A DNA stretch of 63,513 nucleotides from Zavarzinia sp. (GTDB lineage Bacteria; Pseudomonadota; Alphaproteobacteria; Zavarziniales; Zavarziniaceae): positions 2,114 to 65,626 of the forward strand of contig JAOZVS010000102.1 in NCBI GenBank assembly GCA_025869435.1, given 5' to 3'. This document shows positions 1-63,513 of this stretch, one piece after another (positions within the stretch are counted from its first letter, which is position 1; each line of letters begins with the position of its first letter). The notes beneath the pieces are model-generated. The model was given only the letters and a program-made list of their open reading frames with translations. It was not told the origin of the DNA and did not search any database. The position numbers and the translations under genes are program-made.

Positions 1-44
1 CGCCGGCCCCCCCCGGGCTTGGGCGGGTGCCGCCCCAATTGTGG

Positions 45-64
45 CCCCCCCCCCCCCCCCCCCC
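45..64. repeat. C20 homopolymer
   Basis: An unbroken run of 20 cytosines lies 120 bases upstream of the GntR gene, with a second run of eight C at 7-14. It is non-coding as far as I can tell. Runs this long are prone to replication slippage and to sequencing or assembly error, so the exact length should not be trusted. Confidence 0.8.
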
Positions 65-142
65 GCGTTCTGCCCGGCTTCGCCGGTATTCACGAGGGGA
101 GGGTGGGCGTCGCGTCTCTCGCTCCCCTTCACCCTCTATCAA

Positions 143-156
143 GATTGGATCCAATC
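143..156. promoter_or_regulatory. Candidate GntR operator, 14-bp palindrome
   Basis: GATTGGATCCAATC is a perfect 14-bp palindrome 30 bases upstream of the first possible GntR start. Its TTGG-AT-CCAA core resembles operators of FCD-type GntR proteins, which often bind short TTG/CAA inverted repeats. Autoregulation is an inference from position and symmetry. Confidence 0.4.
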
Positions 157-185
157 GACAATCACCTTGAATCGATACCCGCCCC

Positions 186-869
186 ATGCTGTTCTGGGCC
201 ATGGATATCGCCGACCTGATCGCCCGCGACCGCCCGCGCTTTCGCACCGCCACCGCCTTCGTCGAAGCGGTGCTGCGCGAGGCGATCCTGACCGGGGCGC
301 TACCCGGCGGCACGCCCCTGCGGCAGGAAGAGCTGGCGGCGGGCTTTGCCGTCTCGCGGATGCCGGTACGCGAGGCGCTGCGCCAGCTGGAAGCGCAGGC
401 GCTGGTCGATTTCACCCCGCACAAGGGCGCCGTCGTCACCGATATCTCGGCCGGCGAGGCCGCCGACAATTACGCCATCCGCGCCGCGCTGGAGCCGGCG
501 GCGCTGCGCCTGTCGGTGCCGCGTCTGACAAACGCCGATCTCGACCAGGCGGAGGCCCTGATCGGCGAGATGGATGCGGAAGACGATCTTGCCCGACTTG
601 GCGAATTGAACCGGCGCTTCCATCTGACCCTCTATGCCCGCGCCGGCCGACCCCGTCTGATCGCCCTCGTCGAACAGCATCTGGCCGCCGCCGACCGCTA
701 CCTGCGCTTTCATTTCGCCGCCCTCGGCCGCGATCACATGGCCCAGAGCGAGCACGCCGCCCTGCTGGCCGCCGCCCGCGCGGGCGACGCCGAAGGCGCG
801 GCCCGGATCGCGCAGGCCCATGTCGAGACCGCCGCCCGCAACATCGAAGCCTTCTTCGCCCGGCGGTAG
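186..869 (+). CDS. GntR family transcriptional regulator (FCD type)
   Basis: A 227-residue cytosolic one-component regulator. Residues around 15-80 form the GntR winged helix-turn-helix, with the typical stretch LRQEELAAGFAVSRMPVREA followed by LRQLEAQALV. The remaining helical part, including the NRRFH segment, fits the FCD effector-binding domain, which usually binds small carboxylates with a metal. An alternative start at 201 (MDIADLIARD) is equally likely; neither has a convincing ribosome binding site. It stands alone ahead of a toxin-antitoxin pair, so its target cannot be told from context; it may control itself through the palindrome at 143-156. Confidence 0.85.
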   Translation: MLFWAMDIADLIARDRPRFRTATAFVEAVLREAILTGALPGGTPLRQEELAAGFAVSRMPVREALRQLEAQALVDFTPHKGAVVTDISAGEAADNYAIRAALEPAALRLSVPRLTNADLDQAEALIGEMDAEDDLARLGELNRRFHLTLYARAGRPRLIALVEQHLAAADRYLRFHFAALGRDHMAQSEHAALLAAARAGDAEGAARIAQAHVETAARNIEAFFARR

Positions 870-884
870 GCAATGATCGTATTA

Positions 885-903
885 GGTAGTAAGATTTGCT
901 ACC
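885..903. promoter_or_regulatory. Candidate antitoxin operator upstream of parD
   Basis: GGTAGTAA-GAT-TTGCTACC is a 19-bp inverted repeat with one mismatch, ending 20 bases before the antitoxin start, in a locally AT-rich stretch where the promoter should lie. Ribbon-helix-helix antitoxins commonly repress their own promoter through such sites. Binding is inferred. Confidence 0.4.
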
Positions 904-923
904 CGATGCGAAAGGGGCACCCC

Positions 924-1202
924 ATGGCCGATATTCAGAAGATCAGCATCGCCGTCACCGCCGAGCAACTGGCCCAAATGAAGGCTGCGGTCGACTCCGG
1001 CCAATATGCGACGATCAGCGAAATCGTCCGGGACGCGCTTCGCGACTGGCAATATGGGCGGGAGCGGTATCTGGCCGACATCGCCCGACTACGCGAGATG
1101 ATCGACGAAGGCGAGGCAAGCGGACCGGCAGTGCCCTTCGACGGCGACAGAATTCTCGATGAAATGATCGCGGAAGCGAGAAGGCGTAAGGCCAGCGCCT
1201 GA
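924..1202 (+). CDS. ParD/CC2985-type ribbon-helix-helix antitoxin
   Basis: A 92-residue protein with an N-terminal ribbon-helix-helix DNA-binding fold (KISIAVTAEQ, then the helix pair ending in SEIVRDALRDW), followed by an acidic, helical C-terminus that would wrap the toxin. The start at 924 is chosen because AAAGGGG lies just upstream and the protein then begins directly with the DNA-binding strand; an upstream in-frame start at 873 would add 17 unrelated residues. It lies two bases ahead of the toxin gene, the usual order of type II modules, and probably represses its own promoter with the toxin as co-repressor. Confidence 0.88.
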   Translation: MADIQKISIAVTAEQLAQMKAAVDSGQYATISEIVRDALRDWQYGRERYLADIARLREMIDEGEASGPAVPFDGDRILDEMIAEARRRKASA

Positions 1203-1204
1203 CC

Positions 1205-1510
1205 ATGGCGTCTGTCGTCATCCGGCCCCGGGCCGAAAACGACCTGCGGTCGATCTGGCGTTTCATCGCCGCCGACAATCCGGTCGCCGCGACCGGCGTC
1301 TATCAGACCTTGCGGCGGCGGATCGACAACCTCGGCGCCATTCCCCGCCTCGGCCCCCGACGCGACGATATCAAGACCGGCTATCGCTGTCTGATCGAGG
1401 GCGCCTGGCTGATCCTCTACCGCCTCGCCCCCGATGACGAGGGGCCGGTCGAGACGGTTGAGATCGTCCGTGTGATCGACGGACGGCGCCATCTTTCCCG
1501 TTTGGTTTGA
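1205..1510 (+). CDS. ParE/RelE superfamily toxin
   Basis: A 101-residue basic protein with the ParE/RelE signature: an N-terminal strand and the pattern [17 protein letters not shown], a central [19 protein letters not shown], and the strand pair [15 protein letters not shown] and [13 protein letters not shown]. ParE members poison DNA gyrase and RelE members cleave mRNA on the ribosome; the LG..P(R)LG-RR-D pattern fits ParE better. It is translated with the preceding antitoxin. Its stop codon is only 26 bases from the mutS start, which is unusual and may link mutS transcription to the module's promoter. Confidence 0.87.
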
Positions 1511-1536
1511 GCCGGCCGCCGCTTAAGTTACGCGCC

Positions 1537-4242
1537 ATGTCGAGCGAGATTGACCTTCCCGAATCCGATGTCGCGGACCTGTCCGGCGCGACGCCCATGA
1601 TGCAGCAATACCTGGGCATCAAGGCGGCCCATCCGGGTTGCCTGCTGTTCTATCGCATGGGCGATTTCTACGAATTATTCTTCGAGGACGCGGAAGCCGC
1701 CTCCGCCGCCCTCGACATCACCCTGACCAAAAGGGGCAAGCACCTCGGCCAGGATATCGCCATGTGCGGCGTGCCGGTCCATGCCGCCGACGCCTATCTG
1801 TCGCGCCTGATCCGCAAGGGCTTCAAGGTCGCGATCTGCGAACAGGCGGAAGACCCGGCGGAAGCGCGGAAACGCGCCGGCAAGACCCTGGTCCGGCGCG
1901 AGGTGATCCGCATCGTCACCCCCGGCACCCTGACCGAGGAGACGCTGCTCGACGCGCGCTCGAACAATCTTCTCGCCGCCCTCGGCGGGGCGGAGGGGCG
2001 CCTTGCCCTCGCCTTCGCCGATGTCTCGACCGGGCTGTTCGAAGTCGTCGCCGTCGCGCCCGGCCAGCTCGGCGCCGAGCTGGCGCGGATCGCGCCCGGC
2101 GAATTGCTGGTCTCGGACCGGCGGCTGGACGAGCCCGCGCTTCTCGCCCTCGACGGCGCCTTCGACGACCGGCTGTCACCCCTGCCCGCCGCCCGCTTCG
2201 ATTCCGGCGCGGCCGAGCGGCGCCTGCGCGAAGTCTTCGGTGTCGGCACGCTGGATGGTTTCGGCACCTTCTCGCGCGCCGAACTCTCGGCCCTCGGCGC
2301 TGTCCTCGCCTATGTCGAGCTGACCCAGAAGGGCCGCCTTGCCCGGCTGCGGCCGCCCCGGCGTCTCGCCGGCGGCTCGAGCATGGCGATCGACGCCGCG
2401 ACAAGGCGTAGCCTCGAGCTGATCCAGGGGCCGGACGGCGGTCGGAGCGGCAGCCTGCTCGCCCTCATGGACGAGACGGTGACCGGTGCCGGCGCCCGGC
2501 TGTTGAAGCAATATCTCTCGGCGCCGCTGACCGAGGTTCCGGCGATCGAGCGCCGGCTGGACATGGTCGGCCATCTGTTGAACCAGGGCGAATTGCGCCG
2601 GCAGTTGCGCGCCCTGCTGCGCCGGGTGCCTGACCTCGAGCGGGCGCTGGCCCGGCTGGCGCTGGGCCGGGGCGGCCCCCGCGATCTCGCCGCCATCGGC
2701 CAGGGCCTGGCCCTGCTGCCCGATGTCGCCCGGCTGTTCGGCCAGGCCGACCTGTCGCCGCCGCCGGAGGGCCTCGCCGCTGCGCTGGCCCGGTTCGGCG
2801 ATCAGGGCGAACTCGCGCGCCGTCTGACCGAGGCGCTGGTGGCGGAGCCGCCGGCCCTTGCCCGCGACGGCGGCTATATCGCCGCCGGCTGGTCCCCCGC
2901 CCTCGACGAGGAGCGGGCGCTGCGCGACGAGGGCCGCCGCCTCGTCGCCGCGCTGGAAGGGCGCCTGCGCGCCGATACCGGGATCTCGATCCTGAAGGTT
3001 CGCCACAACAATGTGCTGGGCTATCATATCGAGGTGACGCCGCTGCACGCCGACAAGCTGGCGACCGACAGCCGCTTCATCCATCGCCAGACCCTGGGCA
3101 GCGCCGTTCGCTTCTCGACCGTGGAACTCAGCGAACTCGCCGACCGCATCGCCCGGGCGGGCGACAAGGCCATCGCGCTCGAGGTTCAGATCTTCGATGG
3201 TTTCGTCGCCGAGGTGCTGGGCGCGGCCGAGGCCATCGCCGATGCCGCCCTCGGCCTTGCCGAGATCGACGGTGCCGCCGGCCTCGCCGAACTCGCCGAA
3301 AGGCGCCGCTATACCCGCCCGGTGCTGGAAGAGGGCACGGCCTTCCATATCGAGGGCGGGCGCCATCCGGTGGTGGAAGCGGGCTTCGGCGCCGGGCGCG
3401 AGGGTGATTTCGTCGCCAATGACTGCGACCTCGGCCCCGGCAACCGGCTGTGGCTGCTGACCGGCCCCAACATGGCCGGTAAATCGACCTTCCTGCGCCA
3501 GAATGCCCTGATCGCGGTCATGGCCCAGACCGGCAGTTTCGTGCCGGCGGCGCGGGCCGAAATCGGTATCGTCGACCGCCTGTTCAGCCGCGTCGGCGCC
3601 GCCGACGACCTCGCGCGCGGGCGCTCCACCTTCATGGTCGAGATGGTCGAGGCGGCGGCGATCCTCAATCAGGCGACGCCGCGCAGCCTCGTCATCCTCG
3701 ACGAACTGGGCCGGGGCACCGCGACCTATGACGGTCTCTCCATCGCCTGGGCCGCGATCGAGCATCTGCACGAAGTGAACAAGGCCCGCGCCCTCTTCGC
3801 CACTCATTATCACGAGCTGACCGCCCTCGCCGAGAAACTGCCCGAGGTCGCCGCCCATACGGTGAAGGTGCGGGAATGGAAGGGCGAAGTCGTCTTCCTG
3901 CATGAAGTGGTGCGCGGCACCGCCGACCGCTCCTACGGCATCCAGGTGGCGAAACTGGCGGGCCTGCCGCCCGCCGTCATCGCCCGGGCGGAAGACGTGC
4001 TGCACCGGCTGGAATCGGGCGGCGCGGGACAGGGCGGCGGGCGGCCCGACATGGCCGCCCTCGCCGACGACCTGCCGCTCTTCGCCGCGCTGGCGGCCCG
4101 GCCGAAGCCGGCGCCCCAGGCCCCGGCCGATCCCGCCGCCACCGTCCTGATCGACGCGGTGAAGGCCGTCACCCCGGACGACCTCACCCCGCGCGAGGCG
4201 CTGGACGCGCTCTATCGCCTGAAGGCGCTGCTCGGCCCCTGA
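1537..4242 (+). CDS. mutS: DNA mismatch repair protein MutS
   Basis: MutS recognises mismatches and small loops and starts methyl- or nick-directed repair with MutL. The 901-residue product has the mismatch-reading Phe-X-Glu motif at residues 44-46 (MGDFYELF), connector, core and clamp domains, then the ABC-type ATPase with Walker [10 protein letters not shown] at 643-651, Walker B ending in D722-E723 ([10 protein letters not shown]) and the switch histidine in FATHYHEL. The start ATG at 1537 is preferred; a TTG at 1507 would add ten residues and overlap the toxin gene. The family is usually 850-920 residues. It is tail-to-tail with the next gene, with only four bases between the stops. Confidence 0.97.
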
Positions 4243-4246
4243 TCCG

Positions 4247-5446
4247 TCAATGGGCGGGCGCGGGTGCTGCCCGCGCCGCGCGGCAGACCCGGCGCACCTG
4301 CGTTTCCCACCAGGCGATGCCGAGCATGATCAGGGTCGTGACCCAGCCCATGACCAGGAAATCGGCGACGAGGCCGAGCGGGGCGACCGCCGCCAGCATC
4401 AGCGCCCCGACGACATGGGAGGCCGGCACGGCGTCATAGACGATCTTCTTGTAGACCGCGCTGCCGAGGAGATAGATCGCCGGCCCCGCGACCATCACGA
4501 TCATCTGCGCGACCTCGGCCATGCCGTGGGGATGGCCGAGCACGAGATCGTTGCCGACCGCGGTCACGATGATGCCGGCGACCAGAATCGCATGGACATA
4601 GTGGAAATAGGCGCCGATCCGCCCCGGATCGTCGGACGCGGTGATGGTCGCCGTCGCATCCTCGCCCGAGGTGCCGAAATAGAGCCACCACATGGCGAGC
4701 GTGCCGAGGAAGGTCGAGACGAGGGCAAGCAGCACCGGCGCGTCCCAGACCGCCGTCTCGGCCAGCGGCACGCCGGTCGCCAGCACGGTTTCGCCGAGGG
4801 CGACGATGACGAAGAGCTTGCAGCGCTCGGACAGATGGCCGCCCTCGATCGTCCAGTCGCTGGTTTTCGAGCGGCCGAGCCCGGGCAGCGGGAAACCGAA
4901 CATGGGCGAGACATATTCGCAAAGCACGGCGATCGCCCAGAGCGCCATCCGCGCCTCATGCTGGACGAAGCCGCCCGCGATCCAGAACACGGCGGATATC
5001 GTCATCCAGCCGAGGATGCGGCGATAATTGGCCGACAGCGCCTGACTGCCGCCCAGATGAAACAGGACATAGGCGCTGCGCCCGACCTGCATCGCGGCGT
5101 AAGAAACGGCGAAGATCAGGCCCCGGTCCTCGAAGGCTTCGGGAATCGCGGAGGCCATGGCGAGGCCGACCAGCATGGACACGAACAGCAGGCCCCGGAT
5201 GGCCGGTGTTTCCGGATTGAACCAATTGGTAATCCAGCAGGTGTATTGCCAGCCCAGCCAGACCGCGAACCAGAGGATCAGCGTCTCGATCGCACCCGTG
5301 ATCGAGAGATGATGCAGCAACTGGTGGCTGAGCTGGGTAACCGCGAAGACATAGACGAGATCGAAGAACAATTCCTCGAAGGTCACGCGGGCATGATGGC
5401 CGTCCCGGCGGCGCAGCAGGGGGTGCGGGGCGGTATCACTCGTCAT
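4247..5446 (-). CDS. Low temperature requirement protein A (LtrA) family membrane protein
   Basis: A 399-residue multispanning inner-membrane protein of the LtrA family, first described from Listeria growth at low temperature; its biochemical activity is unknown. The N-terminus carries the diagnostic VTFEELFFDLVYVFAVTQLSHQL, and a second conserved stretch with GEHL-like composition (GGHLSERCKLFVIVALGETVL) follows midway. Many hydrophobic helices are separated by short loops. The start at 5446 (MTSDTAPH) is chosen over 5506 because the conserved region begins soon after it. It is divergent from glnD. Confidence 0.85.
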   Translation of the reverse strand: MTSDTAPHPLLRRRDGHHARVTFEELFFDLVYVFAVTQLSHQLLHHLSITGAIETLILWFAVWLGWQYTCWITNWFNPETPAIRGLLFVSMLVGLAMASAIPEAFEDRGLIFAVSYAAMQVGRSAYVLFHLGGSQALSANYRRILGWMTISAVFWIAGGFVQHEARMALWAIAVLCEYVSPMFGFPLPGLGRSKTSDWTIEGGHLSERCKLFVIVALGETVLATGVPLAETAVWDAPVLLALVSTFLGTLAMWWLYFGTSGEDATATITASDDPGRIGAYFHYVHAILVAGIIVTAVGNDLVLGHPHGMAEVAQMIVMVAGPAIYLLGSAVYKKIVYDAVPASHVVGALMLAAVAPLGLVADFLVMGWVTTLIMLGIAWWETQVRRVCRAARAAPAPAH

Positions 5447-5607
5447 CAATGTCTCCAGGCCTTCGGGAATACGACGGGATTCTAGCTGTGATGAAAAGTC
5501 CCGCAACCCTCTCCACCGCCGGGCGCAATCGAGCCCTGAAAAACGTGGGTCATCGACTTCATGGCCCTCGTGCCTTACCTATAAGGCCTGACCTGACAGA
5601 GGGACCG

Positions 5608-8427
5608 ATGGATATCGCCGTCAAGCACCGCCGCACGATCATCGACCGCAAGGTATTGGTCGAAGCCATCGAGGCTTTCGCCGCGGTCGGGGAAAGCGTC
5701 GATGCCCTGCGCCCGAAGCTGGTGCAGGCCCTGAAGGCCGCGCTGGCCGAGGGCCGGGCCGAATGCCGGCGCCGGCTCGAGACGGAAGAGGCCAACGGGC
5801 GCGAGACGGCGGCGGGCCTGTGCTATCTGGTCGATCAGGTCATCCGCGTCCTGCATGATTTCACCATCACCCATGTCTATCCGCTGCAGAACCCGACCGC
5901 GGGCGAGCGGCTGGACCTGATCGCCCTCGGCGGCTACGGCCGGGGCGAGCTGGCGCCCGGTTCGGACGTCGATCTCCTGTTCCTCCTGCCCTACAAGGAG
6001 ACGCCCTGGCACGAGCAGGTGATCGAATACATGCTCTATCTGCTGTGGGATCTGGGGCTGAAGGTCGGCCATGCCACGCGCTCGATCGACGATTGCATCC
6101 GCCTCGCCAAGCAGGACAACACGATCGCGACCGCGCTCCTTGAAATGCGCTGGCTGTGGGGCGATCAGGCGCTCTACACCGAACTGAAGGAGCGTTTCGG
6201 CCGCGACGTGGTGAACGGCCATGGCGCCGCCTTCGCCGAAGCCAAGCTGAAGGAGCGGGACGAGCGCCACCGCCGCCTCGGCGATTCCCGCTACACGGTC
6301 GAGCCCAACCTGAAGGAAGGCAAGGGCGGCCTGCGCGATCTGCACACCCTGTGGTGGATCGCCAAATTCGTCCACCGGGTCGACGATGCCGCCGAACTCG
6401 TCGACAAGGGCGTGCTGTCCGCCGACGAATACCGCCGCTTCGTCAAGGCCGAGAATTTCCTGTGGGACGTGCGCTGTCACCTGCACTTCCTGACCGGCCG
6501 CCCGGAAGAGCGCCTGACCTTCGACGTCCAGCCCGAACTCGCCCGCCGCCTCGGCTATACCGATCATGCCGGCACCAAGGGCGTCGAGCGCTTCATGAAG
6601 CACTATTTCCTCTTCGCCAAGGATGTCGGCGTGCTGACCCGCATCTTCTGCGCCAATCTGGAAGAAGAAGCGCGGCGCAAGCCGTCCAGGCTGAAACTCC
6701 TGTCGCTGTCGCGCCGGGCCAAGGTGGTCGAGGGTTTCCTGGTCGAGGGGGGCCGCGTCGGCGTCACCTCGGAGAACCAGTTCGAGCTGGCGCCGATCGA
6801 CATGATCCGCCTGTTCGAGGTCGCCCAGCGCCATGAACTGGACGTGCATCCGCAGGCCCTGCATCTGATCACGCGGAACCTGAAGCGGATCGACGCCGCC
6901 CTGCGCCACGACCCGGCCGCCAACGCGCTGTTCCTGACCATCCTGACCAGCCGCAAGGATCCCGAGACCTCCCTGCGCCGTCTGAACGAGGCCGGCGTCT
7001 TCGGCCGTTTCGTGCCCGACTTCGGCCGCGTCGTCGCCCAGATGCAATACGACATGTATCATGTCTACACGGTCGACGAGCACACCATCCGGGCGATCGG
7101 CGTCCTCGCCGAGATCGAGCGCGGCATCCTCGGCGAAGACCTGCCGCTGGCGACCGACATCATTCACAAGATCCTGTCGCGCCGCGTGCTCTATTGCGCC
7201 GTGATGATCCACGACATCGCCAAGGGCCGGGGCGGCGACCATTCGGTGATCGGGGCCGAGATCGCCCAGCGCCTGTGCCCGCGCCTCGGCCTTTCCGCCG
7301 CCGAGACCGAGACCGTGGCCTGGCTGGTGCGCCATCACCTCGCGATGTCGAACACCGCCTTCAAGCGCGACCTGACCGACCCGAAGACCGTTCACGATTT
7401 CGCCGACCTGGTGCAGAGCCCGGAGCGCCTGCGCCTTCTCGCCGTGCTGACCGTCGCCGATATCAGGGCCGTCGGCCCCGCCATCTGGAACGGCTGGAAG
7501 GGCCAGCTGCTGCGCGGGCTTTATTACGAGACCGAGCCCCTGCTGTCGGGCGGCCACGCCAGCGCCCCGAAGGAGCGACTGAACCGTGCCCATGCCGAGA
7601 TTTCGGCGCGGCTGAAGGACTGGAAGCCGACCGAGATCGAAGCCTTCTTCCGCCGTCATGCCGAATCCTATCTGGTCTCGACCGAGCCCGCCTGCGTCGA
7701 GCGTCACGCCCGGCTGATGCGCGAGGCCGACCGCGAGGAAGCGCCGCTGACCCTGGCGACCCGGACCGACCGCTTCCGCTGCGTGACCGAAGTCACTCTA
7801 TACACCGCCGACCATCCGGGCCTGTTCGCCCGGGTGACCGGGGCGATCTCGGTCTGCGGCGCCTCGATCGTCGATGCCAAGATCTTCACCACCAATGACG
7901 GCATGGCGCTCGACGTCTTCACCCTGCAGGACGCCGACGGCGGCCCCTTCGACCGGCCGGAGCGGCTGGCCAAGCTGTCGACCACGATCGAGCAGGTGCT
8001 GATGGGCCGGGTCCGCCCGCGCGAGGTGCTGGAAGGCCGCGCCGCGCCCTCGAAGCGGACGATGAATTTCAAGGTCGCGCCCCGGGTGCTGATCGACAAC
8101 AACGCCTCGACCCGGCTGACCGTGATCGAGGTGAACGGCCGCGACCGGCCGGGCCTCCTGTTCGAGCTGACCCGCGCCATCTTCGCCCTGAACCTGACCA
8201 TCCGTTCCGCCCATATTGCCACTTATGGCGAGCGGGCGGTCGACGTCTTCTATGTCTCGGACCTGTTCGGCCACAAGATCCGCCATGGCGGCAAGCTGAA
8301 GGCGATCGAGCGCCGCCTGACCGAGGTGCTGGCACCGCCCGCGCCCGCGGTCGCGGCGGCGACGCCCGTGGCGGCCGAGGCCGGATCGGCCGCCGCCCGG
8401 AGCGCCAGGCGCAACGGCACCCGCTGA
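5608..8427 (+). CDS. glnD: [Protein-PII] uridylyltransferase/uridylyl-removing enzyme GlnD
   Basis: GlnD senses glutamine and adds or removes UMP on PII proteins, setting nitrogen assimilation. The 939-residue protein has the nucleotidyltransferase motif GGYGRGELAPGSDVDLLFL near residues 108-126, an HD phosphohydrolase domain around 530 (CAVMIHDIAKGRGGDHS), and two C-terminal ACT domains near 730 (YTADHPGLFARVTGAIS) and 838 (NGRDRPGLLFELTRAI) that bind glutamine. The start at 5608 gives the normal family length; upstream in-frame codons run into the divergent ltrA promoter. The gene precedes murJ by 13 bases, a linkage I recall from many Rhodospirillales. Confidence 0.96.
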   Translation: MDIAVKHRRTIIDRKVLVEAIEAFAAVGESVDALRPKLVQALKAALAEGRAECRRRLETEEANGRETAAGLCYLVDQVIRVLHDFTITHVYPLQNPTAGERLDLIALGGYGRGELAPGSDVDLLFLLPYKETPWHEQVIEYMLYLLWDLGLKVGHATRSIDDCIRLAKQDNTIATALLEMRWLWGDQALYTELKERFGRDVVNGHGAAFAEAKLKERDERHRRLGDSRYTVEPNLKEGKGGLRDLHTLWWIAKFVHRVDDAAELVDKGVLSADEYRRFVKAENFLWDVRCHLHFLTGRPEERLTFDVQPELARRLGYTDHAGTKGVERFMKHYFLFAKDVGVLTRIFCANLEEEARRKPSRLKLLSLSRRAKVVEGFLVEGGRVGVTSENQFELAPIDMIRLFEVAQRHELDVHPQALHLITRNLKRIDAALRHDPAANALFLTILTSRKDPETSLRRLNEAGVFGRFVPDFGRVVAQMQYDMYHVYTVDEHTIRAIGVLAEIERGILGEDLPLATDIIHKILSRRVLYCAVMIHDIAKGRGGDHSVIGAEIAQRLCPRLGLSAAETETVAWLVRHHLAMSNTAFKRDLTDPKTVHDFADLVQSPERLRLLAVLTVADIRAVGPAIWNGWKGQLLRGLYYETEPLLSGGHASAPKERLNRAHAEISARLKDWKPTEIEAFFRRHAESYLVSTEPACVERHARLMREADREEAPLTLATRTDRFRCVTEVTLYTADHPGLFARVTGAISVCGASIVDAKIFTTNDGMALDVFTLQDADGGPFDRPERLAKLSTTIEQVLMGRVRPREVLEGRAAPSKRTMNFKVAPRVLIDNNASTRLTVIEVNGRDRPGLLFELTRAIFALNLTIRSAHIATYGERAVDVFYVSDLFGHKIRHGGKLKAIERRLTEVLAPPAPAVAAATPVAAEAGSAAARSARRNGTR

Positions 8428-8440
8428 GCATCGCCCCGCC

Positions 8441-9994
8441 ATGGCCCTGATGCGCTCCGTCGCCACCATCGGCGGCTACACGATGCTCAGCCGGATTCTC
8501 GGCTTTGCCCGGGATACGCTGTTCGCGGCGATCCTCGGCGCCGGCATGGCGGCCGATTGCTTCATGATCGCCTTCCGCCTGCCCAATTTCTTCCGGGCGC
8601 TGTTCGCCGAGGGCGCCTTCAACGCCGCCTTCGTGCCGCTCTATTCCCGCATCCTGGCGGGGGAGGACGGCAAGCTCCGGGCCGCCCGTTTCGCGGGCGA
8701 AATCGCCACCCTGCTGACGCTGACCGTCACCGGCTTCGTCGCCCTCGCCATGATCTTCATGCCGCAGGCGATGCTGGTGCTCGCCCCCGGCTATAGTTCC
8801 GATCCGCCGAAATTCGAGCTGGCGATCGAGCTGACCCGCCTCGCCTTTCCCTATCTCGCCTATATCAGCCTCGTCTCGCTGCAGGGCGCCGTCCTCAACG
8901 CGAATCATCGCTTCGCCGCGCCGGCCGCGACGCCGATCCTGATGAACCTGGTGCTGATCGCGGCCCTGCTGATCCCGCACACCGTCCTGTCGACCGCCCA
9001 TACCCAGGCCGCCGCGGTCACCATCGCCGGCATCGCGCAGTTCATCTGGCTGATGATCCACCTCGAGCACATCGGCCTCGGCATCCGGCTGTACCGGCCG
9101 CGCATGGGGCCGGAGATCAAGCGGTTCTTCAAGCTGCTGATGCCCGCCGTCGTCGGCGCCGGCATCTATCAGGTGAATGTCCTCATCGACATGGTTCTGG
9201 CCTCGCTGCTGCCGGCCGGCACCGTGTCCTATCTCTTCTACGCCGACCGGCTGAACCAGCTGCCGCTGGCCGTCATCGGCATCGCCATTTCGACCGCCCT
9301 GCTGCCGCTCCTCTCGCGCCAGCTCGCCGCCGGCACCCTCGATGCCGCGGTGAAGACCCAGAACCGCGCCCTCGAGGGCGCCATGCTGCTGACCCTGCCC
9401 GCCGCCGCCGCCCTCGCCGCCATCCCCGAGACGATCATCGGCGTGTTGTTCGAGCGGGGCGCCTTCACCGCGACCGACACGATCGAGACGGCGCGCGCCC
9501 TCGGCATTCTCGGCCTCGGCCTGCCGGCCTTCACCGCGACCAAGGTCTTCACCCCGGCCTTCCACGCGCGGGAAGACACAAGGACGCCGGTTCGCCTCGC
9601 GATGATCGCGCTGCTGGTCAATTTCGTGATCGCGCTCATCGCCATGTGGCCGCTGCAGCAGGCGGGGCTGGCCCTGGCCTCGACCATCGCCGCCTGGGTG
9701 AACATGGCCCAGCTGATGTTCATCCTGCGCAAGCGCGGCCATTTCGCGCCCGACCGGCGGCTGATCTCGCGCCTGATCCGCCTTACCCTCGCCACCGCCG
9801 CCATGGTCGGCGTGCTCCTGCTGCTCGAATGGCAGCTGCGGCCCTATTTCACCCAGGCCCTATGGTGGCAGGCCGGCGCGCTGACCCTGCTGGTCTCGGC
9901 CGGGGGCCTGTCGTTCCTGATATCCGCGCTCGTCCTTCGCGGTGTCGACGTCGCCGACCTCAAGCGCCTCGTCCTGCGGGGCGGTGGCGGTTGA
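8441..9994 (+). CDS. murJ: Lipid II flippase MurJ (MviN)
   Basis: MurJ moves the peptidoglycan precursor lipid II across the inner membrane. The 517-residue protein is almost entirely hydrophobic and fits the 14-helix MOP-superfamily fold. Family landmarks are visible: the N-terminal [19 protein letters not shown] and the stretch [20 protein letters not shown], as well as [21 protein letters not shown] in the middle. It lies 13 bases after glnD and is probably co-transcribed with it, with trpS following after 58 bases. Confidence 0.96.
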
Positions 9995-10052
9995 CCGCAT
10001 GACCCGCCCGCGCGATAAGGGGCGCGGTCAAATCGAAGAGCCTGAAGCCATC

Positions 10053-11051
10053 ATGTCGAAGCCCCGCGTCTTTTCCGGTGTCCAGCCGACCGGCAACCTG
10101 CATCTCGGCAATTATCTCGGGGCGATCCGCAACTGGGTGAAGCTGCAGGATGGCCACGAGTGCATCTATTGCGTCGTCGACATGCACGCGATCACCGTCT
10201 GGCAGGACCCGGCCGACCTGGCCCGAGCGACGCGCGAAGTCGCCGCCAGCCTGATCGCCGCCGGCATCGACCCCAAGGGCTCGATCCTGTTCAACCAGTC
10301 GAAGGTCCCGGCCCATGCCGAGACCGCCTGGATCTTCAATTGCGTCGCCCGCATGGGCTGGCTGAACCGCATGACCCAGTTCAAGGAAAAGGCGGGCAAG
10401 GACCGGGAGAATGTCTCGGTCGGGCTCTTCGCCTATCCCAACCTGATGGCGGCGGACATCCTCGTCTACAAGGCGACCCATGTTCCCGTGGGCGAGGACC
10501 AGAAGCAGCACCTCGAACTCGCGCGCGACATCGCCCTGAAGTTCAACCACGACTTCGGCATCGAACATTTCCCGCCGCCGGAGCCGCTGATCCTCGGCGA
10601 AGCCACCCGCGTCATGTCCTTGCGCGACGGCACCAAGAAAATGTCGAAGTCCGATGCCTCGGACCAGTCGCGCATCAATCTGACCGACAGCCCGGACGAT
10701 ATCGAACAGAAGATCCGCCGCGCCAAGACCGACCCGGACGCTCTCCCCGAGACGGTGGAGGGGCTGGAGACCCGGCCCGAGGCCAAGAACCTGTTCACGA
10801 TCCACGCCGCGCTGGGCGATGAAAGCGTGGCCGATGTGGTCGCCGCCTTCGCCGGCAAGCAGTTCTCCGAGTTCAAGAAGGCGATGACCGAGCGGGCGGT
10901 CGACAAGCTCTCGCCGCTCACGTCTGAAATGCGCCGCCTGCTGGCCGATCCCGGCTATATCGATCAGGTGCTGAAGGACGGTGGCGAAAGGGCCAACGCG
11001 ATCGCCGCCCCGATCCTGGCCGAGACCAAGCGGATCGTCGGCTTCATCTGA
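10053..11051 (+). CDS. trpS: Tryptophan-tRNA ligase
   Basis: Charges tRNA-Trp with tryptophan in the cytosol. The 332-residue protein is a normal-length class Ic synthetase. The HIGH-type motif appears as HLGN at residues 17-20 ([16 protein letters not shown]), and the KMSKS loop near residues 195-199 is exact ([10 protein letters not shown]). The start at 10053 (MSKPRVFSG) is placed directly before the catalytic domain; longer upstream reading overlaps the end of murJ. It completes the glnD-murJ-trpS run. Confidence 0.97.
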
Positions 11052-11079
11052 TTCTTCCGCCCCCGTCCGGCGGGAGCGG

Positions 11080-11826
11080 CTACAGCCCGCCCAGAATCTC
11101 CGCCGCCTTCGCCCGCAGGGCCTCGCGGTCGGCGCCGATCGGCAGGCGATAGGCGAGCCAGAGGAAGGCTTCCTCCTCGGGCGTCAGCAGGGTGACCGGA
11201 TCGGCATCCGGCGGAATCTCGCCCCCCGCGTATTCGCCGATGCCGGCAAGACCAAGGCCGCGCAGGGCCACCCGCGCGAGGCAGCGTTGCTGCGCCGCCG
11301 GCGGCGCCGTCTCGAGAACATGGACCGTCATGGCGGAAAGTTCGCGCGGGCGAAGGACATTGCCCGACTGCACGAAGATGCCGCAGACCGCCCCCGGCAC
11401 GGGTCCGGTCGCCGTCAGATAGGGCGCCTCGATCCCCGGCCCCCGCGCCGGGCGGGCCGCGAGGGTCGCCCGCGCCTCGACGACGAAGAAGGCGGCGTCG
11501 TCATAGGCCGGGTCGGACACGTCGGGCGGATCGCCAAGTCCCGTCAGGGTCCGGATACGGGTGATCGAAGGCGGCTCGTCGTCGGGAAAGCCGCGCCAGG
11601 CGAAATAGTTCAGCCGGCCGCCATCCCCGACCCGGGCGAGGCGCCCGGGATCGACCGAGGCCAGCAGGGGATTGAAATAGGCCGGGCCATCGAGCGCCGC
11701 CGCCAGAAAACGCTCGATGAAGCCCGCATCGCGGGCCAGGCCGGGCGGCGGCGGCGGCGCTTCCGCCGATGCCGGGGCGGACAACAGCGCGAACAGGGCG
11801 ACAGCGCCCGCCAGAAAGCGCCGCAT
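11080..11826 (-). CDS. Exported protein, DUF2927-like
   Basis: A 248-residue protein with a clear Sec signal peptide (residues 1-21, MRRFLAGAVALFALLSA then PASA before cleavage) and a proline-rich start of the mature part. Cysteines at the VPGAVCGIFV and QQRCLARV segments could form a disulphide. The C-terminal pattern LLTPEEEAFLWLAYRLPIG resembles the end of DUF2927 proteins, whose function is unknown and which are common in alphaproteobacteria; this assignment is from pattern memory only. It lies eight bases downstream of the hydrolase gene on the same strand, so the two are probably co-transcribed. Confidence 0.6.
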   Translation of the reverse strand: MRRFLAGAVALFALLSAPASAEAPPPPPGLARDAGFIERFLAAALDGPAYFNPLLASVDPGRLARVGDGGRLNYFAWRGFPDDEPPSITRIRTLTGLGDPPDVSDPAYDDAAFFVVEARATLAARPARGPGIEAPYLTATGPVPGAVCGIFVQSGNVLRPRELSAMTVHVLETAPPAAQQRCLARVALRGLGLAGIGEYAGGEIPPDADPVTLLTPEEEAFLWLAYRLPIGADREALRAKAAEILGGL

Positions 11827-11834
11827 CCGGAACC

Positions 11835-12695
11835 TCAGGCTTCGATATGGGCGATCAGCGCCTCGATCGCGCCGAGGGATTCGTCCTCGTCGAGCAGCGG
11901 GGCATGGCCGCGCTCCGGCACTTCGACGGCGACGAGATCATGCTTGGCCGACAGCATCCGGCGCACCGTCGCGGCGGCCAGCAGGTCCGAGAGCGCGCCG
12001 CGCAACACGAGGGTCGGGATCTCGGCGAGGCCGGCGAAGATCGGCCACATGTCGACGGTCGGCCCGCCCGCGCGCATGGCATCGCCGATCTTCGGATCGT
12101 AATTGGGCCGAAGCCCGCCTTCCGGTTTTTCGGTGAAGACGGCGCGGGCGAAACGGGCCCAGGCGGCATCGTCGAGGGTCGGGAACTGCGACAGGTTGAT
12201 GTCGCGGATCTGCGCCGCCGCCTCGTCCCAATTCGCCGGGTCGGTCTGATTGCCGGCATAGGAGGCGATGCGGGCAAGGCCGGCGGGATCGAGCTCGGGG
12301 CCGATATCGTTCAGCACGGCGCCCGCGACCAGCGCCGGCATGGCGAGGGCGATCAATTGGGTGACGATGCCGCCGAGCGAGGTGCCGACGAAGATCGCCC
12401 GCGAAATGCCGAGACTGGCCAGCAGGCCGATGGTGTCGCCCGCATAGGTCGGCGGGATATAATTCATGAACTGCGGGTCATAGGCGGAACGGCCGCGACC
12501 CCGGAAATCGGGCGAGATCACGCGCCGGCCGTCACCCGCCAGATGAAGCGCCAGCGCCTCGAAATCCGCCGAATTCCGCGTCAGGCCCGGCAGGCACACC
12601 ACCGGCAGGCGGGCATCGCCCACATCGCCATAGTCCCGGTAATAGAGGGCAAGACCGTCATGCGAGGTGTAATGCTTCGCGGCATAGCCGGTCAT
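11835..12695 (-). CDS. Alpha/beta fold hydrolase
   Basis: A 286-residue cytosolic alpha/beta hydrolase. The nucleophile elbow is GTSLGG at residues 104-109 with Ser106, the oxyanion region is PVVCLPGLTRNSADF, and the catalytic His is probably in ERGHAPLLDEDES near the C-terminus. The overall pattern is that of carboxylesterases or enol-lactonases of the AB-hydrolase-1 family; the substrate is unknown. The start at 12695 (MTGYAAKHY) is used because the upstream extension falls in a non-coding repeat. It heads a two-gene unit with the DUF2927-like gene. Confidence 0.85.
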   Translation of the reverse strand: MTGYAAKHYTSHDGLALYYRDYGDVGDARLPVVCLPGLTRNSADFEALALHLAGDGRRVISPDFRGRGRSAYDPQFMNYIPPTYAGDTIGLLASLGISRAIFVGTSLGGIVTQLIALAMPALVAGAVLNDIGPELDPAGLARIASYAGNQTDPANWDEAAAQIRDINLSQFPTLDDAAWARFARAVFTEKPEGGLRPNYDPKIGDAMRAGGPTVDMWPIFAGLAEIPTLVLRGALSDLLAAATVRRMLSAKHDLVAVEVPERGHAPLLDEDESLGAIEALIAHIEA

Positions 12696-12726
12696 GGCGC
12701 TCTCCCTGTTCTTTATTCTCTGACAC

Positions 12727-12810
12727 TCGTCGCCCCGGCGAAGGCCGGGGCCTTTGCCCGAAAAAGGCGCCTTTGCCGGCACGAGATCCCGGCCTGCGCC
12801 GGGATGACGA
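12727..12810. repeat. REP-like inverted pair of hairpin repeats
   Basis: Two related sequences lie in opposite orientation between the hydrolase and transglycosylase genes. The first, near 12727-12758, contains the hairpin CCCCGGC-gaag-GCCGGGG (12733-12750); the second, near 12778-12810, contains CCCGGC-ctgc-GCCGGG (12788-12803) and reads on the other strand as a GTCATCCCGGCG type sequence. This matches the dispersed intergenic palindromes common in alphaproteobacterial genomes. It may also act as a transcription stop. Confidence 0.65.
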
Positions 12811-12842
12811 TCATGAAAACGGCGCCTTCTCTGGCGGCGATC

Positions 12843-14924
12843 CTAGCCGGCATTGGACCTGAACGGCACTTCGGTGACCGGCGACGTGCGCGAACCCGAG
12901 CCGCGCAGCAGATCCCGCGCGATGCCGAGCGGCACCGCCTGTCCGGGGCTGAGCCGCTGGCGGTAGACCTGGGTATTCTCCAGCACCCGCTGGACATAGT
13001 TGCGGGTCTCGCTGAAGGGGATCTGCTCGATCCAGTCGATCACATCGACCGAGGACGAGCGAGGATCGCCGAAACGCTCGATCCAGGTATCGATCCGCCC
13101 GCCGCCGGCATTATAGGCCCCGGCGACCATGGCGTAGGAGCCGCCGAAATCATCCAGCAGTTCGTCGAGATGGGCGACCCCGAGGGTCATGTTGTAGGAC
13201 GGATCGGAGGTCAGCTTGCCGGCATCGAAGCGCACGCCCAGATCCTTGGCGACGAGTTTCGCCGTGCCCGGCATCAGCTGCATCAGCCCACGCGCCCCGG
13301 CCGGGCTGACCGCGTCGGGGCGGAATTCGCTTTCCTGCCGGGTCAGGGCGAGGGCGAGGGCCTTTTCCGTCAGGGCGCCCGAAGGCATGTTCAGCACGGG
13401 ATAGCCCCGGCCGGCCAGGAAGGTGCCGGAGAGACTGGCTTCCTTGGCCGCGATCACGCCGGCGTAGGTCCCGCCGGTCGCCGCCGCCATCTCGGCGATC
13501 TGGGCCCGCTGGCCATCGCTGCCGGCATTTTCCATCGCGGCTTTCAGGAAGGGGCGGATGCGCTCTTCCTCGCCGATCTCGATCATCATGCGGATGGCGC
13601 GGTAAAGCTCGGTCTTCTCGGCGGCGGCCTTGTCGGCGGCGCCGACCGCGGGATCCGCCGGCAGACGGCGCGAGCTGGCCTCGCCCAGCGCGAAGGCGGC
13701 CAGCTGGCCGTAGAAGGTCTGGGACTGGGCCGCCGCCCGATCGTACCAGCGCTTCGCTTCCGCCGCGCGGCCGAGGGCGGTGGCGGCGCGGCCGGCCCAG
13801 TAATGGGCGCGGCTGACCGAAATGGGCGAGCGCACTTTTTCCGACATGGCGGTGAAGTGACGAAGCGCCACTTCTGGCTGGCCGAGGAAGCGCAGCGCGA
13901 TCCAGCCCGCCATCCATTCCGCCTCGAAATAATCGGTGCCGTCGGACAGTTCGTGGTTGCGCGCGACTTTGTAGGCATCGGCGAAGCGCCCGGCGGCCAG
14001 CAGCCGGCGGGCGGCGAAATTCAGATGCGGCCACCAGCGCCCGGGATTCTGGGCCACGGTGCCTTCCGGCATCCGGGCGATCAGATCGACCGCCTGATCG
14101 TCGAGATCGAGGGAACGCAGATAGCGCACCCGGGCATAGAGCAGGCCCGGCTCGCCGGCCCGCGCCGCGGGCACGGCGGCCAGATCGCGCGAGGCGGTGC
14201 CCGCCTTCATGATGAAGGACATCGCGGCACTGGCCGCCGCCCGGTAATCCGCCGGCAGCAGGGGCAGCAGGCGCCGCGCCTCGCTCACATCCTCGTCCAT
14301 CAGGAGACGGTTCATGCGGGCGATATGATCGCTTTGGGTCAGCACGCCACCATGGTTGGCGAGAATATCCGCTTCGGTATCGCTGTCGGTGCTGGCTTCG
14401 ATCCAGCCCTGACGCAGCAGGAGCGTGCCGCGCGCCCGGTCGCCACCGGCCATCAGCGCGGCGCCAAAACGCAGCTTGCCGAGGCCCGATTGCGGCGGGA
14501 ATTTCTGGAACCAGGCGATCAGCCGCGCGGGACCCGTGTTGGCCGTGATCGCCGCCTCGGCCCTGGCCTGGCTGGTGGCCTGACGCGGCCAGTTCGGGTT
14601 GCGTTCGATGAAGCCCGCGATCTCGTCGAAACTGGCGCCGGTCTCGCGCGCCTGGATGCGCTGCCAGTCGATCACCTTGGCGAGGATACGGTCCCGTGCC
14701 GGCGCGGCGACGACGGCGGCGCCATCCCAGTCCCCGCGCCCGCCGAGGGCGAATGCCTTGGCATAAAGCGCGCGGTCGACCGCGCTGAGCAGCGCAGGGA
14801 AGCGGACGGCGGTTTCCGCCCGGGCGGGAGATGCGGGCAGGACGAGCGGCGGCACGGCGGAACCCGCCACCAGCATGGCTGCAACCAGCCCCTTCGCCAT
14901 CGCGCGCTTTGCGCCAAAGCCCAT
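12843..14924 (-). CDS. Soluble lytic murein transglycosylase (Slt family)
   Basis: A periplasmic enzyme that cleaves peptidoglycan glycan strands to 1,6-anhydro products. The 693-residue protein begins with a signal peptide (basic MGFGAKRAMAKG, hydrophobic core, ASPARA cleavage site), followed by a long alpha-helical superhelical U-domain, then a C-terminal SLT catalytic domain. The catalytic acid is Glu531 in ALTRQESEF, followed by SPAGARGLMQLMPGTA and the AGAYNAGGGR motif. The start at 14924 is preferred for the GGGGG run just upstream and the direct signal peptide; ATGs at 14951 and 14957 are alternatives. Confidence 0.92.
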   Translation of the reverse strand: MGFGAKRAMAKGLVAAMLVAGSAVPPLVLPASPARAETAVRFPALLSAVDRALYAKAFALGGRGDWDGAAVVAAPARDRILAKVIDWQRIQARETGASFDEIAGFIERNPNWPRQATSQARAEAAITANTGPARLIAWFQKFPPQSGLGKLRFGAALMAGGDRARGTLLLRQGWIEASTDSDTEADILANHGGVLTQSDHIARMNRLLMDEDVSEARRLLPLLPADYRAAASAAMSFIMKAGTASRDLAAVPAARAGEPGLLYARVRYLRSLDLDDQAVDLIARMPEGTVAQNPGRWWPHLNFAARRLLAAGRFADAYKVARNHELSDGTDYFEAEWMAGWIALRFLGQPEVALRHFTAMSEKVRSPISVSRAHYWAGRAATALGRAAEAKRWYDRAAAQSQTFYGQLAAFALGEASSRRLPADPAVGAADKAAAEKTELYRAIRMMIEIGEEERIRPFLKAAMENAGSDGQRAQIAEMAAATGGTYAGVIAAKEASLSGTFLAGRGYPVLNMPSGALTEKALALALTRQESEFRPDAVSPAGARGLMQLMPGTAKLVAKDLGVRFDAGKLTSDPSYNMTLGVAHLDELLDDFGGSYAMVAGAYNAGGGRIDTWIERFGDPRSSSVDVIDWIEQIPFSETRNYVQRVLENTQVYRQRLSPGQAVPLGIARDLLRGSGSRTSPVTEVPFRSNAG

Positions 14925-14981
14925 GATCGAGCCCCCGCTTCGACGAATCATCGCCATCACCAAGGCATCAGGATAGCCGCT

Positions 14982-15006
14982 GCGGCGGGTTTGCGCCACC
15001 CGCCGC
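14982..15006 (-). terminator. Possible terminator after the RND efflux operon
   Basis: GCGGCGGGT and ACCCGCCGC form a perfect nine-base stem around a seven-base loop, just beyond the stop of the RND permease gene. There is no T tract, so termination is uncertain. Confidence 0.35.
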
Positions 15007-15019
15007 GGCCGCGCATCCC

Positions 15020-18000
15020 TCAAACCGGGGTTTGGTCCACCGCGCCACCCGCGACCTGCGGCGCGCGGCGGCCGCCGAACAGGCCCCGCAGCACGGTATA
15101 GAACACCGGGGTGAACAGCAGCCCGAAAAAGGTGACGCCCAACATGCCGAAGGCGACGGCGGTGCCAAGAGCCTGACGCATCTCGGCCCCCGCGCCGGTC
15201 GCGATCGCCAGCGGCACGACGCCGAGGGTGAAGGCGAGCGAGGTCATCAGGATGGGCCGCAGGCGGAGGCGGCTGGCCTCGATCACCGCGGCGAAGCGGT
15301 CGAGGCCCCGTTCCTCGAGCTGGCGGGCGAATTCGACGATCAGGATGGCGTTCTTGGAGGCAAGGCCGATCAGCACGACGAAGCCGATCTGGACAAGAAT
15401 ATTGTTGTCGATCCCCCGCAGCATGATGCCGCCCAGCGCCGACAGGAGACACATGGGCACGATCAGGATGATGGCGAGCGGCAGCGTCCAGCTTTCGTAT
15501 TGCGCGGCGAGGGCCAGGAAAACGAAGAGCACCGCCAGCGGGAAGACGAGGAAGGCGACGCTGCCCGCGATCCGCTCCTGATACGACAGATCGGTCCATT
15601 CGAAGCTGACGCCGGACGGCAGCGTGTCCGCCGCCAGTTGCTCGAGCTGGGTCATGGCCGTGCCCGACGGCATCCCCGGCAGCAGCGAGCCGGTGACCGG
15701 CGCCGATGTATACTGGTTGTAGCGCACGACGAGGTCCGGCCCCGCGATATTGCTGAAGGTGGCGACCGAGCCGAGCGGCACCATGACGCCGTCGTTGGAG
15801 CGGGCCCGCATCCGCGCGATGTCTTCGGGCGAGACGCGGTACTGGGAATCCGCCTGCGCCGTCACCCGGTACGATCGCCCGAACAGGGTGAGATCGTTGA
15901 TGTAGGACGAGCCGAGCAGGGTCGACAGGGTCGAGAAGATCGCATCGGGGGCGACATTCAGGATCTGCGCCCGCGCCCGGTCGATATCGACATAGAGCTG
16001 CGGCGTGCCGGTCTGCAGCGGGGTATAGACCGAGGTGAGGCCGGGGATCCTGCCCGCCGCGGCGACGAAACCATCGGCAGCCGCCTTCAACTCGGCGATG
16101 CCGCTGCCCGCCCGGTCCTGCACCTGCATCGAGAAGCCGCCGGCATTGCCGATGCCCGACACGGGCGGCGGCGGAATGATCAGGACGAAGGCTTCCTGGA
16201 TCGCGAACAGGCGCTTGCGCAATTCGGCCGTCACCGCTTCGGCGGTCAGGCCCTTGGCCGCGCGCTCGCTCGCGTCGTCGAGGATCAGGAAGACGGTCGC
16301 CGCGTTGGTCGCCGCAGTGAAGGTCGCGCCCGAGAAGCCGGCGATCATCACCGCATGGGCGACGCCCGGCACCTTCAGCGCGATATCGCCCGCCCGGTGC
16401 ACCGCTTCATCCGTCCGCGCCAGCGAGGCGCCGGGCGGCAGTTGCAGGACGCCGATCAGAAAGCCGCGGTCCTGCATCGGAATGAAGCCCGTGGGCTGGC
16501 GCGAGAAGCCGAAGACGGTGAGGCCGATCAGCCCGCCATAGACGAGAAGGACGACCACCGCCCGCCGGGTCATGCCGCCGACGATCCGGCCATAGCGCTT
16601 CGAGGTCCAGTCGAAGCCGGCGTTGAAGCCGCCGAAGAAGCGGCGCACCGGATGGAACCCGCGCGAGCCGACCCGCTTCGGCCGCAGCAGCAGCGCCGCC
16701 AGCGCCGGGCTGAGGGTGAGCGAATTGAAGGCGGAAATCGCCGTCGCCACGGCGACCGTGACCGCGAACTGGGTATAGAAGGCGCCGGAAATGCCGGGAA
16801 TGAAGATCGTCGGCAGGAACACGGCGGCGAGCACGATGGCGATGGCGATCAGCGCGCCCGAGACCTCGTCCATGGTTTTTCGCGCCGCATCCCGGGGCGA
16901 CAGGCCTTCGGCGATGTGGTGCTCCACCGCCTCGACGACGACGATGGCATCATCGACGACGATGCCGATGGCCAGCACCAGGCCGAACATCGACAGCGTG
17001 TTCAGCGAGAAGCCCAGCGCCGCCATGACCGCGAAGGTTCCGATCAGGGCGACCGGGATGACGATGACCGGAATGATCGTCGCCCGCCAGCTTTGCAGGA
17101 ACAGGAAGACGACGACGATGACGAGGGCGACCGCCTCGAGGAGGGTCTTCAGCACCTCCTGCATCGATTCCTCGACATAGTCGGTCGGGTTGTAGACGAT
17201 CCGGTATTCGAGGCCCTTGGGGAAACTTCTCGACAATTCGTCCATCGTCTTCTTCAGCGCCTCGGCGGTCGCGACCGCGTTGGAGCCGGGACGCTGGAAC
17301 ACGCCGAGCGCCTGGGCCGGCTTGCCGTCGAGATAGGAATTCGACGAATAGTCACGCGCGGCCAACTGCACCCGGCCGACATCGCGCAGGCGAACGAAAC
17401 GGCCGTCGCCGAAGGCCTTGACGATGATGTCGCCGAATTCCTCGGGCGTCTGCAGGCGGCCCTGCAGGCGGACCTGGATCTCGAAGGGGGTGGGTGTCTC
17501 GATCGGCTGCTGGCCGAGGCGGCCGCCGGCCACTTCGTTGTTCTGCACCGAGACCGCCGAGGTGACGTCGCCGGTCGAGATGTTGAAGGCCGCCATGCGG
17601 TCGGGATCGAGCCAGATGCGCATCGCGTAGTCGCGGGCGCCGAAGGCGGTGATCGAGCCGACGCCGTCGACCCGGGCCAGCACGTCCTTGATCTGCAAGG
17701 TGACGTAGTTGGAGATATAGAGATTGTCGAACGTATTGTCCGGCGACAGGACGTGAATGACCATCAGGAGGTCGGGCGAGGATTTCGCCGTGGTCACGCC
17801 CTGGCGGCGTACCGCTTCCGGCAGCAGCGGCTCGGCGATCGAGACCCGGTTCTGAACGAGGACCTGCGCGGTATCGAGATTGGTGCCCGGGCGGAAGGTG
17901 ACGGTCAGCTGCATCCTTCCGTCGCTGGAGGAATAGGAGCGCATGTAGATCATGCCCTCGACCCCGTTCACCTGTTCCTCGATCGGGGCGGCGACGGTGC

Positions 18001-18181
18001 GGGCGATGGTCTCGGGATTGGCGCCGGGATAATTGGCGGTGATGACCACCGTGGGCGGCGCGATCTCGGGATATTGCGCGACCGGCAGGCCGAGATAGGC
18101 GATCCCGCCGATCAGCACGATCACGATCGAGATGACGGCGGCGAAGATCGGCCGGTCGATGAAGAAATGCGGGATCTTCAC
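15020..18181 (-). CDS. RND family multidrug efflux permease (HAE1/AcrB type)
   Basis: The inner-membrane proton-drug antiporter of a tripartite efflux pump. The 1053-residue length matches AcrB/MexB. Visible landmarks are the N-terminal FFIDRPIFAAVISI helix, the YPEIAPPTVVITANYPGA porter start, and the proton-relay aspartates Asp410-Asp411 in TM4 (AIGIVVDDAIVVVEAVEHH). FIPMQDRGFLIGVLQLPPGAS and the late LVVLIGLASKNAILIVEFA helix are typical of the second half. The stop of the upstream adaptor gene is six bases away, so the two are co-transcribed. No outer-membrane factor lies next to them; the pump may borrow one. Confidence 0.96.
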   Translation of the reverse strand: MKIPHFFIDRPIFAAVISIVIVLIGGIAYLGLPVAQYPEIAPPTVVITANYPGANPETIARTVAAPIEEQVNGVEGMIYMRSYSSSDGRMQLTVTFRPGTNLDTAQVLVQNRVSIAEPLLPEAVRRQGVTTAKSSPDLLMVIHVLSPDNTFDNLYISNYVTLQIKDVLARVDGVGSITAFGARDYAMRIWLDPDRMAAFNISTGDVTSAVSVQNNEVAGGRLGQQPIETPTPFEIQVRLQGRLQTPEEFGDIIVKAFGDGRFVRLRDVGRVQLAARDYSSNSYLDGKPAQALGVFQRPGSNAVATAEALKKTMDELSRSFPKGLEYRIVYNPTDYVEESMQEVLKTLLEAVALVIVVVFLFLQSWRATIIPVIVIPVALIGTFAVMAALGFSLNTLSMFGLVLAIGIVVDDAIVVVEAVEHHIAEGLSPRDAARKTMDEVSGALIAIAIVLAAVFLPTIFIPGISGAFYTQFAVTVAVATAISAFNSLTLSPALAALLLRPKRVGSRGFHPVRRFFGGFNAGFDWTSKRYGRIVGGMTRRAVVVLLVYGGLIGLTVFGFSRQPTGFIPMQDRGFLIGVLQLPPGASLARTDEAVHRAGDIALKVPGVAHAVMIAGFSGATFTAATNAATVFLILDDASERAAKGLTAEAVTAELRKRLFAIQEAFVLIIPPPPVSGIGNAGGFSMQVQDRAGSGIAELKAAADGFVAAAGRIPGLTSVYTPLQTGTPQLYVDIDRARAQILNVAPDAIFSTLSTLLGSSYINDLTLFGRSYRVTAQADSQYRVSPEDIARMRARSNDGVMVPLGSVATFSNIAGPDLVVRYNQYTSAPVTGSLLPGMPSGTAMTQLEQLAADTLPSGVSFEWTDLSYQERIAGSVAFLVFPLAVLFVFLALAAQYESWTLPLAIILIVPMCLLSALGGIMLRGIDNNILVQIGFVVLIGLASKNAILIVEFARQLEERGLDRFAAVIEASRLRLRPILMTSLAFTLGVVPLAIATGAGAEMRQALGTAVAFGMLGVTFFGLLFTPVFYTVLRGLFGGRRAPQVAGGAVDQTPV

Positions 18182-18186
18182 GGCGC

Positions 18187-19395
18187 TTACCCCTGCTTGC
18201 CCGCGGGCTGACCGGCGGGGGCCGCCGGCGGCTGATCGGGCACGATCTTGCCGTCTTCATCGAGATGGGCGGGGATCGACGTCACCGGCGCCCCGGGCCG
18301 GACCCGGACGATGCCGTTGACCACGATCTTCTCTCCCGCCGACAGGCCCTTGCGAATGATGCGCAGCGTGCCGACGGGTCCGCCCGGCTCGACGGTTCGC
18401 ATCTGGGGCACATGATCGTCGCCGACCACCCAGACGAAACGCCGCGTCTGATCGGTGCCGATGGCGATATCGGGCACGAGCATCACCGGCGCCGCATCGC
18501 CGGCCTGCACCCGGATGCGGCCGAACATGCCGGGCGCCAGCACCCGGTCCGGGTTGGGCAGGGAGGCCCGCACGCTGATCGTGCCCGTCGCGCGGTCCAG
18601 CTGGTTGTCGAAGAAGTCGAGGAAACCCTTGTGCGGATAGCCGGCCTCGTCGGCGAGGCCGATCTCGACCGGGACCGCGTGGCCGGCGTCCGGCCGCTCG
18701 ATCGAGCGCATCATGCGCTGGTAACGGATGAAGACCTGTTCGTCGGCATCGAAATAGAAGCGGATGGGATCGGTCGAGACCACCGTGGTCAGCTCCGTCC
18801 CCCCCGCGTTGCCCGACACGAGATTGCCGACCGTGACATTGGTCCGGCTGATCCGGCCGGCGATGGGCGAGCGGATGCGGGTGAAGGACAGGTTCAGCTC
18901 GGCCTGGCGCAGCGCCGCCTGGGCGGCATCGACGCTGGCGGCGGCGGAACGGCGGGCCTGCAGCCGCTCGTCCAGCACCTGCTGCGAGGCATTGCCGCCC
19001 TGGCGAAGGGCGGCATAGCGATTGACCTCGCGCACCGAAAGCTCGAGCGCCGCCTGGGCCGACTCGACATCCGCCCTGGCCCTCGACATTTCCGCCTCGA
19101 AGGGCCGGGGATCGATGACATAGAGCAGCTGGCCGGCGGCGACGCCCTGACCGTCCTCGAAGGCGATCTGATCGAGATAGCCGGAAACCCGGGCCCTGAT
19201 CTCGACCGAATCGACGGCGGCGAAACGGCCGGTGAATTCGTCCCATTCGGCCATGTCGCGAACCAGCGGCGCGGCGACGGTGACCGGCATCGGCCCCGGC
19301 GCCTGGGGCGGCGCCGAGCCGCTGTCGCAGGCCGCGAGGCCCAGCACGAGGCCGACGGCGAGGACGATAGGATGGCGCTTGGCCGCGATGGTCAT
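18187..19395 (-). CDS. RND efflux periplasmic adaptor (membrane fusion protein)
   Basis: The adaptor that bridges the RND permease to an outer-membrane channel. It is 402 residues with a lipoprotein signal ending in LGLAAC, so it is probably lipid-anchored to the inner membrane. The lipoyl half-motifs (RARVSGYLDQIAFEDGQGVAAGQLLYVID and later FTRIRSPIAGRISRTNVTVGNLV) flank a coiled-coil hairpin (about residues 85-155). The start at 19395 (MTIAAKRHP) gives a compact signal; an upstream start at 19449 would disturb it. It is first in the operon and divergent from dapA, so the control region lies between 19396 and 19657. Confidence 0.93.
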   Translation of the reverse strand: MTIAAKRHPIVLAVGLVLGLAACDSGSAPPQAPGPMPVTVAAPLVRDMAEWDEFTGRFAAVDSVEIRARVSGYLDQIAFEDGQGVAAGQLLYVIDPRPFEAEMSRARADVESAQAALELSVREVNRYAALRQGGNASQQVLDERLQARRSAAASVDAAQAALRQAELNLSFTRIRSPIAGRISRTNVTVGNLVSGNAGGTELTTVVSTDPIRFYFDADEQVFIRYQRMMRSIERPDAGHAVPVEIGLADEAGYPHKGFLDFFDNQLDRATGTISVRASLPNPDRVLAPGMFGRIRVQAGDAAPVMLVPDIAIGTDQTRRFVWVVGDDHVPQMRTVEPGGPVGTLRIIRKGLSAGEKIVVNGIVRVRPGAPVTSIPAHLDEDGKIVPDQPPAAPAGQPAGKQG

Positions 19396-19601
19396 GATGA
19401 AGGCCCCGGATGGCAGCATTGAACGGCACCCACCGCCCGAGTTCAGCACGAGGGGGCCAGAATAGGATAGCAGCGTGGTGGGATATTGGCCGCCCCGTCA
19501 ATCATACCCTCGGACAAGGCAGACCTTAGCTTTGTGCAATGCGGCATTCGCGCGCCCTTGACCGCGCCCCTTCGCTCATGGTTGGCCTGCGCCGGCAGAT
19601 G

Positions 19602-19630
19602 TTGAAGCGCGGGCACTTGCTCGCTATGGT
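19602..19630 (+). promoter_or_regulatory. Candidate sigma-70 promoter of dapA
   Basis: TTGAAG (19602-19607) and TATGGT (19625-19630) are separated by exactly 17 bases and end 27 bases before the dapA start, which itself has a GGAAGAGG ribosome binding site. This is a pattern match only. Confidence 0.5.
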
Positions 19631-19657
19631 CTGCGGCTCCACTGGAAGAGGCCTGTC

Positions 19658-20551
19658 ATGTCCGACGTTCGCGCCCGCATTCGCGGCTCGATCCCTGCAC
19701 TCATCACCCCGTTCCGCGACGGCAATGTGGATGAGCGCGCGTTGCAGGAGTTCGTCGACTGGCAGATCAAACAGGGCTCCCACGGGCTCGTGCCCTGCGG
19801 CACCACGGGCGAGAGCCCGACCCTGAGCCATGACGAACATCACCGCGTCGTCGATCTGGTGATCGAGGCGGCGGCCGGCCGGGTGCCGGTCATCGCCGGC
19901 GCCGGCTCGAATTCGACCTCGGAAGCGATCGACCTCGCGACCCACGCCAAGGCCGCGGGCGCCGATGCCTGCCTCGTCGTCACGCCCTATTACAACAAGC
20001 CGACGCAGGACGGGCTGTTCGCCCATTACGAGGCGATCTCCAAGGCGGTCGATCTGCCGATCATCGTCTACAACATCCCCGGCCGCTGCGTCGTCGACAT
20101 CACCCCGGTCACCATGGCCCGTATCGCCAAATTGCCGACGGTGATCGGCGTGAAGGAAGCGACCGGCGACGTTTCGCGCTATGCCAAGCATCGCGAGCTG
20201 ATCGGACCCGACTTCATCCAGCTGGCCGGTGACGACAGCCTCGCCGTCGCCGCCGTCGCCAATGGCGCGGTCGGCTGCATCTCGGTCGGCGCCAATATCG
20301 CCCCCAAGGCCTATGCCGACCTGCAGAACGCTCTTCTCAGCGGCGATTTCGCCAGCGCGCTGACCATCCAGGACCGGCTGACCCAGCTCAACGAAGCGCT
20401 CTTCGTCGAGCCGAACCCCTGCCCGGTGAAATGGGGCGCGGGACGCCTCGGCCTGTGCCAGCCCGATCTTCGCCTGCCGATGCTGGGCATCGGCCCCGCC
20501 ACTGCCGCCCGCATGGAAGCGGCGATGCAGCGGGCCGGCCTTTTGAACTGA
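19658..20551 (+). CDS. dapA: 4-hydroxy-tetrahydrodipicolinate synthase
   Basis: Condenses pyruvate with aspartate semialdehyde, the first committed step to diaminopimelate and lysine. The 297-residue protein has the Schiff-base lysine Lys166 in [10 protein letters not shown], the proton-relay tyrosine Tyr139 in VYNIPGR, and the carboxylate-binding GTTGE motif at residues 48-52. Arg143 of the YNIPGR motif binds the aldehyde substrate. Length and motifs are fully canonical. smpB follows after seven bases, suggesting one transcript. Confidence 0.96.
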
Positions 20552-20558
20552 GACGGAC

Positions 20559-21044
20559 ATGGCCGCCGACAAGAAACGCGACGACGCCAAGAAATACATC
20601 GCCGAGAACCGCAAGGCCCGGCACAATTACTTCATCGAAGAGCGGATCGAGGCCGGCATCATCCTCAAAGGTTCCGAGGTGAAGGCGCTGCGCGGCGGCC
20701 AGAGCAATATCGGCGACAGTTACGCCGGCGCCAACCAGGGCGCCGGTCTCTGGCTCTACAATGCCTATATCCCGGAATATCGCGAAGCCAACCGCGAGAA
20801 CCACGAGCCGCGCCGCCCGCGCCAGCTTTTGCTGCGCCGGCGCGAGATCGCCCGCCTGCATCAGGAAGTGACGCGCGGCGGCATGACCCTGATCCCGCTC
20901 GCCATGTATTTCAACGATCGCGGCAAGGCCAAGATCGAACTCGGCCTCGCCAAGGGCAAGAAGCTGCACGACAAGCGCGAGGCCGAGAAGGAACGCGACT
21001 GGAACCGCGAGAAATCGCGGGTCCTGAAGGGCAACAATCGCTGA
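20559..21044 (+). CDS. smpB: SsrA-binding protein SmpB
   Basis: Binds tmRNA and delivers it to stalled ribosomes for trans-translation. The 161-residue protein has the conserved N-terminal [31 protein letters not shown] beta-barrel sequence, the internal [15 protein letters not shown] loop and the basic C-terminal tail that follows the mRNA path ([16 protein letters not shown]). Its length is normal. It follows dapA closely. The tmRNA gene itself is not seen nearby. Confidence 0.97.
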
Positions 21045-21048
21045 TCTT

Positions 21049-21077
21049 CCGCCCGGCGCCTCGGGGACGCCGGGCGG
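21049..21077. terminator. Bidirectional hairpin terminator candidate
   Basis: CCGCCCGGCG and CGCCGGGCGG form a perfect ten-base stem (21049-21058 and 21068-21077) with a nine-base loop between the convergent smpB and RTX genes. It could stop transcription from both sides, although neither flank has a strong T tract. Confidence 0.55.
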
Positions 21078-21086
21078 ATCGTCGAC

Positions 21087-24000
21087 TCAGACCAGGATCT
21101 GGATGTCGGTATCGACCGCCAGCACGATCCGGCCGTTGAAGGCATAAAGATCGTAATCCACGCCGCCAAAGCCGATCGTGGTCACCGCCCCGCCAAGATT
21201 GGCAAGGCCCAGCAAGTCGCTCGCATCGCCCTCGATCACCAGCACATTGTCGAGGCTGTCGCCGAGGGCGTCGCGATTGGCCGCGCCCATGGCGAGGATG
21301 TCGACCGCATTCGCGACGACGGTCTGCGCGCCGCCGCCGGTCAGATCGATCACCTCGACGTCGTGCACGAAACTGGCGAGATCGGCGAGATCGAAGCTCG
21401 CCGCGATCTTCAGCGTGTCGTTGCCTGTGCCGCCGTAAACCCGGAACAGATTGCCCGAGCCGACATCGATGATGTCGTCGCCCGAGCCGCCCAGGAAGAC
21501 ATCGGCCCCGCCACCGCCCACCAGCGTGTCGTTGCCGCGCCCGCCGACCAGACGCTCGGCGGCCGAGGTGCCGGTCAGGATATTGTCGGTGTCGTCCCCG
21601 GCGACCTGACCCAGGGTGAAGCCTTCCGGCCCGCCGAAGATCACATAAGCCTCGCCGGCCTCGCTGCCGGCATCGTCGCCATTGGGCGCGCCGACGATCA
21701 GATCGTCGAAGCCATCACCATTGATGTCACCCGCCGCCGAGATGCCGAGGCTCAGATGGTCGTCGACCTCGTCGCCCTGAATGACGAAGCCCTCGTCGGC
21801 GCCCAGCGAACCGACGAAAATGACCTGGCGTCCGCCTTCATCGATGCCGAAGCCTTCCGTCGTGCCGAAGACGACATAGGCCGCGCCCGTGTTCGAGCCG
21901 GCGTCGCCATTGTTGCGGGAAGCCACGATGATGTCGTCGATCCCGTCACCGTTGACATCCCCCGCCCCGGATACCGCGGAGCCCAGGTATTCGTATGAAT
22001 AGTTGGCGGATATGATGAAGCCCTGGCTGGCCGTCAGGCCCCCCAGGTCGAGCACCTGGCGGCCCCCGACGTCGGTGCCGAAGCCCTGGTCCGTGCCATA
22101 GACGACAAAGGCCGCGCCGGCATAATAGGCGGTCACCGTTTCGGCGAAGGTGGAGACGGCCATGTCGTCGAAGCCGTCACCATTGATGTCGCCCAGCGAG
22201 GCGACACTCCAGCCGGTCTGGCTGACGGCGTGGTCGCCCTGGATGATGAAGCCCTGGGACGCGCTCAGCGTCGTCGTGTCGATCACCTGGCGGCTGGCGC
22301 CATCGGGGCTGCCGAAACCGCCGGCGCCGCCGAAAATGACATAGGCCTCGCCCGCGCGGTCGCCGCCGTCGTCACCCTTGGGCGCGCCGACGATGATGTC
22401 GTCGAAGCCATCGCCATTCACGTCACCGGCGGCGTGCACCGATTGTCCCAGTTGATCCTCGGCCGTGTCGCCCTGAACGATGAATCCCTGCGCCGCGGTC
22501 AGACCGGTGAGGTCGATCACCTGGCGACCTGCGCCATCCGCCGTACCGAAGCCCAGATCGGTGCCGAAGACGACATAGGCCTCGCCCGCGCTGTAACCGC
22601 CGTCGTCGCCGCTCTTCGCGCTGACGATCAGATCGTCGAAGCCATCGCCATTGATGTCGCCCGCGTTGGAAACGCTGTAGCCCGCGACATCATAGGCGGC
22701 GTCGCCCTGGATGATGAAGCCCTCGGCCGCGCTCAGGGCGGCGAGGTCGATGACGGCACGGCCGGTGCCATCCACCGCGCCGAATGCCGTGGCGCCCCCG
22801 AAGATCACATAGGCTTCGCCCGCGACGTTACCGCCATCGTCACCGAGCTTGGCCCCGACGACGAGATCGTCATAGCCATCGCCATTGACGTCCCCCGCCC
22901 AGGAGACGCTGGTGCCCAGCAGATCGTGGGGGGCGTCGCCCTGAATGAGGAAGCCGTCGGCGGGCGCGAGGCTCGCGAGATCGAGCACCAGGCGGCCGGT
23001 GCCATCGACCGTGCCGAAACCCGTGGCCTTGCCGAAGACGACATAGGCCTCGCCGTTGTAGGTGGCACTGCCATAGGGAACCCCGACGACGATATCGTCA
23101 TAGCCGTCGCCGTTGATGTCCCCCGCCGAGGAAACGCTGGCGCCGGTATTGTCGCCGCTCGCGACACCCTGGATGACGAAGCCGCGCGCGGTCGACAGGG
23201 TCGTGGTGTCGATGACCTGGCGGGTCTGGCCCCTCTGCACGGTCGCCGTGCCGAACATGGCGTCGGCTTGCAGGCCGGCGAGGTCGATGCCGGTATCCGC
23301 GAAAAGATCGGTGCCGCCATTGGCGTAGGTGGCGACGCCGAGGCCGTCCAGCATCACGACGCCGGTGGAAACCCAGCCCGTGTCGCTGCTCGACAATGTG
23401 TCGCTGGAATCGCCGAGGACCCGGATGGTGCCGGAGCCGCCGGCCGTGACGATATAGCTGTCACTGTCGGCGCCGCCGTCCAGCGTGTCGCCGCCCGAGC
23501 CATGGATCGTGTCGGCACCGGCGCCGCCCGACAGGACATTCGCGCCGCTGTTGCCATAGATCGTGTTGGCCAGATCGTTGCCGGTCACGTCGATCGCCCC
23601 GGTGCCGCGCAGATACAGTGATTCCACCGCCTGGCCGGCGCCCAGGGTCCAGCTGGTCTCGACATAGACCTTGTCGCTGCCCTCGCCCGTCGCCTCGGTC
23701 ACGGTATCGCCGGCGTCGTCGACATAGAAAGTGTCGTCCCCCGCGCCGCCGGTCATGGCGTCGGCGCCCGCGCCGCCGATCAGCACGTCGTCGCCGTCGC
23801 CGCCCAGCAGCGTGTCGTCGCCGCCACGCGCCGTGATCCGGTCGTTGCCGCCGAACCCGCTCAACACATTGGCCACGTCATTGGCGACGATCGTGTTGTC
23901 CGTGTCGCTGCCCGACAGGTCGATCGTATCGGCACCCCGGGAATACAGCTGCTCGACCTCGCTACTCAGCCCCAGCGCGAAGGAAACCGAGGCCGTTATC

Positions 24001-24590
24001 CGATCGGTGCCGCCGCCGGTGAGTTCCGTCACCGTGTCGCCCGCGTCGTCGACGGCATAGATATCGTTGCCGGCGCCGCCGGTCATGGCGTCGGCGCCCG
24101 CGCCACCGTCGAGCAGATCATCGTCGGCGCCGCCGGTCAGCGTGTCGTCGCCGGCCCTGCCGTAGAGACTGTCGCCGCCACCGCCGCCGATGATGATGTT
24201 GGCGCCGTCGTTGCCATAGATCTGGCTGGCGAAGTCATTGCCGGTCAGATCGATCGCGGAAAGGCCCGCCGCCGCCACGAAACGCTCGATCTCGGTGGTC
24301 GGGGCCAGGGTATAGGAGACGGAGGTCGTCACCGTGTCCCGGCCCTCGCCAGCGTCTTCAGTGACCACATCGCCAACATCGTCGACGATATAGCTGTCGT
24401 CGCCGAGACCGCCGGTCATCGTGTCCGCCCCGGTGCCACCGTCCAGCCGGTCGGTGCCGTCGCCGCCGGTCAGCGTGTCGTCACCGCCCTTGCCGAACAG
24501 CTGGTCGTTGCCGTCCAGCCCGTCGATCGTGTCGGCCGACGCCGAGCCCACAAGCCGGTCGTTGCCCGATGTTCCCGATATTGATGCCAT
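21087..24590 (-). CDS. RTX calcium-binding protein with seven FG-GAP repeats
   Basis: A 1167-residue acidic, glycine- and aspartate-rich protein. Residues about 1-400 contain several blocks of RTX nonapeptides (GGxGxDxLxG type, for example GNDQLFGKGGDDTLTGG) that bind calcium and fold outside the cell. The middle part carries seven repeats of about 70 residues, each with GDxNGDGxDD and an (I/L)VG(A/V)P-like end, the FG-GAP integrin-alpha type; seven would close a full beta-propeller. A second RTX block and a hydrophobic C-terminus (VLAVDTDIQILV) follow, fitting an uncleaved type I secretion signal. No signal peptide and no secretion genes are seen nearby. The start at 24590 (MASISGTSGND) precedes the first repeat directly. 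Adhesion or surface-layer function is inferred. Confidence 0.85.
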   Translation of the reverse strand: MASISGTSGNDRLVGSASADTIDGLDGNDQLFGKGGDDTLTGGDGTDRLDGGTGADTMTGGLGDDSYIVDDVGDVVTEDAGEGRDTVTTSVSYTLAPTTEIERFVAAAGLSAIDLTGNDFASQIYGNDGANIIIGGGGGDSLYGRAGDDTLTGGADDDLLDGGAGADAMTGGAGNDIYAVDDAGDTVTELTGGGTDRITASVSFALGLSSEVEQLYSRGADTIDLSGSDTDNTIVANDVANVLSGFGGNDRITARGGDDTLLGGDGDDVLIGGAGADAMTGGAGDDTFYVDDAGDTVTEATGEGSDKVYVETSWTLGAGQAVESLYLRGTGAIDVTGNDLANTIYGNSGANVLSGGAGADTIHGSGGDTLDGGADSDSYIVTAGGSGTIRVLGDSSDTLSSSDTGWVSTGVVMLDGLGVATYANGGTDLFADTGIDLAGLQADAMFGTATVQRGQTRQVIDTTTLSTARGFVIQGVASGDNTGASVSSAGDINGDGYDDIVVGVPYGSATYNGEAYVVFGKATGFGTVDGTGRLVLDLASLAPADGFLIQGDAPHDLLGTSVSWAGDVNGDGYDDLVVGAKLGDDGGNVAGEAYVIFGGATAFGAVDGTGRAVIDLAALSAAEGFIIQGDAAYDVAGYSVSNAGDINGDGFDDLIVSAKSGDDGGYSAGEAYVVFGTDLGFGTADGAGRQVIDLTGLTAAQGFIVQGDTAEDQLGQSVHAAGDVNGDGFDDIIVGAPKGDDGGDRAGEAYVIFGGAGGFGSPDGASRQVIDTTTLSASQGFIIQGDHAVSQTGWSVASLGDINGDGFDDMAVSTFAETVTAYYAGAAFVVYGTDQGFGTDVGGRQVLDLGGLTASQGFIISANYSYEYLGSAVSGAGDVNGDGIDDIIVASRNNGDAGSNTGAAYVVFGTTEGFGIDEGGRQVIFVGSLGADEGFVIQGDEVDDHLSLGISAAGDINGDGFDDLIVGAPNGDDAGSEAGEAYVIFGGPEGFTLGQVAGDDTDNILTGTSAAERLVGGRGNDTLVGGGGADVFLGGSGDDIIDVGSGNLFRVYGGTGNDTLKIAASFDLADLASFVHDVEVIDLTGGGAQTVVANAVDILAMGAANRDALGDSLDNVLVIEGDASDLLGLANLGGAVTTIGFGGVDYDLYAFNGRIVLAVDTDIQILV

Positions 24591-24662
24591 TGTGTCTGGT
24601 CCCCGCGCCTGACGGTGGCGCGAATTGCATCGCGACACGGTTTTCCCATCAGTCGACGGGAC

Positions 24663-24682
24663 GTTAAAGCAATAGCGTTAAC
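24663..24682. promoter_or_regulatory. Inverted repeat upstream of the RTX gene
   Basis: GTTAAAGC-aata-GCGTTAAC is an inverted repeat with one mismatch, 72 bases upstream of the RTX start, in the only AT-rich part of the 148-base gap. It could be a regulator site for the RTX gene. No clear promoter could be fixed. Confidence 0.35.
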
Positions 24683-24738
24683 GATACACCCATAATGGAT
24701 GAATTCTGAATCAGCCCCCCCCGGGGCGCCGGTCGCGA

Positions 24739-25797
24739 TCAGCCGACCGAGATGACCCGGCGAATCTCGTCCGACTTGACGCCGATCGCCGCCGGCATGA
24801 CGGTGCCGGGCAGGACCGCGACATCATAGAGTTCGTCGACCAGGCCTTCGATCCGCAACCAGTGCACGATGTCGCCGGTCATGGTGTCGACGACGAAAAG
24901 GCCGCAACGCGGCTCGGCCTTTTTCGCGGCCAGGGCATCGTCGAGCGGCAGGCCCGAAAAGGTCTTGTTCTTGCGCGCCTTCGAGAGGCCGACTACGGCG
25001 AAGCGGCCGATGAAGGACAGGCCCCGCGCATAGCCCGGCATGAAGGTGACCGGCTCGAAGCGGCCGGTCGCCAGATCGACCCGGCCGAAATCGCCGGCCG
25101 CCGAATTCAGCAGCCACAGCTGGCCGTCGTGAACCCGGGGCGAATGGGGCATGGAAAGGCCCTCCGCCACGAAATCGCCGCTGGCGACATCGATCGCGAT
25201 GCCGCCGCCCTTGCGATGGTCGCGCCAGGCGTCGGCGACATCGGTCGGCCCGATGGCGGTGACATAGGCCGGGCGGCCATCCTTCATGGCGAGGCCATTG
25301 AGGTGGCAGCGGTCCTCCGCCGCCAGCTTGCTGACGAAAGGCGGCCGCCACAGTGGCACGAAACTGGCGCTCTCGCTCACCGTCGCAAGGCAGGAAAACA
25401 GGGTGTTGACGAAGACCGGCCGGCCGTCGGCGTCGAAGGCGACATCATGGATGTCGAGATCGCCGGTAATCCAGGCGACCTTGGGCACGAACAGCCGGTC
25501 GGTGCCGTCCGGCGCCTTCTGACCCGGCGGCAAGGCATTCTCGAAGCGCCAGAGCTGCCACAGGCTGGCCATCAGCAGGGCATTGTCCGAAACGCCAAGA
25601 CCCATGCAACGCTCGAAACTGCGCTCGTGCACCCACAGCCGGCCATCGGGCCGCAGGCCGATGAAGAACAGCTTGCCGGCCTGATAGGTGGTGAAGGCCA
25701 GCGACGCGCCGGTTTCCGCCAGCCAGGCGGGAAACTGCCGCGAGGTCGAGATTTCAAATGCCGGGGTAGGCTTGGCCGGTGCATCCGCGACAGTCAT
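24739..25797 (-). CDS. TIGR03032 family protein
   Basis: A 352-residue protein of the TIGR03032 (DUF4915-like) family, recognised from its opening FEISTSRQFPAWLAETGASLAFTTYQAGKL and from HPRVHDGQLWLLNSAAGDF-type strands (here SPRVHDGQLWLLNSA). The regular strand-turn spacing suggests a beta-propeller. The family has no established activity. There is no signal peptide. It ends 148 bases before the start of the RTX gene on the same strand, with an AT-rich gap between them, so they are probably separate units. Confidence 0.8.
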   Translation of the reverse strand: MTVADAPAKPTPAFEISTSRQFPAWLAETGASLAFTTYQAGKLFFIGLRPDGRLWVHERSFERCMGLGVSDNALLMASLWQLWRFENALPPGQKAPDGTDRLFVPKVAWITGDLDIHDVAFDADGRPVFVNTLFSCLATVSESASFVPLWRPPFVSKLAAEDRCHLNGLAMKDGRPAYVTAIGPTDVADAWRDHRKGGGIAIDVASGDFVAEGLSMPHSPRVHDGQLWLLNSAAGDFGRVDLATGRFEPVTFMPGYARGLSFIGRFAVVGLSKARKNKTFSGLPLDDALAAKKAEPRCGLFVVDTMTGDIVHWLRIEGLVDELYDVAVLPGTVMPAAIGVKSDEIRRVISVG

Positions 25798-25948
25798 GAT
25801 TCGCCCCCTGAGACGTCCTATGCGGGAGAATGGCGCCTTTCCCGCCCCTCGCCCAGCCCCGACGAATGATGACGGCCGCGCGATGTCCTTTCGCCGCGGG
25901 TGCCACCGGGCTTAGACTTGGCCACCCTTCCCATCCCGAGGCGCGACC

Positions 25949-26617
25949 ATGACCGACGACGACAAGCCCGGCCTGATCGGTTCCATCAAGGAAAAGCTCA
26001 TCGCCACCAAGGAGAAATGGGCGAAGGACGGGCGCCTGCTGACCGGGCACGGCGCCGAGAAATCGGAACGCCTGCCGCCGGGCCAGCGCCTGGTGAAGGA
26101 CTGGCCGGTGCTGGACCTCGGCGTGCAGCCTTCGGTGCCGACCGATGTCTGGCGGCTCGATGTCGATGGCGCGGTGGTCAACCCGCTGTCCTGGGGCTGG
26201 CGGGATTTCATGGCGCAGCCGCAGGTCGAGGATGTGTCCGACATTCATTGCGTCACCGCCTGGTCGCGCTACGACAACCGCTGGAGCGGGGTATCGGCGC
26301 AGCATCTGCTGGCGCTGGTCCAGCCAAGGCCCGAGGCGCGGCACGTCATCCTTCACGCCCATGACGGCTATACCACCAATGTCACGCTGGAGAATTTCGC
26401 GGCGCCCGATGTCGTCATCGCCCATGGCTGGGAAGGCCGGCCACTGACCCGCGAACATGGCGGGCCGGCGCGGCTGATCGTGCCGCGATATTACTTCTGG
26501 AAATCGGCCAAATGGCTGAAGCGCATCGAATTCCGCGCCGACGACAAGCCCGGCTTCTGGGAGGTGCGCGGCTATCACAACGAAGGCGATCCCTGGACGG
26601 AAGACCGCTACAGCTGA
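25949..26617 (+). CDS. Sulfite oxidase-like molybdopterin oxidoreductase
   Basis: A 222-residue protein with the molybdopterin-binding fold of the sulfite oxidase/YedY family. Cys101 in DIHCVTAWSRYDNRW is the expected molybdenum ligand. Conserved stretches HDGYTTNVTLE, the HGGPARLIVPRYYFWKSAKWLK region and the terminal FWEVRGYHNEGDPW are typical of the small cytosolic branch of the family. No signal peptide is present, and the dimerisation domain of true sulfite oxidases is missing, which is normal for this branch. Substrate is unknown. It is divergent from the TIGR03032 gene. Confidence 0.88.
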   Translation: MTDDDKPGLIGSIKEKLIATKEKWAKDGRLLTGHGAEKSERLPPGQRLVKDWPVLDLGVQPSVPTDVWRLDVDGAVVNPLSWGWRDFMAQPQVEDVSDIHCVTAWSRYDNRWSGVSAQHLLALVQPRPEARHVILHAHDGYTTNVTLENFAAPDVVIAHGWEGRPLTREHGGPARLIVPRYYFWKSAKWLKRIEFRADDKPGFWEVRGYHNEGDPWTEDRYS

Positions 26618-26621
26618 ACCC

Positions 26622-26650
26622 CGGGGGCCGGGCCAGAGCGCCGGCCCCCG
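26622..26650. terminator. Bidirectional hairpin terminator candidate
   Basis: CGGGGGCCGG and CCGGCCCCCG form a perfect ten-base stem with a nine-base loop between two convergent genes. There is no clear T tract on either side, so its strength is uncertain. Confidence 0.5.
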
Positions 26651-26663
26651 AAGGTCCCGAAGA

Positions 26664-27404
26664 TTACTTCTTCTTCGACGCCTTGGCGGCCGGGGCCTTC
26701 TTGGCTTCGGCGGGCTTCTTGGCGGCGGCCTTCTTCGGCGCGTCCGCCTTCTTCGCCGGGGCGGCCTTCGCCGGAGCAACCTTCACCGGAGCGACCTTCA
26801 GCGGGACGGCGACGGCGACCGGTGCCGGCGGGACGGCGGCGGCCTTGGCGGGCTTCGCGGCCTTCTTCGGCGCCGGCTTCTTCGCCGCGTCCTTCTTCAC
26901 TTCTTCCTTCTTGGCGGCGGCGGCCTTCTTCGGCGCGGCCGCCTTCTTGGCCGGGGCCTTTTCGACCACCGGCTTTTCGGCGGCTTTCTTGGCGGCGGCC
27001 TTCTTCGGCGCCTTCACCGGGGCGGCCTCGGCCGGCTTGGCCTCGACCTTCTTCGGCATCGGGGCGGCCTTCGCCTTGGGGGCGGGGGTCGCCGGCCTGG
27101 ACGAGGCGTGGGGGATCTTGGACAGGATCTTGGACAGCGCCAGCTCGGTCTGGTGCAGATCATAGGCGATCTGCTGTTCCAGCCATTCGCGGGCGTTGGT
27201 GCCGGTCACCTTGGCGATGCGCAGCGCCATGTCGGCGGTCAGGTTGCGGCGGAAGTTCACCAGCTGGTTGATGGTCCGGCGCGACACGCCGGTCAGCTTG
27301 GCGAGCTGGTCCTGGGTCAGGCCCAGCTTCTCGAGGACGGTATCGGAGATGGAAACGCCGGGATGTGCGGGACCCGTTGCGACGGTCTTGCCTTTAGCGG
27401 CCAT
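26664..27404 (-). CDS. HigA-like HTH protein with histone H1-like Lys/Ala tail
   Basis: A 246-residue protein of two parts. Residues about 14-90 are an XRE/HigA-type helix-turn-helix domain (GLTQDQLAKLTGVSRRTINQLVNFRRNLTADMALRIAKVTGT) like antitoxins and autoregulators. Residues about 101-246 are almost only Lys, Ala and Pro in PAKKA/APKKAA-type repeats, as in histone H1-like and AlgP-like bacterial DNA-binding tails. The start at 27404 (MAAKGKTV) follows an unusual operator-like region; longer reading frames into it lack family similarity. No HigB toxin is adjacent. A nucleoid-associated or chromatin-like regulator is inferred, probably autoregulated through the ATGCGCAT sites upstream. Confidence 0.75.
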   Translation of the reverse strand: MAAKGKTVATGPAHPGVSISDTVLEKLGLTQDQLAKLTGVSRRTINQLVNFRRNLTADMALRIAKVTGTNAREWLEQQIAYDLHQTELALSKILSKIPHASSRPATPAPKAKAAPMPKKVEAKPAEAAPVKAPKKAAAKKAAEKPVVEKAPAKKAAAPKKAAAAKKEEVKKDAAKKPAPKKAAKPAKAAAVPPAPVAVAVPLKVAPVKVAPAKAAPAKKADAPKKAAAKKPAEAKKAPAAKASKKK

Positions 27405-27485
27405 TGTTCTCGCGCCCTTCTTGGCGACCCCGGCGGTCCCCCGGCGGGGGTGGCGGCGCACCGACGGGTGCGCGGCCGTTATCGA

Positions 27486-27572
27486 ATGCGCATCCTCGCG
27501 GTGCGCGGTTTTCACTTCTGCATGCGCATTGTCCATGCGCATCTGATAAACCTGCGCATGGCTGATGCGCAT
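27486..27572. promoter_or_regulatory. Cluster of ATGCGCAT palindromes (candidate operator array)
   Basis: The 8-bp palindrome ATGCGCAT occurs four times, at 27486-27493, 27522-27529, 27535-27542 and 27565-27572, with a seven-of-eight copy (CTGCGCAT) at 27552-27559. The last four form two pairs, each with start-to-start spacing of 13 bases, and the pairs are 30 bases apart. They lie 82-168 bases upstream of the HigA-like start. Repeated palindromes at this position are typical of an autoregulated XRE gene. Confidence 0.6.
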
Positions 27573-27791
27573 CGGAACTTTCAGGCGCCGGCCGGCGTGG
27601 ACGAGACACATGAGGGACTGGACGCACACGTCCGGCTCGCCGCCTGTCACGCGGCGAGCTATAGTAACCACAAACCGCATGGGCTGCATAGACCGTTTGA
27701 GTTACACCCGGGGCGGCAGGCCCCGAAATGCGCCCGCGGGCATTCCCGCCCATGCGGATTTCTACACAAAGACTGCAATCAGGAGCGGATC

Positions 27792-28766
27792 ATGGCCCGG
27801 AGCAAGGTTTTCATCGGCGAGTCCACGGACGGTCGGGGCTTGTGGCGCCGGCCCTGGGTCTGGCGATCGCTTGTCGCGATCTGCGCCGCCATCATCCTGC
27901 TCTACTATCCGATCGGCATGATCGTCGCGAACAAGGTCGACGACGATCCGTCCTTCGCGGTTGCAACATCTGCCGTCCCGCAGGGCGGCAGCGCCGCGGT
28001 CGCGGTCGCGGCGGCCCTGGTCGACCGCGAGGTGAACCGCAACGGCTGGGTCGCCAATGATCCCTTTTTCCTGCCCTCGGGCGTGCTCGACAACATGCCG
28101 AATTTCCAGCAGGGCATCGTCGACGCCGTCTCGACCTTCGCCATCGAACTGCGCGACCAGCTCGGTCGCGTGCGGGGCTCGGGTGCGGTCGACAAGGACC
28201 TGCTCGAGGCCTTGAGCACGCTGCAGTATTCGGGCACGAAATGGGTCTTCGACCTGTCGACCTCGATCCTGCCGACCGCGACCTCCGAGGCGCAGTACCG
28301 CAAGGGTATCAAGGCGCTGGAAGCCTATAACGCGAATGTCGGCGCCGGCACCGCCGTCTTCGACCGCCGGGCCGACAATCTGCAGGCTGTGATCACCCGC
28401 ATCGCCCTCGATGTCGGCTCGCTGTCCGCCGCGCTCGACAAGCAGATCCGCGAGAACGGGGGCAGCCTGCTCGACTTCACCTGCGACGATCTGTTCTACC
28501 GGGTCAAGGGCACGGCCTATGCCTACCACATGATCCTGAAGGGTCTGCGCGCGGACTTCGGCCCCCTCATCGAGGAGCGTCGCCTCGGTCCCCTGTGGGA
28601 TTCCGCCGTCGACGGTTTCGCCGAGGTCGCCTCGCTCTCGCCGATGATCGTCTGGAACGGCACCATCGACGGCCAGCTGATGCCGAACCATCTGGTCGGC
28701 GAGGGCTTCTTCCTGCTGCGCGCCCGCAGCCAGCTCTACGAGATCGCCGACATTCTGCTGAAGTAA
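27792..28766 (+). CDS. DUF2333 family membrane-anchored protein
   Basis: A 324-residue protein with a short cytosolic start, one hydrophobic segment at about residues 25-46 (SLVAICAAIILLYYPIGMIVA) and a long, mostly helical periplasmic part. This pattern and the motifs NRNGWVANDPFFLPSGVLDNMPNFQQGI and LSPMIVWNGTIDGQLMPNHLVGEGFFLLRARSQLYEI fit DUF2333, a family of unknown function found in proteobacteria. AGGAG precedes the start. It is divergent from the HigA-like gene and followed by a universal stress protein gene 64 bases later. Confidence 0.82.
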   Translation: MARSKVFIGESTDGRGLWRRPWVWRSLVAICAAIILLYYPIGMIVANKVDDDPSFAVATSAVPQGGSAAVAVAAALVDREVNRNGWVANDPFFLPSGVLDNMPNFQQGIVDAVSTFAIELRDQLGRVRGSGAVDKDLLEALSTLQYSGTKWVFDLSTSILPTATSEAQYRKGIKALEAYNANVGAGTAVFDRRADNLQAVITRIALDVGSLSAALDKQIRENGGSLLDFTCDDLFYRVKGTAYAYHMILKGLRADFGPLIEERRLGPLWDSAVDGFAEVASLSPMIVWNGTIDGQLMPNHLVGEGFFLLRARSQLYEIADILLK

Positions 28767-28830
28767 GCGACCTCGACAAACAGGGGCGGGCGATGGCACC
28801 ATCACCCGTCTCCAACAGGCCCGGCCCGAG

Positions 28831-29319
28831 ATGAGCGAAATCACGCCTCGCCCCGATGTGATGCGGAAATTCCTGGTCGTCGTCGACGATACGCCGGAAT
28901 GCCGCCTGGCGCTGCGCTACGCGGCACGGCGCGCGCTGAAGACCAAGGGCATCGTTGCCCTGCTCTATGTCATCGAGCCGTCGGACGGGCCGCAGTGGCT
29001 GGGGATCCAGAACATCATGCGCGACGAGGCTTTCGACGAGGCGGAATCGATCCTGCACGACCTCGCCGAGGATGTTCAGCGCATCGCCAGCCTGACGCCC
29101 GAACTGATCATCCGCGAGGGCATCCGGCGCGAGCAACTGCTGAAGCTGATCGAGGAGGATCCGTCGATCCGCATTCTCGTCCTTGGCGCCGGCGCCGGCG
29201 GCGAGGGGCCGGGGCCGCTGGTCTCCGCCCTCGCCGGGCAGATGTCCGGCAGCCTGCGGGTGCCGATCACCCTTGTCCCCGGCCAGCTGACCCCGGACGA
29301 GGTCGACGATCTCGCCTGA
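28831..29319 (+). CDS. Universal stress protein (UspA family)
   Basis: A 162-residue single-domain Usp protein. It opens with the typical strand MRKFLVVVDDTPECRLALRYAARRA and ends with a GxxGxxxGxxxGPLVSALAGQMSGSLRVPITLVP-like ATP-binding loop (here GAGAGGEGPGPLVS). Usp proteins bind ATP or act as stress chaperones. Its place between trpS and nfu is the usual position in the related backbone, here interrupted by about 17 kb of other genes. It is convergent with the cyclase gene with six bases between stops. Confidence 0.88.
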   Translation: MSEITPRPDVMRKFLVVVDDTPECRLALRYAARRALKTKGIVALLYVIEPSDGPQWLGIQNIMRDEAFDEAESILHDLAEDVQRIASLTPELIIREGIRREQLLKLIEEDPSIRILVLGAGAGGEGPGPLVSALAGQMSGSLRVPITLVPGQLTPDEVDDLA

Positions 29320-29325
29320 GGCGCG

Positions 29326-30627
29326 TCAGTCCTCGTCGGTCGTGTAGATTTCGGTCGGCTCGCGCCGGCCGCGCAGCACATGCAGGCCGACCGAGCGCAG
29401 GGCATCGGTCATGTCGAGTTCGGCGGCGAAGGTGCTGGTCGCCAGCAGCTTGCGGTCCAGCACCTTGCACAGCGCCTCGACCCGGGCGACCTCATTCACG
29501 GCGGGACCGATGACGGTGAAATCCAGCCGCTCGGTCGAGCCGATATTGCCATAGACGACATCGCCATAATTGAGCGCGAAACCGACCTTCAGCCCCGAGG
29601 GGCCGAGGGCGGGCGGCAGGTCCTCGATCGCGTCGATCGCCGTCAGGGCCTCGCAGGCGGCGGCCAGCGCCCGGCGGCAGGCGTCGCGCCCGGCGGTGCC
29701 GGTGCCCGTGCCCTCGTCGGCCGGGAAGATGGCCAGGCAACCGTCGCCCATGAATTTCAGCACCTCGCCGCCGTGCCGGTGAATGGCAAGGGTGACCGCG
29801 TCGAGATAGGCGTCGAGCAGCGCGATGACCTCGCTGGCGCTGGCCCGGTCGGACAGACGGGTGAAACCCCGCATGTCGCAGGACAGGATGGCGGCGCGGA
29901 TGGTCTCACCGTCGCCCCGGCGCACGGCGCCCGTCGCCACCCGGCGGGCGGCGTCCCGGCCGAGGTAGAGCGACAGCAGCGTGTCCGAGAGCTGGCGCTG
30001 CATCGCCGTCTCGAAACGCAGGGAGAGAATGGGCACCAGATCGTCGAGGCGGGCGATTTCCTCGTCGGCGAAACCGCCGCGCCGGTCGGTGGCGAAGGCG
30101 ACGAAGGAGCGCCGCACGGCGGCGAAGTCGAGCGGCCGGATCAGGTAATCGGTGACCCCGACCGCGCGCAGGTCGGCCAGCACGGGAAAGTCATCGGCCG
30201 CCGGCGGGCCTTCGAGGCGACGGCGGAAGCCGGGCGCGCCCAGATGGATGAGGCGCACCGGGCTTGCCCGGTAGAATTCCGACTGCTCGATCTCGAAACC
30301 ACGGGCAAGATCGGTCATGCCGTCGTCGCGGTCCCACATCAGGGTGCGGGCGAAGACCTGGGGATGCATGGCGAGCAGGCCCGAGGTCACCCGGCGCAGC
30401 GGCAGGCCCTCGGCCAGCAGACGCTGCCCCACCGCGCCGACGAGGCCGGGCGGATCCAGCCTCGCCGCCGCCGGGGACAGGAGAAAGGACGCCACCCCGT
30501 CACCGCGCAGGCGGCGCGGGGCGCCGAGCGGCGCCAGCGGCCGCCGGTCGCGGATTTCGGCGGCGATGGCCAGGGTCTCGTCCCAGATCTGGTCGGGAGG
30601 CAAGTCGGCGAGATCGGACTTCGACAT
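29326..30627 (-). CDS. Class III adenylate/guanylate cyclase
   Basis: A 433-residue cytosolic cyclase. The N-terminal half has no recognisable domain but resembles the sensor part found in rhizobial multi-copy cyclases. The C-terminal catalytic domain shows the first metal aspartate in ILSCDMRGFTRLSD, the second in LKFMGDGCLAIFP, and the transition-state Asn/Arg region IGPAVNEVARVEALC. Both metal Asp are kept, so it should be active. The nucleotide made, cAMP or cGMP, cannot be told from the sequence with certainty. It is divergent from nfu. Confidence 0.87.
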   Translation of the reverse strand: MSKSDLADLPPDQIWDETLAIAAEIRDRRPLAPLGAPRRLRGDGVASFLLSPAAARLDPPGLVGAVGQRLLAEGLPLRRVTSGLLAMHPQVFARTLMWDRDDGMTDLARGFEIEQSEFYRASPVRLIHLGAPGFRRRLEGPPAADDFPVLADLRAVGVTDYLIRPLDFAAVRRSFVAFATDRRGGFADEEIARLDDLVPILSLRFETAMQRQLSDTLLSLYLGRDAARRVATGAVRRGDGETIRAAILSCDMRGFTRLSDRASASEVIALLDAYLDAVTLAIHRHGGEVLKFMGDGCLAIFPADEGTGTGTAGRDACRRALAAACEALTAIDAIEDLPPALGPSGLKVGFALNYGDVVYGNIGSTERLDFTVIGPAVNEVARVEALCKVLDRKLLATSTFAAELDMTDALRSVGLHVLRGRREPTEIYTTDED

Positions 30628-30693
30628 GGCTGCGTTGCGCGAGTTTGTGATTTCTTGATCTTAAGCGAGGCTTCGGCCATGTAGAGTTAAATA

Positions 30694-30723
30694 TTGACCG
30701 GATCTTGTCCGCCTTGACCGGAT
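30694..30723. promoter_or_regulatory. Direct repeat TTGACCGGAT upstream of nfu
   Basis: TTGACCGGAT occurs at 30694-30703 and again at 30714-30723, exactly 20 bases (two helical turns) apart, with the last copy 17 bases before the nfu start and TATAGA overlapping it. The repeats contain TTGACC, a good sigma-70 -35 element, so promoter and operator functions may overlap. An iron-sulphur or iron regulator site is possible but not shown. Confidence 0.4.
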
Positions 30724-30740
30724 ATAGAGAGGACCATGCC

Positions 30741-31292
30741 ATGTTCATCCAGACTGAAGCGACCCCCAATCCCGCCACGCTGAAATTCCTGCCCGGCCGC
30801 GACGTGATGACGGCGGGCACGGTGAACTTCCCGACCAGCACCGCGGCGGAACGCTCGCCGCTCGCCCGGCGCCTGTTCGCCCTCGGCGGCGTGACCGGCA
30901 TTTTCTTCGGCTCGGACTTCATCACCGTCTCCAAGGCCGGTGAAACGCCGTGGGACGAGCTGAAGCCGGCGGTACTCGGCGCCATCGTCGAGCATTACGC
31001 CAGCGGCGAGCCGATCCTGGCCGAGGCCGAGACGGCCGCGCCCGTGGCGACGACCGGCCCGGATTCCGAGATCGTCGAGCAGATCAAGGAGTTGCTGGAG
31101 ACGCGGGTGCGCCCGGCGGTCGCCCAGGACGGCGGTGACATCACTTTTCATGATTTCGAGGACGGCGTCGTCTATCTCCACATGCAGGGCTCCTGCGCGG
31201 GCTGTCCCAGCTCGACCGCGACCCTGAAGTCGGGCATCGAGAACATGCTGCGCCACTACATCCCTGAAGTGACGGAAGTCCGCGCCGTCTGA
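30741..31292 (+). CDS. NifU-like iron-sulphur scaffold/carrier (NfuA type)
   Basis: Carries and delivers Fe-S clusters to apoproteins. The 183-residue protein has the N-terminal Nfu domain ([19 protein letters not shown]) and a C-terminal NifU domain ([21 protein letters not shown] then SCAGCPSS) with the cluster-binding CxxC. The start at 30741 follows AGAGAGGA. The next gene, a nitroreductase, follows after 49 bases. The order usp-nfu-tsaB-rimI is part of the conserved backbone. Confidence 0.94.
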
Positions 31293-31341
31293 GACATTGG
31301 ATTTCGGGCCAGGACAATCCCTCGAAAGACAGAGGTTTATC

Positions 31342-31932
31342 ATGAGTGTTGCTTTGAACGACGCGAGCCTCGACCAGCTGTTCCGGTCGGCCCGTACCCA
31401 TAATGCCTGGACCGACAGGAAGATCGACGAAGCGACCCTGCGCGCGCTCTACGACCTCGTGAAATGGGGTCCGACCAGCGCCAATGCCTCGCCCGCGCGC
31501 TTCGTCTTCGTGACGACGCCCGAAGGCAAGGAGCGGCTGAGGCCCGCGCTTTCGGCCGGCAACCTGGACAAGACCATGTCCGCCCCGGTTGCCGTCATCG
31601 TCGCCCACGACCTCGATTTCGCGCAGAAGCTGCCGGTGCTGTTCCCCCATGCGCCGGGCGCCAAGGACTGGTTCGCCGCCCCCGCGGTGGAACAGGCCAC
31701 CGCCTTCCGCAACGGCACGCTGCAGGGTGCCTATCTGATCCTGGCCGCCCGCGCCCTTGGCCTCGATGCCGGGCCGATGTCGGGCTTCGACAATGCCAAG
31801 GTCGACGAAGCCTTCTTCGCCGGCACGCGCATCAAGTCGAATTTCCTCGTCAACCTCGGCTATGGCGATCCCGCCGGCCTGTTCCCGCGCAGCCCGCGCC
31901 TCGCGTTCGAGGAGGCTGTCACCATCGCCTGA
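31342..31932 (+). CDS. Nitroreductase family protein (RutE/HadB-like malonic semialdehyde reductase)
   Basis: A 196-residue FMN-dependent nitroreductase of the same length as E. coli RutE. Family sequences [49 protein letters not shown] and [21 protein letters not shown] are clear. RutE reduces malonic semialdehyde to 3-hydroxypropionate in uracil breakdown; there are no other rut genes here, so the role is probably a general aldehyde or quinone reduction. The start at 31342 follows AGAGG. Confidence 0.85.
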
Positions 31933-31960
31933 AGGCGGGGGTGAAGCACGAAACAACACC

Positions 31961-32617
31961 ATGATCGTCCTTGCCTTCGATTGCGCGACCGGCCCGACAT
32001 CGGTCGCCCTGTGGCGGGACGGCACGCTGGCCGGGCGGGCGGACGATGCCCGCCCCCAGGGCCAGGCCGAAAGCCTGGTGCCCCTGATCGGGGCGGTGCT
32101 ACAGCAAGCCGGCATCGCCCCCGTCGCCGTCGACCGTATCGCCATCACCCTTGGCCCCGGCTCCTTCACCGGCGTGCGCATCGCCGTGGCCGCGGCGCGC
32201 GGCCTCGCGCTGGCGATCAACCGGCCGGTGTTCGGGCTGTCCAGCCTCGAAGTGATGGCCGCCGCCCTGCCGCCCGCCGCCCTGCCGACCATGATCGCGG
32301 TCGACGCCCGGCGCGGCGAGGTCTATGGCCAGTGTTTCGCCCCGGACGGCAAGGCCATGGGCCAACCGCTGGCCCTGGCGCTGGAGACGATCGCCGAACA
32401 TGTGCCGGCGGGCCCCTTCCGCCTGGCCGGCAGCGGCGCCGCCCTTGTCGACGCGCGGCTGGGACGGCCGGACGTCGTGCTGATACCCGGACTTGTCGCC
32501 CCGGACGCCGCCGTGCTGGCGGCCCGGGTCGCCGGCATGAATGCCGTCTTCGGCACGCCGACGCCCGAGCCGATCTATCTGCGCGCCCCCGACGCCAAGC
32601 TGCCGGCCAGCGCCTGA
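31961..32617 (+). CDS. tsaB: tRNA threonylcarbamoyladenosine biosynthesis protein TsaB
   Basis: TsaB is the catalytically inactive partner of TsaD in making t6A37 in tRNAs. The 218-residue protein shows the ASKHA N-terminus (MIVLAFDCATGPTSVALW), the GPGSFTGVRIAVAAARGLA motif and the VDARRGEVYGQCF region, all diagnostic. The start at 31961 sits 28 bases after the nitroreductase stop. rimI follows after three bases, the classic tsaB-rimI pair. Confidence 0.94.
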   Translation: MIVLAFDCATGPTSVALWRDGTLAGRADDARPQGQAESLVPLIGAVLQQAGIAPVAVDRIAITLGPGSFTGVRIAVAAARGLALAINRPVFGLSSLEVMAAALPPAALPTMIAVDARRGEVYGQCFAPDGKAMGQPLALALETIAEHVPAGPFRLAGSGAALVDARLGRPDVVLIPGLVAPDAAVLAARVAGMNAVFGTPTPEPIYLRAPDAKLPASA

Positions 32618-32620
32618 ACC

Positions 32621-33073
32621 ATGGCGACGCCCGGCGACGCGACGCGCCCCGCGGCCGAAGGCGATCTGCCCGATCTCGCCGCGCTGCATCTCGCGGCCTT
32701 CCCCCATGCGCCCTGGGATACCGAAACCCTCCGCCCGCTGGCCTTCGGCGCCGGCGCCATCACCCTGATCGCGCCCGGCGGCTTCATCCTGCTGCGCGTC
32801 GCCGCCGATGAAGCCGAGATCATCACCCTGGCGGTCGCCCCCGCCGACCGGCGCCGGGGCCTTGGCCAGCGCCTGCTGACCGCCGGACTGGCGCGGGCGG
32901 TGGCGGCCGGCGCGGCTGTCGCCTTTCTCGAGGTCGCGATCGACAATCTTGCCGCGATTTCGCTGTACCGCTCGGCCGGGTTCGTCAATGCGGGCCGGCG
33001 ACGCAACTATTACACGCGGCCGTCCGGCGCCCCCGTGGATGCATTGGTGCTGACACGCGACCTCTCGGCCTGA
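32621..33073 (+). CDS. rimI: Ribosomal protein S18-alanine N-acetyltransferase RimI
   Basis: A 150-residue GNAT acetyltransferase. The acetyl-CoA site is in LAVAPADRRRGLGQRLLTAGL, followed by VAFLEVAIDNLAAISLYRSAGFVNAGRRRNYY, the RimI hallmark. RimI acetylates the N-terminus of ribosomal protein S18. Translation is probably coupled to tsaB, three bases upstream. A 404-base intergenic region follows. Confidence 0.9.
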   Translation: MATPGDATRPAAEGDLPDLAALHLAAFPHAPWDTETLRPLAFGAGAITLIAPGGFILLRVAADEAEIITLAVAPADRRRGLGQRLLTAGLARAVAAGAAVAFLEVAIDNLAAISLYRSAGFVNAGRRRNYYTRPSGAPVDALVLTRDLSA

Positions 33074-33477
33074 CCGGTTTTATCACCAACAATCCACCCA
33101 TTTCGAACAGTGGGTGCAATTCGATGATTTCGACCGGGCGAGTGCCAGTCGATCACCTCGCCATCGGGATGTTTTGCTAGCGATCACTTTGTGATTTTGA
33201 AGATCAATGTAAACATCAATTGATTTCCCCGAACGGGCACCTTATAGATCAAAATCAGTCGGCATGAAGATAAACTGCCGCTTGTCGTTGCTGCCGTTTC
33301 GATGGATTTTCCGAGGCCCCTTCAAGGTCTCGTGCAGACGAAATCGGGACAGATGGAGCGGGGGGCAATCCGGAAGTCAACGGCGAGGGCGCAGTCGATA
33401 CTTCGGGCGACGGGTCGATACATTCGCCGGGGCGCAGGCTTCGGCACAACACGCGTTGCGCGTGGAAAGGGCACCTG
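33074..33477. other. 404-base AT-rich leader and promoter region of mucR
   Basis: No gene is seen here. The part from about 33180 to 33260 is clearly richer in A and T than its surroundings. It holds the palindromes ATCAC-TTT-GTGAT (33183-33195) and ATCAATTGAT (33215-33224). A good sigma-70 promoter lies at 33220-33248, TTGATT, 17 bases, TATAGA, with the second palindrome overlapping the -35 box. That leaves an untranslated leader of about 220 bases before mucR, which is long. MucR/Ros proteins bind AT-rich sites and often repress their own genes. Confidence 0.6.
33220..33248 (+). promoter_or_regulatory. Candidate sigma-70 promoter of mucR
   Basis: TTGATT (33220-33225), a 17-base spacer, and TATAGA (33243-33248). 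The -35 box overlaps the palindrome ATCAATTGAT, which would suit repression by MucR itself or by another factor. Confidence 0.55.
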
Positions 33478-33906
33478 ATGAGCGAAGAAAAGGCAGTGCA
33501 CAGCGAGCTTCTGTCCCTGACGGCAGATATCGTCGCCTCCCATGTTTCCAATAACTCGGTTCCGCTCTCCGAGCTGCCCCAGTTGATTCAGCAGGTCTAC
33601 GCGACGCTGGCCGGCATCGGCACGCCGAAGGAAGAGCCGGCACCGGCCCGGCCGCAGCCGGCCGTGGCGATCAAGAAGTCGGTGACGCCGGAATATCTGA
33701 TCTGCCTCGAAGACGGCAAGAAGCTGAAGATGCTGAAGCGGCACCTGATGACCGCCTATGGCATGACCCCGGACGAATATCGCGCCCGTTGGGAACTGCC
33801 GCCGGATTATCCGATGGTCGCCCCCAATTACGCCGAACAGCGCCGCGACCTCGCGAAGAAGATCGGCCTCGGCACCTCGCGCCGCAAGCGCACCCGCCGC
33901 GCCTGA
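33478..33906 (+). CDS. MucR/Ros family transcriptional regulator
   Basis: A 142-residue zinc-finger regulator typical of alphaproteobacteria, controlling surface polysaccharides, motility and virulence or symbiosis genes in relatives. The N-terminal helix region (LTADIVASHVSNNSVPLSELPQLIQ) mediates oligomerisation. The prokaryotic zinc finger has Cys, Asp and two His ligands in YLICLEDGKKLKMLKRHL and the following HL-MTAYGMTPDEYRARW helix; the Asp in place of the second Cys is normal for MucR. The tail is basic (SRRKRTRR). The start at 33478 follows AAAGGG. Confidence 0.93.
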   Translation: MSEEKAVHSELLSLTADIVASHVSNNSVPLSELPQLIQQVYATLAGIGTPKEEPAPARPQPAVAIKKSVTPEYLICLEDGKKLKMLKRHLMTAYGMTPDEYRARWELPPDYPMVAPNYAEQRRDLAKKIGLGTSRRKRTRRA

Positions 33907-33924
33907 GGGCTGACGGGCAAGATC

Positions 33925-33952
33925 AGGGCGGCCGCGCGGCCGCCCTTTTTTT
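33925..33952 (+). terminator. Rho-independent terminator after mucR
   Basis: A 22-base perfect palindrome (arms AGGGCGGCCGC and GCGGCCGCCCT, 33925-33946) is followed at once by a seven-T run (33946-33952). It is the best terminator in the window and sits 19 bases after the mucR stop. Confidence 0.85.
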
Positions 33953-33971
33953 GTCCGCGTGCTGGGCGGCG

Positions 33972-35144
33972 TCAGCCGCCAGCGCTGTCCGCGCCCTCGA
34001 AGAAGCGCAGGTTCTCGGCCCGGATCCTCGCCGCCGGCTCGTCGTAGAGAAAAGGCAGGAAGGCGAGGCGGCGCCCCCGGGTCACCGGCCGCACGCTGTG
34101 CAGCAGGGAGCAGGAAAAGACGACGGCGCCGCCCGGTGGCGGCACCAGGCCTTCGGGGCTGAATTCCGGGAAGAAGACATCTCCGCCCTCGAAATCGTCA
34201 TTCAGATTGATCGAGACCGCGAAGCGGCGATGGGCCGTGCCCCTGGTCGTGTTGTCGCGGTGCGGCCTGAAATGGCCCCCGTCCTCGGCCGTGTAGCAAC
34301 CAACCAGATAGCGCTCCATCCGCGTCGCCTCGAACTGATAGGCCTTGCGGATCTGCGGCGCGATCCGGTGGTGGATGCGGCCCCGCGTCTCGGCGATCAG
34401 GGTTTCGTCGGCGATCTCGACATCGCGGCGGCGCTTGTGGCCCGGGTCGGTGACCAGCCGGGTCATGCCGTCGATCTCGCGCATGAAACCGCTCTCCGTG
34501 CCGCCGACCGCATCGTAATGCTGGATGAGCCGTCGGCACAGGTCGGGCTCGAACACCCGGGGCAGCAACAGCACCGGGGCCTGCGTGGGTCGGCCCGCGT
34601 GAAGGGCCGGCGGCGGCAGCCGCGACAGATGATCGAACAATTCCGCCTGTTCGGCGCCGCCGGGCAGCAGGGGAACGACCCTCTCGACCCGCAGCAAGGG
34701 GTCGAGCACCAGCCAGAACCGCCGCCCGGTCACGCGGCCGGCCGGCTGAGGTTCCATGGGCAGGGCACCGTAAGCCCGGCCGACGGCGCCGTCGAAATCC
34801 CAGAAATGCCGAAGTCCCGGCAGGCTTTCCCGGACGCGGGCCTGCCGCTCGTCGTCGGCATCGGATGACACGCCGAAGAAGCAGCAATGCTGATCGTCGA
34901 ACAGGCCGCGATTCCGCTCGACGGCCTGAAGCGCCGCGGCCGAAAGCGGATCGCCGGCCGAAATGAAGAACAGCAGGACGACATGGCGACCAGCCACCGT
35001 GTCGAAGGCATAGGCCGGGTTGCTTGTGCTGCGTTGCCTGAACCAGGGCGCCGGGTCGCCGGGGTTGAGCCGGACATAGCGTATCGGCGCCGGTGCTTCC
35101 TGTCCGGCGGGGGTGGGCGAGGGAAACGGGTCGGAATTCGGCAT
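33972..35144 (-). CDS. 2OG-Fe(II) oxygenase with N-terminal thioredoxin-like domain
   Basis: A two-domain protein of 390 residues from the start at 35144; starts at 35174 or 35189 are also possible. Residues about 25-170 look like a peroxiredoxin/AhpC-type thioredoxin fold, but the place of the peroxidatic cysteine reads SAGDPLS, so this domain should lack peroxidase activity. Residues about 190-390 form a prolyl-4-hydroxylase-like double-stranded beta helix with iron ligands His295, Asp297 (FRPHRDN) and His349 (CSLLHSV), and a probable 2-oxoglutarate-binding Arg shortly after. It may hydroxylate a protein or small molecule. It lies between mucR and fur but on the other strand. Confidence 0.8.
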   Translation of the reverse strand: MPNSDPFPSPTPAGQEAPAPIRYVRLNPGDPAPWFRQRSTSNPAYAFDTVAGRHVVLLFFISAGDPLSAAALQAVERNRGLFDDQHCCFFGVSSDADDERQARVRESLPGLRHFWDFDGAVGRAYGALPMEPQPAGRVTGRRFWLVLDPLLRVERVVPLLPGGAEQAELFDHLSRLPPPALHAGRPTQAPVLLLPRVFEPDLCRRLIQHYDAVGGTESGFMREIDGMTRLVTDPGHKRRRDVEIADETLIAETRGRIHHRIAPQIRKAYQFEATRMERYLVGCYTAEDGGHFRPHRDNTTRGTAHRRFAVSINLNDDFEGGDVFFPEFSPEGLVPPPGGAVVFSCSLLHSVRPVTRGRRLAFLPFLYDEPAARIRAENLRFFEGADSAGG

Positions 35145-35392
35145 GAGGCTGTAGTCTGTCACGGGCAGGATCATGGAGGCGAAGTCCATGATAGCCGGCA
35201 TACCGGGGATCGAAAGCGCCATCCTCGCCCCGCCGCGCGCAAGGCGGGAGGGCTGGCGGGGGATATCGGCTTTTTTTGACTTGTTCCGGGTGACGCCGCT
35301 GGCCCGTCGCGGCATACTGCGGCGAATTGCATGACAGTTCGGGGAATAGGCCCCGCGATACAGCCCCCGGAAGTGGTCCGAGACTAAGCCCG

Positions 35393-35863
35393 ATGTCCGA
35401 TCGAATCGAGAATATCTGCCTCGCCAAGGGAATGCGCATGACGGATCAGCGCCGCGTGATCGCGCGCGTGCTGTCCGAATCGGCCGACCACCCGGATGTC
35501 GAGGAATTGTATCGCCGGGCCATCGCGCTCGATCCCAAGATCTCGATCGCCACCGTCTATCGCACCGTGCGGCTGTTCGAGGAAGCCGGCATTCTCGAGC
35601 GTCACGATTTCCGTGACGGCCGCTCGCGTTACGAGGAAGTGCCCGATTCGCATCACGATCACCTGATCGATCTGGCGACCGGCCGCGTGATCGAGTTCCG
35701 CAACGAGGATATCGAGAAGCTGCAGGAATTCGTCGCCCGCGAGCTGGGCTTCCGCCTCGTCGACCATCGGCTCGAACTCTATGGCATCCCGCTCGACCGG
35801 GCCGACCGCAACGAACTCGACAAAGCGGCGGACATCCTCGCCCGGGCCATGCGCAAGCCATGA
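35393..35863 (+). CDS. Fur family ferric/manganese uptake regulator
   Basis: A 156-residue Fur family repressor. The winged helix spans residues about 1-80 (MRMTDQRRVIARVLSESADHPDVEELYRRA, with IATVYRTVRLFEEAGIL as recognition helix). The metal site is in DSHHDHLIDLATGRVIEF. The CxxC pairs of E. coli Fur are absent, as in many alphaproteobacterial Fur/Mur proteins, so manganese or iron sensing cannot be told apart. The start at 35393 gives the usual length. The next gene overlaps by four bases (ATGA). Confidence 0.88.
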   Translation: MSDRIENICLAKGMRMTDQRRVIARVLSESADHPDVEELYRRAIALDPKISIATVYRTVRLFEEAGILERHDFRDGRSRYEEVPDSHHDHLIDLATGRVIEFRNEDIEKLQEFVARELGFRLVDHRLELYGIPLDRADRNELDKAADILARAMRKP

Positions 35864-36795
35864 CCGCTGCCGCGGAAGCCGAGAAGCGCAGCGCCTCGCG
35901 GCGCTTCGCCGGACGTTCGCGTCGGCGGGATCCGTTCCAGTTCGAGGCCGGCGAATGGCCCGACCTGCCGGCGCCCGCGCTGCCCGGCCAGTCGCGCCTT
36001 GGCCGGATCCGGGCCTTCTCGCGCCTGTCGGTCTTCGTCGCGCTGCTGGTCCTCATGGTGCCGGTGCAGTTGCTGGCCCTCGCGCTCGACCGCAAGATCG
36101 CCGTCGCCGTGCCCTTCTTCTTTCACAAGATGCTGTGCCGGGCGCTGGGCGTGAAGCTCGTCGTTCACGGCCGCCGGCACAAGCGGGGCGCCGTTCTCTA
36201 TATCGCCAATCATTCGTCCTGGCTCGACATCCCGGTGCTGTCGGCGGTCATTCCCGGCTCCTTCGTCGCCAAGAGCGAGATCGAGGGCTGGCCGATCTTC
36301 GGCTTCCTCGCGAAACTGCAGCGCACCGTCTTCGTCCAGCGCGAGAAGCGCAGCCGCACCGCCGAAAGCCGCGATGTGCTCGTCGACCGGCTGCGCGGCG
36401 GCGACAATCTGATCCTGTTTCCGGAAGGCACCTCGTCCGATGGTTGCCGCGTCCTGCCGTTCAAGAGCGCGCTGTTCGGCGCCGCCGAGATCGAAGTGCC
36501 CCGGCGGGGCGGCGGTGTCGGCCCCGTGGTCGTCCAGCCGGTTACCGTCAGCTATACCCAGCTGCAGGGAATGCCGATGGGCCGCGACTACCGGCCCTTC
36601 TTCACCTGGTTCGGCGACATGGAACTGGCGCCCCATCTCGTGCAGGCCCTCAGCTTCGGACCGATCACCGCCGAGATCGAATTTCATGCGCCGCTGACGG
36701 TTACCGAAGCGGGCAGCCGGAAATCCCTGGCCCGCCATTGCGAAACCGTGATCCGCGCCGGCCATGCCCGCCAGATTCAGGGCCGCGCCGAGTAA
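35860..36795 (+). CDS. 1-acylglycerol-3-phosphate O-acyltransferase (PlsC family)
   Basis: A 311-residue membrane-associated acyltransferase that makes phosphatidic acid, or ornithine lipids if it is the OlsA type. One hydrophobic segment (about residues 52-72) precedes the catalytic HxxxxD motif in IANHSSWLDIPVLSA, followed by LFPEGTSSDGCRVLPFKSALF. The ATGA overlap with fur indicates coupled translation. The basic, disordered N-terminus (EKRSASRRFAGRSRRRDP) is longer than in E. coli PlsC. Confidence 0.88.
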   Translation: MTAAAEAEKRSASRRFAGRSRRRDPFQFEAGEWPDLPAPALPGQSRLGRIRAFSRLSVFVALLVLMVPVQLLALALDRKIAVAVPFFFHKMLCRALGVKLVVHGRRHKRGAVLYIANHSSWLDIPVLSAVIPGSFVAKSEIEGWPIFGFLAKLQRTVFVQREKRSRTAESRDVLVDRLRGGDNLILFPEGTSSDGCRVLPFKSALFGAAEIEVPRRGGGVGPVVVQPVTVSYTQLQGMPMGRDYRPFFTWFGDMELAPHLVQALSFGPITAEIEFHAPLTVTEAGSRKSLARHCETVIRAGHARQIQGRAE

Positions 36796-36829
36796 CAGTG
36801 GCGATCACTTGCCGACGAGGGGCGCCTAC

Positions 36830-37228
36830 GTGCCAGTCCAACCCAACGAACAGCCACCGGCCGGCGAGCCGACCATCCGCACCATCGCCATGCCGGCCGA
36901 TACCAACCCGGCCGGCGATATTTTCGGCGGCTGGCTGATGGCCCAGATGGATCTGGCCGCCGGCAGCGCCGCCGCGAGGCGCGCCCGGGGCCGCTGCGCC
37001 ACCATCGCCGTCGAGGGCATGGCCTTCCTGCGGCCGGTCGCCGTCGGTGACGAGGTCAGCCTCTATGCCGAGATCATCGATGTCGGACGGACCTCGATGA
37101 AAATCCGTGTCGAAGCCTGGCGCCGCAGCCGCGACAGCGAGGATACCTTCAAGGTGACCGAGGCGACCTTCACCTTCGTCGCCATCGATTCGAACGGCAA
37201 GTCGCGCCCGGTCCCGCCCAAGAGCTGA
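36830..37228 (+). CDS. Acyl-CoA thioesterase (YciA-like hotdog)
   Basis: A 132-residue single hotdog domain, the size of YciA, which hydrolyses a wide range of acyl-CoAs in the cytosol. The motif PADTNPAGDIFGGWLMAQMDLAAG holds the catalytic Asp. VAVGDEVSLYAEIIDVGRTSMKIRVEAW is also typical. The start is taken as GTG 36830 after GAGGGG; an ATG at 36764 would overlap plsC by 32 bases and add 22 unrelated residues. It is probably the last gene of the fur-plsC unit. Confidence 0.87.
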   Translation: MPVQPNEQPPAGEPTIRTIAMPADTNPAGDIFGGWLMAQMDLAAGSAAARRARGRCATIAVEGMAFLRPVAVGDEVSLYAEIIDVGRTSMKIRVEAWRRSRDSEDTFKVTEATFTFVAIDSNGKSRPVPPKS

Positions 37229-37278
37229 GCGCCCCCCGGCCCGCCATCGGCCCGCACCCTTTCCGGATCGCGTTTTCT

Positions 37279-37323
37279 AATGCCTGCCATCAATTTGCCT
37301 TGGCGAATTTAATGCCTGGCATT
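37279..37323. promoter_or_regulatory. Candidate TetR operator array
   Basis: AATGCC-T-GGCATT at 37311-37323 is a 13-bp palindrome, preceded at 37279-37291 by a related imperfect copy (AATGCCTGCCATC), 32 bases away. Between them is AATTTGCC-TTGGCGAATT, another approximate palindrome. The set ends 35 bases before the TetR start, a typical autorepressor site. Confidence 0.55.
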
Positions 37324-37358
37324 ATCCTGGCTGGAGACAACCGCCAGGGGGAGGGCCC

Positions 37359-37991
37359 ATGAGCCGGATCGACGCGCGGGATGCCATTCTCGCCTCCGCC
37401 CTGAAACTGTTCGGGGAGCGGGGCTTCGACGGCGTGGCGACCACCGAAATCCTCGAAGGGGCCGGCCAGCGCAATCAGACCGCCCTGCAATATCACTTCG
37501 GCTCGCGCGAGGGGCTTTATCGCGCCATCGTGGTCGAGCGGCTGAAGGCGATCGACGCGCGGCGGCTGGCCATCCTCGACCCCCGCGCCACGGGATCGGC
37601 CCGGCCGGACCTGCCGACCTGCCTGCGCGCGCTGGTCCAGCCCCTGCTGGAGCAGGCGCTGCAGGGCCAGGGCGGCGCCGATCATGTGTTGTTCCTGCGC
37701 CAATATTGCGCCCGGCCGGGCTTCAGCCTCGGCACTGTCGCGCAATCGCTGGCGCTGCCGGGCATGAGCCTGATGATCGGGGCGCTGGCCCGTCATGCGC
37801 CGCCACCGCCGGGTTGCCCGCCGGATTTGGCCGCCAGCCTGATGCTGCAGGTCACGACCACCATGCTGGCGGCCTGGCTGCAGGACAGTGGCGCGACTTT
37901 CGCGGCCGACGCCTTTCAGGCCGCCGCCATCGAAAGCTGCCGGGCGATCCGCCGCGGCCTGCTGGCGCAGGCGAAGGCCGGCGCCTCATAG
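37359..37991 (+). CDS. TetR family transcriptional regulator
   Basis: A 210-residue TetR protein. The N-terminal HTH is clear (DAILASALKLFGERGFDGVATTEILEGAGQ, then NQTALQYHFGSREGLYRAIV). The C-terminal ligand domain is unassigned. The gene lies 64 bases before the arylsulfatase gene on the same strand, so it may control that operon as well as itself, through the palindromes just upstream. Confidence 0.9.
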   Translation: MSRIDARDAILASALKLFGERGFDGVATTEILEGAGQRNQTALQYHFGSREGLYRAIVVERLKAIDARRLAILDPRATGSARPDLPTCLRALVQPLLEQALQGQGGADHVLFLRQYCARPGFSLGTVAQSLALPGMSLMIGALARHAPPPPGCPPDLAASLMLQVTTTMLAAWLQDSGATFAADAFQAAAIESCRAIRRGLLAQAKAGAS

Positions 37992-38055
37992 ACCCCGAAG
38001 CGGGAGCCAGCCCCGCAAGCAAACAACAATAACGACAAGAACGAGGGAGAAGAAA

Positions 38056-40452
38056 ATGAGCAGGAATGGCGACAAGCGGCGCGGTCTCGACCGGCGCTCG
38101 CTGCTGATCGGGGCGGCCGGCGGGGCGGCGGTGGCCGGGGCCGGCGCTGTCGGTTTCGTTGCGCTGGACCGGCAGGCGCGTAGCCTGCGCACGCCGAAGG
38201 CGGTCGAGGGCGGCGGGCCGGCGATGGTCGGCGAGTCCTTCCAGGACTCCCGCCCGTCCTATGGCGCCGAAGTCCGGCCCGAGAAGGGCGCGCCCAATGT
38301 CGTCGTCATCGTGCTCGACGATGTCGGCTTCGCCGATCTTGGCTGCTATGGCAGCGAGATCGCGACCCCGGCATTGGACGGCCTCGCCGCCGAGGGGCTG
38401 CGCTACGCCAATTTCCGCACCTGCGCCATGTGCTCGCCGACGCGGGCGGCGCTGATGACCGGCCTCAATCATCATTCCGCCGGCATGGGCTGGCTGGCCG
38501 ATATCGACAGCGGCTATCCCGGCTATCGCGGCGATCTCACCCTTGAGGCCGCGACCCTGAGCGAGGTCCTGCAGGACAAGGGCTGGTCGACGCTTCATGT
38601 CGGCAAGTGGCATGTGAACCTGGCGCATTCCAACGGCGCCACCGGCCCCTATCACAACTGGCCGACCCATCGCGGCTTCGACCGCGCCTACTGGTTCCAG
38701 GGCCATTCCACCGATTACTTCCACCCGGGCGAGATGCTGGAAGGCACCGCCCCCGTGGAGCCGGCGAAGAGCGATGAGTATTACGCCCTCGACGACCTGA
38801 CCGACCGCGCCATCGCCTATCTGAACACCCAGCAGGGCATCGAGCCCGGGCGGCCGTTCTATCTCCAGCTCTGCTATCCGGCGGCCCATTCGCCGTTGCA
38901 GGTGCCGGGCACCGACCGCGATGCCTACAAGGGCAAATATGACGCCGGCTGGGACGTGATCCGCGCCGCCCGGCTGGAGCGCCAGCGCAAGCTGGGCCTC
39001 GTCCCCGAGACGACCGAACTGCCGCCGCTCGCCCCCGGGGTCTCGGCCTGGGACCAGCTGGGCGAGACCGAGAAGAAGCTCTTTGCCCGTTACATGGAAG
39101 TCTATGCCGGGTTGATCACCCGGCTGGACCGCAACATCGGCCGCGTCCTCGCCGCGCTCGAGACGCTGGGGGTGCGCGAGAACACGCTCGTCGTCCTCAT
39201 GTCCGACAATGGCGGCTCGGCGGAAGGCACGCAGACCGGAACGCCCAATGTCTTCGCCGCGGCGCTGGGCAATCCGGTGCCGGTCGAGGAGGCGGCGAAG
39301 CTCTACGACGTGATGGGCGAGGATGCGACCTTCCCGCATTACCCGATCGGCTGGGCCTGCACCTCGAACACGCCGTTCCGGCTTTACAAGCAATATGCCC
39401 ATCTGGGCGGCATCGCCGATCCGCTGATCGTGTCCTGGCCGGCCCGGATCACCGACAAGGGCGCGGTGCGCGACCGTTTCGTCCACGTCATCGATCTCTA
39501 CCCGACCATTCTCGACGCCGTCGGGGTCAAGCGGCCCGAGCATTACCGGGGCGTGAAGCTGAAGCCGCTCGAAGGCGCCAGCGTGATCGGCACCTTCGCC
39601 GACCCCAAGGCCCCGACAAGGACCGAGCAATATTTCGAGCTGGGCGGCCAGCGCGGCTATCAGGACGGCAACTGGCGCCTGGTGACCCGCCACGAGCGCG
39701 GCGGCGATTACGCCGACGACCGCTGGGAACTCTATGATCTCACCCGCGAGGTGAACGAGCTGACCGACCTCGCGAAGGAAAAGCCCGAGAAGGTCGCCGA
39801 ACTGGTCGCCAAATGGAACGCCGCCGCCGAGCGTTACGGCGTCTTCCCCATGGACGACCGCAATCTGGTGATCAAGATGACCCAGGACCGGGACCGCCGG
39901 GGCATCAAGCCCCATTATCTGTTCCGGCCGCCGATGGATCGCCTGTCGGCCCATATCTCGCCGCAGGTCGGCGGCTTCGGCCACGAGATCATCGTCGACC
40001 TGGTGCGAAAGCCCGGCGCCGGCGACGGCGTGCTGCTGGCCCATGGTTCGCGCCATGCGGGCTATGTCCTCTTCATCAAGGACGGCCGCCTGATCTACGA
40101 GCAAAGCATGGTGCCCTGGTCCGAGCGGGTGGAAGCGAGCGAGATCCTGCCGGAAGGACCGATCACCGTCCGCTATGTCCAGACCATGACCTCGCGCCCG
40201 TTCGAGGGCGGCGGGGCGATCTTCCTCGGCGAGCGGAAGCTGGCTGAAAAGACTTACGGCAAGATCATCCTGTCGACGTCCTATGACGGATTCTCGCTGG
40301 GTGCCGATCTCGGCAACAGGGTGTCCACGCTTTACGAGGGACCCAATCCGTTCCAGGGCGAGATCGTGAAGGTAGAGATCAAGGTCGACAACGAACCCTT
40401 CGGCCCGCTCGAGGTGAAGCGCTTCATCGACCGCATCGGCATCCGCGTGTGA
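38056..40452 (+). CDS. Tat-exported arylsulfatase (type I sulfatase)
   Basis: A 798-residue sulfatase that hydrolyses sulfate esters. Its N-terminus is a twin-arginine signal (DRRSLLIGAAGG with a long Ala/Gly hydrophobic core), so the folded enzyme should be exported. Metal ligands Asp88-Asp89 are in VIVLDDVGFADLG. The formylglycine motif is CSPTR at residues 126-130, with Cys126 the residue to be converted. HVGKWHVN and the later VVLMSDNGGSAEGTQTG complete the sulfatase signature. The long C-terminal part is common in bacterial arylsulfatases of this size. The start at 38056 follows GAGGGAGAAG. The downstream gene overlaps by four bases. Confidence 0.93.
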   Translation: MSRNGDKRRGLDRRSLLIGAAGGAAVAGAGAVGFVALDRQARSLRTPKAVEGGGPAMVGESFQDSRPSYGAEVRPEKGAPNVVVIVLDDVGFADLGCYGSEIATPALDGLAAEGLRYANFRTCAMCSPTRAALMTGLNHHSAGMGWLADIDSGYPGYRGDLTLEAATLSEVLQDKGWSTLHVGKWHVNLAHSNGATGPYHNWPTHRGFDRAYWFQGHSTDYFHPGEMLEGTAPVEPAKSDEYYALDDLTDRAIAYLNTQQGIEPGRPFYLQLCYPAAHSPLQVPGTDRDAYKGKYDAGWDVIRAARLERQRKLGLVPETTELPPLAPGVSAWDQLGETEKKLFARYMEVYAGLITRLDRNIGRVLAALETLGVRENTLVVLMSDNGGSAEGTQTGTPNVFAAALGNPVPVEEAAKLYDVMGEDATFPHYPIGWACTSNTPFRLYKQYAHLGGIADPLIVSWPARITDKGAVRDRFVHVIDLYPTILDAVGVKRPEHYRGVKLKPLEGASVIGTFADPKAPTRTEQYFELGGQRGYQDGNWRLVTRHERGGDYADDRWELYDLTREVNELTDLAKEKPEKVAELVAKWNAAAERYGVFPMDDRNLVIKMTQDRDRRGIKPHYLFRPPMDRLSAHISPQVGGFGHEIIVDLVRKPGAGDGVLLAHGSRHAGYVLFIKDGRLIYEQSMVPWSERVEASEILPEGPITVRYVQTMTSRPFEGGGAIFLGERKLAEKTYGKIILSTSYDGFSLGADLGNRVSTLYEGPNPFQGEIVKVEIKVDNEPFGPLEVKRFIDRIGIRV

Positions 40453-41255
40453 GCGATGGCGGCGACATGGTGGCGATCCCGGCGGGCCTCTACCCGCTGG
40501 GATCCGACGACCATTATCCGGAGGAGCGGCCGGCCCGCCGCGCCCGTATCGAGGCCTTCCGCATCGACCGGACCCCGGTCACCAACCGCGCCTTCGCCCG
40601 TTTCATCGCCGAGACCGGCTATGTCACATATGCGGAGCGTTGCGCGCGGCCGGGCTCCGCCGTCTTTCGCATGACGGCGGGACCGGTCGACCTGCGCGAT
40701 CCCGCCCAATGGTGGTCCTTCGTCGACGGCGCCTGCTGGCACCGCCCCCAAGGCCCGGGCAGCACGATCGAGGGAATCGAGGACGCCCCCGTCACCCATG
40801 TCGCGCCCGAGGATGCCGAGGCCTTCGCCCGCCATCATGGCAAGCGCCTGCCGACCGAAGCGGAATGGGAGGCGGCGGCGCGCGGCGGCCTCGAAGACGC
40901 GCCTTATGCCTGGGGCCGGGAGTTCCGCCCCGATGGGCAGTTGATGGCCCATGTCTGGACTGGCGGCTTCCCATGGTATTTCGCGCGTGGGGTGCCGGGT
41001 CCCTGCGCCGTCGGCCGCTATCCCGCCAATGGTTATGGCCTGATCGACATGATCGGCAATGTCTGGGAAATGACCGCCAGCGCCTTCACGGGCGAGGGGC
41101 ACTGCGGCTGCGGCCGTGGCGGCGGCCCGGTCGCGGCCAAGGGCGGCTCGTTCCTCTGCGCCGGTGACTATTGCGCGCGCTACCGCCCGGCGGCCCGCAT
41201 CGGCATCGCGCGCGACGCGACTTCGTCCAACGTCGGCTTTCGCTGCGCGGCCTGA
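40449..41255 (+). CDS. Formylglycine-generating enzyme (SUMF1/FGE family)
   Basis: A 268-residue protein that oxidises the sulfatase active-site Cys to formylglycine. The FGE fold is seen in RPARRARIEAFRIDRTPVTNRAFARFI, KRLPTEAEWEAAARGG and YGLIDMIGNVWEMT. The two copper-binding catalytic cysteines of true aerobic FGEs are present, Cys237 and Cys242, in GGSFLCAGDYCARYRPAAR. That separates it from the many SUMF1-domain proteins with other jobs. The GTG start overlaps the sulfatase stop (GTGA), so enzyme and substrate are made together. Because the sulfatase has a Tat signal, modification in the cytosol before export is expected. Confidence 0.92.
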   Translation: MSDGGDMVAIPAGLYPLGSDDHYPEERPARRARIEAFRIDRTPVTNRAFARFIAETGYVTYAERCARPGSAVFRMTAGPVDLRDPAQWWSFVDGACWHRPQGPGSTIEGIEDAPVTHVAPEDAEAFARHHGKRLPTEAEWEAAARGGLEDAPYAWGREFRPDGQLMAHVWTGGFPWYFARGVPGPCAVGRYPANGYGLIDMIGNVWEMTASAFTGEGHCGCGRGGGPVAAKGGSFLCAGDYCARYRPAARIGIARDATSSNVGFRCAA

Positions 41256-41275
41256 GGGGATACGGCCCCCCGAGA

Positions 41276-42628
41276 TCAGCCCGGACTGCCGCCCAGGGCC
41301 TGGCACAGGGTGATATAGGCGGAAAGCGCGTTCAGCCGGCTCTGGGCCAGGGAGCTTTCGGCGCTGCGCCGGGATTCCTGCGAATCGAGCCAGGATTGCA
41401 GGCTGACCGCGCCGGCGCGGAACCGGCTCTCATACAGGCCTTCCGCCATCCGGGCGGCGGCCAGGGCCTTTTCCCGATCGGCGACTTCATTAGCATAGTG
41501 GCGGCGGGAGGCGAGGGCGTTTTCGACATCGCCCAGGGCCTGATACAGGCTCTGGCGGAAGCTCACCACCGCTTCCTCGTAATCGAGTTTGGACACCTCG
41601 ATGTTCAACTGCGTCTGGTCCCAGTTCAGGAACGGCAGCACGAGACCGAGGCCAAGGCTGGCCACCGGATTTTCGAGAACGTCGATCAGGCTGGTGCTGC
41701 TGGTGCCGAGGCTGCCGGTCAGGCTGAAGCCGGGGTAATAGGACAGGCGGGTCGCGTCGGCGCTGGCGAGGGTGGAGCGCAGGCGCAATTCGGCCGCGCG
41801 CAAGTCCGGCCGCCGGCCGAGCAGGCTGGCGGGCAGGCCGGCGTCGACCACGGGCAGGGCTTCGCGGGGCAGGCGCAGGGACTCGGGCTTCACCGATTCC
41901 GGCGGGCCATCGAACAGAATGGCGAGGGCATTGCGCTGTTCGGTGCGCTGCTGAAGGAGGCTGTGCAGGCTGGCCCGCTGGTTCTCGAGATTATATTGCG
42001 CCTCCGCCCGCTCCAGATCCGAGGCGCCGCCGGCCGCGACCATGTTCTCGACCAGGGCCAGGGTCTTTTCGGCATAGGCGATGCTTTGCCGCGCGAGATC
42101 GATCCGCTCGTTCAGATAGGCGATGGTCCAGTAGAGATCGGCCACCGTGCCGACGAGGCTGAGGGCGGAGGCGTTCAGGTCCTCCTCCGTCGCCGCCGCC
42201 TCGAAATGGGCGGCATCGGCCTCGCGGCCCAGCTTGTTCCAGAGATCGATTTCCCAGGCGGCGGAGGCCGAGGTGCCGGACTGGCGCGCGGTCACCCGGG
42301 GATCGGACAGAGTCCGGCTACCCTCCGCGCTGGCGCTGGCCGAGAACTGGGGCAGGCGCTGATCGTCGGCGATGCCGGCCGTCGCCCGCGCCTTGCTGAC
42401 CCTTATCGCGGCGATGGCGAGGTCATTGTTGCGGCTCAGGGCCTCGGCGATCAGCGCGTCGAGCGCGGGATCGCGGAACGCTTTCCACCAGTCGGCGCCA
42501 AGGGCCTGGCCGCCGGTGGCGGCTTCGGTCCATTGTGCGGCGGTCACGGTCTTCGGCACCTGATAGGGCGTGTCGAGCGCGCCGCAGCCGGCAAGGAACA
42601 GGGCGAGGAAAAGCGGGCTGTATTTCAT
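41276..42628 (-). CDS. Outer-membrane efflux lipoprotein (NodT/TolC family)
   Basis: The outer-membrane channel of the MacAB-type pump. A 450-residue protein with a lipoprotein signal ending in LFLAGCGALD, followed by the duplicated OEP domain (DPALDALIAEALSRNNDLAIA, LRSTLASADATRLSYYPGFSLTGSLG). Each half gives two beta strands and long helices in the trimeric channel. It is the last gene of the macA-macB-nodT operon, four bases after macB. It is convergent with the FGE gene, with 20 bases between stops. Confidence 0.93.
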   Translation of the reverse strand: MKYSPLFLALFLAGCGALDTPYQVPKTVTAAQWTEAATGGQALGADWWKAFRDPALDALIAEALSRNNDLAIAAIRVSKARATAGIADDQRLPQFSASASAEGSRTLSDPRVTARQSGTSASAAWEIDLWNKLGREADAAHFEAAATEEDLNASALSLVGTVADLYWTIAYLNERIDLARQSIAYAEKTLALVENMVAAGGASDLERAEAQYNLENQRASLHSLLQQRTEQRNALAILFDGPPESVKPESLRLPREALPVVDAGLPASLLGRRPDLRAAELRLRSTLASADATRLSYYPGFSLTGSLGTSSTSLIDVLENPVASLGLGLVLPFLNWDQTQLNIEVSKLDYEEAVVSFRQSLYQALGDVENALASRRHYANEVADREKALAAARMAEGLYESRFRAGAVSLQSWLDSQESRRSAESSLAQSRLNALSAYITLCQALGGSPG

Positions 42629-42632
42629 GACG

Positions 42633-44612
42633 TTACTCCCGCGACAGGGCGTCGACCGGGTCGAGACGGGCCGCGTTCCGGGCCGGCAGGAAGCCGAAGA
42701 CGATGCCGATGAGCGAGGCGCAGAAGAAGGCGAGCACGATCGACGGCACCGAGAAGGACAGGCGGAACGAGGACGACAGGCTGGAAAACACCACGCCGAA
42801 GGACAGGGCGAGCAGGATGCCGAGCACGCCGCCGACGAGGCAGACCATCACCGCCTCGATCATGAACTGGCGCATGATGTCGCCCTGGCGCGCGCCCACC
42901 GCCATGCGGACGCCGATTTCCTTGGTCCGCTCGGTCACCGAGACCAGCATGATGTTCATGACGCCGATCCCGCCGACGACAAGGGCGATGACCGCGATCA
43001 TGGCGATCAGCACGGTCATGGTCTCGGTCGTTTTCTGGATCGTCTCGCGGATCGTGTCGGTATTGACGATGAAGAAATCCAGGGCGCCATGGCGGCGGGT
43101 CAGCAGACGGATGATGCCCTGTTCGGCGGCATCGCTCGACACCGTGTCGTCGACCCGGACGGTGATGCTCTGCAGGAAGGACTGGCCGAGCATCCGGTGC
43201 AGCGCCGAGGTATAGGGGATATAGATCTTCAGCGTGTCGGACGCGCCGAAGCCGCTGGTGACGGGGTCGAGCACGCCGATGATCCGGCACGGCACATTGC
43301 CGAGGATGATCACCTGGCCAAGGGCGCTGGTCCGGTCGGGAAACAGCTTGTCGGCCGTGTTGCTGTCAATGACGGCGAGCTGGGCCATGGCCTTGACCTC
43401 GCCCGCGTCGAAGCCGCGACCGGCGGCGAGCGTGTAGCCCTTCACCCGGAAGAATTGCTCGCCCACCCCGTTGATCGAGGAGGTCAGCGCCTGATCGCGC
43501 CACAGCAGGACCTTGCTGGCCGCGACCGAGGGGGTCGCGCTGTCGACGAAGGACTGCAGGCCGAGAACCTCGGCGTCGGAGGCGACCAGGGTTTCGATCT
43601 TGGCGCTGTCGCGGTCGCCGAAGCCCTTGCCGGGAAAGACCTCGACCGTGTTGGTGCCGATCGAGGAAATATCCTCGAGGATGCGCTGTTTCGAGCCCTC
43701 GCCCAGCGCGACCACCGACACGACCGAGGCGATGCCGATGATGATGCCGAGCATGGTCAGGAAGGTTCGCAGCTTGTGCGAGGACATGGCGCGCAGGGCC
43801 ATGCGGAAGGCTTCGCCGAAACGGTCGAAACTGATCCTGGCCCGACCGATGAGGGGGGGCGTGCGGGAAGCGCCGGGGGGGGGGGGGTGCCCCCCAACCG
43901 GACCGGCGCCCGCCCCCACCCGGGGGGGTGGGGGCTGGTCGCTGACGATGGCTCCGTCACGGATCTCGATGCGGCGGTCGGCGATTTCGGCGACCGCGGC
44001 GTCATGGGTGACGATGATGACGGTATGGCCCTGGCCGTGCAGCTCGCGCAGGAGGCCGAGCATGGCCTGGCCGCTGTGGCTGTCGAGGGCGCCGGTCGGC
44101 TCGTCGGCCAGGATCACCTGACCGCCGTTCATCAGCGCGCGGGCGACGCTGACGCGCTGTTGCTGGCCGCCCGACAATTGGCCGGGGCGATGGGTCAGGC
44201 GGTCGGCGAGGCCCAGCCGCGTGAGCAGTTCGGCGGCCCGGCGATGACGCTCGCCGCGCGGCTCGCCGGCATAGACCGCCGGCACCTCGACATTGGCGAC
44301 GGCATCGAGATCGGTCAGCAGATGATAGCGCTGAAAGATGAAGCCGAAATATTCCCGCCGCAGATGGGCGAGTTCGTCGGCATCGAGACTGGCGGTCTCG
44401 CGCCCGTTGACGCGGTAGGTCCCCGTGCTCGGCCGGTCGAGACAGCCGAGGATATTCATCAGGGTCGATTTGCCCGAGCCCGAGGCGCCGATGATGGCCA
44501 GCATCTCGCCCCGCTCGACCACGAGGTCGACATCATGGAGGACGGTGATGGTCTCGTCCCCGGCCGGGAAACTTCGCCCGATGCCCGAAAGTTGGAGAAG
44601 CGGCACGGCCAT
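42633..44612 (-). CDS. macB: MacB-type ABC transporter (ATPase-permease fusion)
   Basis: A 659-residue half-transporter that drives efflux of macrolides, peptides or enterotoxin in homologues. The N-terminal ATPase has Walker A GASGSGKST, the signature LSGGQQQRVSVARAL and Walker B VILADEPTGALD. A proline/glycine linker follows at about residues 225-255, then one transmembrane helix, a large periplasmic domain and three C-terminal helices with GVMNIMLVSVTERTKEIGVRMAVGAR. The linker is encoded by a 13-base homopolymer, where a one-base change would separate the ATPase from the membrane part. It lies two bases after macA. Confidence 0.95.
   Translation of the reverse strand: MAVPLLQLSGIGRSFPAGDETITVLHDVDLVVERGEMLAIIGASGSGKSTLMNILGCLDRPSTGTYRVNGRETASLDADELAHLRREYFGFIFQRYHLLTDLDAVANVEVPAVYAGEPRGERHRRAAELLTRLGLADRLTHRPGQLSGGQQQRVSVARALMNGGQVILADEPTGALDSHSGQAMLGLLRELHGQGHTVIIVTHDAAVAEIADRRIEIRDGAIVSDQPPPPRVGAGAGPVGGHPPPPGASRTPPLIGRARISFDRFGEAFRMALRAMSSHKLRTFLTMLGIIIGIASVVSVVALGEGSKQRILEDISSIGTNTVEVFPGKGFGDRDSAKIETLVASDAEVLGLQSFVDSATPSVAASKVLLWRDQALTSSINGVGEQFFRVKGYTLAAGRGFDAGEVKAMAQLAVIDSNTADKLFPDRTSALGQVIILGNVPCRIIGVLDPVTSGFGASDTLKIYIPYTSALHRMLGQSFLQSITVRVDDTVSSDAAEQGIIRLLTRRHGALDFFIVNTDTIRETIQKTTETMTVLIAMIAVIALVVGGIGVMNIMLVSVTERTKEIGVRMAVGARQGDIMRQFMIEAVMVCLVGGVLGILLALSFGVVFSSLSSSFRLSFSVPSIVLAFFCASLIGIVFGFLPARNAARLDPVDALSRE
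43875..43887. repeat. G13 homopolymer inside macB
   Basis: Thirteen G on the plus strand, C13 in the coding strand, encode proline-glycine in the linker between MacB's ATPase and membrane domains. Further G/C runs lie at about 43913-43935. Such runs slip during replication and can switch frame. Confidence 0.85.
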
Positions 44613-44614
44613 GA

Positions 44615-45814
44615 TCAGAGACCCATCCGCGGCATACGCATCTGCATCGAGGTGCCGGCGGCGGAATCACCCAGCACCACGGTCTCGCCGTCGGCGAGAC
44701 CATCCTTCACCTCGACATCGGTCTCGTCCTCGATGCCGACATGGATCTTGCGCGGGCTGAGGTTGCCGGCGGCATCGACGACCTGAACCGTGTAGCCGCC
44801 ATCCGCGTCGCGGGTGCCGAGGGCCGTGGTCGGGATGGTGACGGCGCCCTTGGCCGAGCCGAGCATGATCGAGACCTGGGCCGTCATGTCGATGCGCAGA
44901 CGCCCGTCCGCGTTCGGCACGTCGAAGATGCCGTTGTAATAGATCGCGGTCGACGTCGTGCTGGACGACGACGAGGAAGACGAGACGCTGGTCGTATCGG
45001 AATTGATCGAGGTCGGCGCCGGCTCGATCATTCTGAGGTGGGCCTCATAGCGGTGATCGGCATCGCCGAGAATGGTGAAATAGACCGGCAGGTCGGGGCT
45101 GACCCTGATGATGTCGGCCTCGGAGATTTCGGCCTTTACCGTCATCGTGCCCAGCTGGGCGATCTTGACGATGGTCGGCGTGCTCTGGTTCGAATTGACG
45201 GTCTGGCCTTCCTCGACCACGACGGCGACCACCGTGCCGTCGATCGGCGCCTCGATCCGCGTGTAGCCGAGGTTCAGCCGGGCGGTGGAGACCTGGATGT
45301 CGGCCTGATCGATCTGGGCGTCGAGCGCCGCGATCTCGGCCCTGGTCGCGGCCAGGGTCGCCTCGGCCGTCTCGTAGTCCTCGCGCGCGGCAGAGGCGGC
45401 GGCCAGCATCTTCTTCTGGCGGGTGAAGGCCAGTTCCGCCTGTTTCAGCACGGCTTCCTTGGCCGTCCGCTGCGCCTTCACATTGGCGAGCTGGGCTTCG
45501 GCGTTCTTCAGGTCGTTTTCCTGGGTCTTGGAATCGATTTCGGCGATCAGGTCGCCGGCCTTCACCACGCTGCCGAAATCGACCTTCAGGGATTTGATCT
45601 GGCCCGAAACCTGGGCGCCGACACTGACCTGCTTGAAGGCTTCGAGGGTGCCGGTGGCGAGCACGACCTGCTCGATGTCCTTGCGCGCGGCGACGGCCGT
45701 CAGGTAGCGGGGCGCCTCGGTCTCGGCCGGATAGAGCCACAGCTTCGCCCCCCAGACCGCCGCGCCGGCCAACGCCACCAGGGCGACGATGCGAAGAATA
45801 CGGGCAAGGCTCAT
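44615..45814 (-). CDS. macA: MacA-type periplasmic adaptor protein
   Basis: The adaptor linking MacB to the outer-membrane channel. The 399-residue protein has an N-terminal transmembrane anchor (VALVALAGAAVWGAKLWLY), lipoyl halves (VGAQVSGQIKSLKVDFGSVVKAGDLIAEID and YTRIEAPIDGTVVAVVVEEGQTV) and a long coiled-coil hairpin between. A run of serines (SVSSSSSSSSTT) in the membrane-proximal region is an unusual low-complexity insert. An upstream start at 45832 is possible. It is first in a three-gene operon and divergent from the response regulator gene, which may control it. Confidence 0.93.
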   Translation of the reverse strand: MSLARILRIVALVALAGAAVWGAKLWLYPAETEAPRYLTAVAARKDIEQVVLATGTLEAFKQVSVGAQVSGQIKSLKVDFGSVVKAGDLIAEIDSKTQENDLKNAEAQLANVKAQRTAKEAVLKQAELAFTRQKKMLAAASAAREDYETAEATLAATRAEIAALDAQIDQADIQVSTARLNLGYTRIEAPIDGTVVAVVVEEGQTVNSNQSTPTIVKIAQLGTMTVKAEISEADIIRVSPDLPVYFTILGDADHRYEAHLRMIEPAPTSINSDTTSVSSSSSSSSTTSTAIYYNGIFDVPNADGRLRIDMTAQVSIMLGSAKGAVTIPTTALGTRDADGGYTVQVVDAAGNLSPRKIHVGIEDETDVEVKDGLADGETVVLGDSAAGTSMQMRMPRMGL

Positions 45815-45981
45815 GACGGGGCTCGCAGACACGAAAGTTCAGGCTGGGCAGTCTAGACCGCCAGCCGCCCGACTTGGGTCAAGTCTTTGCCAGACAATCG
45901 TCAGGAAAGTGCAAAGACCCTTGCGGTCGCCAGCGTTCCCGTATCGTCTGCAGCCATGCGCAAGCAGACGGAAACGGGCCC

Positions 45982-46665
45982 GTGCACATCCTGCTGATCG
46001 ACGACGACGCCGAACTGGCCGCCATGCTGACCGAATATCTCGGCGCGGAAGGCTTCGCCGCCACCGTCGCCCTGAATGGCGAGGCGGGACTGGAGGCGGC
46101 CCTGGCCGGCCATTACGATGCCGTCGTCCTCGATGTCATGATGCCCCGCCTCGGCGGTATCGAGGTGTTGCGCCGCCTGCGCGAGAAGAGCCGGGTGCCG
46201 GTCATCATGCTGACCGCCAAGGGCGACGATATCGAGCGCGTGATCGGCCTCGAGATGGGCGCCGACGATTATATCCCCAAACCCTGCTATCCGCGCGAAC
46301 TGGTCGCCCGCCTGCGCGCCGTCCTGCGGCGCACCGGCGGCACCGCCCCGGCGGACGACACGCTGCGCCTCGACGCCCTGAGCCTGTCCCCCGGCCGTCA
46401 CGAGGCGGCGTGGAAGGGGCAGCCCCTGGACCTGACCGCTTCCGAATTCGCCCTCCTCGAAATGCTGCTGGCGGCCGGCGAGCGGGTCTCGACCAAGGAC
46501 GAGTTGTCGGAAAAGGCGCTGGGCCGCAAGCGCCAGCCCTATGACCGCAGCGTCGATGTCCACATGAGCAACCTGCGCCAGAAACTGGCCGCCGCCGCGG
46601 GCGATGCCCTGCATATCGACACCGTGCGCGGCATCGGTTACCGGCTGGGGCGGGGTGCGGCGTGA
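45982..46665 (+). CDS. Response regulator of the OmpR/CpxR family
   Basis: A 227-residue regulator from GTG 45982. The receiver domain has the acidic pocket (LLIDDDAE), phospho-acceptor Asp51 (VVLDVMMPRLGG), and the Thr and Lys of MLTAKGDD and DYIPKP. The C-terminal winged helix ends in RSVDVHMSNLRQKLAAA and VRGIGYRL, typical of CpxR/OmpR. The start is chosen because the domain begins directly after it; there is no ATG in frame nearby. It overlaps the kinase gene by four bases. Confidence 0.9.
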   Translation: MHILLIDDDAELAAMLTEYLGAEGFAATVALNGEAGLEAALAGHYDAVVLDVMMPRLGGIEVLRRLREKSRVPVIMLTAKGDDIERVIGLEMGADDYIPKPCYPRELVARLRAVLRRTGGTAPADDTLRLDALSLSPGRHEAAWKGQPLDLTASEFALLEMLLAAGERVSTKDELSEKALGRKRQPYDRSVDVHMSNLRQKLAAAAGDALHIDTVRGIGYRLGRGAA

Positions 46666-47942
46666 CCCGGCGCCTGTTCTGGAAGATCCTGATCGGCTTC
46701 TGGATCACCTTCATCCTGATCATCGAGGGGGTCTGGCTGAGCTTCACCCTGCAGGACCTGCCCCCCCGCGAACACGACATGGAACAGGCGCGCCTTGTCG
46801 CCGAGACGCAACTGGCCGGCACCGTCTTCGCGCTGGAAGAAGGCGGGATCGCCGGGCTGGATGCGCTGCTGGCCGACTGGCCGGCGGAAGTCCGGAGCCG
46901 CTTCAGCCTCTGGGGGGCCGGGGCATCCCTGCCACCGGCGGAGAATGCCCTGACGCGGGAGGCGGTCGCCGCCGATGGCAGCCGCTGGACCCTGCGTTAT
47001 GACGCGACGCCCGCGCCCCGCATCCGGCCCGGTCCGTTCGATGTGCCGCCGTCGCTGATCTATCTCGGCATCATCGGCGGCCTTGTCTTCAGCGCGGGCC
47101 TCGCCTGGTATCTCACCTGGCCGATCATCCGCCTGCGCGGCGGTTTCGCGACGCTCGCGGGCGGCGATCTCGGTGTGCGGCTGGCCCCCCGCATGGGCCG
47201 GCGGCGCGACGAAATCGCTGATCTGGCGCGGGATTTCGACGCCATGGCCGAGCGGCTGGAGGCCCTGGTCAGCCAGCGCGACCAGTTGCTGAACGATGTC
47301 TCGCATGAATTGCGCTCGCCGCTGGCCCGGCTGCAGGTCTCGATCGGTCTCGCCCGCCAGAACCCCGAGCGGTTCGACGCCGTGCTGCACCGGATCGAGG
47401 ACGAGGCGCGGCGTATCGACGCCATGGTCGGCGAATTGCTGAGCCTCGCCCGGGCGGAAGCCGGCACGCCGCCGGCCGACGATTATTTCGACCTGAACAG
47501 TCTGGTCCTCGCGGTGATCGGCGATGCCCGCTTCGAGGCGGAGCCGGCGCGGCTGACCATCGCCAGCAATCTCGACGATGGCCAGGTGGAAGACGTGGTG
47601 ATCGCCGGCGATGCCGAACTGATGCGCCGGGCGCTGGAGAACATCCTGCGCAACGCGATCCGCCATGCCCCGGCCGGCAGCACCATCGCCGTCGATGTCG
47701 CGCCCCGGCCGGAGCGGGTCGTCATTACCGTCGCCGACCAGGGCAAGGGCATGGCCGAGGCCGATCTGGCCCATATGTTCGAGGCCTTCGTGCGCGGCGC
47801 CGGTGCCCATCAGGGCGGCTTCGGCCTCGGCCTCGCCATCGCGCGGCGGGCCGTGCTGTCCCACGGCGGCACCATCGAGGGCCGCAACCAGCCCGGCGGC
47901 GGCCTCGAGGTACGGATCGAACTGCCCGTCAGCCCCACCTGA
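46662..47942 (+). CDS. Sensor histidine kinase (CpxA-like)
   Basis: A 426-residue membrane kinase. Two membrane helices (about residues 8-28 and 130-150) enclose a periplasmic sensor of about 100 residues. A HAMP region follows, then the dimerisation domain with phospho-acceptor His215 in HELRSPLARLQ, and an ATPase domain with NAIRHAP, DQGKGM and GGFGLGLAIA. The GTG start overlaps the regulator stop, so they are translated together. With the divergent MacAB operon next door, envelope stress sensing and efflux control is a reasonable inference. Confidence 0.92.
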   Translation: MTRRLFWKILIGFWITFILIIEGVWLSFTLQDLPPREHDMEQARLVAETQLAGTVFALEEGGIAGLDALLADWPAEVRSRFSLWGAGASLPPAENALTREAVAADGSRWTLRYDATPAPRIRPGPFDVPPSLIYLGIIGGLVFSAGLAWYLTWPIIRLRGGFATLAGGDLGVRLAPRMGRRRDEIADLARDFDAMAERLEALVSQRDQLLNDVSHELRSPLARLQVSIGLARQNPERFDAVLHRIEDEARRIDAMVGELLSLARAEAGTPPADDYFDLNSLVLAVIGDARFEAEPARLTIASNLDDGQVEDVVIAGDAELMRRALENILRNAIRHAPAGSTIAVDVAPRPERVVITVADQGKGMAEADLAHMFEAFVRGAGAHQGGFGLGLAIARRAVLSHGGTIEGRNQPGGGLEVRIELPVSPT

Positions 47943-48039
47943 CCCACCCGCCCATTCAGGGGGGACGCGCCCGCCCGTCCACGGCGACAATGTCAGGCAC
48001 TGGCGCGACCAAGCGAACCAGGCAAGGCGGGGAGACACC

Positions 48040-49089
48040 ATGGAAGCGGCAAAGAAAATCGGGCCGGGCAATGTGACATCGGCCCGCTACTGGCGGCTGG
48101 ACCGCCGGCCCGAGGTCGAGATCGAGGACGGCTGCCTGTCGCTGCAGACCATGCCCATCGCCCCCCTGGCCGAGGGCCAGGTGCTGATGCGGTCGATCTA
48201 TCTCTCGCTCGACGCCACCAACCGCCTGTGGATGGAGGATATCGAGGGTATGTACATGCCCCCGGTGACGCTGGGCACCCCCATGCTGGGCTTCCTGCTG
48301 GCCGAGGTGATGGACAGCCGCAATCCCGCCTTCAAGCCCGGGCAACTGGCCATGGGCCTCGGCTTCTGGGCCGACTGCATGGTGACCGACGGCGCGGGCT
48401 GGACCGCCCTCGACCGGCCGGCGGGCATTCCGCTGCCGCTCGCCTTCGGCGTCCTCGCCATCGCCGGGCCGACCGCCTGGTTCGGCCTCCTCGATGTCGG
48501 CCGGCCGAAGCCGGGCCAGACCGTGGTGGTCAGCGCCGCCGCCGGGGCCGCCGGCTCCTGCGCCGCGCAGATCGCCAAGCTGAAGGGTTGCCGCGTGATC
48601 GGCATCGCCGGCGGCGCCGAGAAATGCGCCTGGCTGAAGGACGAGGCCGGCCTCGACGCCGTCATCGACTACAAGGCCGAGAATGTCGAACAGGCCCTGC
48701 GCCGCCTCGCCCCCGAGGGCATCCATGTGCTTTACGAGAATGTCGGCGGCGACATCCTGGACGCCAGCCTGACCCATATGGCGCAGAACGGCACGGTCGT
48801 CGTCTGCGGCCTGATCTCGACCTATAACGGCGGCATCGGCGCGGCGGGACCGAAGATGTTCCACAATGTGATCATGAAGCGCCTGCGCATCGAGGGTTTC
48901 GTCGTCCTCGACTATTTCCATCGCTATGCGGAAGCCTGGGCCGAGCTGATCCCCTGGCTGCAGCAGGGCAAATTGAAATTCCGCCTCGACATCACCGAAG
49001 GGCTGGACCACGCGGTCGACGCCCTGCGCTCGATGTATCACAGCGGCAATAGCGGCAAGCTGATGGTGCGGATCGGCGCCGAGCCCTGA
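48040..49089 (+). CDS. NADP-dependent medium-chain oxidoreductase (CurA/enone reductase type)
   Basis: A 349-residue zinc-free medium-chain dehydrogenase/reductase. The Rossmann motif is VVVSAAAGAAGSCAAQIAKLKG, and LSLDATNRLWM and the YENVGGDILDASLTHM region match the leukotriene-B4 dehydrogenase/curcumin reductase branch, which reduces alpha,beta-unsaturated ketones. The start at 48040 follows GGGGAGA. A strong hairpin terminator follows the gene. Its place among other ketone and alcohol enzymes is suggestive but not proof of a shared pathway. Confidence 0.88.
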   Translation: MEAAKKIGPGNVTSARYWRLDRRPEVEIEDGCLSLQTMPIAPLAEGQVLMRSIYLSLDATNRLWMEDIEGMYMPPVTLGTPMLGFLLAEVMDSRNPAFKPGQLAMGLGFWADCMVTDGAGWTALDRPAGIPLPLAFGVLAIAGPTAWFGLLDVGRPKPGQTVVVSAAAGAAGSCAAQIAKLKGCRVIGIAGGAEKCAWLKDEAGLDAVIDYKAENVEQALRRLAPEGIHVLYENVGGDILDASLTHMAQNGTVVVCGLISTYNGGIGAAGPKMFHNVIMKRLRIEGFVVLDYFHRYAEAWAELIPWLQQGKLKFRLDITEGLDHAVDALRSMYHSGNSGKLMVRIGAEP

Positions 49090-49098
49090 TCCGCGTCA

Positions 49099-49130
49099 GG
49101 CCCCGGCGGCAGGGCAGCGCCGCCGGGGCC
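49099..49130. terminator. Strong bidirectional hairpin terminator
   Basis: GGCCCCGGCGGC and GCCGCCGGGGCC form a perfect 12-base stem with an eight-base loop, followed on the plus strand by ATTCCTTATTT. It sits between convergent genes at 49089 and 49136. Confidence 0.65.
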
Positions 49131-49135
49131 ATTCC

Positions 49136-49600
49136 TTATTTCACGGCATGGACGTCATAGGTCACGCCGCCATGGCCGAGCCGGCCGATGCCGATGGTGA
49201 CCAGATTGTTCAGGTGTTGATACTTCGGGTGCCCGGTCTCGAACAGCGGCTGGGTACGGAAGTAATAGAGCGCGGGATCAAGCGCCTGGGCATTGTCGAA
49301 ATCCATCGCCTGGGCCAGCAATTCGGGCGGCACCACCAGCCGGCCGCCATAGGTCACATAGATCCGCGCGCCGTCGTCGGTTTCCAGCCAGATACGGACA
49401 TCGATCGCGCCCGAGCCATCGGCGCGCAGGCTCAGCCAGTCGCCGCCGCCGGGCAGCACCTTGCCGCGAAAGCCCGGCCCCTCGAAGCTGCCGCCCGTGA
49501 CATAGACCGTCAGCCTGTGGCCGGCCGGGGTCGGGCCGCCGTCGATCGCCGGCTGCAGATTGATATGGGTCGTGAACAGGAATTCGGTCTCTGGTGCCAT
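49136..49600 (-). CDS. DUF3237 domain protein
   Basis: A 154-residue protein of the DUF3237 family, recognised from LTVYVTGGSFEGPGFRGKVLPGGGDWL and the end ALYYFRTQPLFETGHPKYQHLNNLVTIGIG. The fold is a small beta barrel; function is unknown, although such genes often lie in aromatic or steroid degradation clusters. The start at 49600 follows GGGGAGGCG. It is divergent from the short-chain dehydrogenase gene and may share its control region (49601-49743). Confidence 0.85.
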   Translation of the reverse strand: MAPETEFLFTTHINLQPAIDGGPTPAGHRLTVYVTGGSFEGPGFRGKVLPGGGDWLSLRADGSGAIDVRIWLETDDGARIYVTYGGRLVVPPELLAQAMDFDNAQALDPALYYFRTQPLFETGHPKYQHLNNLVTIGIGRLGHGGVTYDVHAVK

Positions 49601-49743
49601 GCGCGCCTCCCCTTGTTTTGCTGGACTGTCGGCCTTTCGCAAAGGCGGGCCACCCCCCGTCCTCGGGGGGGAGGCGTGGCGGCCGAATCCGTGAAGATGA
49701 GGACGCCGGAAACAAGGCACCACGACTTTCAGGGAGAGAGAGA

Positions 49744-50553
49744 ATGACCGCCAACCCCCATCGCCTGGACGGCAAGGTCGCGCTGATCACCGGGGCGGCC
49801 CGCGGCCTGGGCGCCGAAACCGCGCGCGTGATGGGCGCGGCCGGCGCCACCATCATGGTGACCGACATTCTGGAAGCGGAGGGCCGCGCCACCGTCGAGG
49901 GCCTGAAGGCGGCGGGCGTGAAAGCCTTCTTCCACCGCCACGACGTGACCGGGGAAGCCGAGTGGGACGCCGCCGTCGCCGCGACGATCGATGCGGCCGG
50001 CGGCCTCGACATCCTGGTCAACAACGCCGGGATCGAGGTCGTGCACAGGATCGAGGACACGACGCCCGAGATTTTCGAGCGGGTGATGCGGGTGAACTCG
50101 ACCGGCACCTTCCTCGGGATGCGCGCCGCCGTCGCGGCGATGAAACCCGGCGGGGCGGCGGGCAAGGGCGGCGCCATCGTCAACCTGTCGTCGATCGCGG
50201 GCCTTCGCGGCTTTCCGGGCGTCACCGCCTATTGCGCCTCGAAGGGCGCGGTGCGGCTGATGACCAAGGCGGTCGCCATGGAATGCGCCGCGCTCGGTTA
50301 CGGCATTCGCGTGAACTCGCTGCATCCCGGGCTGATCGCGACCGACATGGGCACCGCCCTGCTCGGCCATTTCGTCGCCGCCGGCCTCGGCCCGGACGAG
50401 ACGACGGTCGCCGCCCAATTCGCCGCGCGCCAGCCTTACGGCGAAGGCAAGCCGTCGGATATCGCCGAGGCCGCGCTCTATCTCGCCAGCGATGCCGCGC
50501 GCTGGGTCACCGGGGCCGAGCTTTCGGTCGATGGCGGCTTCGCCAACGGCTGA
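49744..50553 (+). CDS. Short-chain dehydrogenase/reductase
   Basis: A 269-residue NAD(P)-dependent enzyme. The cofactor motif TGAARGLG is at residues 16-23, NNAG follows, then the catalytic Ser of NLSSIAG, Tyr163 and Lys167 in YCASKGA. ATGVNSTGTF-like and SLHPGLIATDMG strands fit alcohol or hydroxysteroid dehydrogenases. The start follows a GGGAGAGAGA purine run. Because it lies next to the ketone-carboxylase-like operon, oxidation of a secondary alcohol to a ketone is an attractive but unproven role. Confidence 0.88.
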   Translation: MTANPHRLDGKVALITGAARGLGAETARVMGAAGATIMVTDILEAEGRATVEGLKAAGVKAFFHRHDVTGEAEWDAAVAATIDAAGGLDILVNNAGIEVVHRIEDTTPEIFERVMRVNSTGTFLGMRAAVAAMKPGGAAGKGGAIVNLSSIAGLRGFPGVTAYCASKGAVRLMTKAVAMECAALGYGIRVNSLHPGLIATDMGTALLGHFVAAGLGPDETTVAAQFAARQPYGEGKPSDIAEAALYLASDAARWVTGAELSVDGGFANG

Positions 50554-50562
50554 GCGCGCCCG

Positions 50563-53337
50563 TCACAGCACGCGGGCCCGCCGTGCCTGGCGCACGGCCT
50601 GGGTCCGCGTGTTGGCGCCCAGCTTGATGAAGATCTGCTTCACGTACCATTTCACCGTTTCCGGCGTGATGGTCAGGGCACCGGCGATTTCCTTGTTGGT
50701 CAGGCCTTCCGCCATGCAGCCGAGGACTTCCCGCTCCCGCCCCGTCAGTTGCTGGTACAGCGTCTGGTCGAGCGGCGCTTCCTCCCGCGTCGCCAGCATA
50801 TGGGCGGGCTGGACCCGAACCGGCGGCTTGCCCGCGTCGGCGAAACTGACGACTTCGGCCCGGCGCTGGCCCTGCGGCTCGCGGTTGCCGGTCAGAAGTT
50901 CGGCGATGACGACCTGTTTCGCCGCCGGCAGTTCCGTCAGGGCCGGGCTGGACGACAGTCCCTTCAACAGGGGCTGGAGATAAAGCCGCTGATCCCGGAA
51001 CACACGCAGGAAGCGGCGGGGCAGGGCCGAGGCCAGGGCCTGACGGAAGCTGGCGATGGCGCCGCCGTGATCGCCGGTCGCCCATTGCGCGGCGGCCAGC
51101 AGGATGAGGCCGCCGATGGTATCGCCGAAGCGGCCCATGGTTTCCGCGTCGGCGACATAGGTTTCGAGATAATCGAGGCTGCGGCGCGCCTCGCCCAGCA
51201 TGATGTCGGCACGCGCCTCGCCCAGGCGAATGATTTCATTGGTGACGGTGGTGGCCGTGCGGCCATGGGCCGGGTCCTCCACCTGGCGCAGACCCTCCAG
51301 CCGGTTCAGCAGGTGGCGGACCTGGCGCCAGTCGTTGGATTGCAGCGCGAAATGCAGCCGCTGCACCACGCAGGCGGCGACGACCCGGGTGAAATTCAGC
51401 CGATTGGTCACCGCCTCCAGCCGGTCCAGCCGCTCCATCGCCCGCTTCATGTCGCCTTCCGCCGCGTGAAGGCGGATGAGGGAAATCGGCCCCCGCCACG
51501 AGAAGGTGGGCGGCGTGCGGGAACAGACGATGTCGAAGCGCCCGGCCAGCAGTTTCTGCGCCGCCAGCGGATCGTCGAGATCATAGAGAAGGCCCGCGAG
51601 ACAGGAGGCCGGCATGCTGGCCGGCACCGAACGGCGCCCGCCCGCTTCCTCGCCGAGGCGAAGCGCCTCCTCGTAAGACTCGATCGCCTTGTCGAAATCG
51701 CCGCGCTGTTCATGGACGGCGCCGGTGACGCAGCCGGCATAGATCACGGTGAAGCGGCTGCGCTCGGGCGCGGTCCAGCTTTCGCCCATGACCTGCGCCT
51801 CGAGCGCGGCATCATGTTCGCCCGCCAGCAGCTTGTTGTAGGTGACGACATTGGCGAGGGCGCCGATCTTGAACTGATCGTCGCGCGGGCCCTGCGCCAG
51901 CCATTGCTCGGCCTGGCGCAGGCCCTCCGCCGTGTGGTCGTTCAAGGTATAAAAGGCCGCCTTCAACGCCTGCAATTCGAGCTCGACCTTCCTGTCCGGC
52001 ACGTCGCGCCGGGCCAGCGCCGCCTCGACATCGGCGATGGTTTTCGTCGCCTCGTCCATGCGCATCGACAGGGTCAGCGCCCAGGCGACATCGACCGACA
52101 GGTCCAGCCGCTCCTCGAACAGGGCCTTGGGCAGACGCTCGTACCAGCTCATCAGGAGGAGGATCTGCGCCGTCTCGACCAGGCGCCGCGACTGCTGCGC
52201 GATCAACTCCACCGCCCAGGCCGCGTTGCCCTCCTCGATCGCATGATGGATCGCCTCGGAGACTTCCCCGCGCGAGGTGAACCAGCGCGCGGCGCGCCGA
52301 TGCAGGCCGGTCAATTCCTCGGCCGGCAGTTGCTGCACCTCGCCCGCCAGGAATTCGCGCAGCAGGGGATGCAGCCGGGCCCAGCCTTCCGTCCCTTCGA
52401 GGGGGATGATGAAGGGCACTTCCTCGACGAGGCGGCGGATGCGCGCGGCGGATTCCGTCGTCGCCAGCATTTCGTCGCAAAGCGCCGGGCAGAAGCGCGA
52501 GACGACCGAGACCCGCACCAGCCAGCGGCGGTCTTCCTCGTCGATCGGGCGGAACACCGTCTCGCGGATGTAATCGGTGATTTCCTTGGTCTCGCCGCAG
52601 AAGGTCTCGACGAATTCCGAGACATTGCGCTTGCGCGCCAGCGACTGGCTGGCGAGGCAGAGGCCGGCGACCCAGCCTTCCGTCGCCTGGTTCAGCGTGT
52701 CGATATCGGTCAGGCGCAGCAGGTCGTGGCCGCGCAGGCGAAAGAATTCGATCGCCTCGGCGATATCGAAACGCATCTCGCCGATGCCGGTTTCCTGCAC
52801 CCGGCCCTGGACCTTCAGCCGCGACAGGCCGAGCCAGGTCGCCGGGCGTCCCGCCAGCACGAAATGCAGGTTGGGCGGGGCGTAATGGAACAGATCGTAG
52901 AGGATCGACAGGGCGGGCGCCGAGTTCAGCTCGTGCACGTCGTCGAGGAAGATATAGATATCGTCGCTGAGTTGCTGAACCTCGTTGACGATGAAACCCG
53001 CGACCTGAAAGGGCGCGAGATTGCCCGAGGCCGAGAGGAAGGATGTCGCCCCCTGCCGGTCACCCTCGAAAGCCTGATCGAGGGCGCCAAGCAGGTAGGA
53101 GAGGAATTGCGACGGCTCGTTGTCGTGCTCGTCGAGGCTGAGCCAGGCGATCTTGCCGCCATCCATCAGCAGGCGTTTGCGCCAGTCGGCCAGCAAGGTG
53201 GTCTTGCCGAAGCCGGCTGGCGCGCGCACCAGCGTTACCGTATGGGCCGGAAGATTTTCGAAATAATCTTCCAGGTTTTTGCGACGCACAAGATTGGTCA
53301 ACAAACTTGGCGGCAGAAATTTGGTTCTGACCAGCAT
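50563..53337 (-). CDS. MalT/AcoK-like LuxR family transcriptional regulator
   Basis: A 924-residue signal-transducing ATPase regulator. The N-terminal NTPase has Walker A APAGFGKTT at residues 39-47 and Walker B IYIFLDDVHE near residue 135. A long helical TPR-like middle follows, and a C-terminal LuxR helix-turn-helix (LTGREREVLGCMAEGLTNKEIAGAL, then TPETVKWYVKQIFIKLGA). Such proteins bind a small inducer and activate catabolic operons. It lies on the same strand 163 bases after the ligase gene of the carboxylase operon, and is the natural candidate to control it. Confidence 0.9.
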   Translation of the reverse strand: MLVRTKFLPPSLLTNLVRRKNLEDYFENLPAHTVTLVRAPAGFGKTTLLADWRKRLLMDGGKIAWLSLDEHDNEPSQFLSYLLGALDQAFEGDRQGATSFLSASGNLAPFQVAGFIVNEVQQLSDDIYIFLDDVHELNSAPALSILYDLFHYAPPNLHFVLAGRPATWLGLSRLKVQGRVQETGIGEMRFDIAEAIEFFRLRGHDLLRLTDIDTLNQATEGWVAGLCLASQSLARKRNVSEFVETFCGETKEITDYIRETVFRPIDEEDRRWLVRVSVVSRFCPALCDEMLATTESAARIRRLVEEVPFIIPLEGTEGWARLHPLLREFLAGEVQQLPAEELTGLHRRAARWFTSRGEVSEAIHHAIEEGNAAWAVELIAQQSRRLVETAQILLLMSWYERLPKALFEERLDLSVDVAWALTLSMRMDEATKTIADVEAALARRDVPDRKVELELQALKAAFYTLNDHTAEGLRQAEQWLAQGPRDDQFKIGALANVVTYNKLLAGEHDAALEAQVMGESWTAPERSRFTVIYAGCVTGAVHEQRGDFDKAIESYEEALRLGEEAGGRRSVPASMPASCLAGLLYDLDDPLAAQKLLAGRFDIVCSRTPPTFSWRGPISLIRLHAAEGDMKRAMERLDRLEAVTNRLNFTRVVAACVVQRLHFALQSNDWRQVRHLLNRLEGLRQVEDPAHGRTATTVTNEIIRLGEARADIMLGEARRSLDYLETYVADAETMGRFGDTIGGLILLAAAQWATGDHGGAIASFRQALASALPRRFLRVFRDQRLYLQPLLKGLSSSPALTELPAAKQVVIAELLTGNREPQGQRRAEVVSFADAGKPPVRVQPAHMLATREEAPLDQTLYQQLTGREREVLGCMAEGLTNKEIAGALTITPETVKWYVKQIFIKLGANTRTQAVRQARRARVL

Positions 53338-53500
53338 CGTGGCACCAATCCGAAGTTGCTTCGGTTCTCGTTATTATTGCGCCCCGAACGGCATGGCATC
53401 CATTTGGTTGCCTTTTCGCCGGATTTTCCGGCTTTCCTCCCTACCGTTCACCCCAGATTATGCAAGATGTGAGACAGGCCGCCATAGAACTTATTCCCAA

Positions 53501-55507
53501 TCAGGCGACAGCCGTGTCCTTCCGCTGATCGGCGAAGCCGATGTACCAGTCGAGGGCCGGCGGATTGGCCATGGCATCCCGGCTCGCCGCCTTTTCCGGT
53601 GCCCAGCCCATCAGGATCTTGCGCAAGGGCACCTCCAGCTTCTTGCCGGTCAGCGTATAGGGCACGTCCGGCACCTGATGGATCTCGTCCGGGACATGGC
53701 GCGGGCTGCAATCGAGACGGAGCTTGCCGTTGATCGCCTTGCGCATCGCTTCGTCCAGCACCCGGCCCGGCTTCAGTTTCACGAACAGCGGCATGTAGAA
53801 ATTGCCGCCCGGCAGTTCGCAGCAGACGATGATGCTGTCGAGCACGCCGTCGACCTGTTCGACCGCGCGGTAGATCTCGGCCGTGCCGATGCGGACGCCG
53901 TAGCGGTTCAGGGTCGAGTCCGAGCGGCCATAGATGTAACAGCCGCCGCGCTCGTTGATCTTGATGAAATCGCCGTGACGCCAGACGCCCTCGAAGACCT
54001 CGAAATAGGATTCGCGGTAGCGCTTGTCGGCCTTGTCGTTCCAGAAATAGACCGGCATCGACGGGAAGGGAGAGGTTACCACGAGTTCGCCGACCTCGCC
54101 GGTCACTTCCCGTCCATCGTCGGTCCAGGCGCGGACGTCCATGCCCAGCATCCGGGTCTGGATCTCGCCGGCATGGACCGGCAGGGTGGGCGAGGCGCCG
54201 ACGAAGCCCGAGGCGATTTCGGTGCCGCCGCTCTGCGAGGTGACCCAGAGATCGCGTTTCACCTTGTCGTAGAACCAGGCGAAATTCTCCGGCGTCGCGG
54301 GCGAGCCGCCGAGCAGGATGGATTCGAGACGCGACAGGTCGAAATCCCGCCCCGGCTCGATGCCGTTCCGCTCCAGGATCTGGATATAGGTCGGGCTGGC
54401 GCCGAAGCAGGTGGCGCCCGTCTCCGCCGCCATCTGCCACAGGACATCCGGCCCGGGATGGACCGGGCTGCCGTCGTAAAGGACGACGGCCGAGCCCATG
54501 AGGAGACCGGCGAGGATGATGTTCCACATCACCCAACCCGTCGTCGTATAGAAGAAAATGACGCCGCCCGGCTTCAGGTTCAGATGGAAATGGGCGAGTT
54601 TCATCATCTCCATCAAGGCGCCGACATGGCTGTGCACGATCGCCTTCGGAAGTCCCGTGGTGCCGGAGGAGAAGACGACCCACAGCGGATGATCATGGGC
54701 CACCCGCTCGTAGGAGAAGAGATGGCCGGGCACCGGCGAATGGTCCATCAGCTCGCGCCACAGCACGGCGTCGGGCACCGGCGGCGCCTCCACCCCCGGC
54801 CGCAGATAGGGCAGCCAGACCACGGTCTTCAGCGAGGGCAGGGCGGCGATGATCGAACGGGTTTCTTCCAGACGGTCGAAATCCTTGCCGCCGAAGCGAT
54901 AGCCGTCGGCCGCGAACAGGACCTTGGGCTCGATCTGCGAGAAGCGCTCGATCACCGTCTTCACGCCGAATTCGGGCGCCGCGCTGGACCACACAGCGCC
55001 GATCGCCACCGTCGCCAGCATGGCGACCGCGGTCTCGACGATATTGGGCATGTAGGACACCACCCGGTCGCCCGGCCCGACGCCGAGCGCGCGCAGCTGG
55101 GTCGCGAGGATGCGCACCTGGGCGCCGAGATCGCGGCGCGACAGGCTGGCCAGCGGGCGCGTTTCCGAGAGGTGATAGAAACCAGGCTCGTCCACATTGC
55201 CTTCGTAGCGCAGCATGTGTTCGGCGAAATTGACGCGGGAGCCCTCGAACCAGCGAACGCCCGGCCCCATGGTCCGGCGGTCGACCACCCGGCCGTAGGG
55301 CGTGGAGGACTGGATTTCGAAGTAATCCCACAGGGCCGCCCAGAAGGCCTCGATCTCCGTCACCGACCAGTGCCACAGAGCATCGTAATCGGCGAGATCC
55401 ATGCCCCGCCGGTCGCGCAGCCAGTTCAGGAACTGGGTGACGTTGGACTTCTCGACGAAGTCCTTCGTCGGGGTCCAGAGCAGTTCGCCTTCCTTCACGG
55501 TGGTCAC
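53501..55507 (-). CDS. Acetoacetyl-CoA synthetase-type acid-CoA ligase (Bal-like)
   Basis: A 668-residue acyl-adenylate-forming ligase. The AMP site is VVFSSGTTGLPKAIVHSHVG, and VTSQSGGTEIASGF and YFWNDKADKRYRESYFEVFEGVWRHGDF are typical of the acetoacetyl-CoA synthetase branch. The C-terminal lysine is in TLTGKKLEVPLRK. The enzyme would activate the beta-keto acid made by the carboxylase: acetoacetate or, as in Aromatoleum Bal, benzoylacetate. The GTG start at 55507 is used for the AAAGGA upstream. It lies 14 bases after the fifth carboxylase gene, in the same order as bal after apcE. Confidence 0.88.
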   Translation of the reverse strand: MTTVKEGELLWTPTKDFVEKSNVTQFLNWLRDRRGMDLADYDALWHWSVTEIEAFWAALWDYFEIQSSTPYGRVVDRRTMGPGVRWFEGSRVNFAEHMLRYEGNVDEPGFYHLSETRPLASLSRRDLGAQVRILATQLRALGVGPGDRVVSYMPNIVETAVAMLATVAIGAVWSSAAPEFGVKTVIERFSQIEPKVLFAADGYRFGGKDFDRLEETRSIIAALPSLKTVVWLPYLRPGVEAPPVPDAVLWRELMDHSPVPGHLFSYERVAHDHPLWVVFSSGTTGLPKAIVHSHVGALMEMMKLAHFHLNLKPGGVIFFYTTTGWVMWNIILAGLLMGSAVVLYDGSPVHPGPDVLWQMAAETGATCFGASPTYIQILERNGIEPGRDFDLSRLESILLGGSPATPENFAWFYDKVKRDLWVTSQSGGTEIASGFVGASPTLPVHAGEIQTRMLGMDVRAWTDDGREVTGEVGELVVTSPFPSMPVYFWNDKADKRYRESYFEVFEGVWRHGDFIKINERGGCYIYGRSDSTLNRYGVRIGTAEIYRAVEQVDGVLDSIIVCCELPGGNFYMPLFVKLKPGRVLDEAMRKAINGKLRLDCSPRHVPDEIHQVPDVPYTLTGKKLEVPLRKILMGWAPEKAASRDAMANPPALDWYIGFADQRKDTAVA

Positions 55508-55521
55508 GTCTCGAAATCCTT

Positions 55522-56334
55522 TCAAGCCAGGGCCGCCAGACGGCCGAGCACGGCCTCCGGCTCCGCATCCGGCGGAATGCGCGCATAGATGAATTGTCCG
55601 CCTTCGGCGGCGGCGCCCTCGCCCCGCCAATAGGCTTGCGGCAGCTGGATGCCGGCCACCGCGCCAGTGGGCGCGATGACGAAATCGACGGCGGCAAGCT
55701 CGGCCCCGTCGTCGAGGCGCAGGCCGACATCCCAGCGATAGTGGCCGGCGATGTTCAGCACGGCCTGACAGGCGGCCAGATCCTCGTCGCCCGCGACGAC
55801 ACCCGGCGCTTCCTCCATCAGGAGGACGTCGATCCCGGTATCGCCGAAGGCGCGCAGGAAATCGGCCATATACATGGCGGCGCTGTCGACATCGTCGAGC
55901 GTTACCTCGTCATCGCCCGAAAGCCCCGCCTTCGCCGCGGCATGGAGGATGAAGGCTCGCGGGCTGGGAATGACGAAGGCCAGCGGCTGACCGCCATAGG
56001 TCAGCCGCAAGCCTTCGAGGAGGGCGCGGATGTGACCCCGCAGGTCCTCGTCGGCCAGCAGCACCTTCAGGGGATAGAGCAGGCGCTTTCGCCCCGCCAT
56101 GGCCGACACCAGATCGCCATGACCCGCCAGCCAGAAGTCGAGCAGCGGAACGAGGGGCAGAGCCGCCACGTCGGGCCGCAGCAGGCCTTGCGCCTTGCGG
56201 TGCCAGTCGATGAAGCGGGCGACATCCCCGAAGGGAATGCCGCCGGCCGCGAGCAGGCGTCCGCAATAATCGGTGTGGTCGAGCCAGCGCGGCCGCCTTC
56301 CGCCCCGCATCAGGAGATCGCGAAACGCCCCCAT
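55522..56334 (-). CDS. Fifth subunit of an acetophenone-carboxylase-like complex (ApcE-like)
   Basis: A 270-residue cytosolic protein without a domain I can name. It begins MGAFRDLLMRGGRRPRWLDH and contains FVIPSPRAFILHAAAKAG and YMADFLRAFGDTGIDVLLMEEAPG, with a regular strand-helix alternation that may be a barrel fold. It starts four bases after the HyuB-like gene and ends 14 bases before the ligase gene. Known acetophenone carboxylase needs a separate epsilon subunit (about 34 kDa) besides its core; size and position here fit that. The assignment rests on context more than sequence. Confidence 0.6.
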   Translation of the reverse strand: MGAFRDLLMRGGRRPRWLDHTDYCGRLLAAGGIPFGDVARFIDWHRKAQGLLRPDVAALPLVPLLDFWLAGHGDLVSAMAGRKRLLYPLKVLLADEDLRGHIRALLEGLRLTYGGQPLAFVIPSPRAFILHAAAKAGLSGDDEVTLDDVDSAAMYMADFLRAFGDTGIDVLLMEEAPGVVAGDEDLAACQAVLNIAGHYRWDVGLRLDDGAELAAVDFVIAPTGAVAGIQLPQAYWRGEGAAAEGGQFIYARIPPDAEPEAVLGRLAALA

Positions 56335-56338
56335 GCCC

Positions 56339-58609
56339 TCAGCCCTCGAGCTCGGCGACGCGGGCTTCCAGCGCCGCGATGCGCAGCTCGCGCGGGTCGG
56401 GCATGAACACCGGCTGGATGGCGCCCGCGTCCATCACCTGCCGGGTCTTGCCGCTGCCGGCGATGATGCGGCCGGTATCGCCCCACGACCCGAAGTAGGG
56501 CAGGTCCTCGGCCGGGGCCTCGGTCACCCAGTCGCGGACGAAATCGGCGTAAGGCTTGCCCCGCGCCTTGCGGGCCGCCCGCTCGGCATCGCGCGCGGCC
56601 CTCGTGCCCGCCGCGTCGACGATCAGGGTGCGCCTGTCGTAGACGACATGATAGATATCGCGGGCGCTTTCGTGACTGATCAGGTCCTCGCTCAGGTCCT
56701 TCATCACCGCCGCCGGATCACGCTCCAGGACGTCGCCGTAACCGCCGCCGGCGCCCTGGCAGATCATGTAGATCTCGCCTTCCTGCACCATCTCGAAGGT
56801 CATGCCGGCATCCGCCGTGACATAACGCCCGCTCTCGATCGGCCGCTCGTTCATCAGCTCGACGATGTCATAGGGGAAGCGGGCGGCGTTGCCCTTTTCC
56901 TTGAACCAGTCGAAGACATTGGCGTCCTTGACCTTGGCGATCGGATAGGCCGGGCAGCTGTAACCGCCGAAGAGCCCGGGGGCCGAGCAGAACCACGAAC
57001 CGGACTGGCCGGTCATGAAGCCCCACATCGAGGTGCCGCGCGCCGTCACCATCTGTTCGTAGCCGAGGCCGCCGCGATATTTGCCCCAGCCCACCCGGTC
57101 GGTCGCCAGATGCTGGGCGATCAGGCGGACCATGGGCAGCTCTTCTTCCGCCAGCTCGTATTCGCCGGTGTCGCACATGAAGCCGAACAGCGGCGAGACG
57201 CCGTGCTCGCCATCCCGGTTCTCGCGCGCGCCCTGACCGTTGCCGTTGATGTCGGCGCAGAAATTGCCCGTCACTTCCATGTGCTGGGTCAGGCCGCCGT
57301 AGACGAAGGTGGCGGGCTGGTTGTACTGCGCCGCCAGGGTCACGGTCGCCCGCGCCTTGGCGCCATCCGGCAGGCCATAGATGAACTTCGGGAAGGACAC
57401 CGTCGCCACGGTGATCGTCCTGAACATGGGCAGAAGGCTCATGGCGCAGGGCGCGTCATTGTTGGCGTCGAGCAGGGAATTGGCGTCCGACTCGAAATCG
57501 AAGGCGGCCAGAACGCCCTGGTTATGCGGCAGGTCCGGCCAGATGTTCTGCAGGACACCCGTCAGGAAGCAGACCTTGGTCGAGCCCATGACGGCATTGA
57601 CCGAGCGGTTGGACAGCTGGGGCGAGGTGCCCCGGAAATCCATGGTCATGCGGTCGCCCTTCACCCGGGCGGCGCAGGCGACCTTGAGGAGGGCCGGCTC
57701 GCGCAGGGTCGAGTCGATCCAGGTGTTGAAGCGCACCGTTCCATCCGGCAATTCGGCGATGCGGCGATGCACCTCGGCTTCGGTATCTTCCAGATTACGG
57801 CGAAGATAGGCGACCAGCGCGTCCTTGCCAAATTCCGCGATCACCGCGCGCACCCGATCCATCAGCCGCAGGCAGGCGTGCAGCTTCACCTTCAGGTCCT
57901 CGAACTGCAGCTTCGGATCGCGCACCGAATTCTGCAGGAAGGTGAGGATGTCGCGCTTGACCTGGAAATCCTCGACGATGCGGAAGGGGCTCATCTTCAG
58001 CCCTTCGTCGAAGCGGGATTCCGCCTTGGCGGGCATTCCGCCCGGCTCGATCGCGCCGTTCTCGCCCTCGTGAATGGTCGAGGAGACCCAGCATACCAGT
58101 TCGCCCTCGTGGAACACGGGCATCATCATCGACTGGTCGGTGTTGTGGATGCCGCCGTAACGCGAGTCGTTATGGATGAAGCCGTCGCCGTGGCGGACGC
58201 CGACCGTGGGATCGTGGGTCCAGTATTTGTTCACGAACTTGATCGGATACTGGCAGACGCCGGCGAAGGTGACGATGCCGGCGGGCGAGATTTCCGACAG
58301 GTCGCCGCTCGCCGAGAAGATGGCGGTGACGAGATCGCCCCATTTGGCGCCGGGGGCGGCGCCCATCTGTTCGACCATGCGGAAACTCTCGGACAGGGCC
58401 GAGATGACGCGGCCACGCACCTGGTTCAGGAGGTGCGGGTCGTCGTGCTTCTTCATCGCCGCGTCCTCGGCGGCGGTGCGCGGCTCCAGCTTGTGGTTGC
58501 GCATGATCGCAGGGTCGGGGCCGTAGAAGAGCTGATGCTCGTCGACGAAATCCTGCAGCAGCTTGCGTTCGCCGACGCTGAGGGTGGCAATCCCGGGCAT
58601 GACGTTCAT
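56339..58609 (-). CDS. HyuB-like subunit of an ATP-dependent ketone carboxylase (ApcD-like)
   Basis: A 756-residue protein of the hydantoinase B/oxoprolinase family. Stretches FIHNDSRYGGIHNTDQSMMMPVF and CWVSSTIHEGENG near residues 145-180, DFRGTSPQLSNRSVNAVMGSTK in the middle, and GAGGGYGDVLERDPAAV near the end are diagnostic. In ketone carboxylases this subunit carries the carboxylation site. The start at 58609 has a perfect AAGGAG. Its length is close to acetone carboxylase alpha, but the two separate HyuA-like partners upstream point to the five-subunit acetophenone type. It is 18 bases after the preceding gene. Confidence 0.87.
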   Translation of the reverse strand: MNVMPGIATLSVGERKLLQDFVDEHQLFYGPDPAIMRNHKLEPRTAAEDAAMKKHDDPHLLNQVRGRVISALSESFRMVEQMGAAPGAKWGDLVTAIFSASGDLSEISPAGIVTFAGVCQYPIKFVNKYWTHDPTVGVRHGDGFIHNDSRYGGIHNTDQSMMMPVFHEGELVCWVSSTIHEGENGAIEPGGMPAKAESRFDEGLKMSPFRIVEDFQVKRDILTFLQNSVRDPKLQFEDLKVKLHACLRLMDRVRAVIAEFGKDALVAYLRRNLEDTEAEVHRRIAELPDGTVRFNTWIDSTLREPALLKVACAARVKGDRMTMDFRGTSPQLSNRSVNAVMGSTKVCFLTGVLQNIWPDLPHNQGVLAAFDFESDANSLLDANNDAPCAMSLLPMFRTITVATVSFPKFIYGLPDGAKARATVTLAAQYNQPATFVYGGLTQHMEVTGNFCADINGNGQGARENRDGEHGVSPLFGFMCDTGEYELAEEELPMVRLIAQHLATDRVGWGKYRGGLGYEQMVTARGTSMWGFMTGQSGSWFCSAPGLFGGYSCPAYPIAKVKDANVFDWFKEKGNAARFPYDIVELMNERPIESGRYVTADAGMTFEMVQEGEIYMICQGAGGGYGDVLERDPAAVMKDLSEDLISHESARDIYHVVYDRRTLIVDAAGTRAARDAERAARKARGKPYADFVRDWVTEAPAEDLPYFGSWGDTGRIIAGSGKTRQVMDAGAIQPVFMPDPRELRIAALEARVAELEG

Positions 58610-58627
58610 GGTTGCACTCCTTATTCG

Positions 58628-60763
58628 TCAGGCGTCGATGCGGGTGAACCAGGCCGCGCCCTGGGCCGCGGCCTCGAAGCGCCAGCCGGGTTCGACCAGA
58701 TAGGTGGTGTGACTGGTGGTGATCACCGCCGGGCCGTCGATGACGACGCCGTGTTCGAGGGCGGCGGCGTCATAGACCGCGGTCTCGATCGCGCCGTCGT
58801 GATCGACGAAATGGCACTTGCGGCTGCCCACCGGGGCGGGGGCGGGCACGCGCTTCTGGCCCGGGTGGATGTCGGAGAAATCGACCGCGTCAAGCTCGAC
58901 GAAGGAACAGACGCGGATCGTGTTGATGCGAACGCCCGCTTCCGCCGCCTGGCTGCCCTCGCCGAAGCGATCGCCGTAGGAGGTGTGAAACTGATTGATC
59001 AGTTTCACCACGTCGGCCAGGGTCTCCAGCCGGGTCATGTCGGTGACCACGGTGGTCTGGACCCGCTGGTTGCCGTAACGCATGTCGAGCTCGAGACGAT
59101 AGCCGATCTTCTCGACCGGCATCCCCTGGCGCAGCAGATCCTCGCGGCCCCGGCGCTCCAGCTCCTCGACCATCGCGTTGAATTTCGCGAAATCGGTGAA
59201 GAGCTGCTTCGTCATGCTGTCGAACAGCACGGTGAAGGTCGACATTTCGTGAATATGCAGCTGGGACAGGTTGCCCGCGCCGCAGGCCGAGAAGACCGAG
59301 GCGAAGGGCGGCGCCAGAATGCGCCCGATGCCAAGACCCCGCGCGATGCCGCAGGCATGAAGCGGGCCGTTGCCGCCATAGGTCAGCAGGGTGAATTCGC
59401 TCGGCTCGTAGCCGAAGGTGCGAAGTTCCGTGGCGACGCCGTTGGCCATGTCGAGGTCTACGGTGCGCTTGATCAGCTTGGCCGCCTCGATCAGGTCGAG
59501 ATCCATCGGATCGCACAGCTGGTCCTCGATCACCTGGCGGGCACGGCGGGGATTCAGCTTGATGTAACCATTGGCATAATTCGCGGGATCGAGATAGCCG
59601 AGCAGCAGGTCGGCGTCGGTCACCGTCGGCTTCATGCCGCCCCGGTCGTAGCAGGCGGGGCCGGGGTCGGAGCCGGCGCTGGTCGGCCCGCATTGAACGG
59701 TGTTGTACATGCGGTTGTGCTGGGCGATGGAGCCGCCGCCGGAGCCGAGCGTCGCCAGATGGACCATGGGCACCGACACCAGCCAGCGCTCGATGGTCGG
59801 CTGGAAGTCGTAGAATTTCACCCCGCCGTCGACGACGAGGCCGATGTCATAGGAGGTGCCGCCCATGTCGGTGGCGACGACATTGCCGAGCTTGGCGCAT
59901 TTCGCCAGATGTTCGGCCGCGGCGATGCCCGAGACGGGACCGGAATGCACGGTCTGCAGCGCATCGGTCGAATTGAGCTGCGCCATGCCGCCCGAATTGT
60001 GGACGACCAGCATCGGCTTCACGTAACCCGAGGCGCGCAGGTTGCGCTCGAGCGAGGAGAGGCCAAAATACATCACCTTGTGCAGGAAGGCGTCCATGAT
60101 CGTCGACATGGAGCGGACATATTCGCCCTTGCGGCCGGCGACCTGATGCGACAGCAGCAGTGGCACGGCACCCAGCATGTGTTCGGGATAATCCTCGACG
60201 AAGATGTCCTGCACCCGCAGCTCGTGCACCGGATTGACCACGGAATTGGTGAAGGCGACCACCAGGGCTTCGGCGCCGGCATCGACGAGGTCGCGGATCT
60301 GGCGGCGCAGATCATCCTCGTCCAGCTCGATCAACACTTCGCCTTTGTAATCGATGCGCTCGCGCACGATACGGATCATCTCGATCGGCACGATCGGCTC
60401 GGGCCGCCGCGCGTTCGGAATGTCCTGCTGTTCCTCCATGGAGAGGCCTTCGCCATAGCCCCGGCCCCGGGCCAGCGGCACGGTCGACTTGAAGCCCGCC
60501 GTGGTGATCAGGCCAATGCGGGGCCCACGCCGCTCGATCAGGGCATTGGTGCCGAGGGTGGTGGCGTAGCGGACCGAATCCACCTCGGCCAGCATCTGCT
60601 CGCGCGAGGTGCCGACTTCGCGGCAGGCGTAATCCAGCGCCTCGTTGAAGCCGAGGGCGAGATTATGCTTGGTGGTCAGGGCCTTGGACTGGACGTAGCG
60701 GTCACCCCAGATGACGAAACAGTCGGTGAAGGTGCCGCCGATATCGACAGAAACGCGCTTCAT
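58628..60763 (-). CDS. HyuA-like ATPase subunit of ketone carboxylase (ApcC-like)
   Basis: A 711-residue protein of the hydantoinase A family, an actin-like ATPase that phosphorylates the ketone enol or bicarbonate. The first phosphate loop is VDIGGTFTD at residues 6-14, the second is TDMGGTSYDIG, with the SGGMAQ and SGPVSGIAAA motifs between. GSGGGSIAQHNRMYNTVQCGPTSAGSDPGPACYDRGG is very typical. The start at 60763 is five bases after the zinc-subunit stop. It differs from the other HyuA-like subunit in length and phosphate loops, so the two are paralogues with separate places in the complex. Confidence 0.88.
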   Translation of the reverse strand: MKRVSVDIGGTFTDCFVIWGDRYVQSKALTTKHNLALGFNEALDYACREVGTSREQMLAEVDSVRYATTLGTNALIERRGPRIGLITTAGFKSTVPLARGRGYGEGLSMEEQQDIPNARRPEPIVPIEMIRIVRERIDYKGEVLIELDEDDLRRQIRDLVDAGAEALVVAFTNSVVNPVHELRVQDIFVEDYPEHMLGAVPLLLSHQVAGRKGEYVRSMSTIMDAFLHKVMYFGLSSLERNLRASGYVKPMLVVHNSGGMAQLNSTDALQTVHSGPVSGIAAAEHLAKCAKLGNVVATDMGGTSYDIGLVVDGGVKFYDFQPTIERWLVSVPMVHLATLGSGGGSIAQHNRMYNTVQCGPTSAGSDPGPACYDRGGMKPTVTDADLLLGYLDPANYANGYIKLNPRRARQVIEDQLCDPMDLDLIEAAKLIKRTVDLDMANGVATELRTFGYEPSEFTLLTYGGNGPLHACGIARGLGIGRILAPPFASVFSACGAGNLSQLHIHEMSTFTVLFDSMTKQLFTDFAKFNAMVEELERRGREDLLRQGMPVEKIGYRLELDMRYGNQRVQTTVVTDMTRLETLADVVKLINQFHTSYGDRFGEGSQAAEAGVRINTIRVCSFVELDAVDFSDIHPGQKRVPAPAPVGSRKCHFVDHDGAIETAVYDAAALEHGVVIDGPAVITTSHTTYLVEPGWRFEAAAQGAAWFTRIDA

Positions 60764-60768
60764 CTGGT

Positions 60769-61206
60769 TCAGCCCTTCGCCGCTTCGTGATCGTGGTGGT
60801 GATGATGATGGTGGTGGTGACCCTCGGGCCGGGGCAGGTCCTTGCCCGGGGTGCGCTCGACCACGGGCTTCCTGTTGGCCCATTGCGCCTTGAGGGCGTC
60901 GATGTCGAATTCGATGTCATGGGTGGGCGGATGGCCCGGCACGGTATATTCGGTCTCGACCAGCGTGCCGCAGGACGGGCAGTAATATTCGAGAATGCGG
61001 CACCAGCGCGGATTGGGTGCGAAGGTGAAGCCGTAACGCTTCGGGTCCAGCATCGGCTTGTGGATCTCGGACGGCTCGCGGTCGTGGATCAGGAGGCCGG
61101 TCTTGTAATTCTCGCGCGCGCCGGCGATCTCGTGATCGCAGCGGCGGCATTCCCATTTCTCGGCCGCGAGGTCGAGGCGAAGATATTCGGTAACGAGGAC
61201 TTTCAC
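60769..61206 (-). CDS. Small zinc-ribbon subunit of ketone carboxylase (ApcB/AcxC-like), with nine-His tail
   Basis: A 145-residue protein of the acetone carboxylase gamma family. Cysteines at 20, 23, 76 and 79 (CRRC and CPSC, with a further Cys69) form a probable zinc ribbon. YKTGLLIHDREPSEIHKPMLDP and PNPRWCRILEYYCPSCG are typical of the family. The C-terminus holds nine consecutive histidines at residues 130-138, then Asp-His, encoded at 60787-60819 with mixed CAC and CAT codons. This natural tail is unusual and may bind zinc, nickel or manganese. The gene lies 11 bases after the first HyuA-like gene and five before the second. Confidence 0.85.
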   Translation of the reverse strand: MKVLVTEYLRLDLAAEKWECRRCDHEIAGARENYKTGLLIHDREPSEIHKPMLDPKRYGFTFAPNPRWCRILEYYCPSCGTLVETEYTVPGHPPTHDIEFDIDALKAQWANRKPVVERTPGKDLPRPEGHHHHHHHHHDHEAAKG

Positions 61207-61217
61207 GTAACGTCTCC

Positions 61218-63149
61218 TCAGTGGTCTCGGGCGAGCAGGGTGTCGCGGTTGGAATTCACGCTGAACCGCCAGCCCCGGCCGATGCGGGCCGTGAAGAAGG
61301 CTTCTTCGAGAATGCAGGGACCGGCCGCCGTCGCGCCCGCCGGCTGGTCTTCCAGCCGGTGCACGGCAAGGCTGACCTCGCCTTCGCCCGGCACCGTCAG
61401 GCGCCGCTGGCCGGCGACGCCGGCGGCGGAGGCGGGCGGCGCGGCACCGTTCACCAATCTGGCGTGATTGATCGGGCGAACCGCGCGCAGCTCGATCACG
61501 ATGTCATTGGCCCCGGCGAGGGCGGCGGGCAGGGCGGCGCCCCGGCTCCAGGCGATGGCCTCGCCCGCCCCCGCGCTGTCCCTGGTCAGCGACCAGTCGA
61601 GGCGGCAGTCGGCGAGGTCGAAACCTTCGGCGAACATGTCGCGCCTGGCCCGGTCGACGAGTTCCGCCGCAGCCGCTTCCAGCGCCTCGGCCGAACCCGC
61701 GCCGACATTGCGGCTGTAACCCTGCGCGATATCGGAGAAGCCGATGCCGAAGGCCGAGAAGACGGCGGCGAGGCCCGGAATGATCACCTGGCTGATGCCG
61801 GCCGCCTCGGCCACCGCCGAGACGACGAAGGGCCCGGCCCCGCCGAAGGCAGCGAGGGTCGTGTCGGCGTCGATGGTGGTGAAAGCCTTCAGGCTGTCGG
61901 CGATCTTGCCGACCCAGGCTTTCTCCGCCGCGGCGAGCGCGGCCGGCAGATCGAGGCCGAGCGGCTCGGCGATGGCGCCGCGCACCGCGGCCTCGGCCCG
62001 CGCCCGGTCGAGGGTCATGGCCCCGCCGAAATAGGTCGCGGGGTCGATGAGGCCCGTGAGCAGGAAGACGTCGGTGATGGTCGGCCTTGTGCCGCCGAGA
62101 CCGAAGCAGGCCGGCCCCGGTGCGCCGCCGGCCGATTCCGGCCCGACCTTGATCGCGCCATCCTCGACCTTGAGGATGGAGGAGCCGCCGACCCCGACCG
62201 AGACGATGTCCGAGAGCGGGAAGGAGATTTCGATATTCTCGATCTCGCCCCGGCGCAGCGCCCGGGGGGCGCCGTTTTCGACGAGGCCGATATCGGTCGT
62301 GGTGCCGCCGATATCCATGGTCAGGAGACGCTTGAAGCCGTAATGCGCGGCCAGCGCCCGGGCGCCTTCCATGCCGCCCTGGGGGCCGGAGCCATAGGTC
62401 TTGACCGCGATGGTGCGGGCGACGCGGGCGCTGTCACCATCGTTGCGGAAGATCAGCAGCGGGTTCTGGTGCTTCCACTCGCGCAGGATCGCCTCCGCGT
62501 TATAGAGGAAGCCTTCCATGGCCGGATGCAGGAAGGCGTTGATCAGCGCCGACCAGCCGCGCCGCGCCGCATCGCCGTCGTCGACCAGCTCCGAAGCGCA
62601 GAGCACGGGCACGACGCCCAGCAGATGGCGCGGGAACTTGCGCAGGATCGCCTGTTTCAGCCGCTTCTCGCCCGCCCGGTAATCGTCGCCGCCGAGGCTG
62701 ATGACGATGCGGTTGGCGCCATTGTTGGTCAGGGCGTTGATCGCCGAAACCAGGGCGCCGTCGAAGGCGTCGCCGGTCAGGGCGAGGTCGATCGCCTGCA
62801 CCCGGTCGCCGACGAGAACGTCGAACATCGCCTTGGCGTCGGCCGAGGCGGACAGGCCGGTGATATCGTCGCCAGCGGAATGGATCAGGCCGAGGCGGGG
62901 GCCCTTCTTCTCGACGATGGCGTTGGTGCCCTGGGTCGTCGAGTAACGGATGTGATCGGTGGCGACCAGGAGGTCGAGCAGCCTCTCCTCGCCATAGACG
63001 GCGACGGAGGCTTTCTTCAGACCCTCGAAGAAGCATTTCGACAAGTCATAGGGCGTGGTGATGGTCTTGGTGTGGTGGACCTTCGCCCCGTCGATCACGC
63101 AGATATCCGTCAGCGTGCCGCCGTTGTCGATATTGATGAGCAGACCCAT
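61218..63149 (-). CDS. HyuA-like ATPase subunit of ketone carboxylase (ApcA-like)
   Basis: A 643-residue hydantoinase A family protein, first in the operon. The first phosphate loop reads DNGGTLTD (residues 8-15) instead of the usual DIGGTFTD, and the second is TMDIGGTTTDIGLVENG. GVGGSSILKVEDGAIKVGPESAGGAPGPACFGLGG and FGGAGPFVVSAVAEAAGI are family signatures. The start at 63149 is preferred for GGAGAGG just upstream; an ATG at 63164 has none. In acetophenone carboxylase two different HyuA-like subunits occur per half-complex, as here. Both probably bind ATP. Confidence 0.88.
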   Translation of the reverse strand: MGLLINIDNGGTLTDICVIDGAKVHHTKTITTPYDLSKCFFEGLKKASVAVYGEERLLDLLVATDHIRYSTTQGTNAIVEKKGPRLGLIHSAGDDITGLSASADAKAMFDVLVGDRVQAIDLALTGDAFDGALVSAINALTNNGANRIVISLGGDDYRAGEKRLKQAILRKFPRHLLGVVPVLCASELVDDGDAARRGWSALINAFLHPAMEGFLYNAEAILREWKHQNPLLIFRNDGDSARVARTIAVKTYGSGPQGGMEGARALAAHYGFKRLLTMDIGGTTTDIGLVENGAPRALRRGEIENIEISFPLSDIVSVGVGGSSILKVEDGAIKVGPESAGGAPGPACFGLGGTRPTITDVFLLTGLIDPATYFGGAMTLDRARAEAAVRGAIAEPLGLDLPAALAAAEKAWVGKIADSLKAFTTIDADTTLAAFGGAGPFVVSAVAEAAGISQVIIPGLAAVFSAFGIGFSDIAQGYSRNVGAGSAEALEAAAAELVDRARRDMFAEGFDLADCRLDWSLTRDSAGAGEAIAWSRGAALPAALAGANDIVIELRAVRPINHARLVNGAAPPASAAGVAGQRRLTVPGEGEVSLAVHRLEDQPAGATAAGPCILEEAFFTARIGRGWRFSVNSNRDTLLARDH

Positions 63150-63335
63150 GCCCTCTCCCGCCATTGGGGGAAGCGCCAGCGGGTGTCACCCCGGCGTCGG
63201 GCAAGGCTTCGCCGTCGCCCGGCACCGGCGCCTTTCGGCCGGCCCCGGACGGGGGTCGCATTGCTCAACCTGACGTTTCCTCGTTTTCGTTGGGTCTATT
63301 CTGGGCGGGGTGCCCCGGTCCATATCCCCCCGTCT

Positions 63336-63367
63336 GGGGGGAGGGGAATAGGGGGACCGCAGGGGGG
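63336..63367 (+). repeat. G-quadruplex-like G-run cluster upstream of the carboxylase operon
   Basis: Four G runs of six, four, five and six bases (63336-63341, 63343-63346, 63351-63355, 63362-63367) with short loops fit the quadruplex pattern. The site lies about 190 bases upstream of the first operon gene, between it and the edge gene. The G-rich strand is the template strand for the operon. No clear sigma-70 or sigma-54 promoter was seen in the surrounding 240 bases. Confidence 0.45.
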
Positions 63368-63388
63368 CGGCTCCCCCACCCCCATGGG

Positions 63389-63513
63389 TCAGCGGGCGAT
63401 GACGGCGTTTTCCCGGGGGTCGGGCGCCGGCAGCAGCACGCAGTGGCTCCCCGAGGGGCCGTGCATCGTGGCAACACACTGATTACACGAGGTGCAGCCC
63501 GATGCGGTCAGTC
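63389..63513 (-). CDS. Probable NADH:flavin oxidoreductase, C-terminal end (partial)
   Basis: The window's right edge cuts a minus-strand gene; only the last 40 codons and the stop at 63389-63391 are present. The translated piece contains SGCTSCNQCVATMHGPSG followed by SHCVLLPAP, whose Cys spacing and the CNxCVAxM pattern resemble the C-terminus of some Old Yellow Enzyme-like NADH:flavin oxidoreductases. Those enzymes reduce enones or dienoyl-CoAs. It is upstream of and parallel to the carboxylase operon, 239 bases away. The family assignment is from pattern memory and is moderate at best. Confidence 0.45.
   Translation of the reverse strand, partial: LTASGCTSCNQCVATMHGPSGSHCVLLPAPDPRENAVIAR

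Follow-up and report, generated by a model that had tools for sequence, protein, structure and literature searches.

In the window (the whole stretch of DNA analysed, 63,513 nucleotides), six adjacent minus-strand genes appear to encode a sister branch of acetophenone carboxylase (Apc) rather than that enzyme itself. The reading that we favour, with moderate confidence, is a five-subunit ATP-dependent Apc-type ketone carboxylase of a separate branch, which has its own beta-keto-acid CoA ligase and whose ketone would most likely be non-aromatic and not acetone.

The six genes span positions 63149 to 53501, and their frames, none of which contains an internal stop, are separated by gaps of 11, 5, 18, 4, and 14 bases. 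They encode, in order, an ApcA-like alpha' kinase of the HyuA type (61218..63149, 643 aa if counted from an internal ATG; the frame at its longest starts at 63164), an ApcB-like zinc-ribbon subunit with a His-rich C-terminal tail (60769..61206, 145 aa), an ApcC-like alpha kinase of the HyuA type (58628..60763, 711 aa), an ApcD-like core subunit of the HyuB type (56339..58609, 756 aa), a divergent ApcE or epsilon subunit (55522..56334, 270 aa), and an acetoacetate-CoA-ligase-type enzyme of a separate subfamily (53501..55507, 668 aa counted from an internal GTG), proposed to be a beta-keto-acid CoA ligase. Pfam domains across these genes are Hydantoinase_A (twice), Acetone_carb_G, Hydantoinase_B, and AMP-binding; together with the frames and gaps, they bear out the six-gene operon with gaps of 4-18 bases that was proposed in the preliminary description. 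The gene order apcABCD(E), which belongs to the criteria of PMC5214803, is present, and as in Aromatoleum aromaticum EbN1 (5l9w for the core, 9fou for epsilon, and bal), five orthologous or homologous subunits stand in the same order and are followed by a CoA ligase.

Among solved structures, all four core subunits found their best matches in chains of the Aromatoleum acetophenone carboxylase (phmmer; A to 5l9w_b with 275 bits, B to 5l9w_C with 118.5 bits, C to 5l9w_B with 527 bits, and D to 5l9w_A with 276 bits). Acetone carboxylase AcxABC (5svb, 5m45) scored lower than Apc in all four comparisons, although its HyuA, HyuB, and zinc subunits are of the same superfamily and share the metal-site residues, which are kept in the window; according to PMC5214803 it consists of three subunits, of which one is a HyuA and none an epsilon, unlike the two HyuA subunits plus epsilon found here. 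In the HyuA tree, A groups with ApcA and C with ApcC (supports 100/100 and 100/97), apart from acetone-carboxylase-like and hydantoinase-like rows, and in the HyuB tree, built with a quick method, 81 Apc-type rows including D of the window stand together (SH-aLRT 94). Judged from these trees, the two HyuA kinases are orthologous to ApcA and ApcC, and the system is of the Apc type, not of the acetone carboxylase or hydantoinase type. The Apc-type assignment made earlier was thus upheld by the trees and the best PDB matches, and the clustering with oxoprolinases or hydantoinases that had been named as its refutation was looked for in the trees and was not the outcome. The ASKHA ATP motifs of both kinases and the four zinc cysteines are kept, as in Apc. 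According to PMC5214803, a fingerprint R/KERiDsxG is expected in alpha, but not in alpha', of Apc-type carboxylases; it occurs as RERIDYKG in C, with Y at the s position, and is not found in A. The lengths of A, B, and C compare with those of Apc as 643/658, 145/129, and 711/732 aa. The 756 aa of the HyuB-type subunit exceed the 684 aa of ApcD and come closer to the 776 aa of its acetone carboxylase counterpart, an observation that counts against the favoured reading.

The 270-aa protein has no family in Pfam or NCBIfam, and sequence searches of the PDB returned chance-level matches only (E 0.87 and worse). Separately built, non-iterated profiles of its family and of the ApcE family match each other, and its AlphaFold model finds by Foldseek the ApcE crystal structure 9fou first and uroporphyrinogen decarboxylase (URO-D) next, with 13-15% identity to 9fou in the structure alignment. 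An ApcE homologue was detected in 74/74 judgeable Apc-type operons, a count for which the iterated ApcE profile had been trained on most of the same loci, loci with an E match were kept whatever the space behind D, and loci without one were dropped if this space was below 900 bases (six loci dropped for short space had at most 39 bases there). Support independent of the iterated profile came from the non-iterated profile test, new loci, and a genome-presence test. On this evidence, the protein is identified as a divergent ApcE with a predicted URO-D-like fold, in agreement with the similarity to ApcE anticipated in the preliminary description.

The gene order is kept in four other genomes of the genus, so that the operon is not a product of chance; identities range over 89-98% for ApcC, 87-96% for ApcD, and 61-95% for E, and in one of these four (G005, locus L025) the ApcA coding sequence is broken into two frames. 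A fifth genus-mate (G003) carries A and part of B on one short contig and E beside the ligase on another, and C and D were not seen in this genome. A search of two genomes for a 16S gene, intended to place the genus, found none. The window-type branch is therefore present, once in pieces, in 6/6 genomes of the genus examined. It also occurs in other phyla and on plasmids, namely those of Cupriavidus (pBB1 of C. necator N-1), Rhodococcus (pRHL2 of R. jostii RHA1), and Neorhizobium, and is not peculiar to the host of the window. Petroleum-contaminated soil is the source of several branch hosts. The relatives compared were the best 80 of 376 from a genome-contig scan ranked by likeness to Aromatoleum ApcB, and window-type loci are consequently under-sampled. 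The Aromatoleum apc-bal DNA was not found among these best 80 of 376, and the locus L034 was used as the stand-in for true Apc, its ApcC reaching 1396 bits against 5l9w_B.

Five of the seven positions proposed to form the ketone pocket of Apc, assignments that PMC5214803 itself calls tentative, are changed in the branch. In C, position F/Y281 is I/V in 19/19 window-type rows, and N282H, T345L, and L/M81T are also fixed, so that the substrate is probably other than acetophenone. In A, two of the three residues proposed for the bicarbonate site are not conserved, with Asp taking the place of Lys281 within the motif DIGGTTTD, and the role of this subunit may therefore differ. The preliminary description had suggested a new substrate branch tied to its host background; as regards the substrate, this suggestion was strengthened by pocket residues and a ligase that differ throughout the branch, while the tie to the host did not hold, since the branch is found well beyond it.

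The ligase scores 787.8 bits against TIGR01217 (acetoacetate-CoA ligase), above the cut-off of 520.9, and 685.7 bits against the acetoacetyl-CoA synthetase of Streptomyces lividans (PDB 4wd1), which is of the same family and is both the nearest outsider and the nearest characterised relative in the ligase tree. By tree and motif, the operon-type ligases form a subfamily apart from 19 canonical rows, most of its members having LW[VL]TSQSGGTE where the S. lividans enzyme has LWIASVSGGTD. This subfamily co-occurs with the carboxylase branch, and its member in the window is linked to the putative ketone carboxylase. At 1e-100, none of the six genus genomes has a match other than the operon ligase, which could thus serve general acetoacetate metabolism. 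Many branch operons have a gene for CoA activation nearby (for a ligase or a CoA-transferase), and some have thiolases nearby, which indicates that the carboxylase product is probably a beta-keto acid. No such CoA-activating gene was seen near loci L005, L127, or L030, the last of which has a ligase elsewhere in its genome.

The score of the ligase against the acetoacetate-CoA ligase family and its closeness to the S. lividans enzyme would also fit another reading, in which the operon encodes a further carboxylase for acetone (or for acetone and butanone). Its product, acetoacetate, would then be activated by an acetoacetyl-CoA synthetase of the ordinary kind, and cleavage would yield two molecules of acetyl-CoA. 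The aliphatic residue 281 of C, shared with two acetone-carboxylase-type rows, points the same way, but the remaining pocket residues differ from those rows, and the subunits and gene order are of the Apc type. Moreover, separate acetone-carboxylase-type operons in genomes G003 and G004 argue against acetone as the substrate, as do acetone-carboxylase-like genes beside the window-type operon in G033, and we regard this explanation as unlikely.

A true aryl ketone carboxylase, for which the substrate would be acetophenone, one of its ring-substituted derivatives, or propiophenone and the ligase would be a benzoylacetate-CoA ligase, is judged quite unlikely. It would agree with the gene order, which matches apcABCDE-bal in the consulted parts of PMC4729919 and PMC5214803, with Apc being the best PDB and NCBIfam match, and with the several hosts from petroleum-contaminated soil. 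However, the core subunits A, B, C, and D lie far below the NCBI equivalog cut-offs (329/1250, 138/250, 554/1500, and 316/1500 bits), the window-type branch is split from the classic Apc branch at 100 in the HyuA tree, and the pocket is altered as described above. Acetophenone carboxylase in the narrow sense, one of the earlier suggestions, was rejected on these cut-offs and on the pocket residues. Hydroxyacetophenone, another earlier suggestion, was not retained, since a biotin-dependent carboxylase (HpeCBA/XccBCA) with the kinase HpeHI is used in the published pathways consulted (PMC9618137). These systems resemble the Apc type in that they consume ATP before an aryl methyl ketone is carboxylated, but differ in their biotin dependence and in phosphorylation of the phenol by the kinase, and PMC9618137 states that the EbN1 enzyme is not homologous to HpeCBA. 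Finally, a hydantoinase- or lactamase-type ATP-dependent hydrolase with recruited extra subunits, to which the identical Pfam domains and the Asp at position 281 of the ApcA-like kinase would be suited, is highly improbable in view of the HyuA and HyuB tree positions, the linked CoA-activating genes, the presence of both a zinc-ribbon subunit and another HyuA, which Hyd is described as lacking (PMC5214803; hydantoinase and 5-oxoprolinase have two subunits only), and the finding that none of 11 loci of other types, a few of which were short, has an E homologue.

For the favoured Apc-type carboxylase of a non-aromatic ketone, the published Apc model suggests that the ApcC-like kinase would phosphorylate the enol of the ketone and the ApcA-like kinase would activate bicarbonate, with the HyuB-like and zinc-ribbon subunits forming the core and the URO-D-like epsilon docking and coupling the two sites. 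The beta-keto acid released would then be converted by the ligase to a beta-ketoacyl-CoA and cleaved by thiolase. A methyl ketone with a longer or branched chain is one example of what the ketone might be; the neighbouring dehydrogenases would perhaps produce it from a secondary alcohol. More tentatively, and with rather less than even confidence, we propose that this branch, spread across several phyla and plasmids, carboxylates a class of ketones not yet known to be carboxylated (longer, branched, or cyclic), and that its second kinase, without the Glu/Lys pair proposed for bicarbonate in Apc, implies a division of labour between kinases and epsilon different from the Apc model.

In 2017, only one enzyme of the Apc branch had been characterised, epsilon was still elusive, and its close orthologues were reported only in Nevskia and Rubrobacter (PMC5214803). 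Our search found no paper on the window-type branch or its substrate within the literature library covered. The present analysis defines a second, deeply separate Apc-type branch, whose pocket residues provide a natural way to test which substrate each kinase binds. Since Cupriavidus, Rhodococcus, and Neorhizobium, whose plasmids carry members of the branch, can be cultured, the question of the substrate is directly testable. Ketone carboxylases are also useful for CO2 fixation.

Next to the operon lies a gene for a MalT-type LuxR regulator (50563..53337, minus strand, 924 aa; Pfam TPR_MalT and GerE), which keeps its position in the four genus-mates read and is probably the regulator of the cluster; the regulator type gives no hint to the substrate. 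Further genes encode a DUF3237 protein (49136..49723, minus strand, longest frame given; Pfam), with a blast match in three of these four genus-mates, a zinc-dehydrogenase-like MDR protein (48040..49089, plus strand; Pfam ADH_N_2 and ADH_zinc_N), and a short-chain dehydrogenase (49744..50553, plus strand; Pfam adh_short), possibly a secondary-alcohol dehydrogenase, the latter two being near the operon in all four. A related short-chain dehydrogenase gene sits between the D and E genes in pBB1.

The six minus-strand genes running from 63149 to 53501 are separated by gaps of 11, 5, 18, 4, and 14 bases and contain no internal stops; the gene number, gaps of 4-18 bases, and protein sizes in the preliminary description all held when the frames were re-read. 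The operon is real and well-formed, and encodes five Apc-type subunits (A, B, C, D, and the 270-aa protein, E) of a predicted ketone carboxylase, which falls in a distinct branch (window type) with its own ligase subfamily; the sister branch containing the Aromatoleum acetophenone carboxylase (Apc) is referred to as classic type. The best PDB matches of A, B, C, and D were the four chains of 5l9w, the acetophenone carboxylase from Aromatoleum (275, 118.5, 527, and 276 bits), and acetone carboxylase chains reached at most 126, 54.5, 286, and 131.5 bits. The best NCBIfam models were ApcA (329 bits), ApcB (138 bits), ApcC (554 bits), and ApcD (316 bits), far below the curated equivalog cut-offs of 1250, 250, 1500, and 1500 bits, indicating by sequence comparison that the enzyme is Apc-type, yet outside acetophenone carboxylase as NCBI defines it.

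The HyuA-type kinase tree (49 rows, with 19 operons hand-picked among those fetched) comprised an ApcA-like group (19 rows, 100/100), an ApcC-like group (19 rows, 100/97), and a group of acetone-carboxylase-like and hydantoinase-like references (11 rows, 100/97), each falling on one side of a single branch. Inside both the A and C groups, window type (10 rows) and classic type (9 rows) were split at 100, so the kinase duplication predates this split and, phylogenetically, the window's A is orthologous to ApcA and its C to ApcC. The HyuB tree (93 rows, quick method) brought 81 Apc-type rows together with an SH-aLRT of 94, below the starred level of 95, including 19 window-type rows (L098 among them, 100), 59 classic-type rows (97), and three deep rows. 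The rows labelled beforehand as acetone-carboxylase-like and hydantoinase-like lay outside the 81 and formed no clean groups (three changes for each label), and the tree contains several long branches that come together. The Apc-type assignment of the preliminary description is thus borne out by the 5l9w matches, the NCBIfam models, and the kinase tree, and both phylogenies grouped the window proteins with the Apc type, apart from the hydantoinase-like rows.

The 270-aa protein is identified as ApcE (epsilon) by profile comparison, AlphaFold modelling, and genome presence. Its tblastn search matched eight plasmid records, of which four were opened; the homologue lies immediately after ApcABCD in three annotated records, and an SDR gene sits between D and E in Cupriavidus necator pBB1. 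A window-type E profile, built from ten sequences without iteration and run on 4300 frames, gave eight matches beyond its own members up to the limit of 0.05, all in Apc loci, including two window-type loci (L112, L108) and six classic ones (L091, 3e-8; L044, 5e-5; L069, 3e-4; L042, 4e-4; L041, 7e-4; L036, 1e-3), the matched gene in L041 and L042 being one gene farther from D. Reciprocally, a classic E profile (nine sequences) matched the window protein at 2e-4, and the alignment of the two profiles spans 222 columns at 15% identity, with a probability of 90 and an E-value of 1.4e-6. The classic E family corresponds to ApcE, since the AlphaFold model of its member from L034 (pLDDT 92.9) matches 9fou, a structure entry with the title ApcE, with identities reaching 52%. 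For the window protein (pLDDT 94.7, pTM 0.92), the top three structural matches were three 9fou chains (E 3.7e-7 to 1.2e-6, TM 0.61-0.63, 13-15% identity), followed by uroporphyrinogen decarboxylase. The comparison with ApcE raised in the preliminary description therefore came out in its favor, as the profiles align and the model matches 9fou first.

Pfam URO-D was matched by 34 of 55 E family members at E ≤0.1 (best 2.9e-17), and window E had no URO-D match at E 0.1 or better. Across 142 whole genomes of relatives, the E family alignment gave strong matches (≥193 bits) in seven (G000-G005 of the window's genus, and G033), which are those where the operon, or its pieces in G003, had been seen; weaker matches (≤34 bits) occurred in 13 other genomes and, as second matches, in three of the seven, and the four opened were URO-D proteins. 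Among 97 Apc-type loci, 23 could not be counted, as 17 lacked a complete D and six had ≤39 bases behind D, and an E homologue was present in all 74 countable loci, a count that is not independent because the profile was iterated over most of them. Later-fetched loci (L127-L130, L132, L133) likewise carry one, and 11 loci of other types, including some short ones, yielded no E. Hence, ApcE appears to be general among Apc-type operons when sought with profiles. Its fold is already known (9fou was released on 2025-12-24), and our literature search found no paper on 9fou. The deep Apc-type loci L096, L100, L106, and L133 have a different gene order, with epsilon placed between B and C rather than behind D.

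The window branch, judged from its residues, retains the machinery, while its proposed substrate sites are altered in a fixed manner. Both A and C carry ATP motifs, the alpha fingerprint (RERIDYKG) is found in C and absent from A, and B retains CxxC twice. D retains GGIHNTD (at 152) and HEGENGAIEPG (at 180), motifs that contain the His, Asp, and His residues of the metal site described for this family. A tentative list of pocket residues gives L81, F281, N282, P285, I333, Q344, and T345 for the ketone in ApcC, and E248, D274, and K281 for bicarbonate in ApcA (PMC5214803). The 19 window-type C rows, which are not independent (five from the window's genus, others near pairs), have T81 (19), I (12) or V (7) at 281, H282 (19), P285 (19), I333 (18), H (16) or Y (3) at 344, and L345 (19). 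The 64 classic rows, counted without seven deep rows, have L18/M46 at 81, F30/Y34 at 281, N59/S5 at 282, P285 throughout, I58/V2/L4 at 333, Q44/K18/E2 at 344, and T51/S10/C2/A1 at 345. Deep row L098 shares T81, V281, and H282 with the window type; five others (L096, L097, L100, L106, L133) combine T81 with N282, so T81 alone does not mark the window branch. In ApcA, position 281 is D in 19/19 window-type rows versus K in 62/66 others, position 248 is G, S, or D in 19/19 versus E in 62/66, and D274 is kept in all rows. Loss of the aromatic residue at 281 is consistent with a non-aromatic ketone substrate, given a tentative pocket assignment.

The ApcB C-terminus (gene at 60769-61206) ends in a His-rich tail, with nine consecutive His in the window. 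Tails with at least four His were seen in six of 17 window-type tails read (window, L005, L021, L023, L025, L027; five from one genus) versus 0/34 other tails, and may store or deliver metal. A CobW-type GTPase gene occurs near the Apc operon in L034-L038 and L040-L042 (downstream of ApcE), L002, L108, and L130 (tblastn; four confirmed by Pfam), which suggests a metallochaperone for Apc-type carboxylases; no such gene was seen next to the operon in the window.

The operon ligase exceeds the acetoacetate-CoA ligase cut-off. Matches at 1e-100 were found in 31 of 60 relatives, and the operon ligase is the sole such match in each of six genus genomes. In the ligase tree (34 rows, 29 different, placing 26 of the 31 matching genomes), one clade (14 rows, five duplicates, 100/99) unites the ligases from the window genus, pBB1, L128, and G033, with 19 canonical rows outside it. 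The nearest outsider is S. lividans 4wd1, a known acetoacetyl-CoA synthetase (15 rows, 100/100), which calls for caution over the ligase substrate. All seven placed genomes (of 60) with the operon-type subfamily carry the operon, or pieces in G003; in G033, the operon and ligase are on separate contigs. Positions 423 and 425 are T and Q in 9/9 operon-type ligases; the 19 canonical rows have S/A (17/19) and I/M/L, with A and V in S. lividans. These patterns support the ligase as a dedicated partner of the carboxylase, whatever its substrate.

AACS-type ligase genes lie near the operon in the window, four genus-mates, L004, and L128; AMP-forming ligase genes in L112, L102, and L129 (Pfam), and L098 with a piece in L108 (tblastn); CoA-transferase genes in L002, with pieces in L003 and L130. 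No CoA-activating gene was seen at L005, L030, L127, L131, or L132, the last two being short contigs. Thiolase genes occur in L112, L098, L103, and genus-mates L022 and L024, and tblastn found none within the window. Jointly, the CoA-activating and thiolase neighbours point to a beta-keto acid product, in a pathway whose order is predicted.

HyuB matches at 1e-60 numbered 10 in 385 genomes of the host's class (eight window type, 48-100% identity) and five in 398 genomes of the phylum (four window type), a sample overlapping the former. Window-type HyuB rows came from Pseudomonadota, Actinomycetota, Bacillota, and Myxococcota, and interest lies in the branch itself and the general presence of epsilon, not the host. 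Acetone_carb_G matched in all five other genomes of the genus, with no match in the single genome of another genus of the family; G003 and G004 additionally hold acetone-carboxylase-type operons. In previous studies, apcABCDE together with bal was described as an apparent operon that is induced by acetophenone (PMC4729919), and apc1-4 of Rhodococcus ruber Chol-4, accompanied by a Fis regulator, was reported as a putative cluster for acetophenone carboxylase (PMC6498646). No paper on the substrate of the window-type branch was found in our literature search. Apc-like genes were also seen on contigs labelled Archaeoglobi or Archaeoglobaceae (L049, L085).

The next gene after the operon encodes a 924-aa MalT-type LuxR regulator (50563-53337, minus strand), beyond which lie a short-chain dehydrogenase, a DUF3237 protein, and a zinc-dehydrogenase-like protein; MalT-type regulators also occur near L004, L030, L128, and L129. 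The window covers the end of contig C102, leaving little sequence upstream of the first operon gene, and gene absence means little in this genome (3.49 Mb, 171 contigs) because it is 75.5% complete. Elsewhere in the window are an AcrB-type efflux pump (15020-18181) and a protein of 1183 aa that carries FG-GAP repeats and RTX calcium-binding repeats (21087-24638). The ApcA-like frame of L025 in G005 (9201-11131) is split into two overlapping frames by a frameshift or assembly error. In L030 (G033:C50, 8133-19296), a window-type ABCDE operon is immediately preceded by acetone-carboxylase-like genes for HyuB and gamma.
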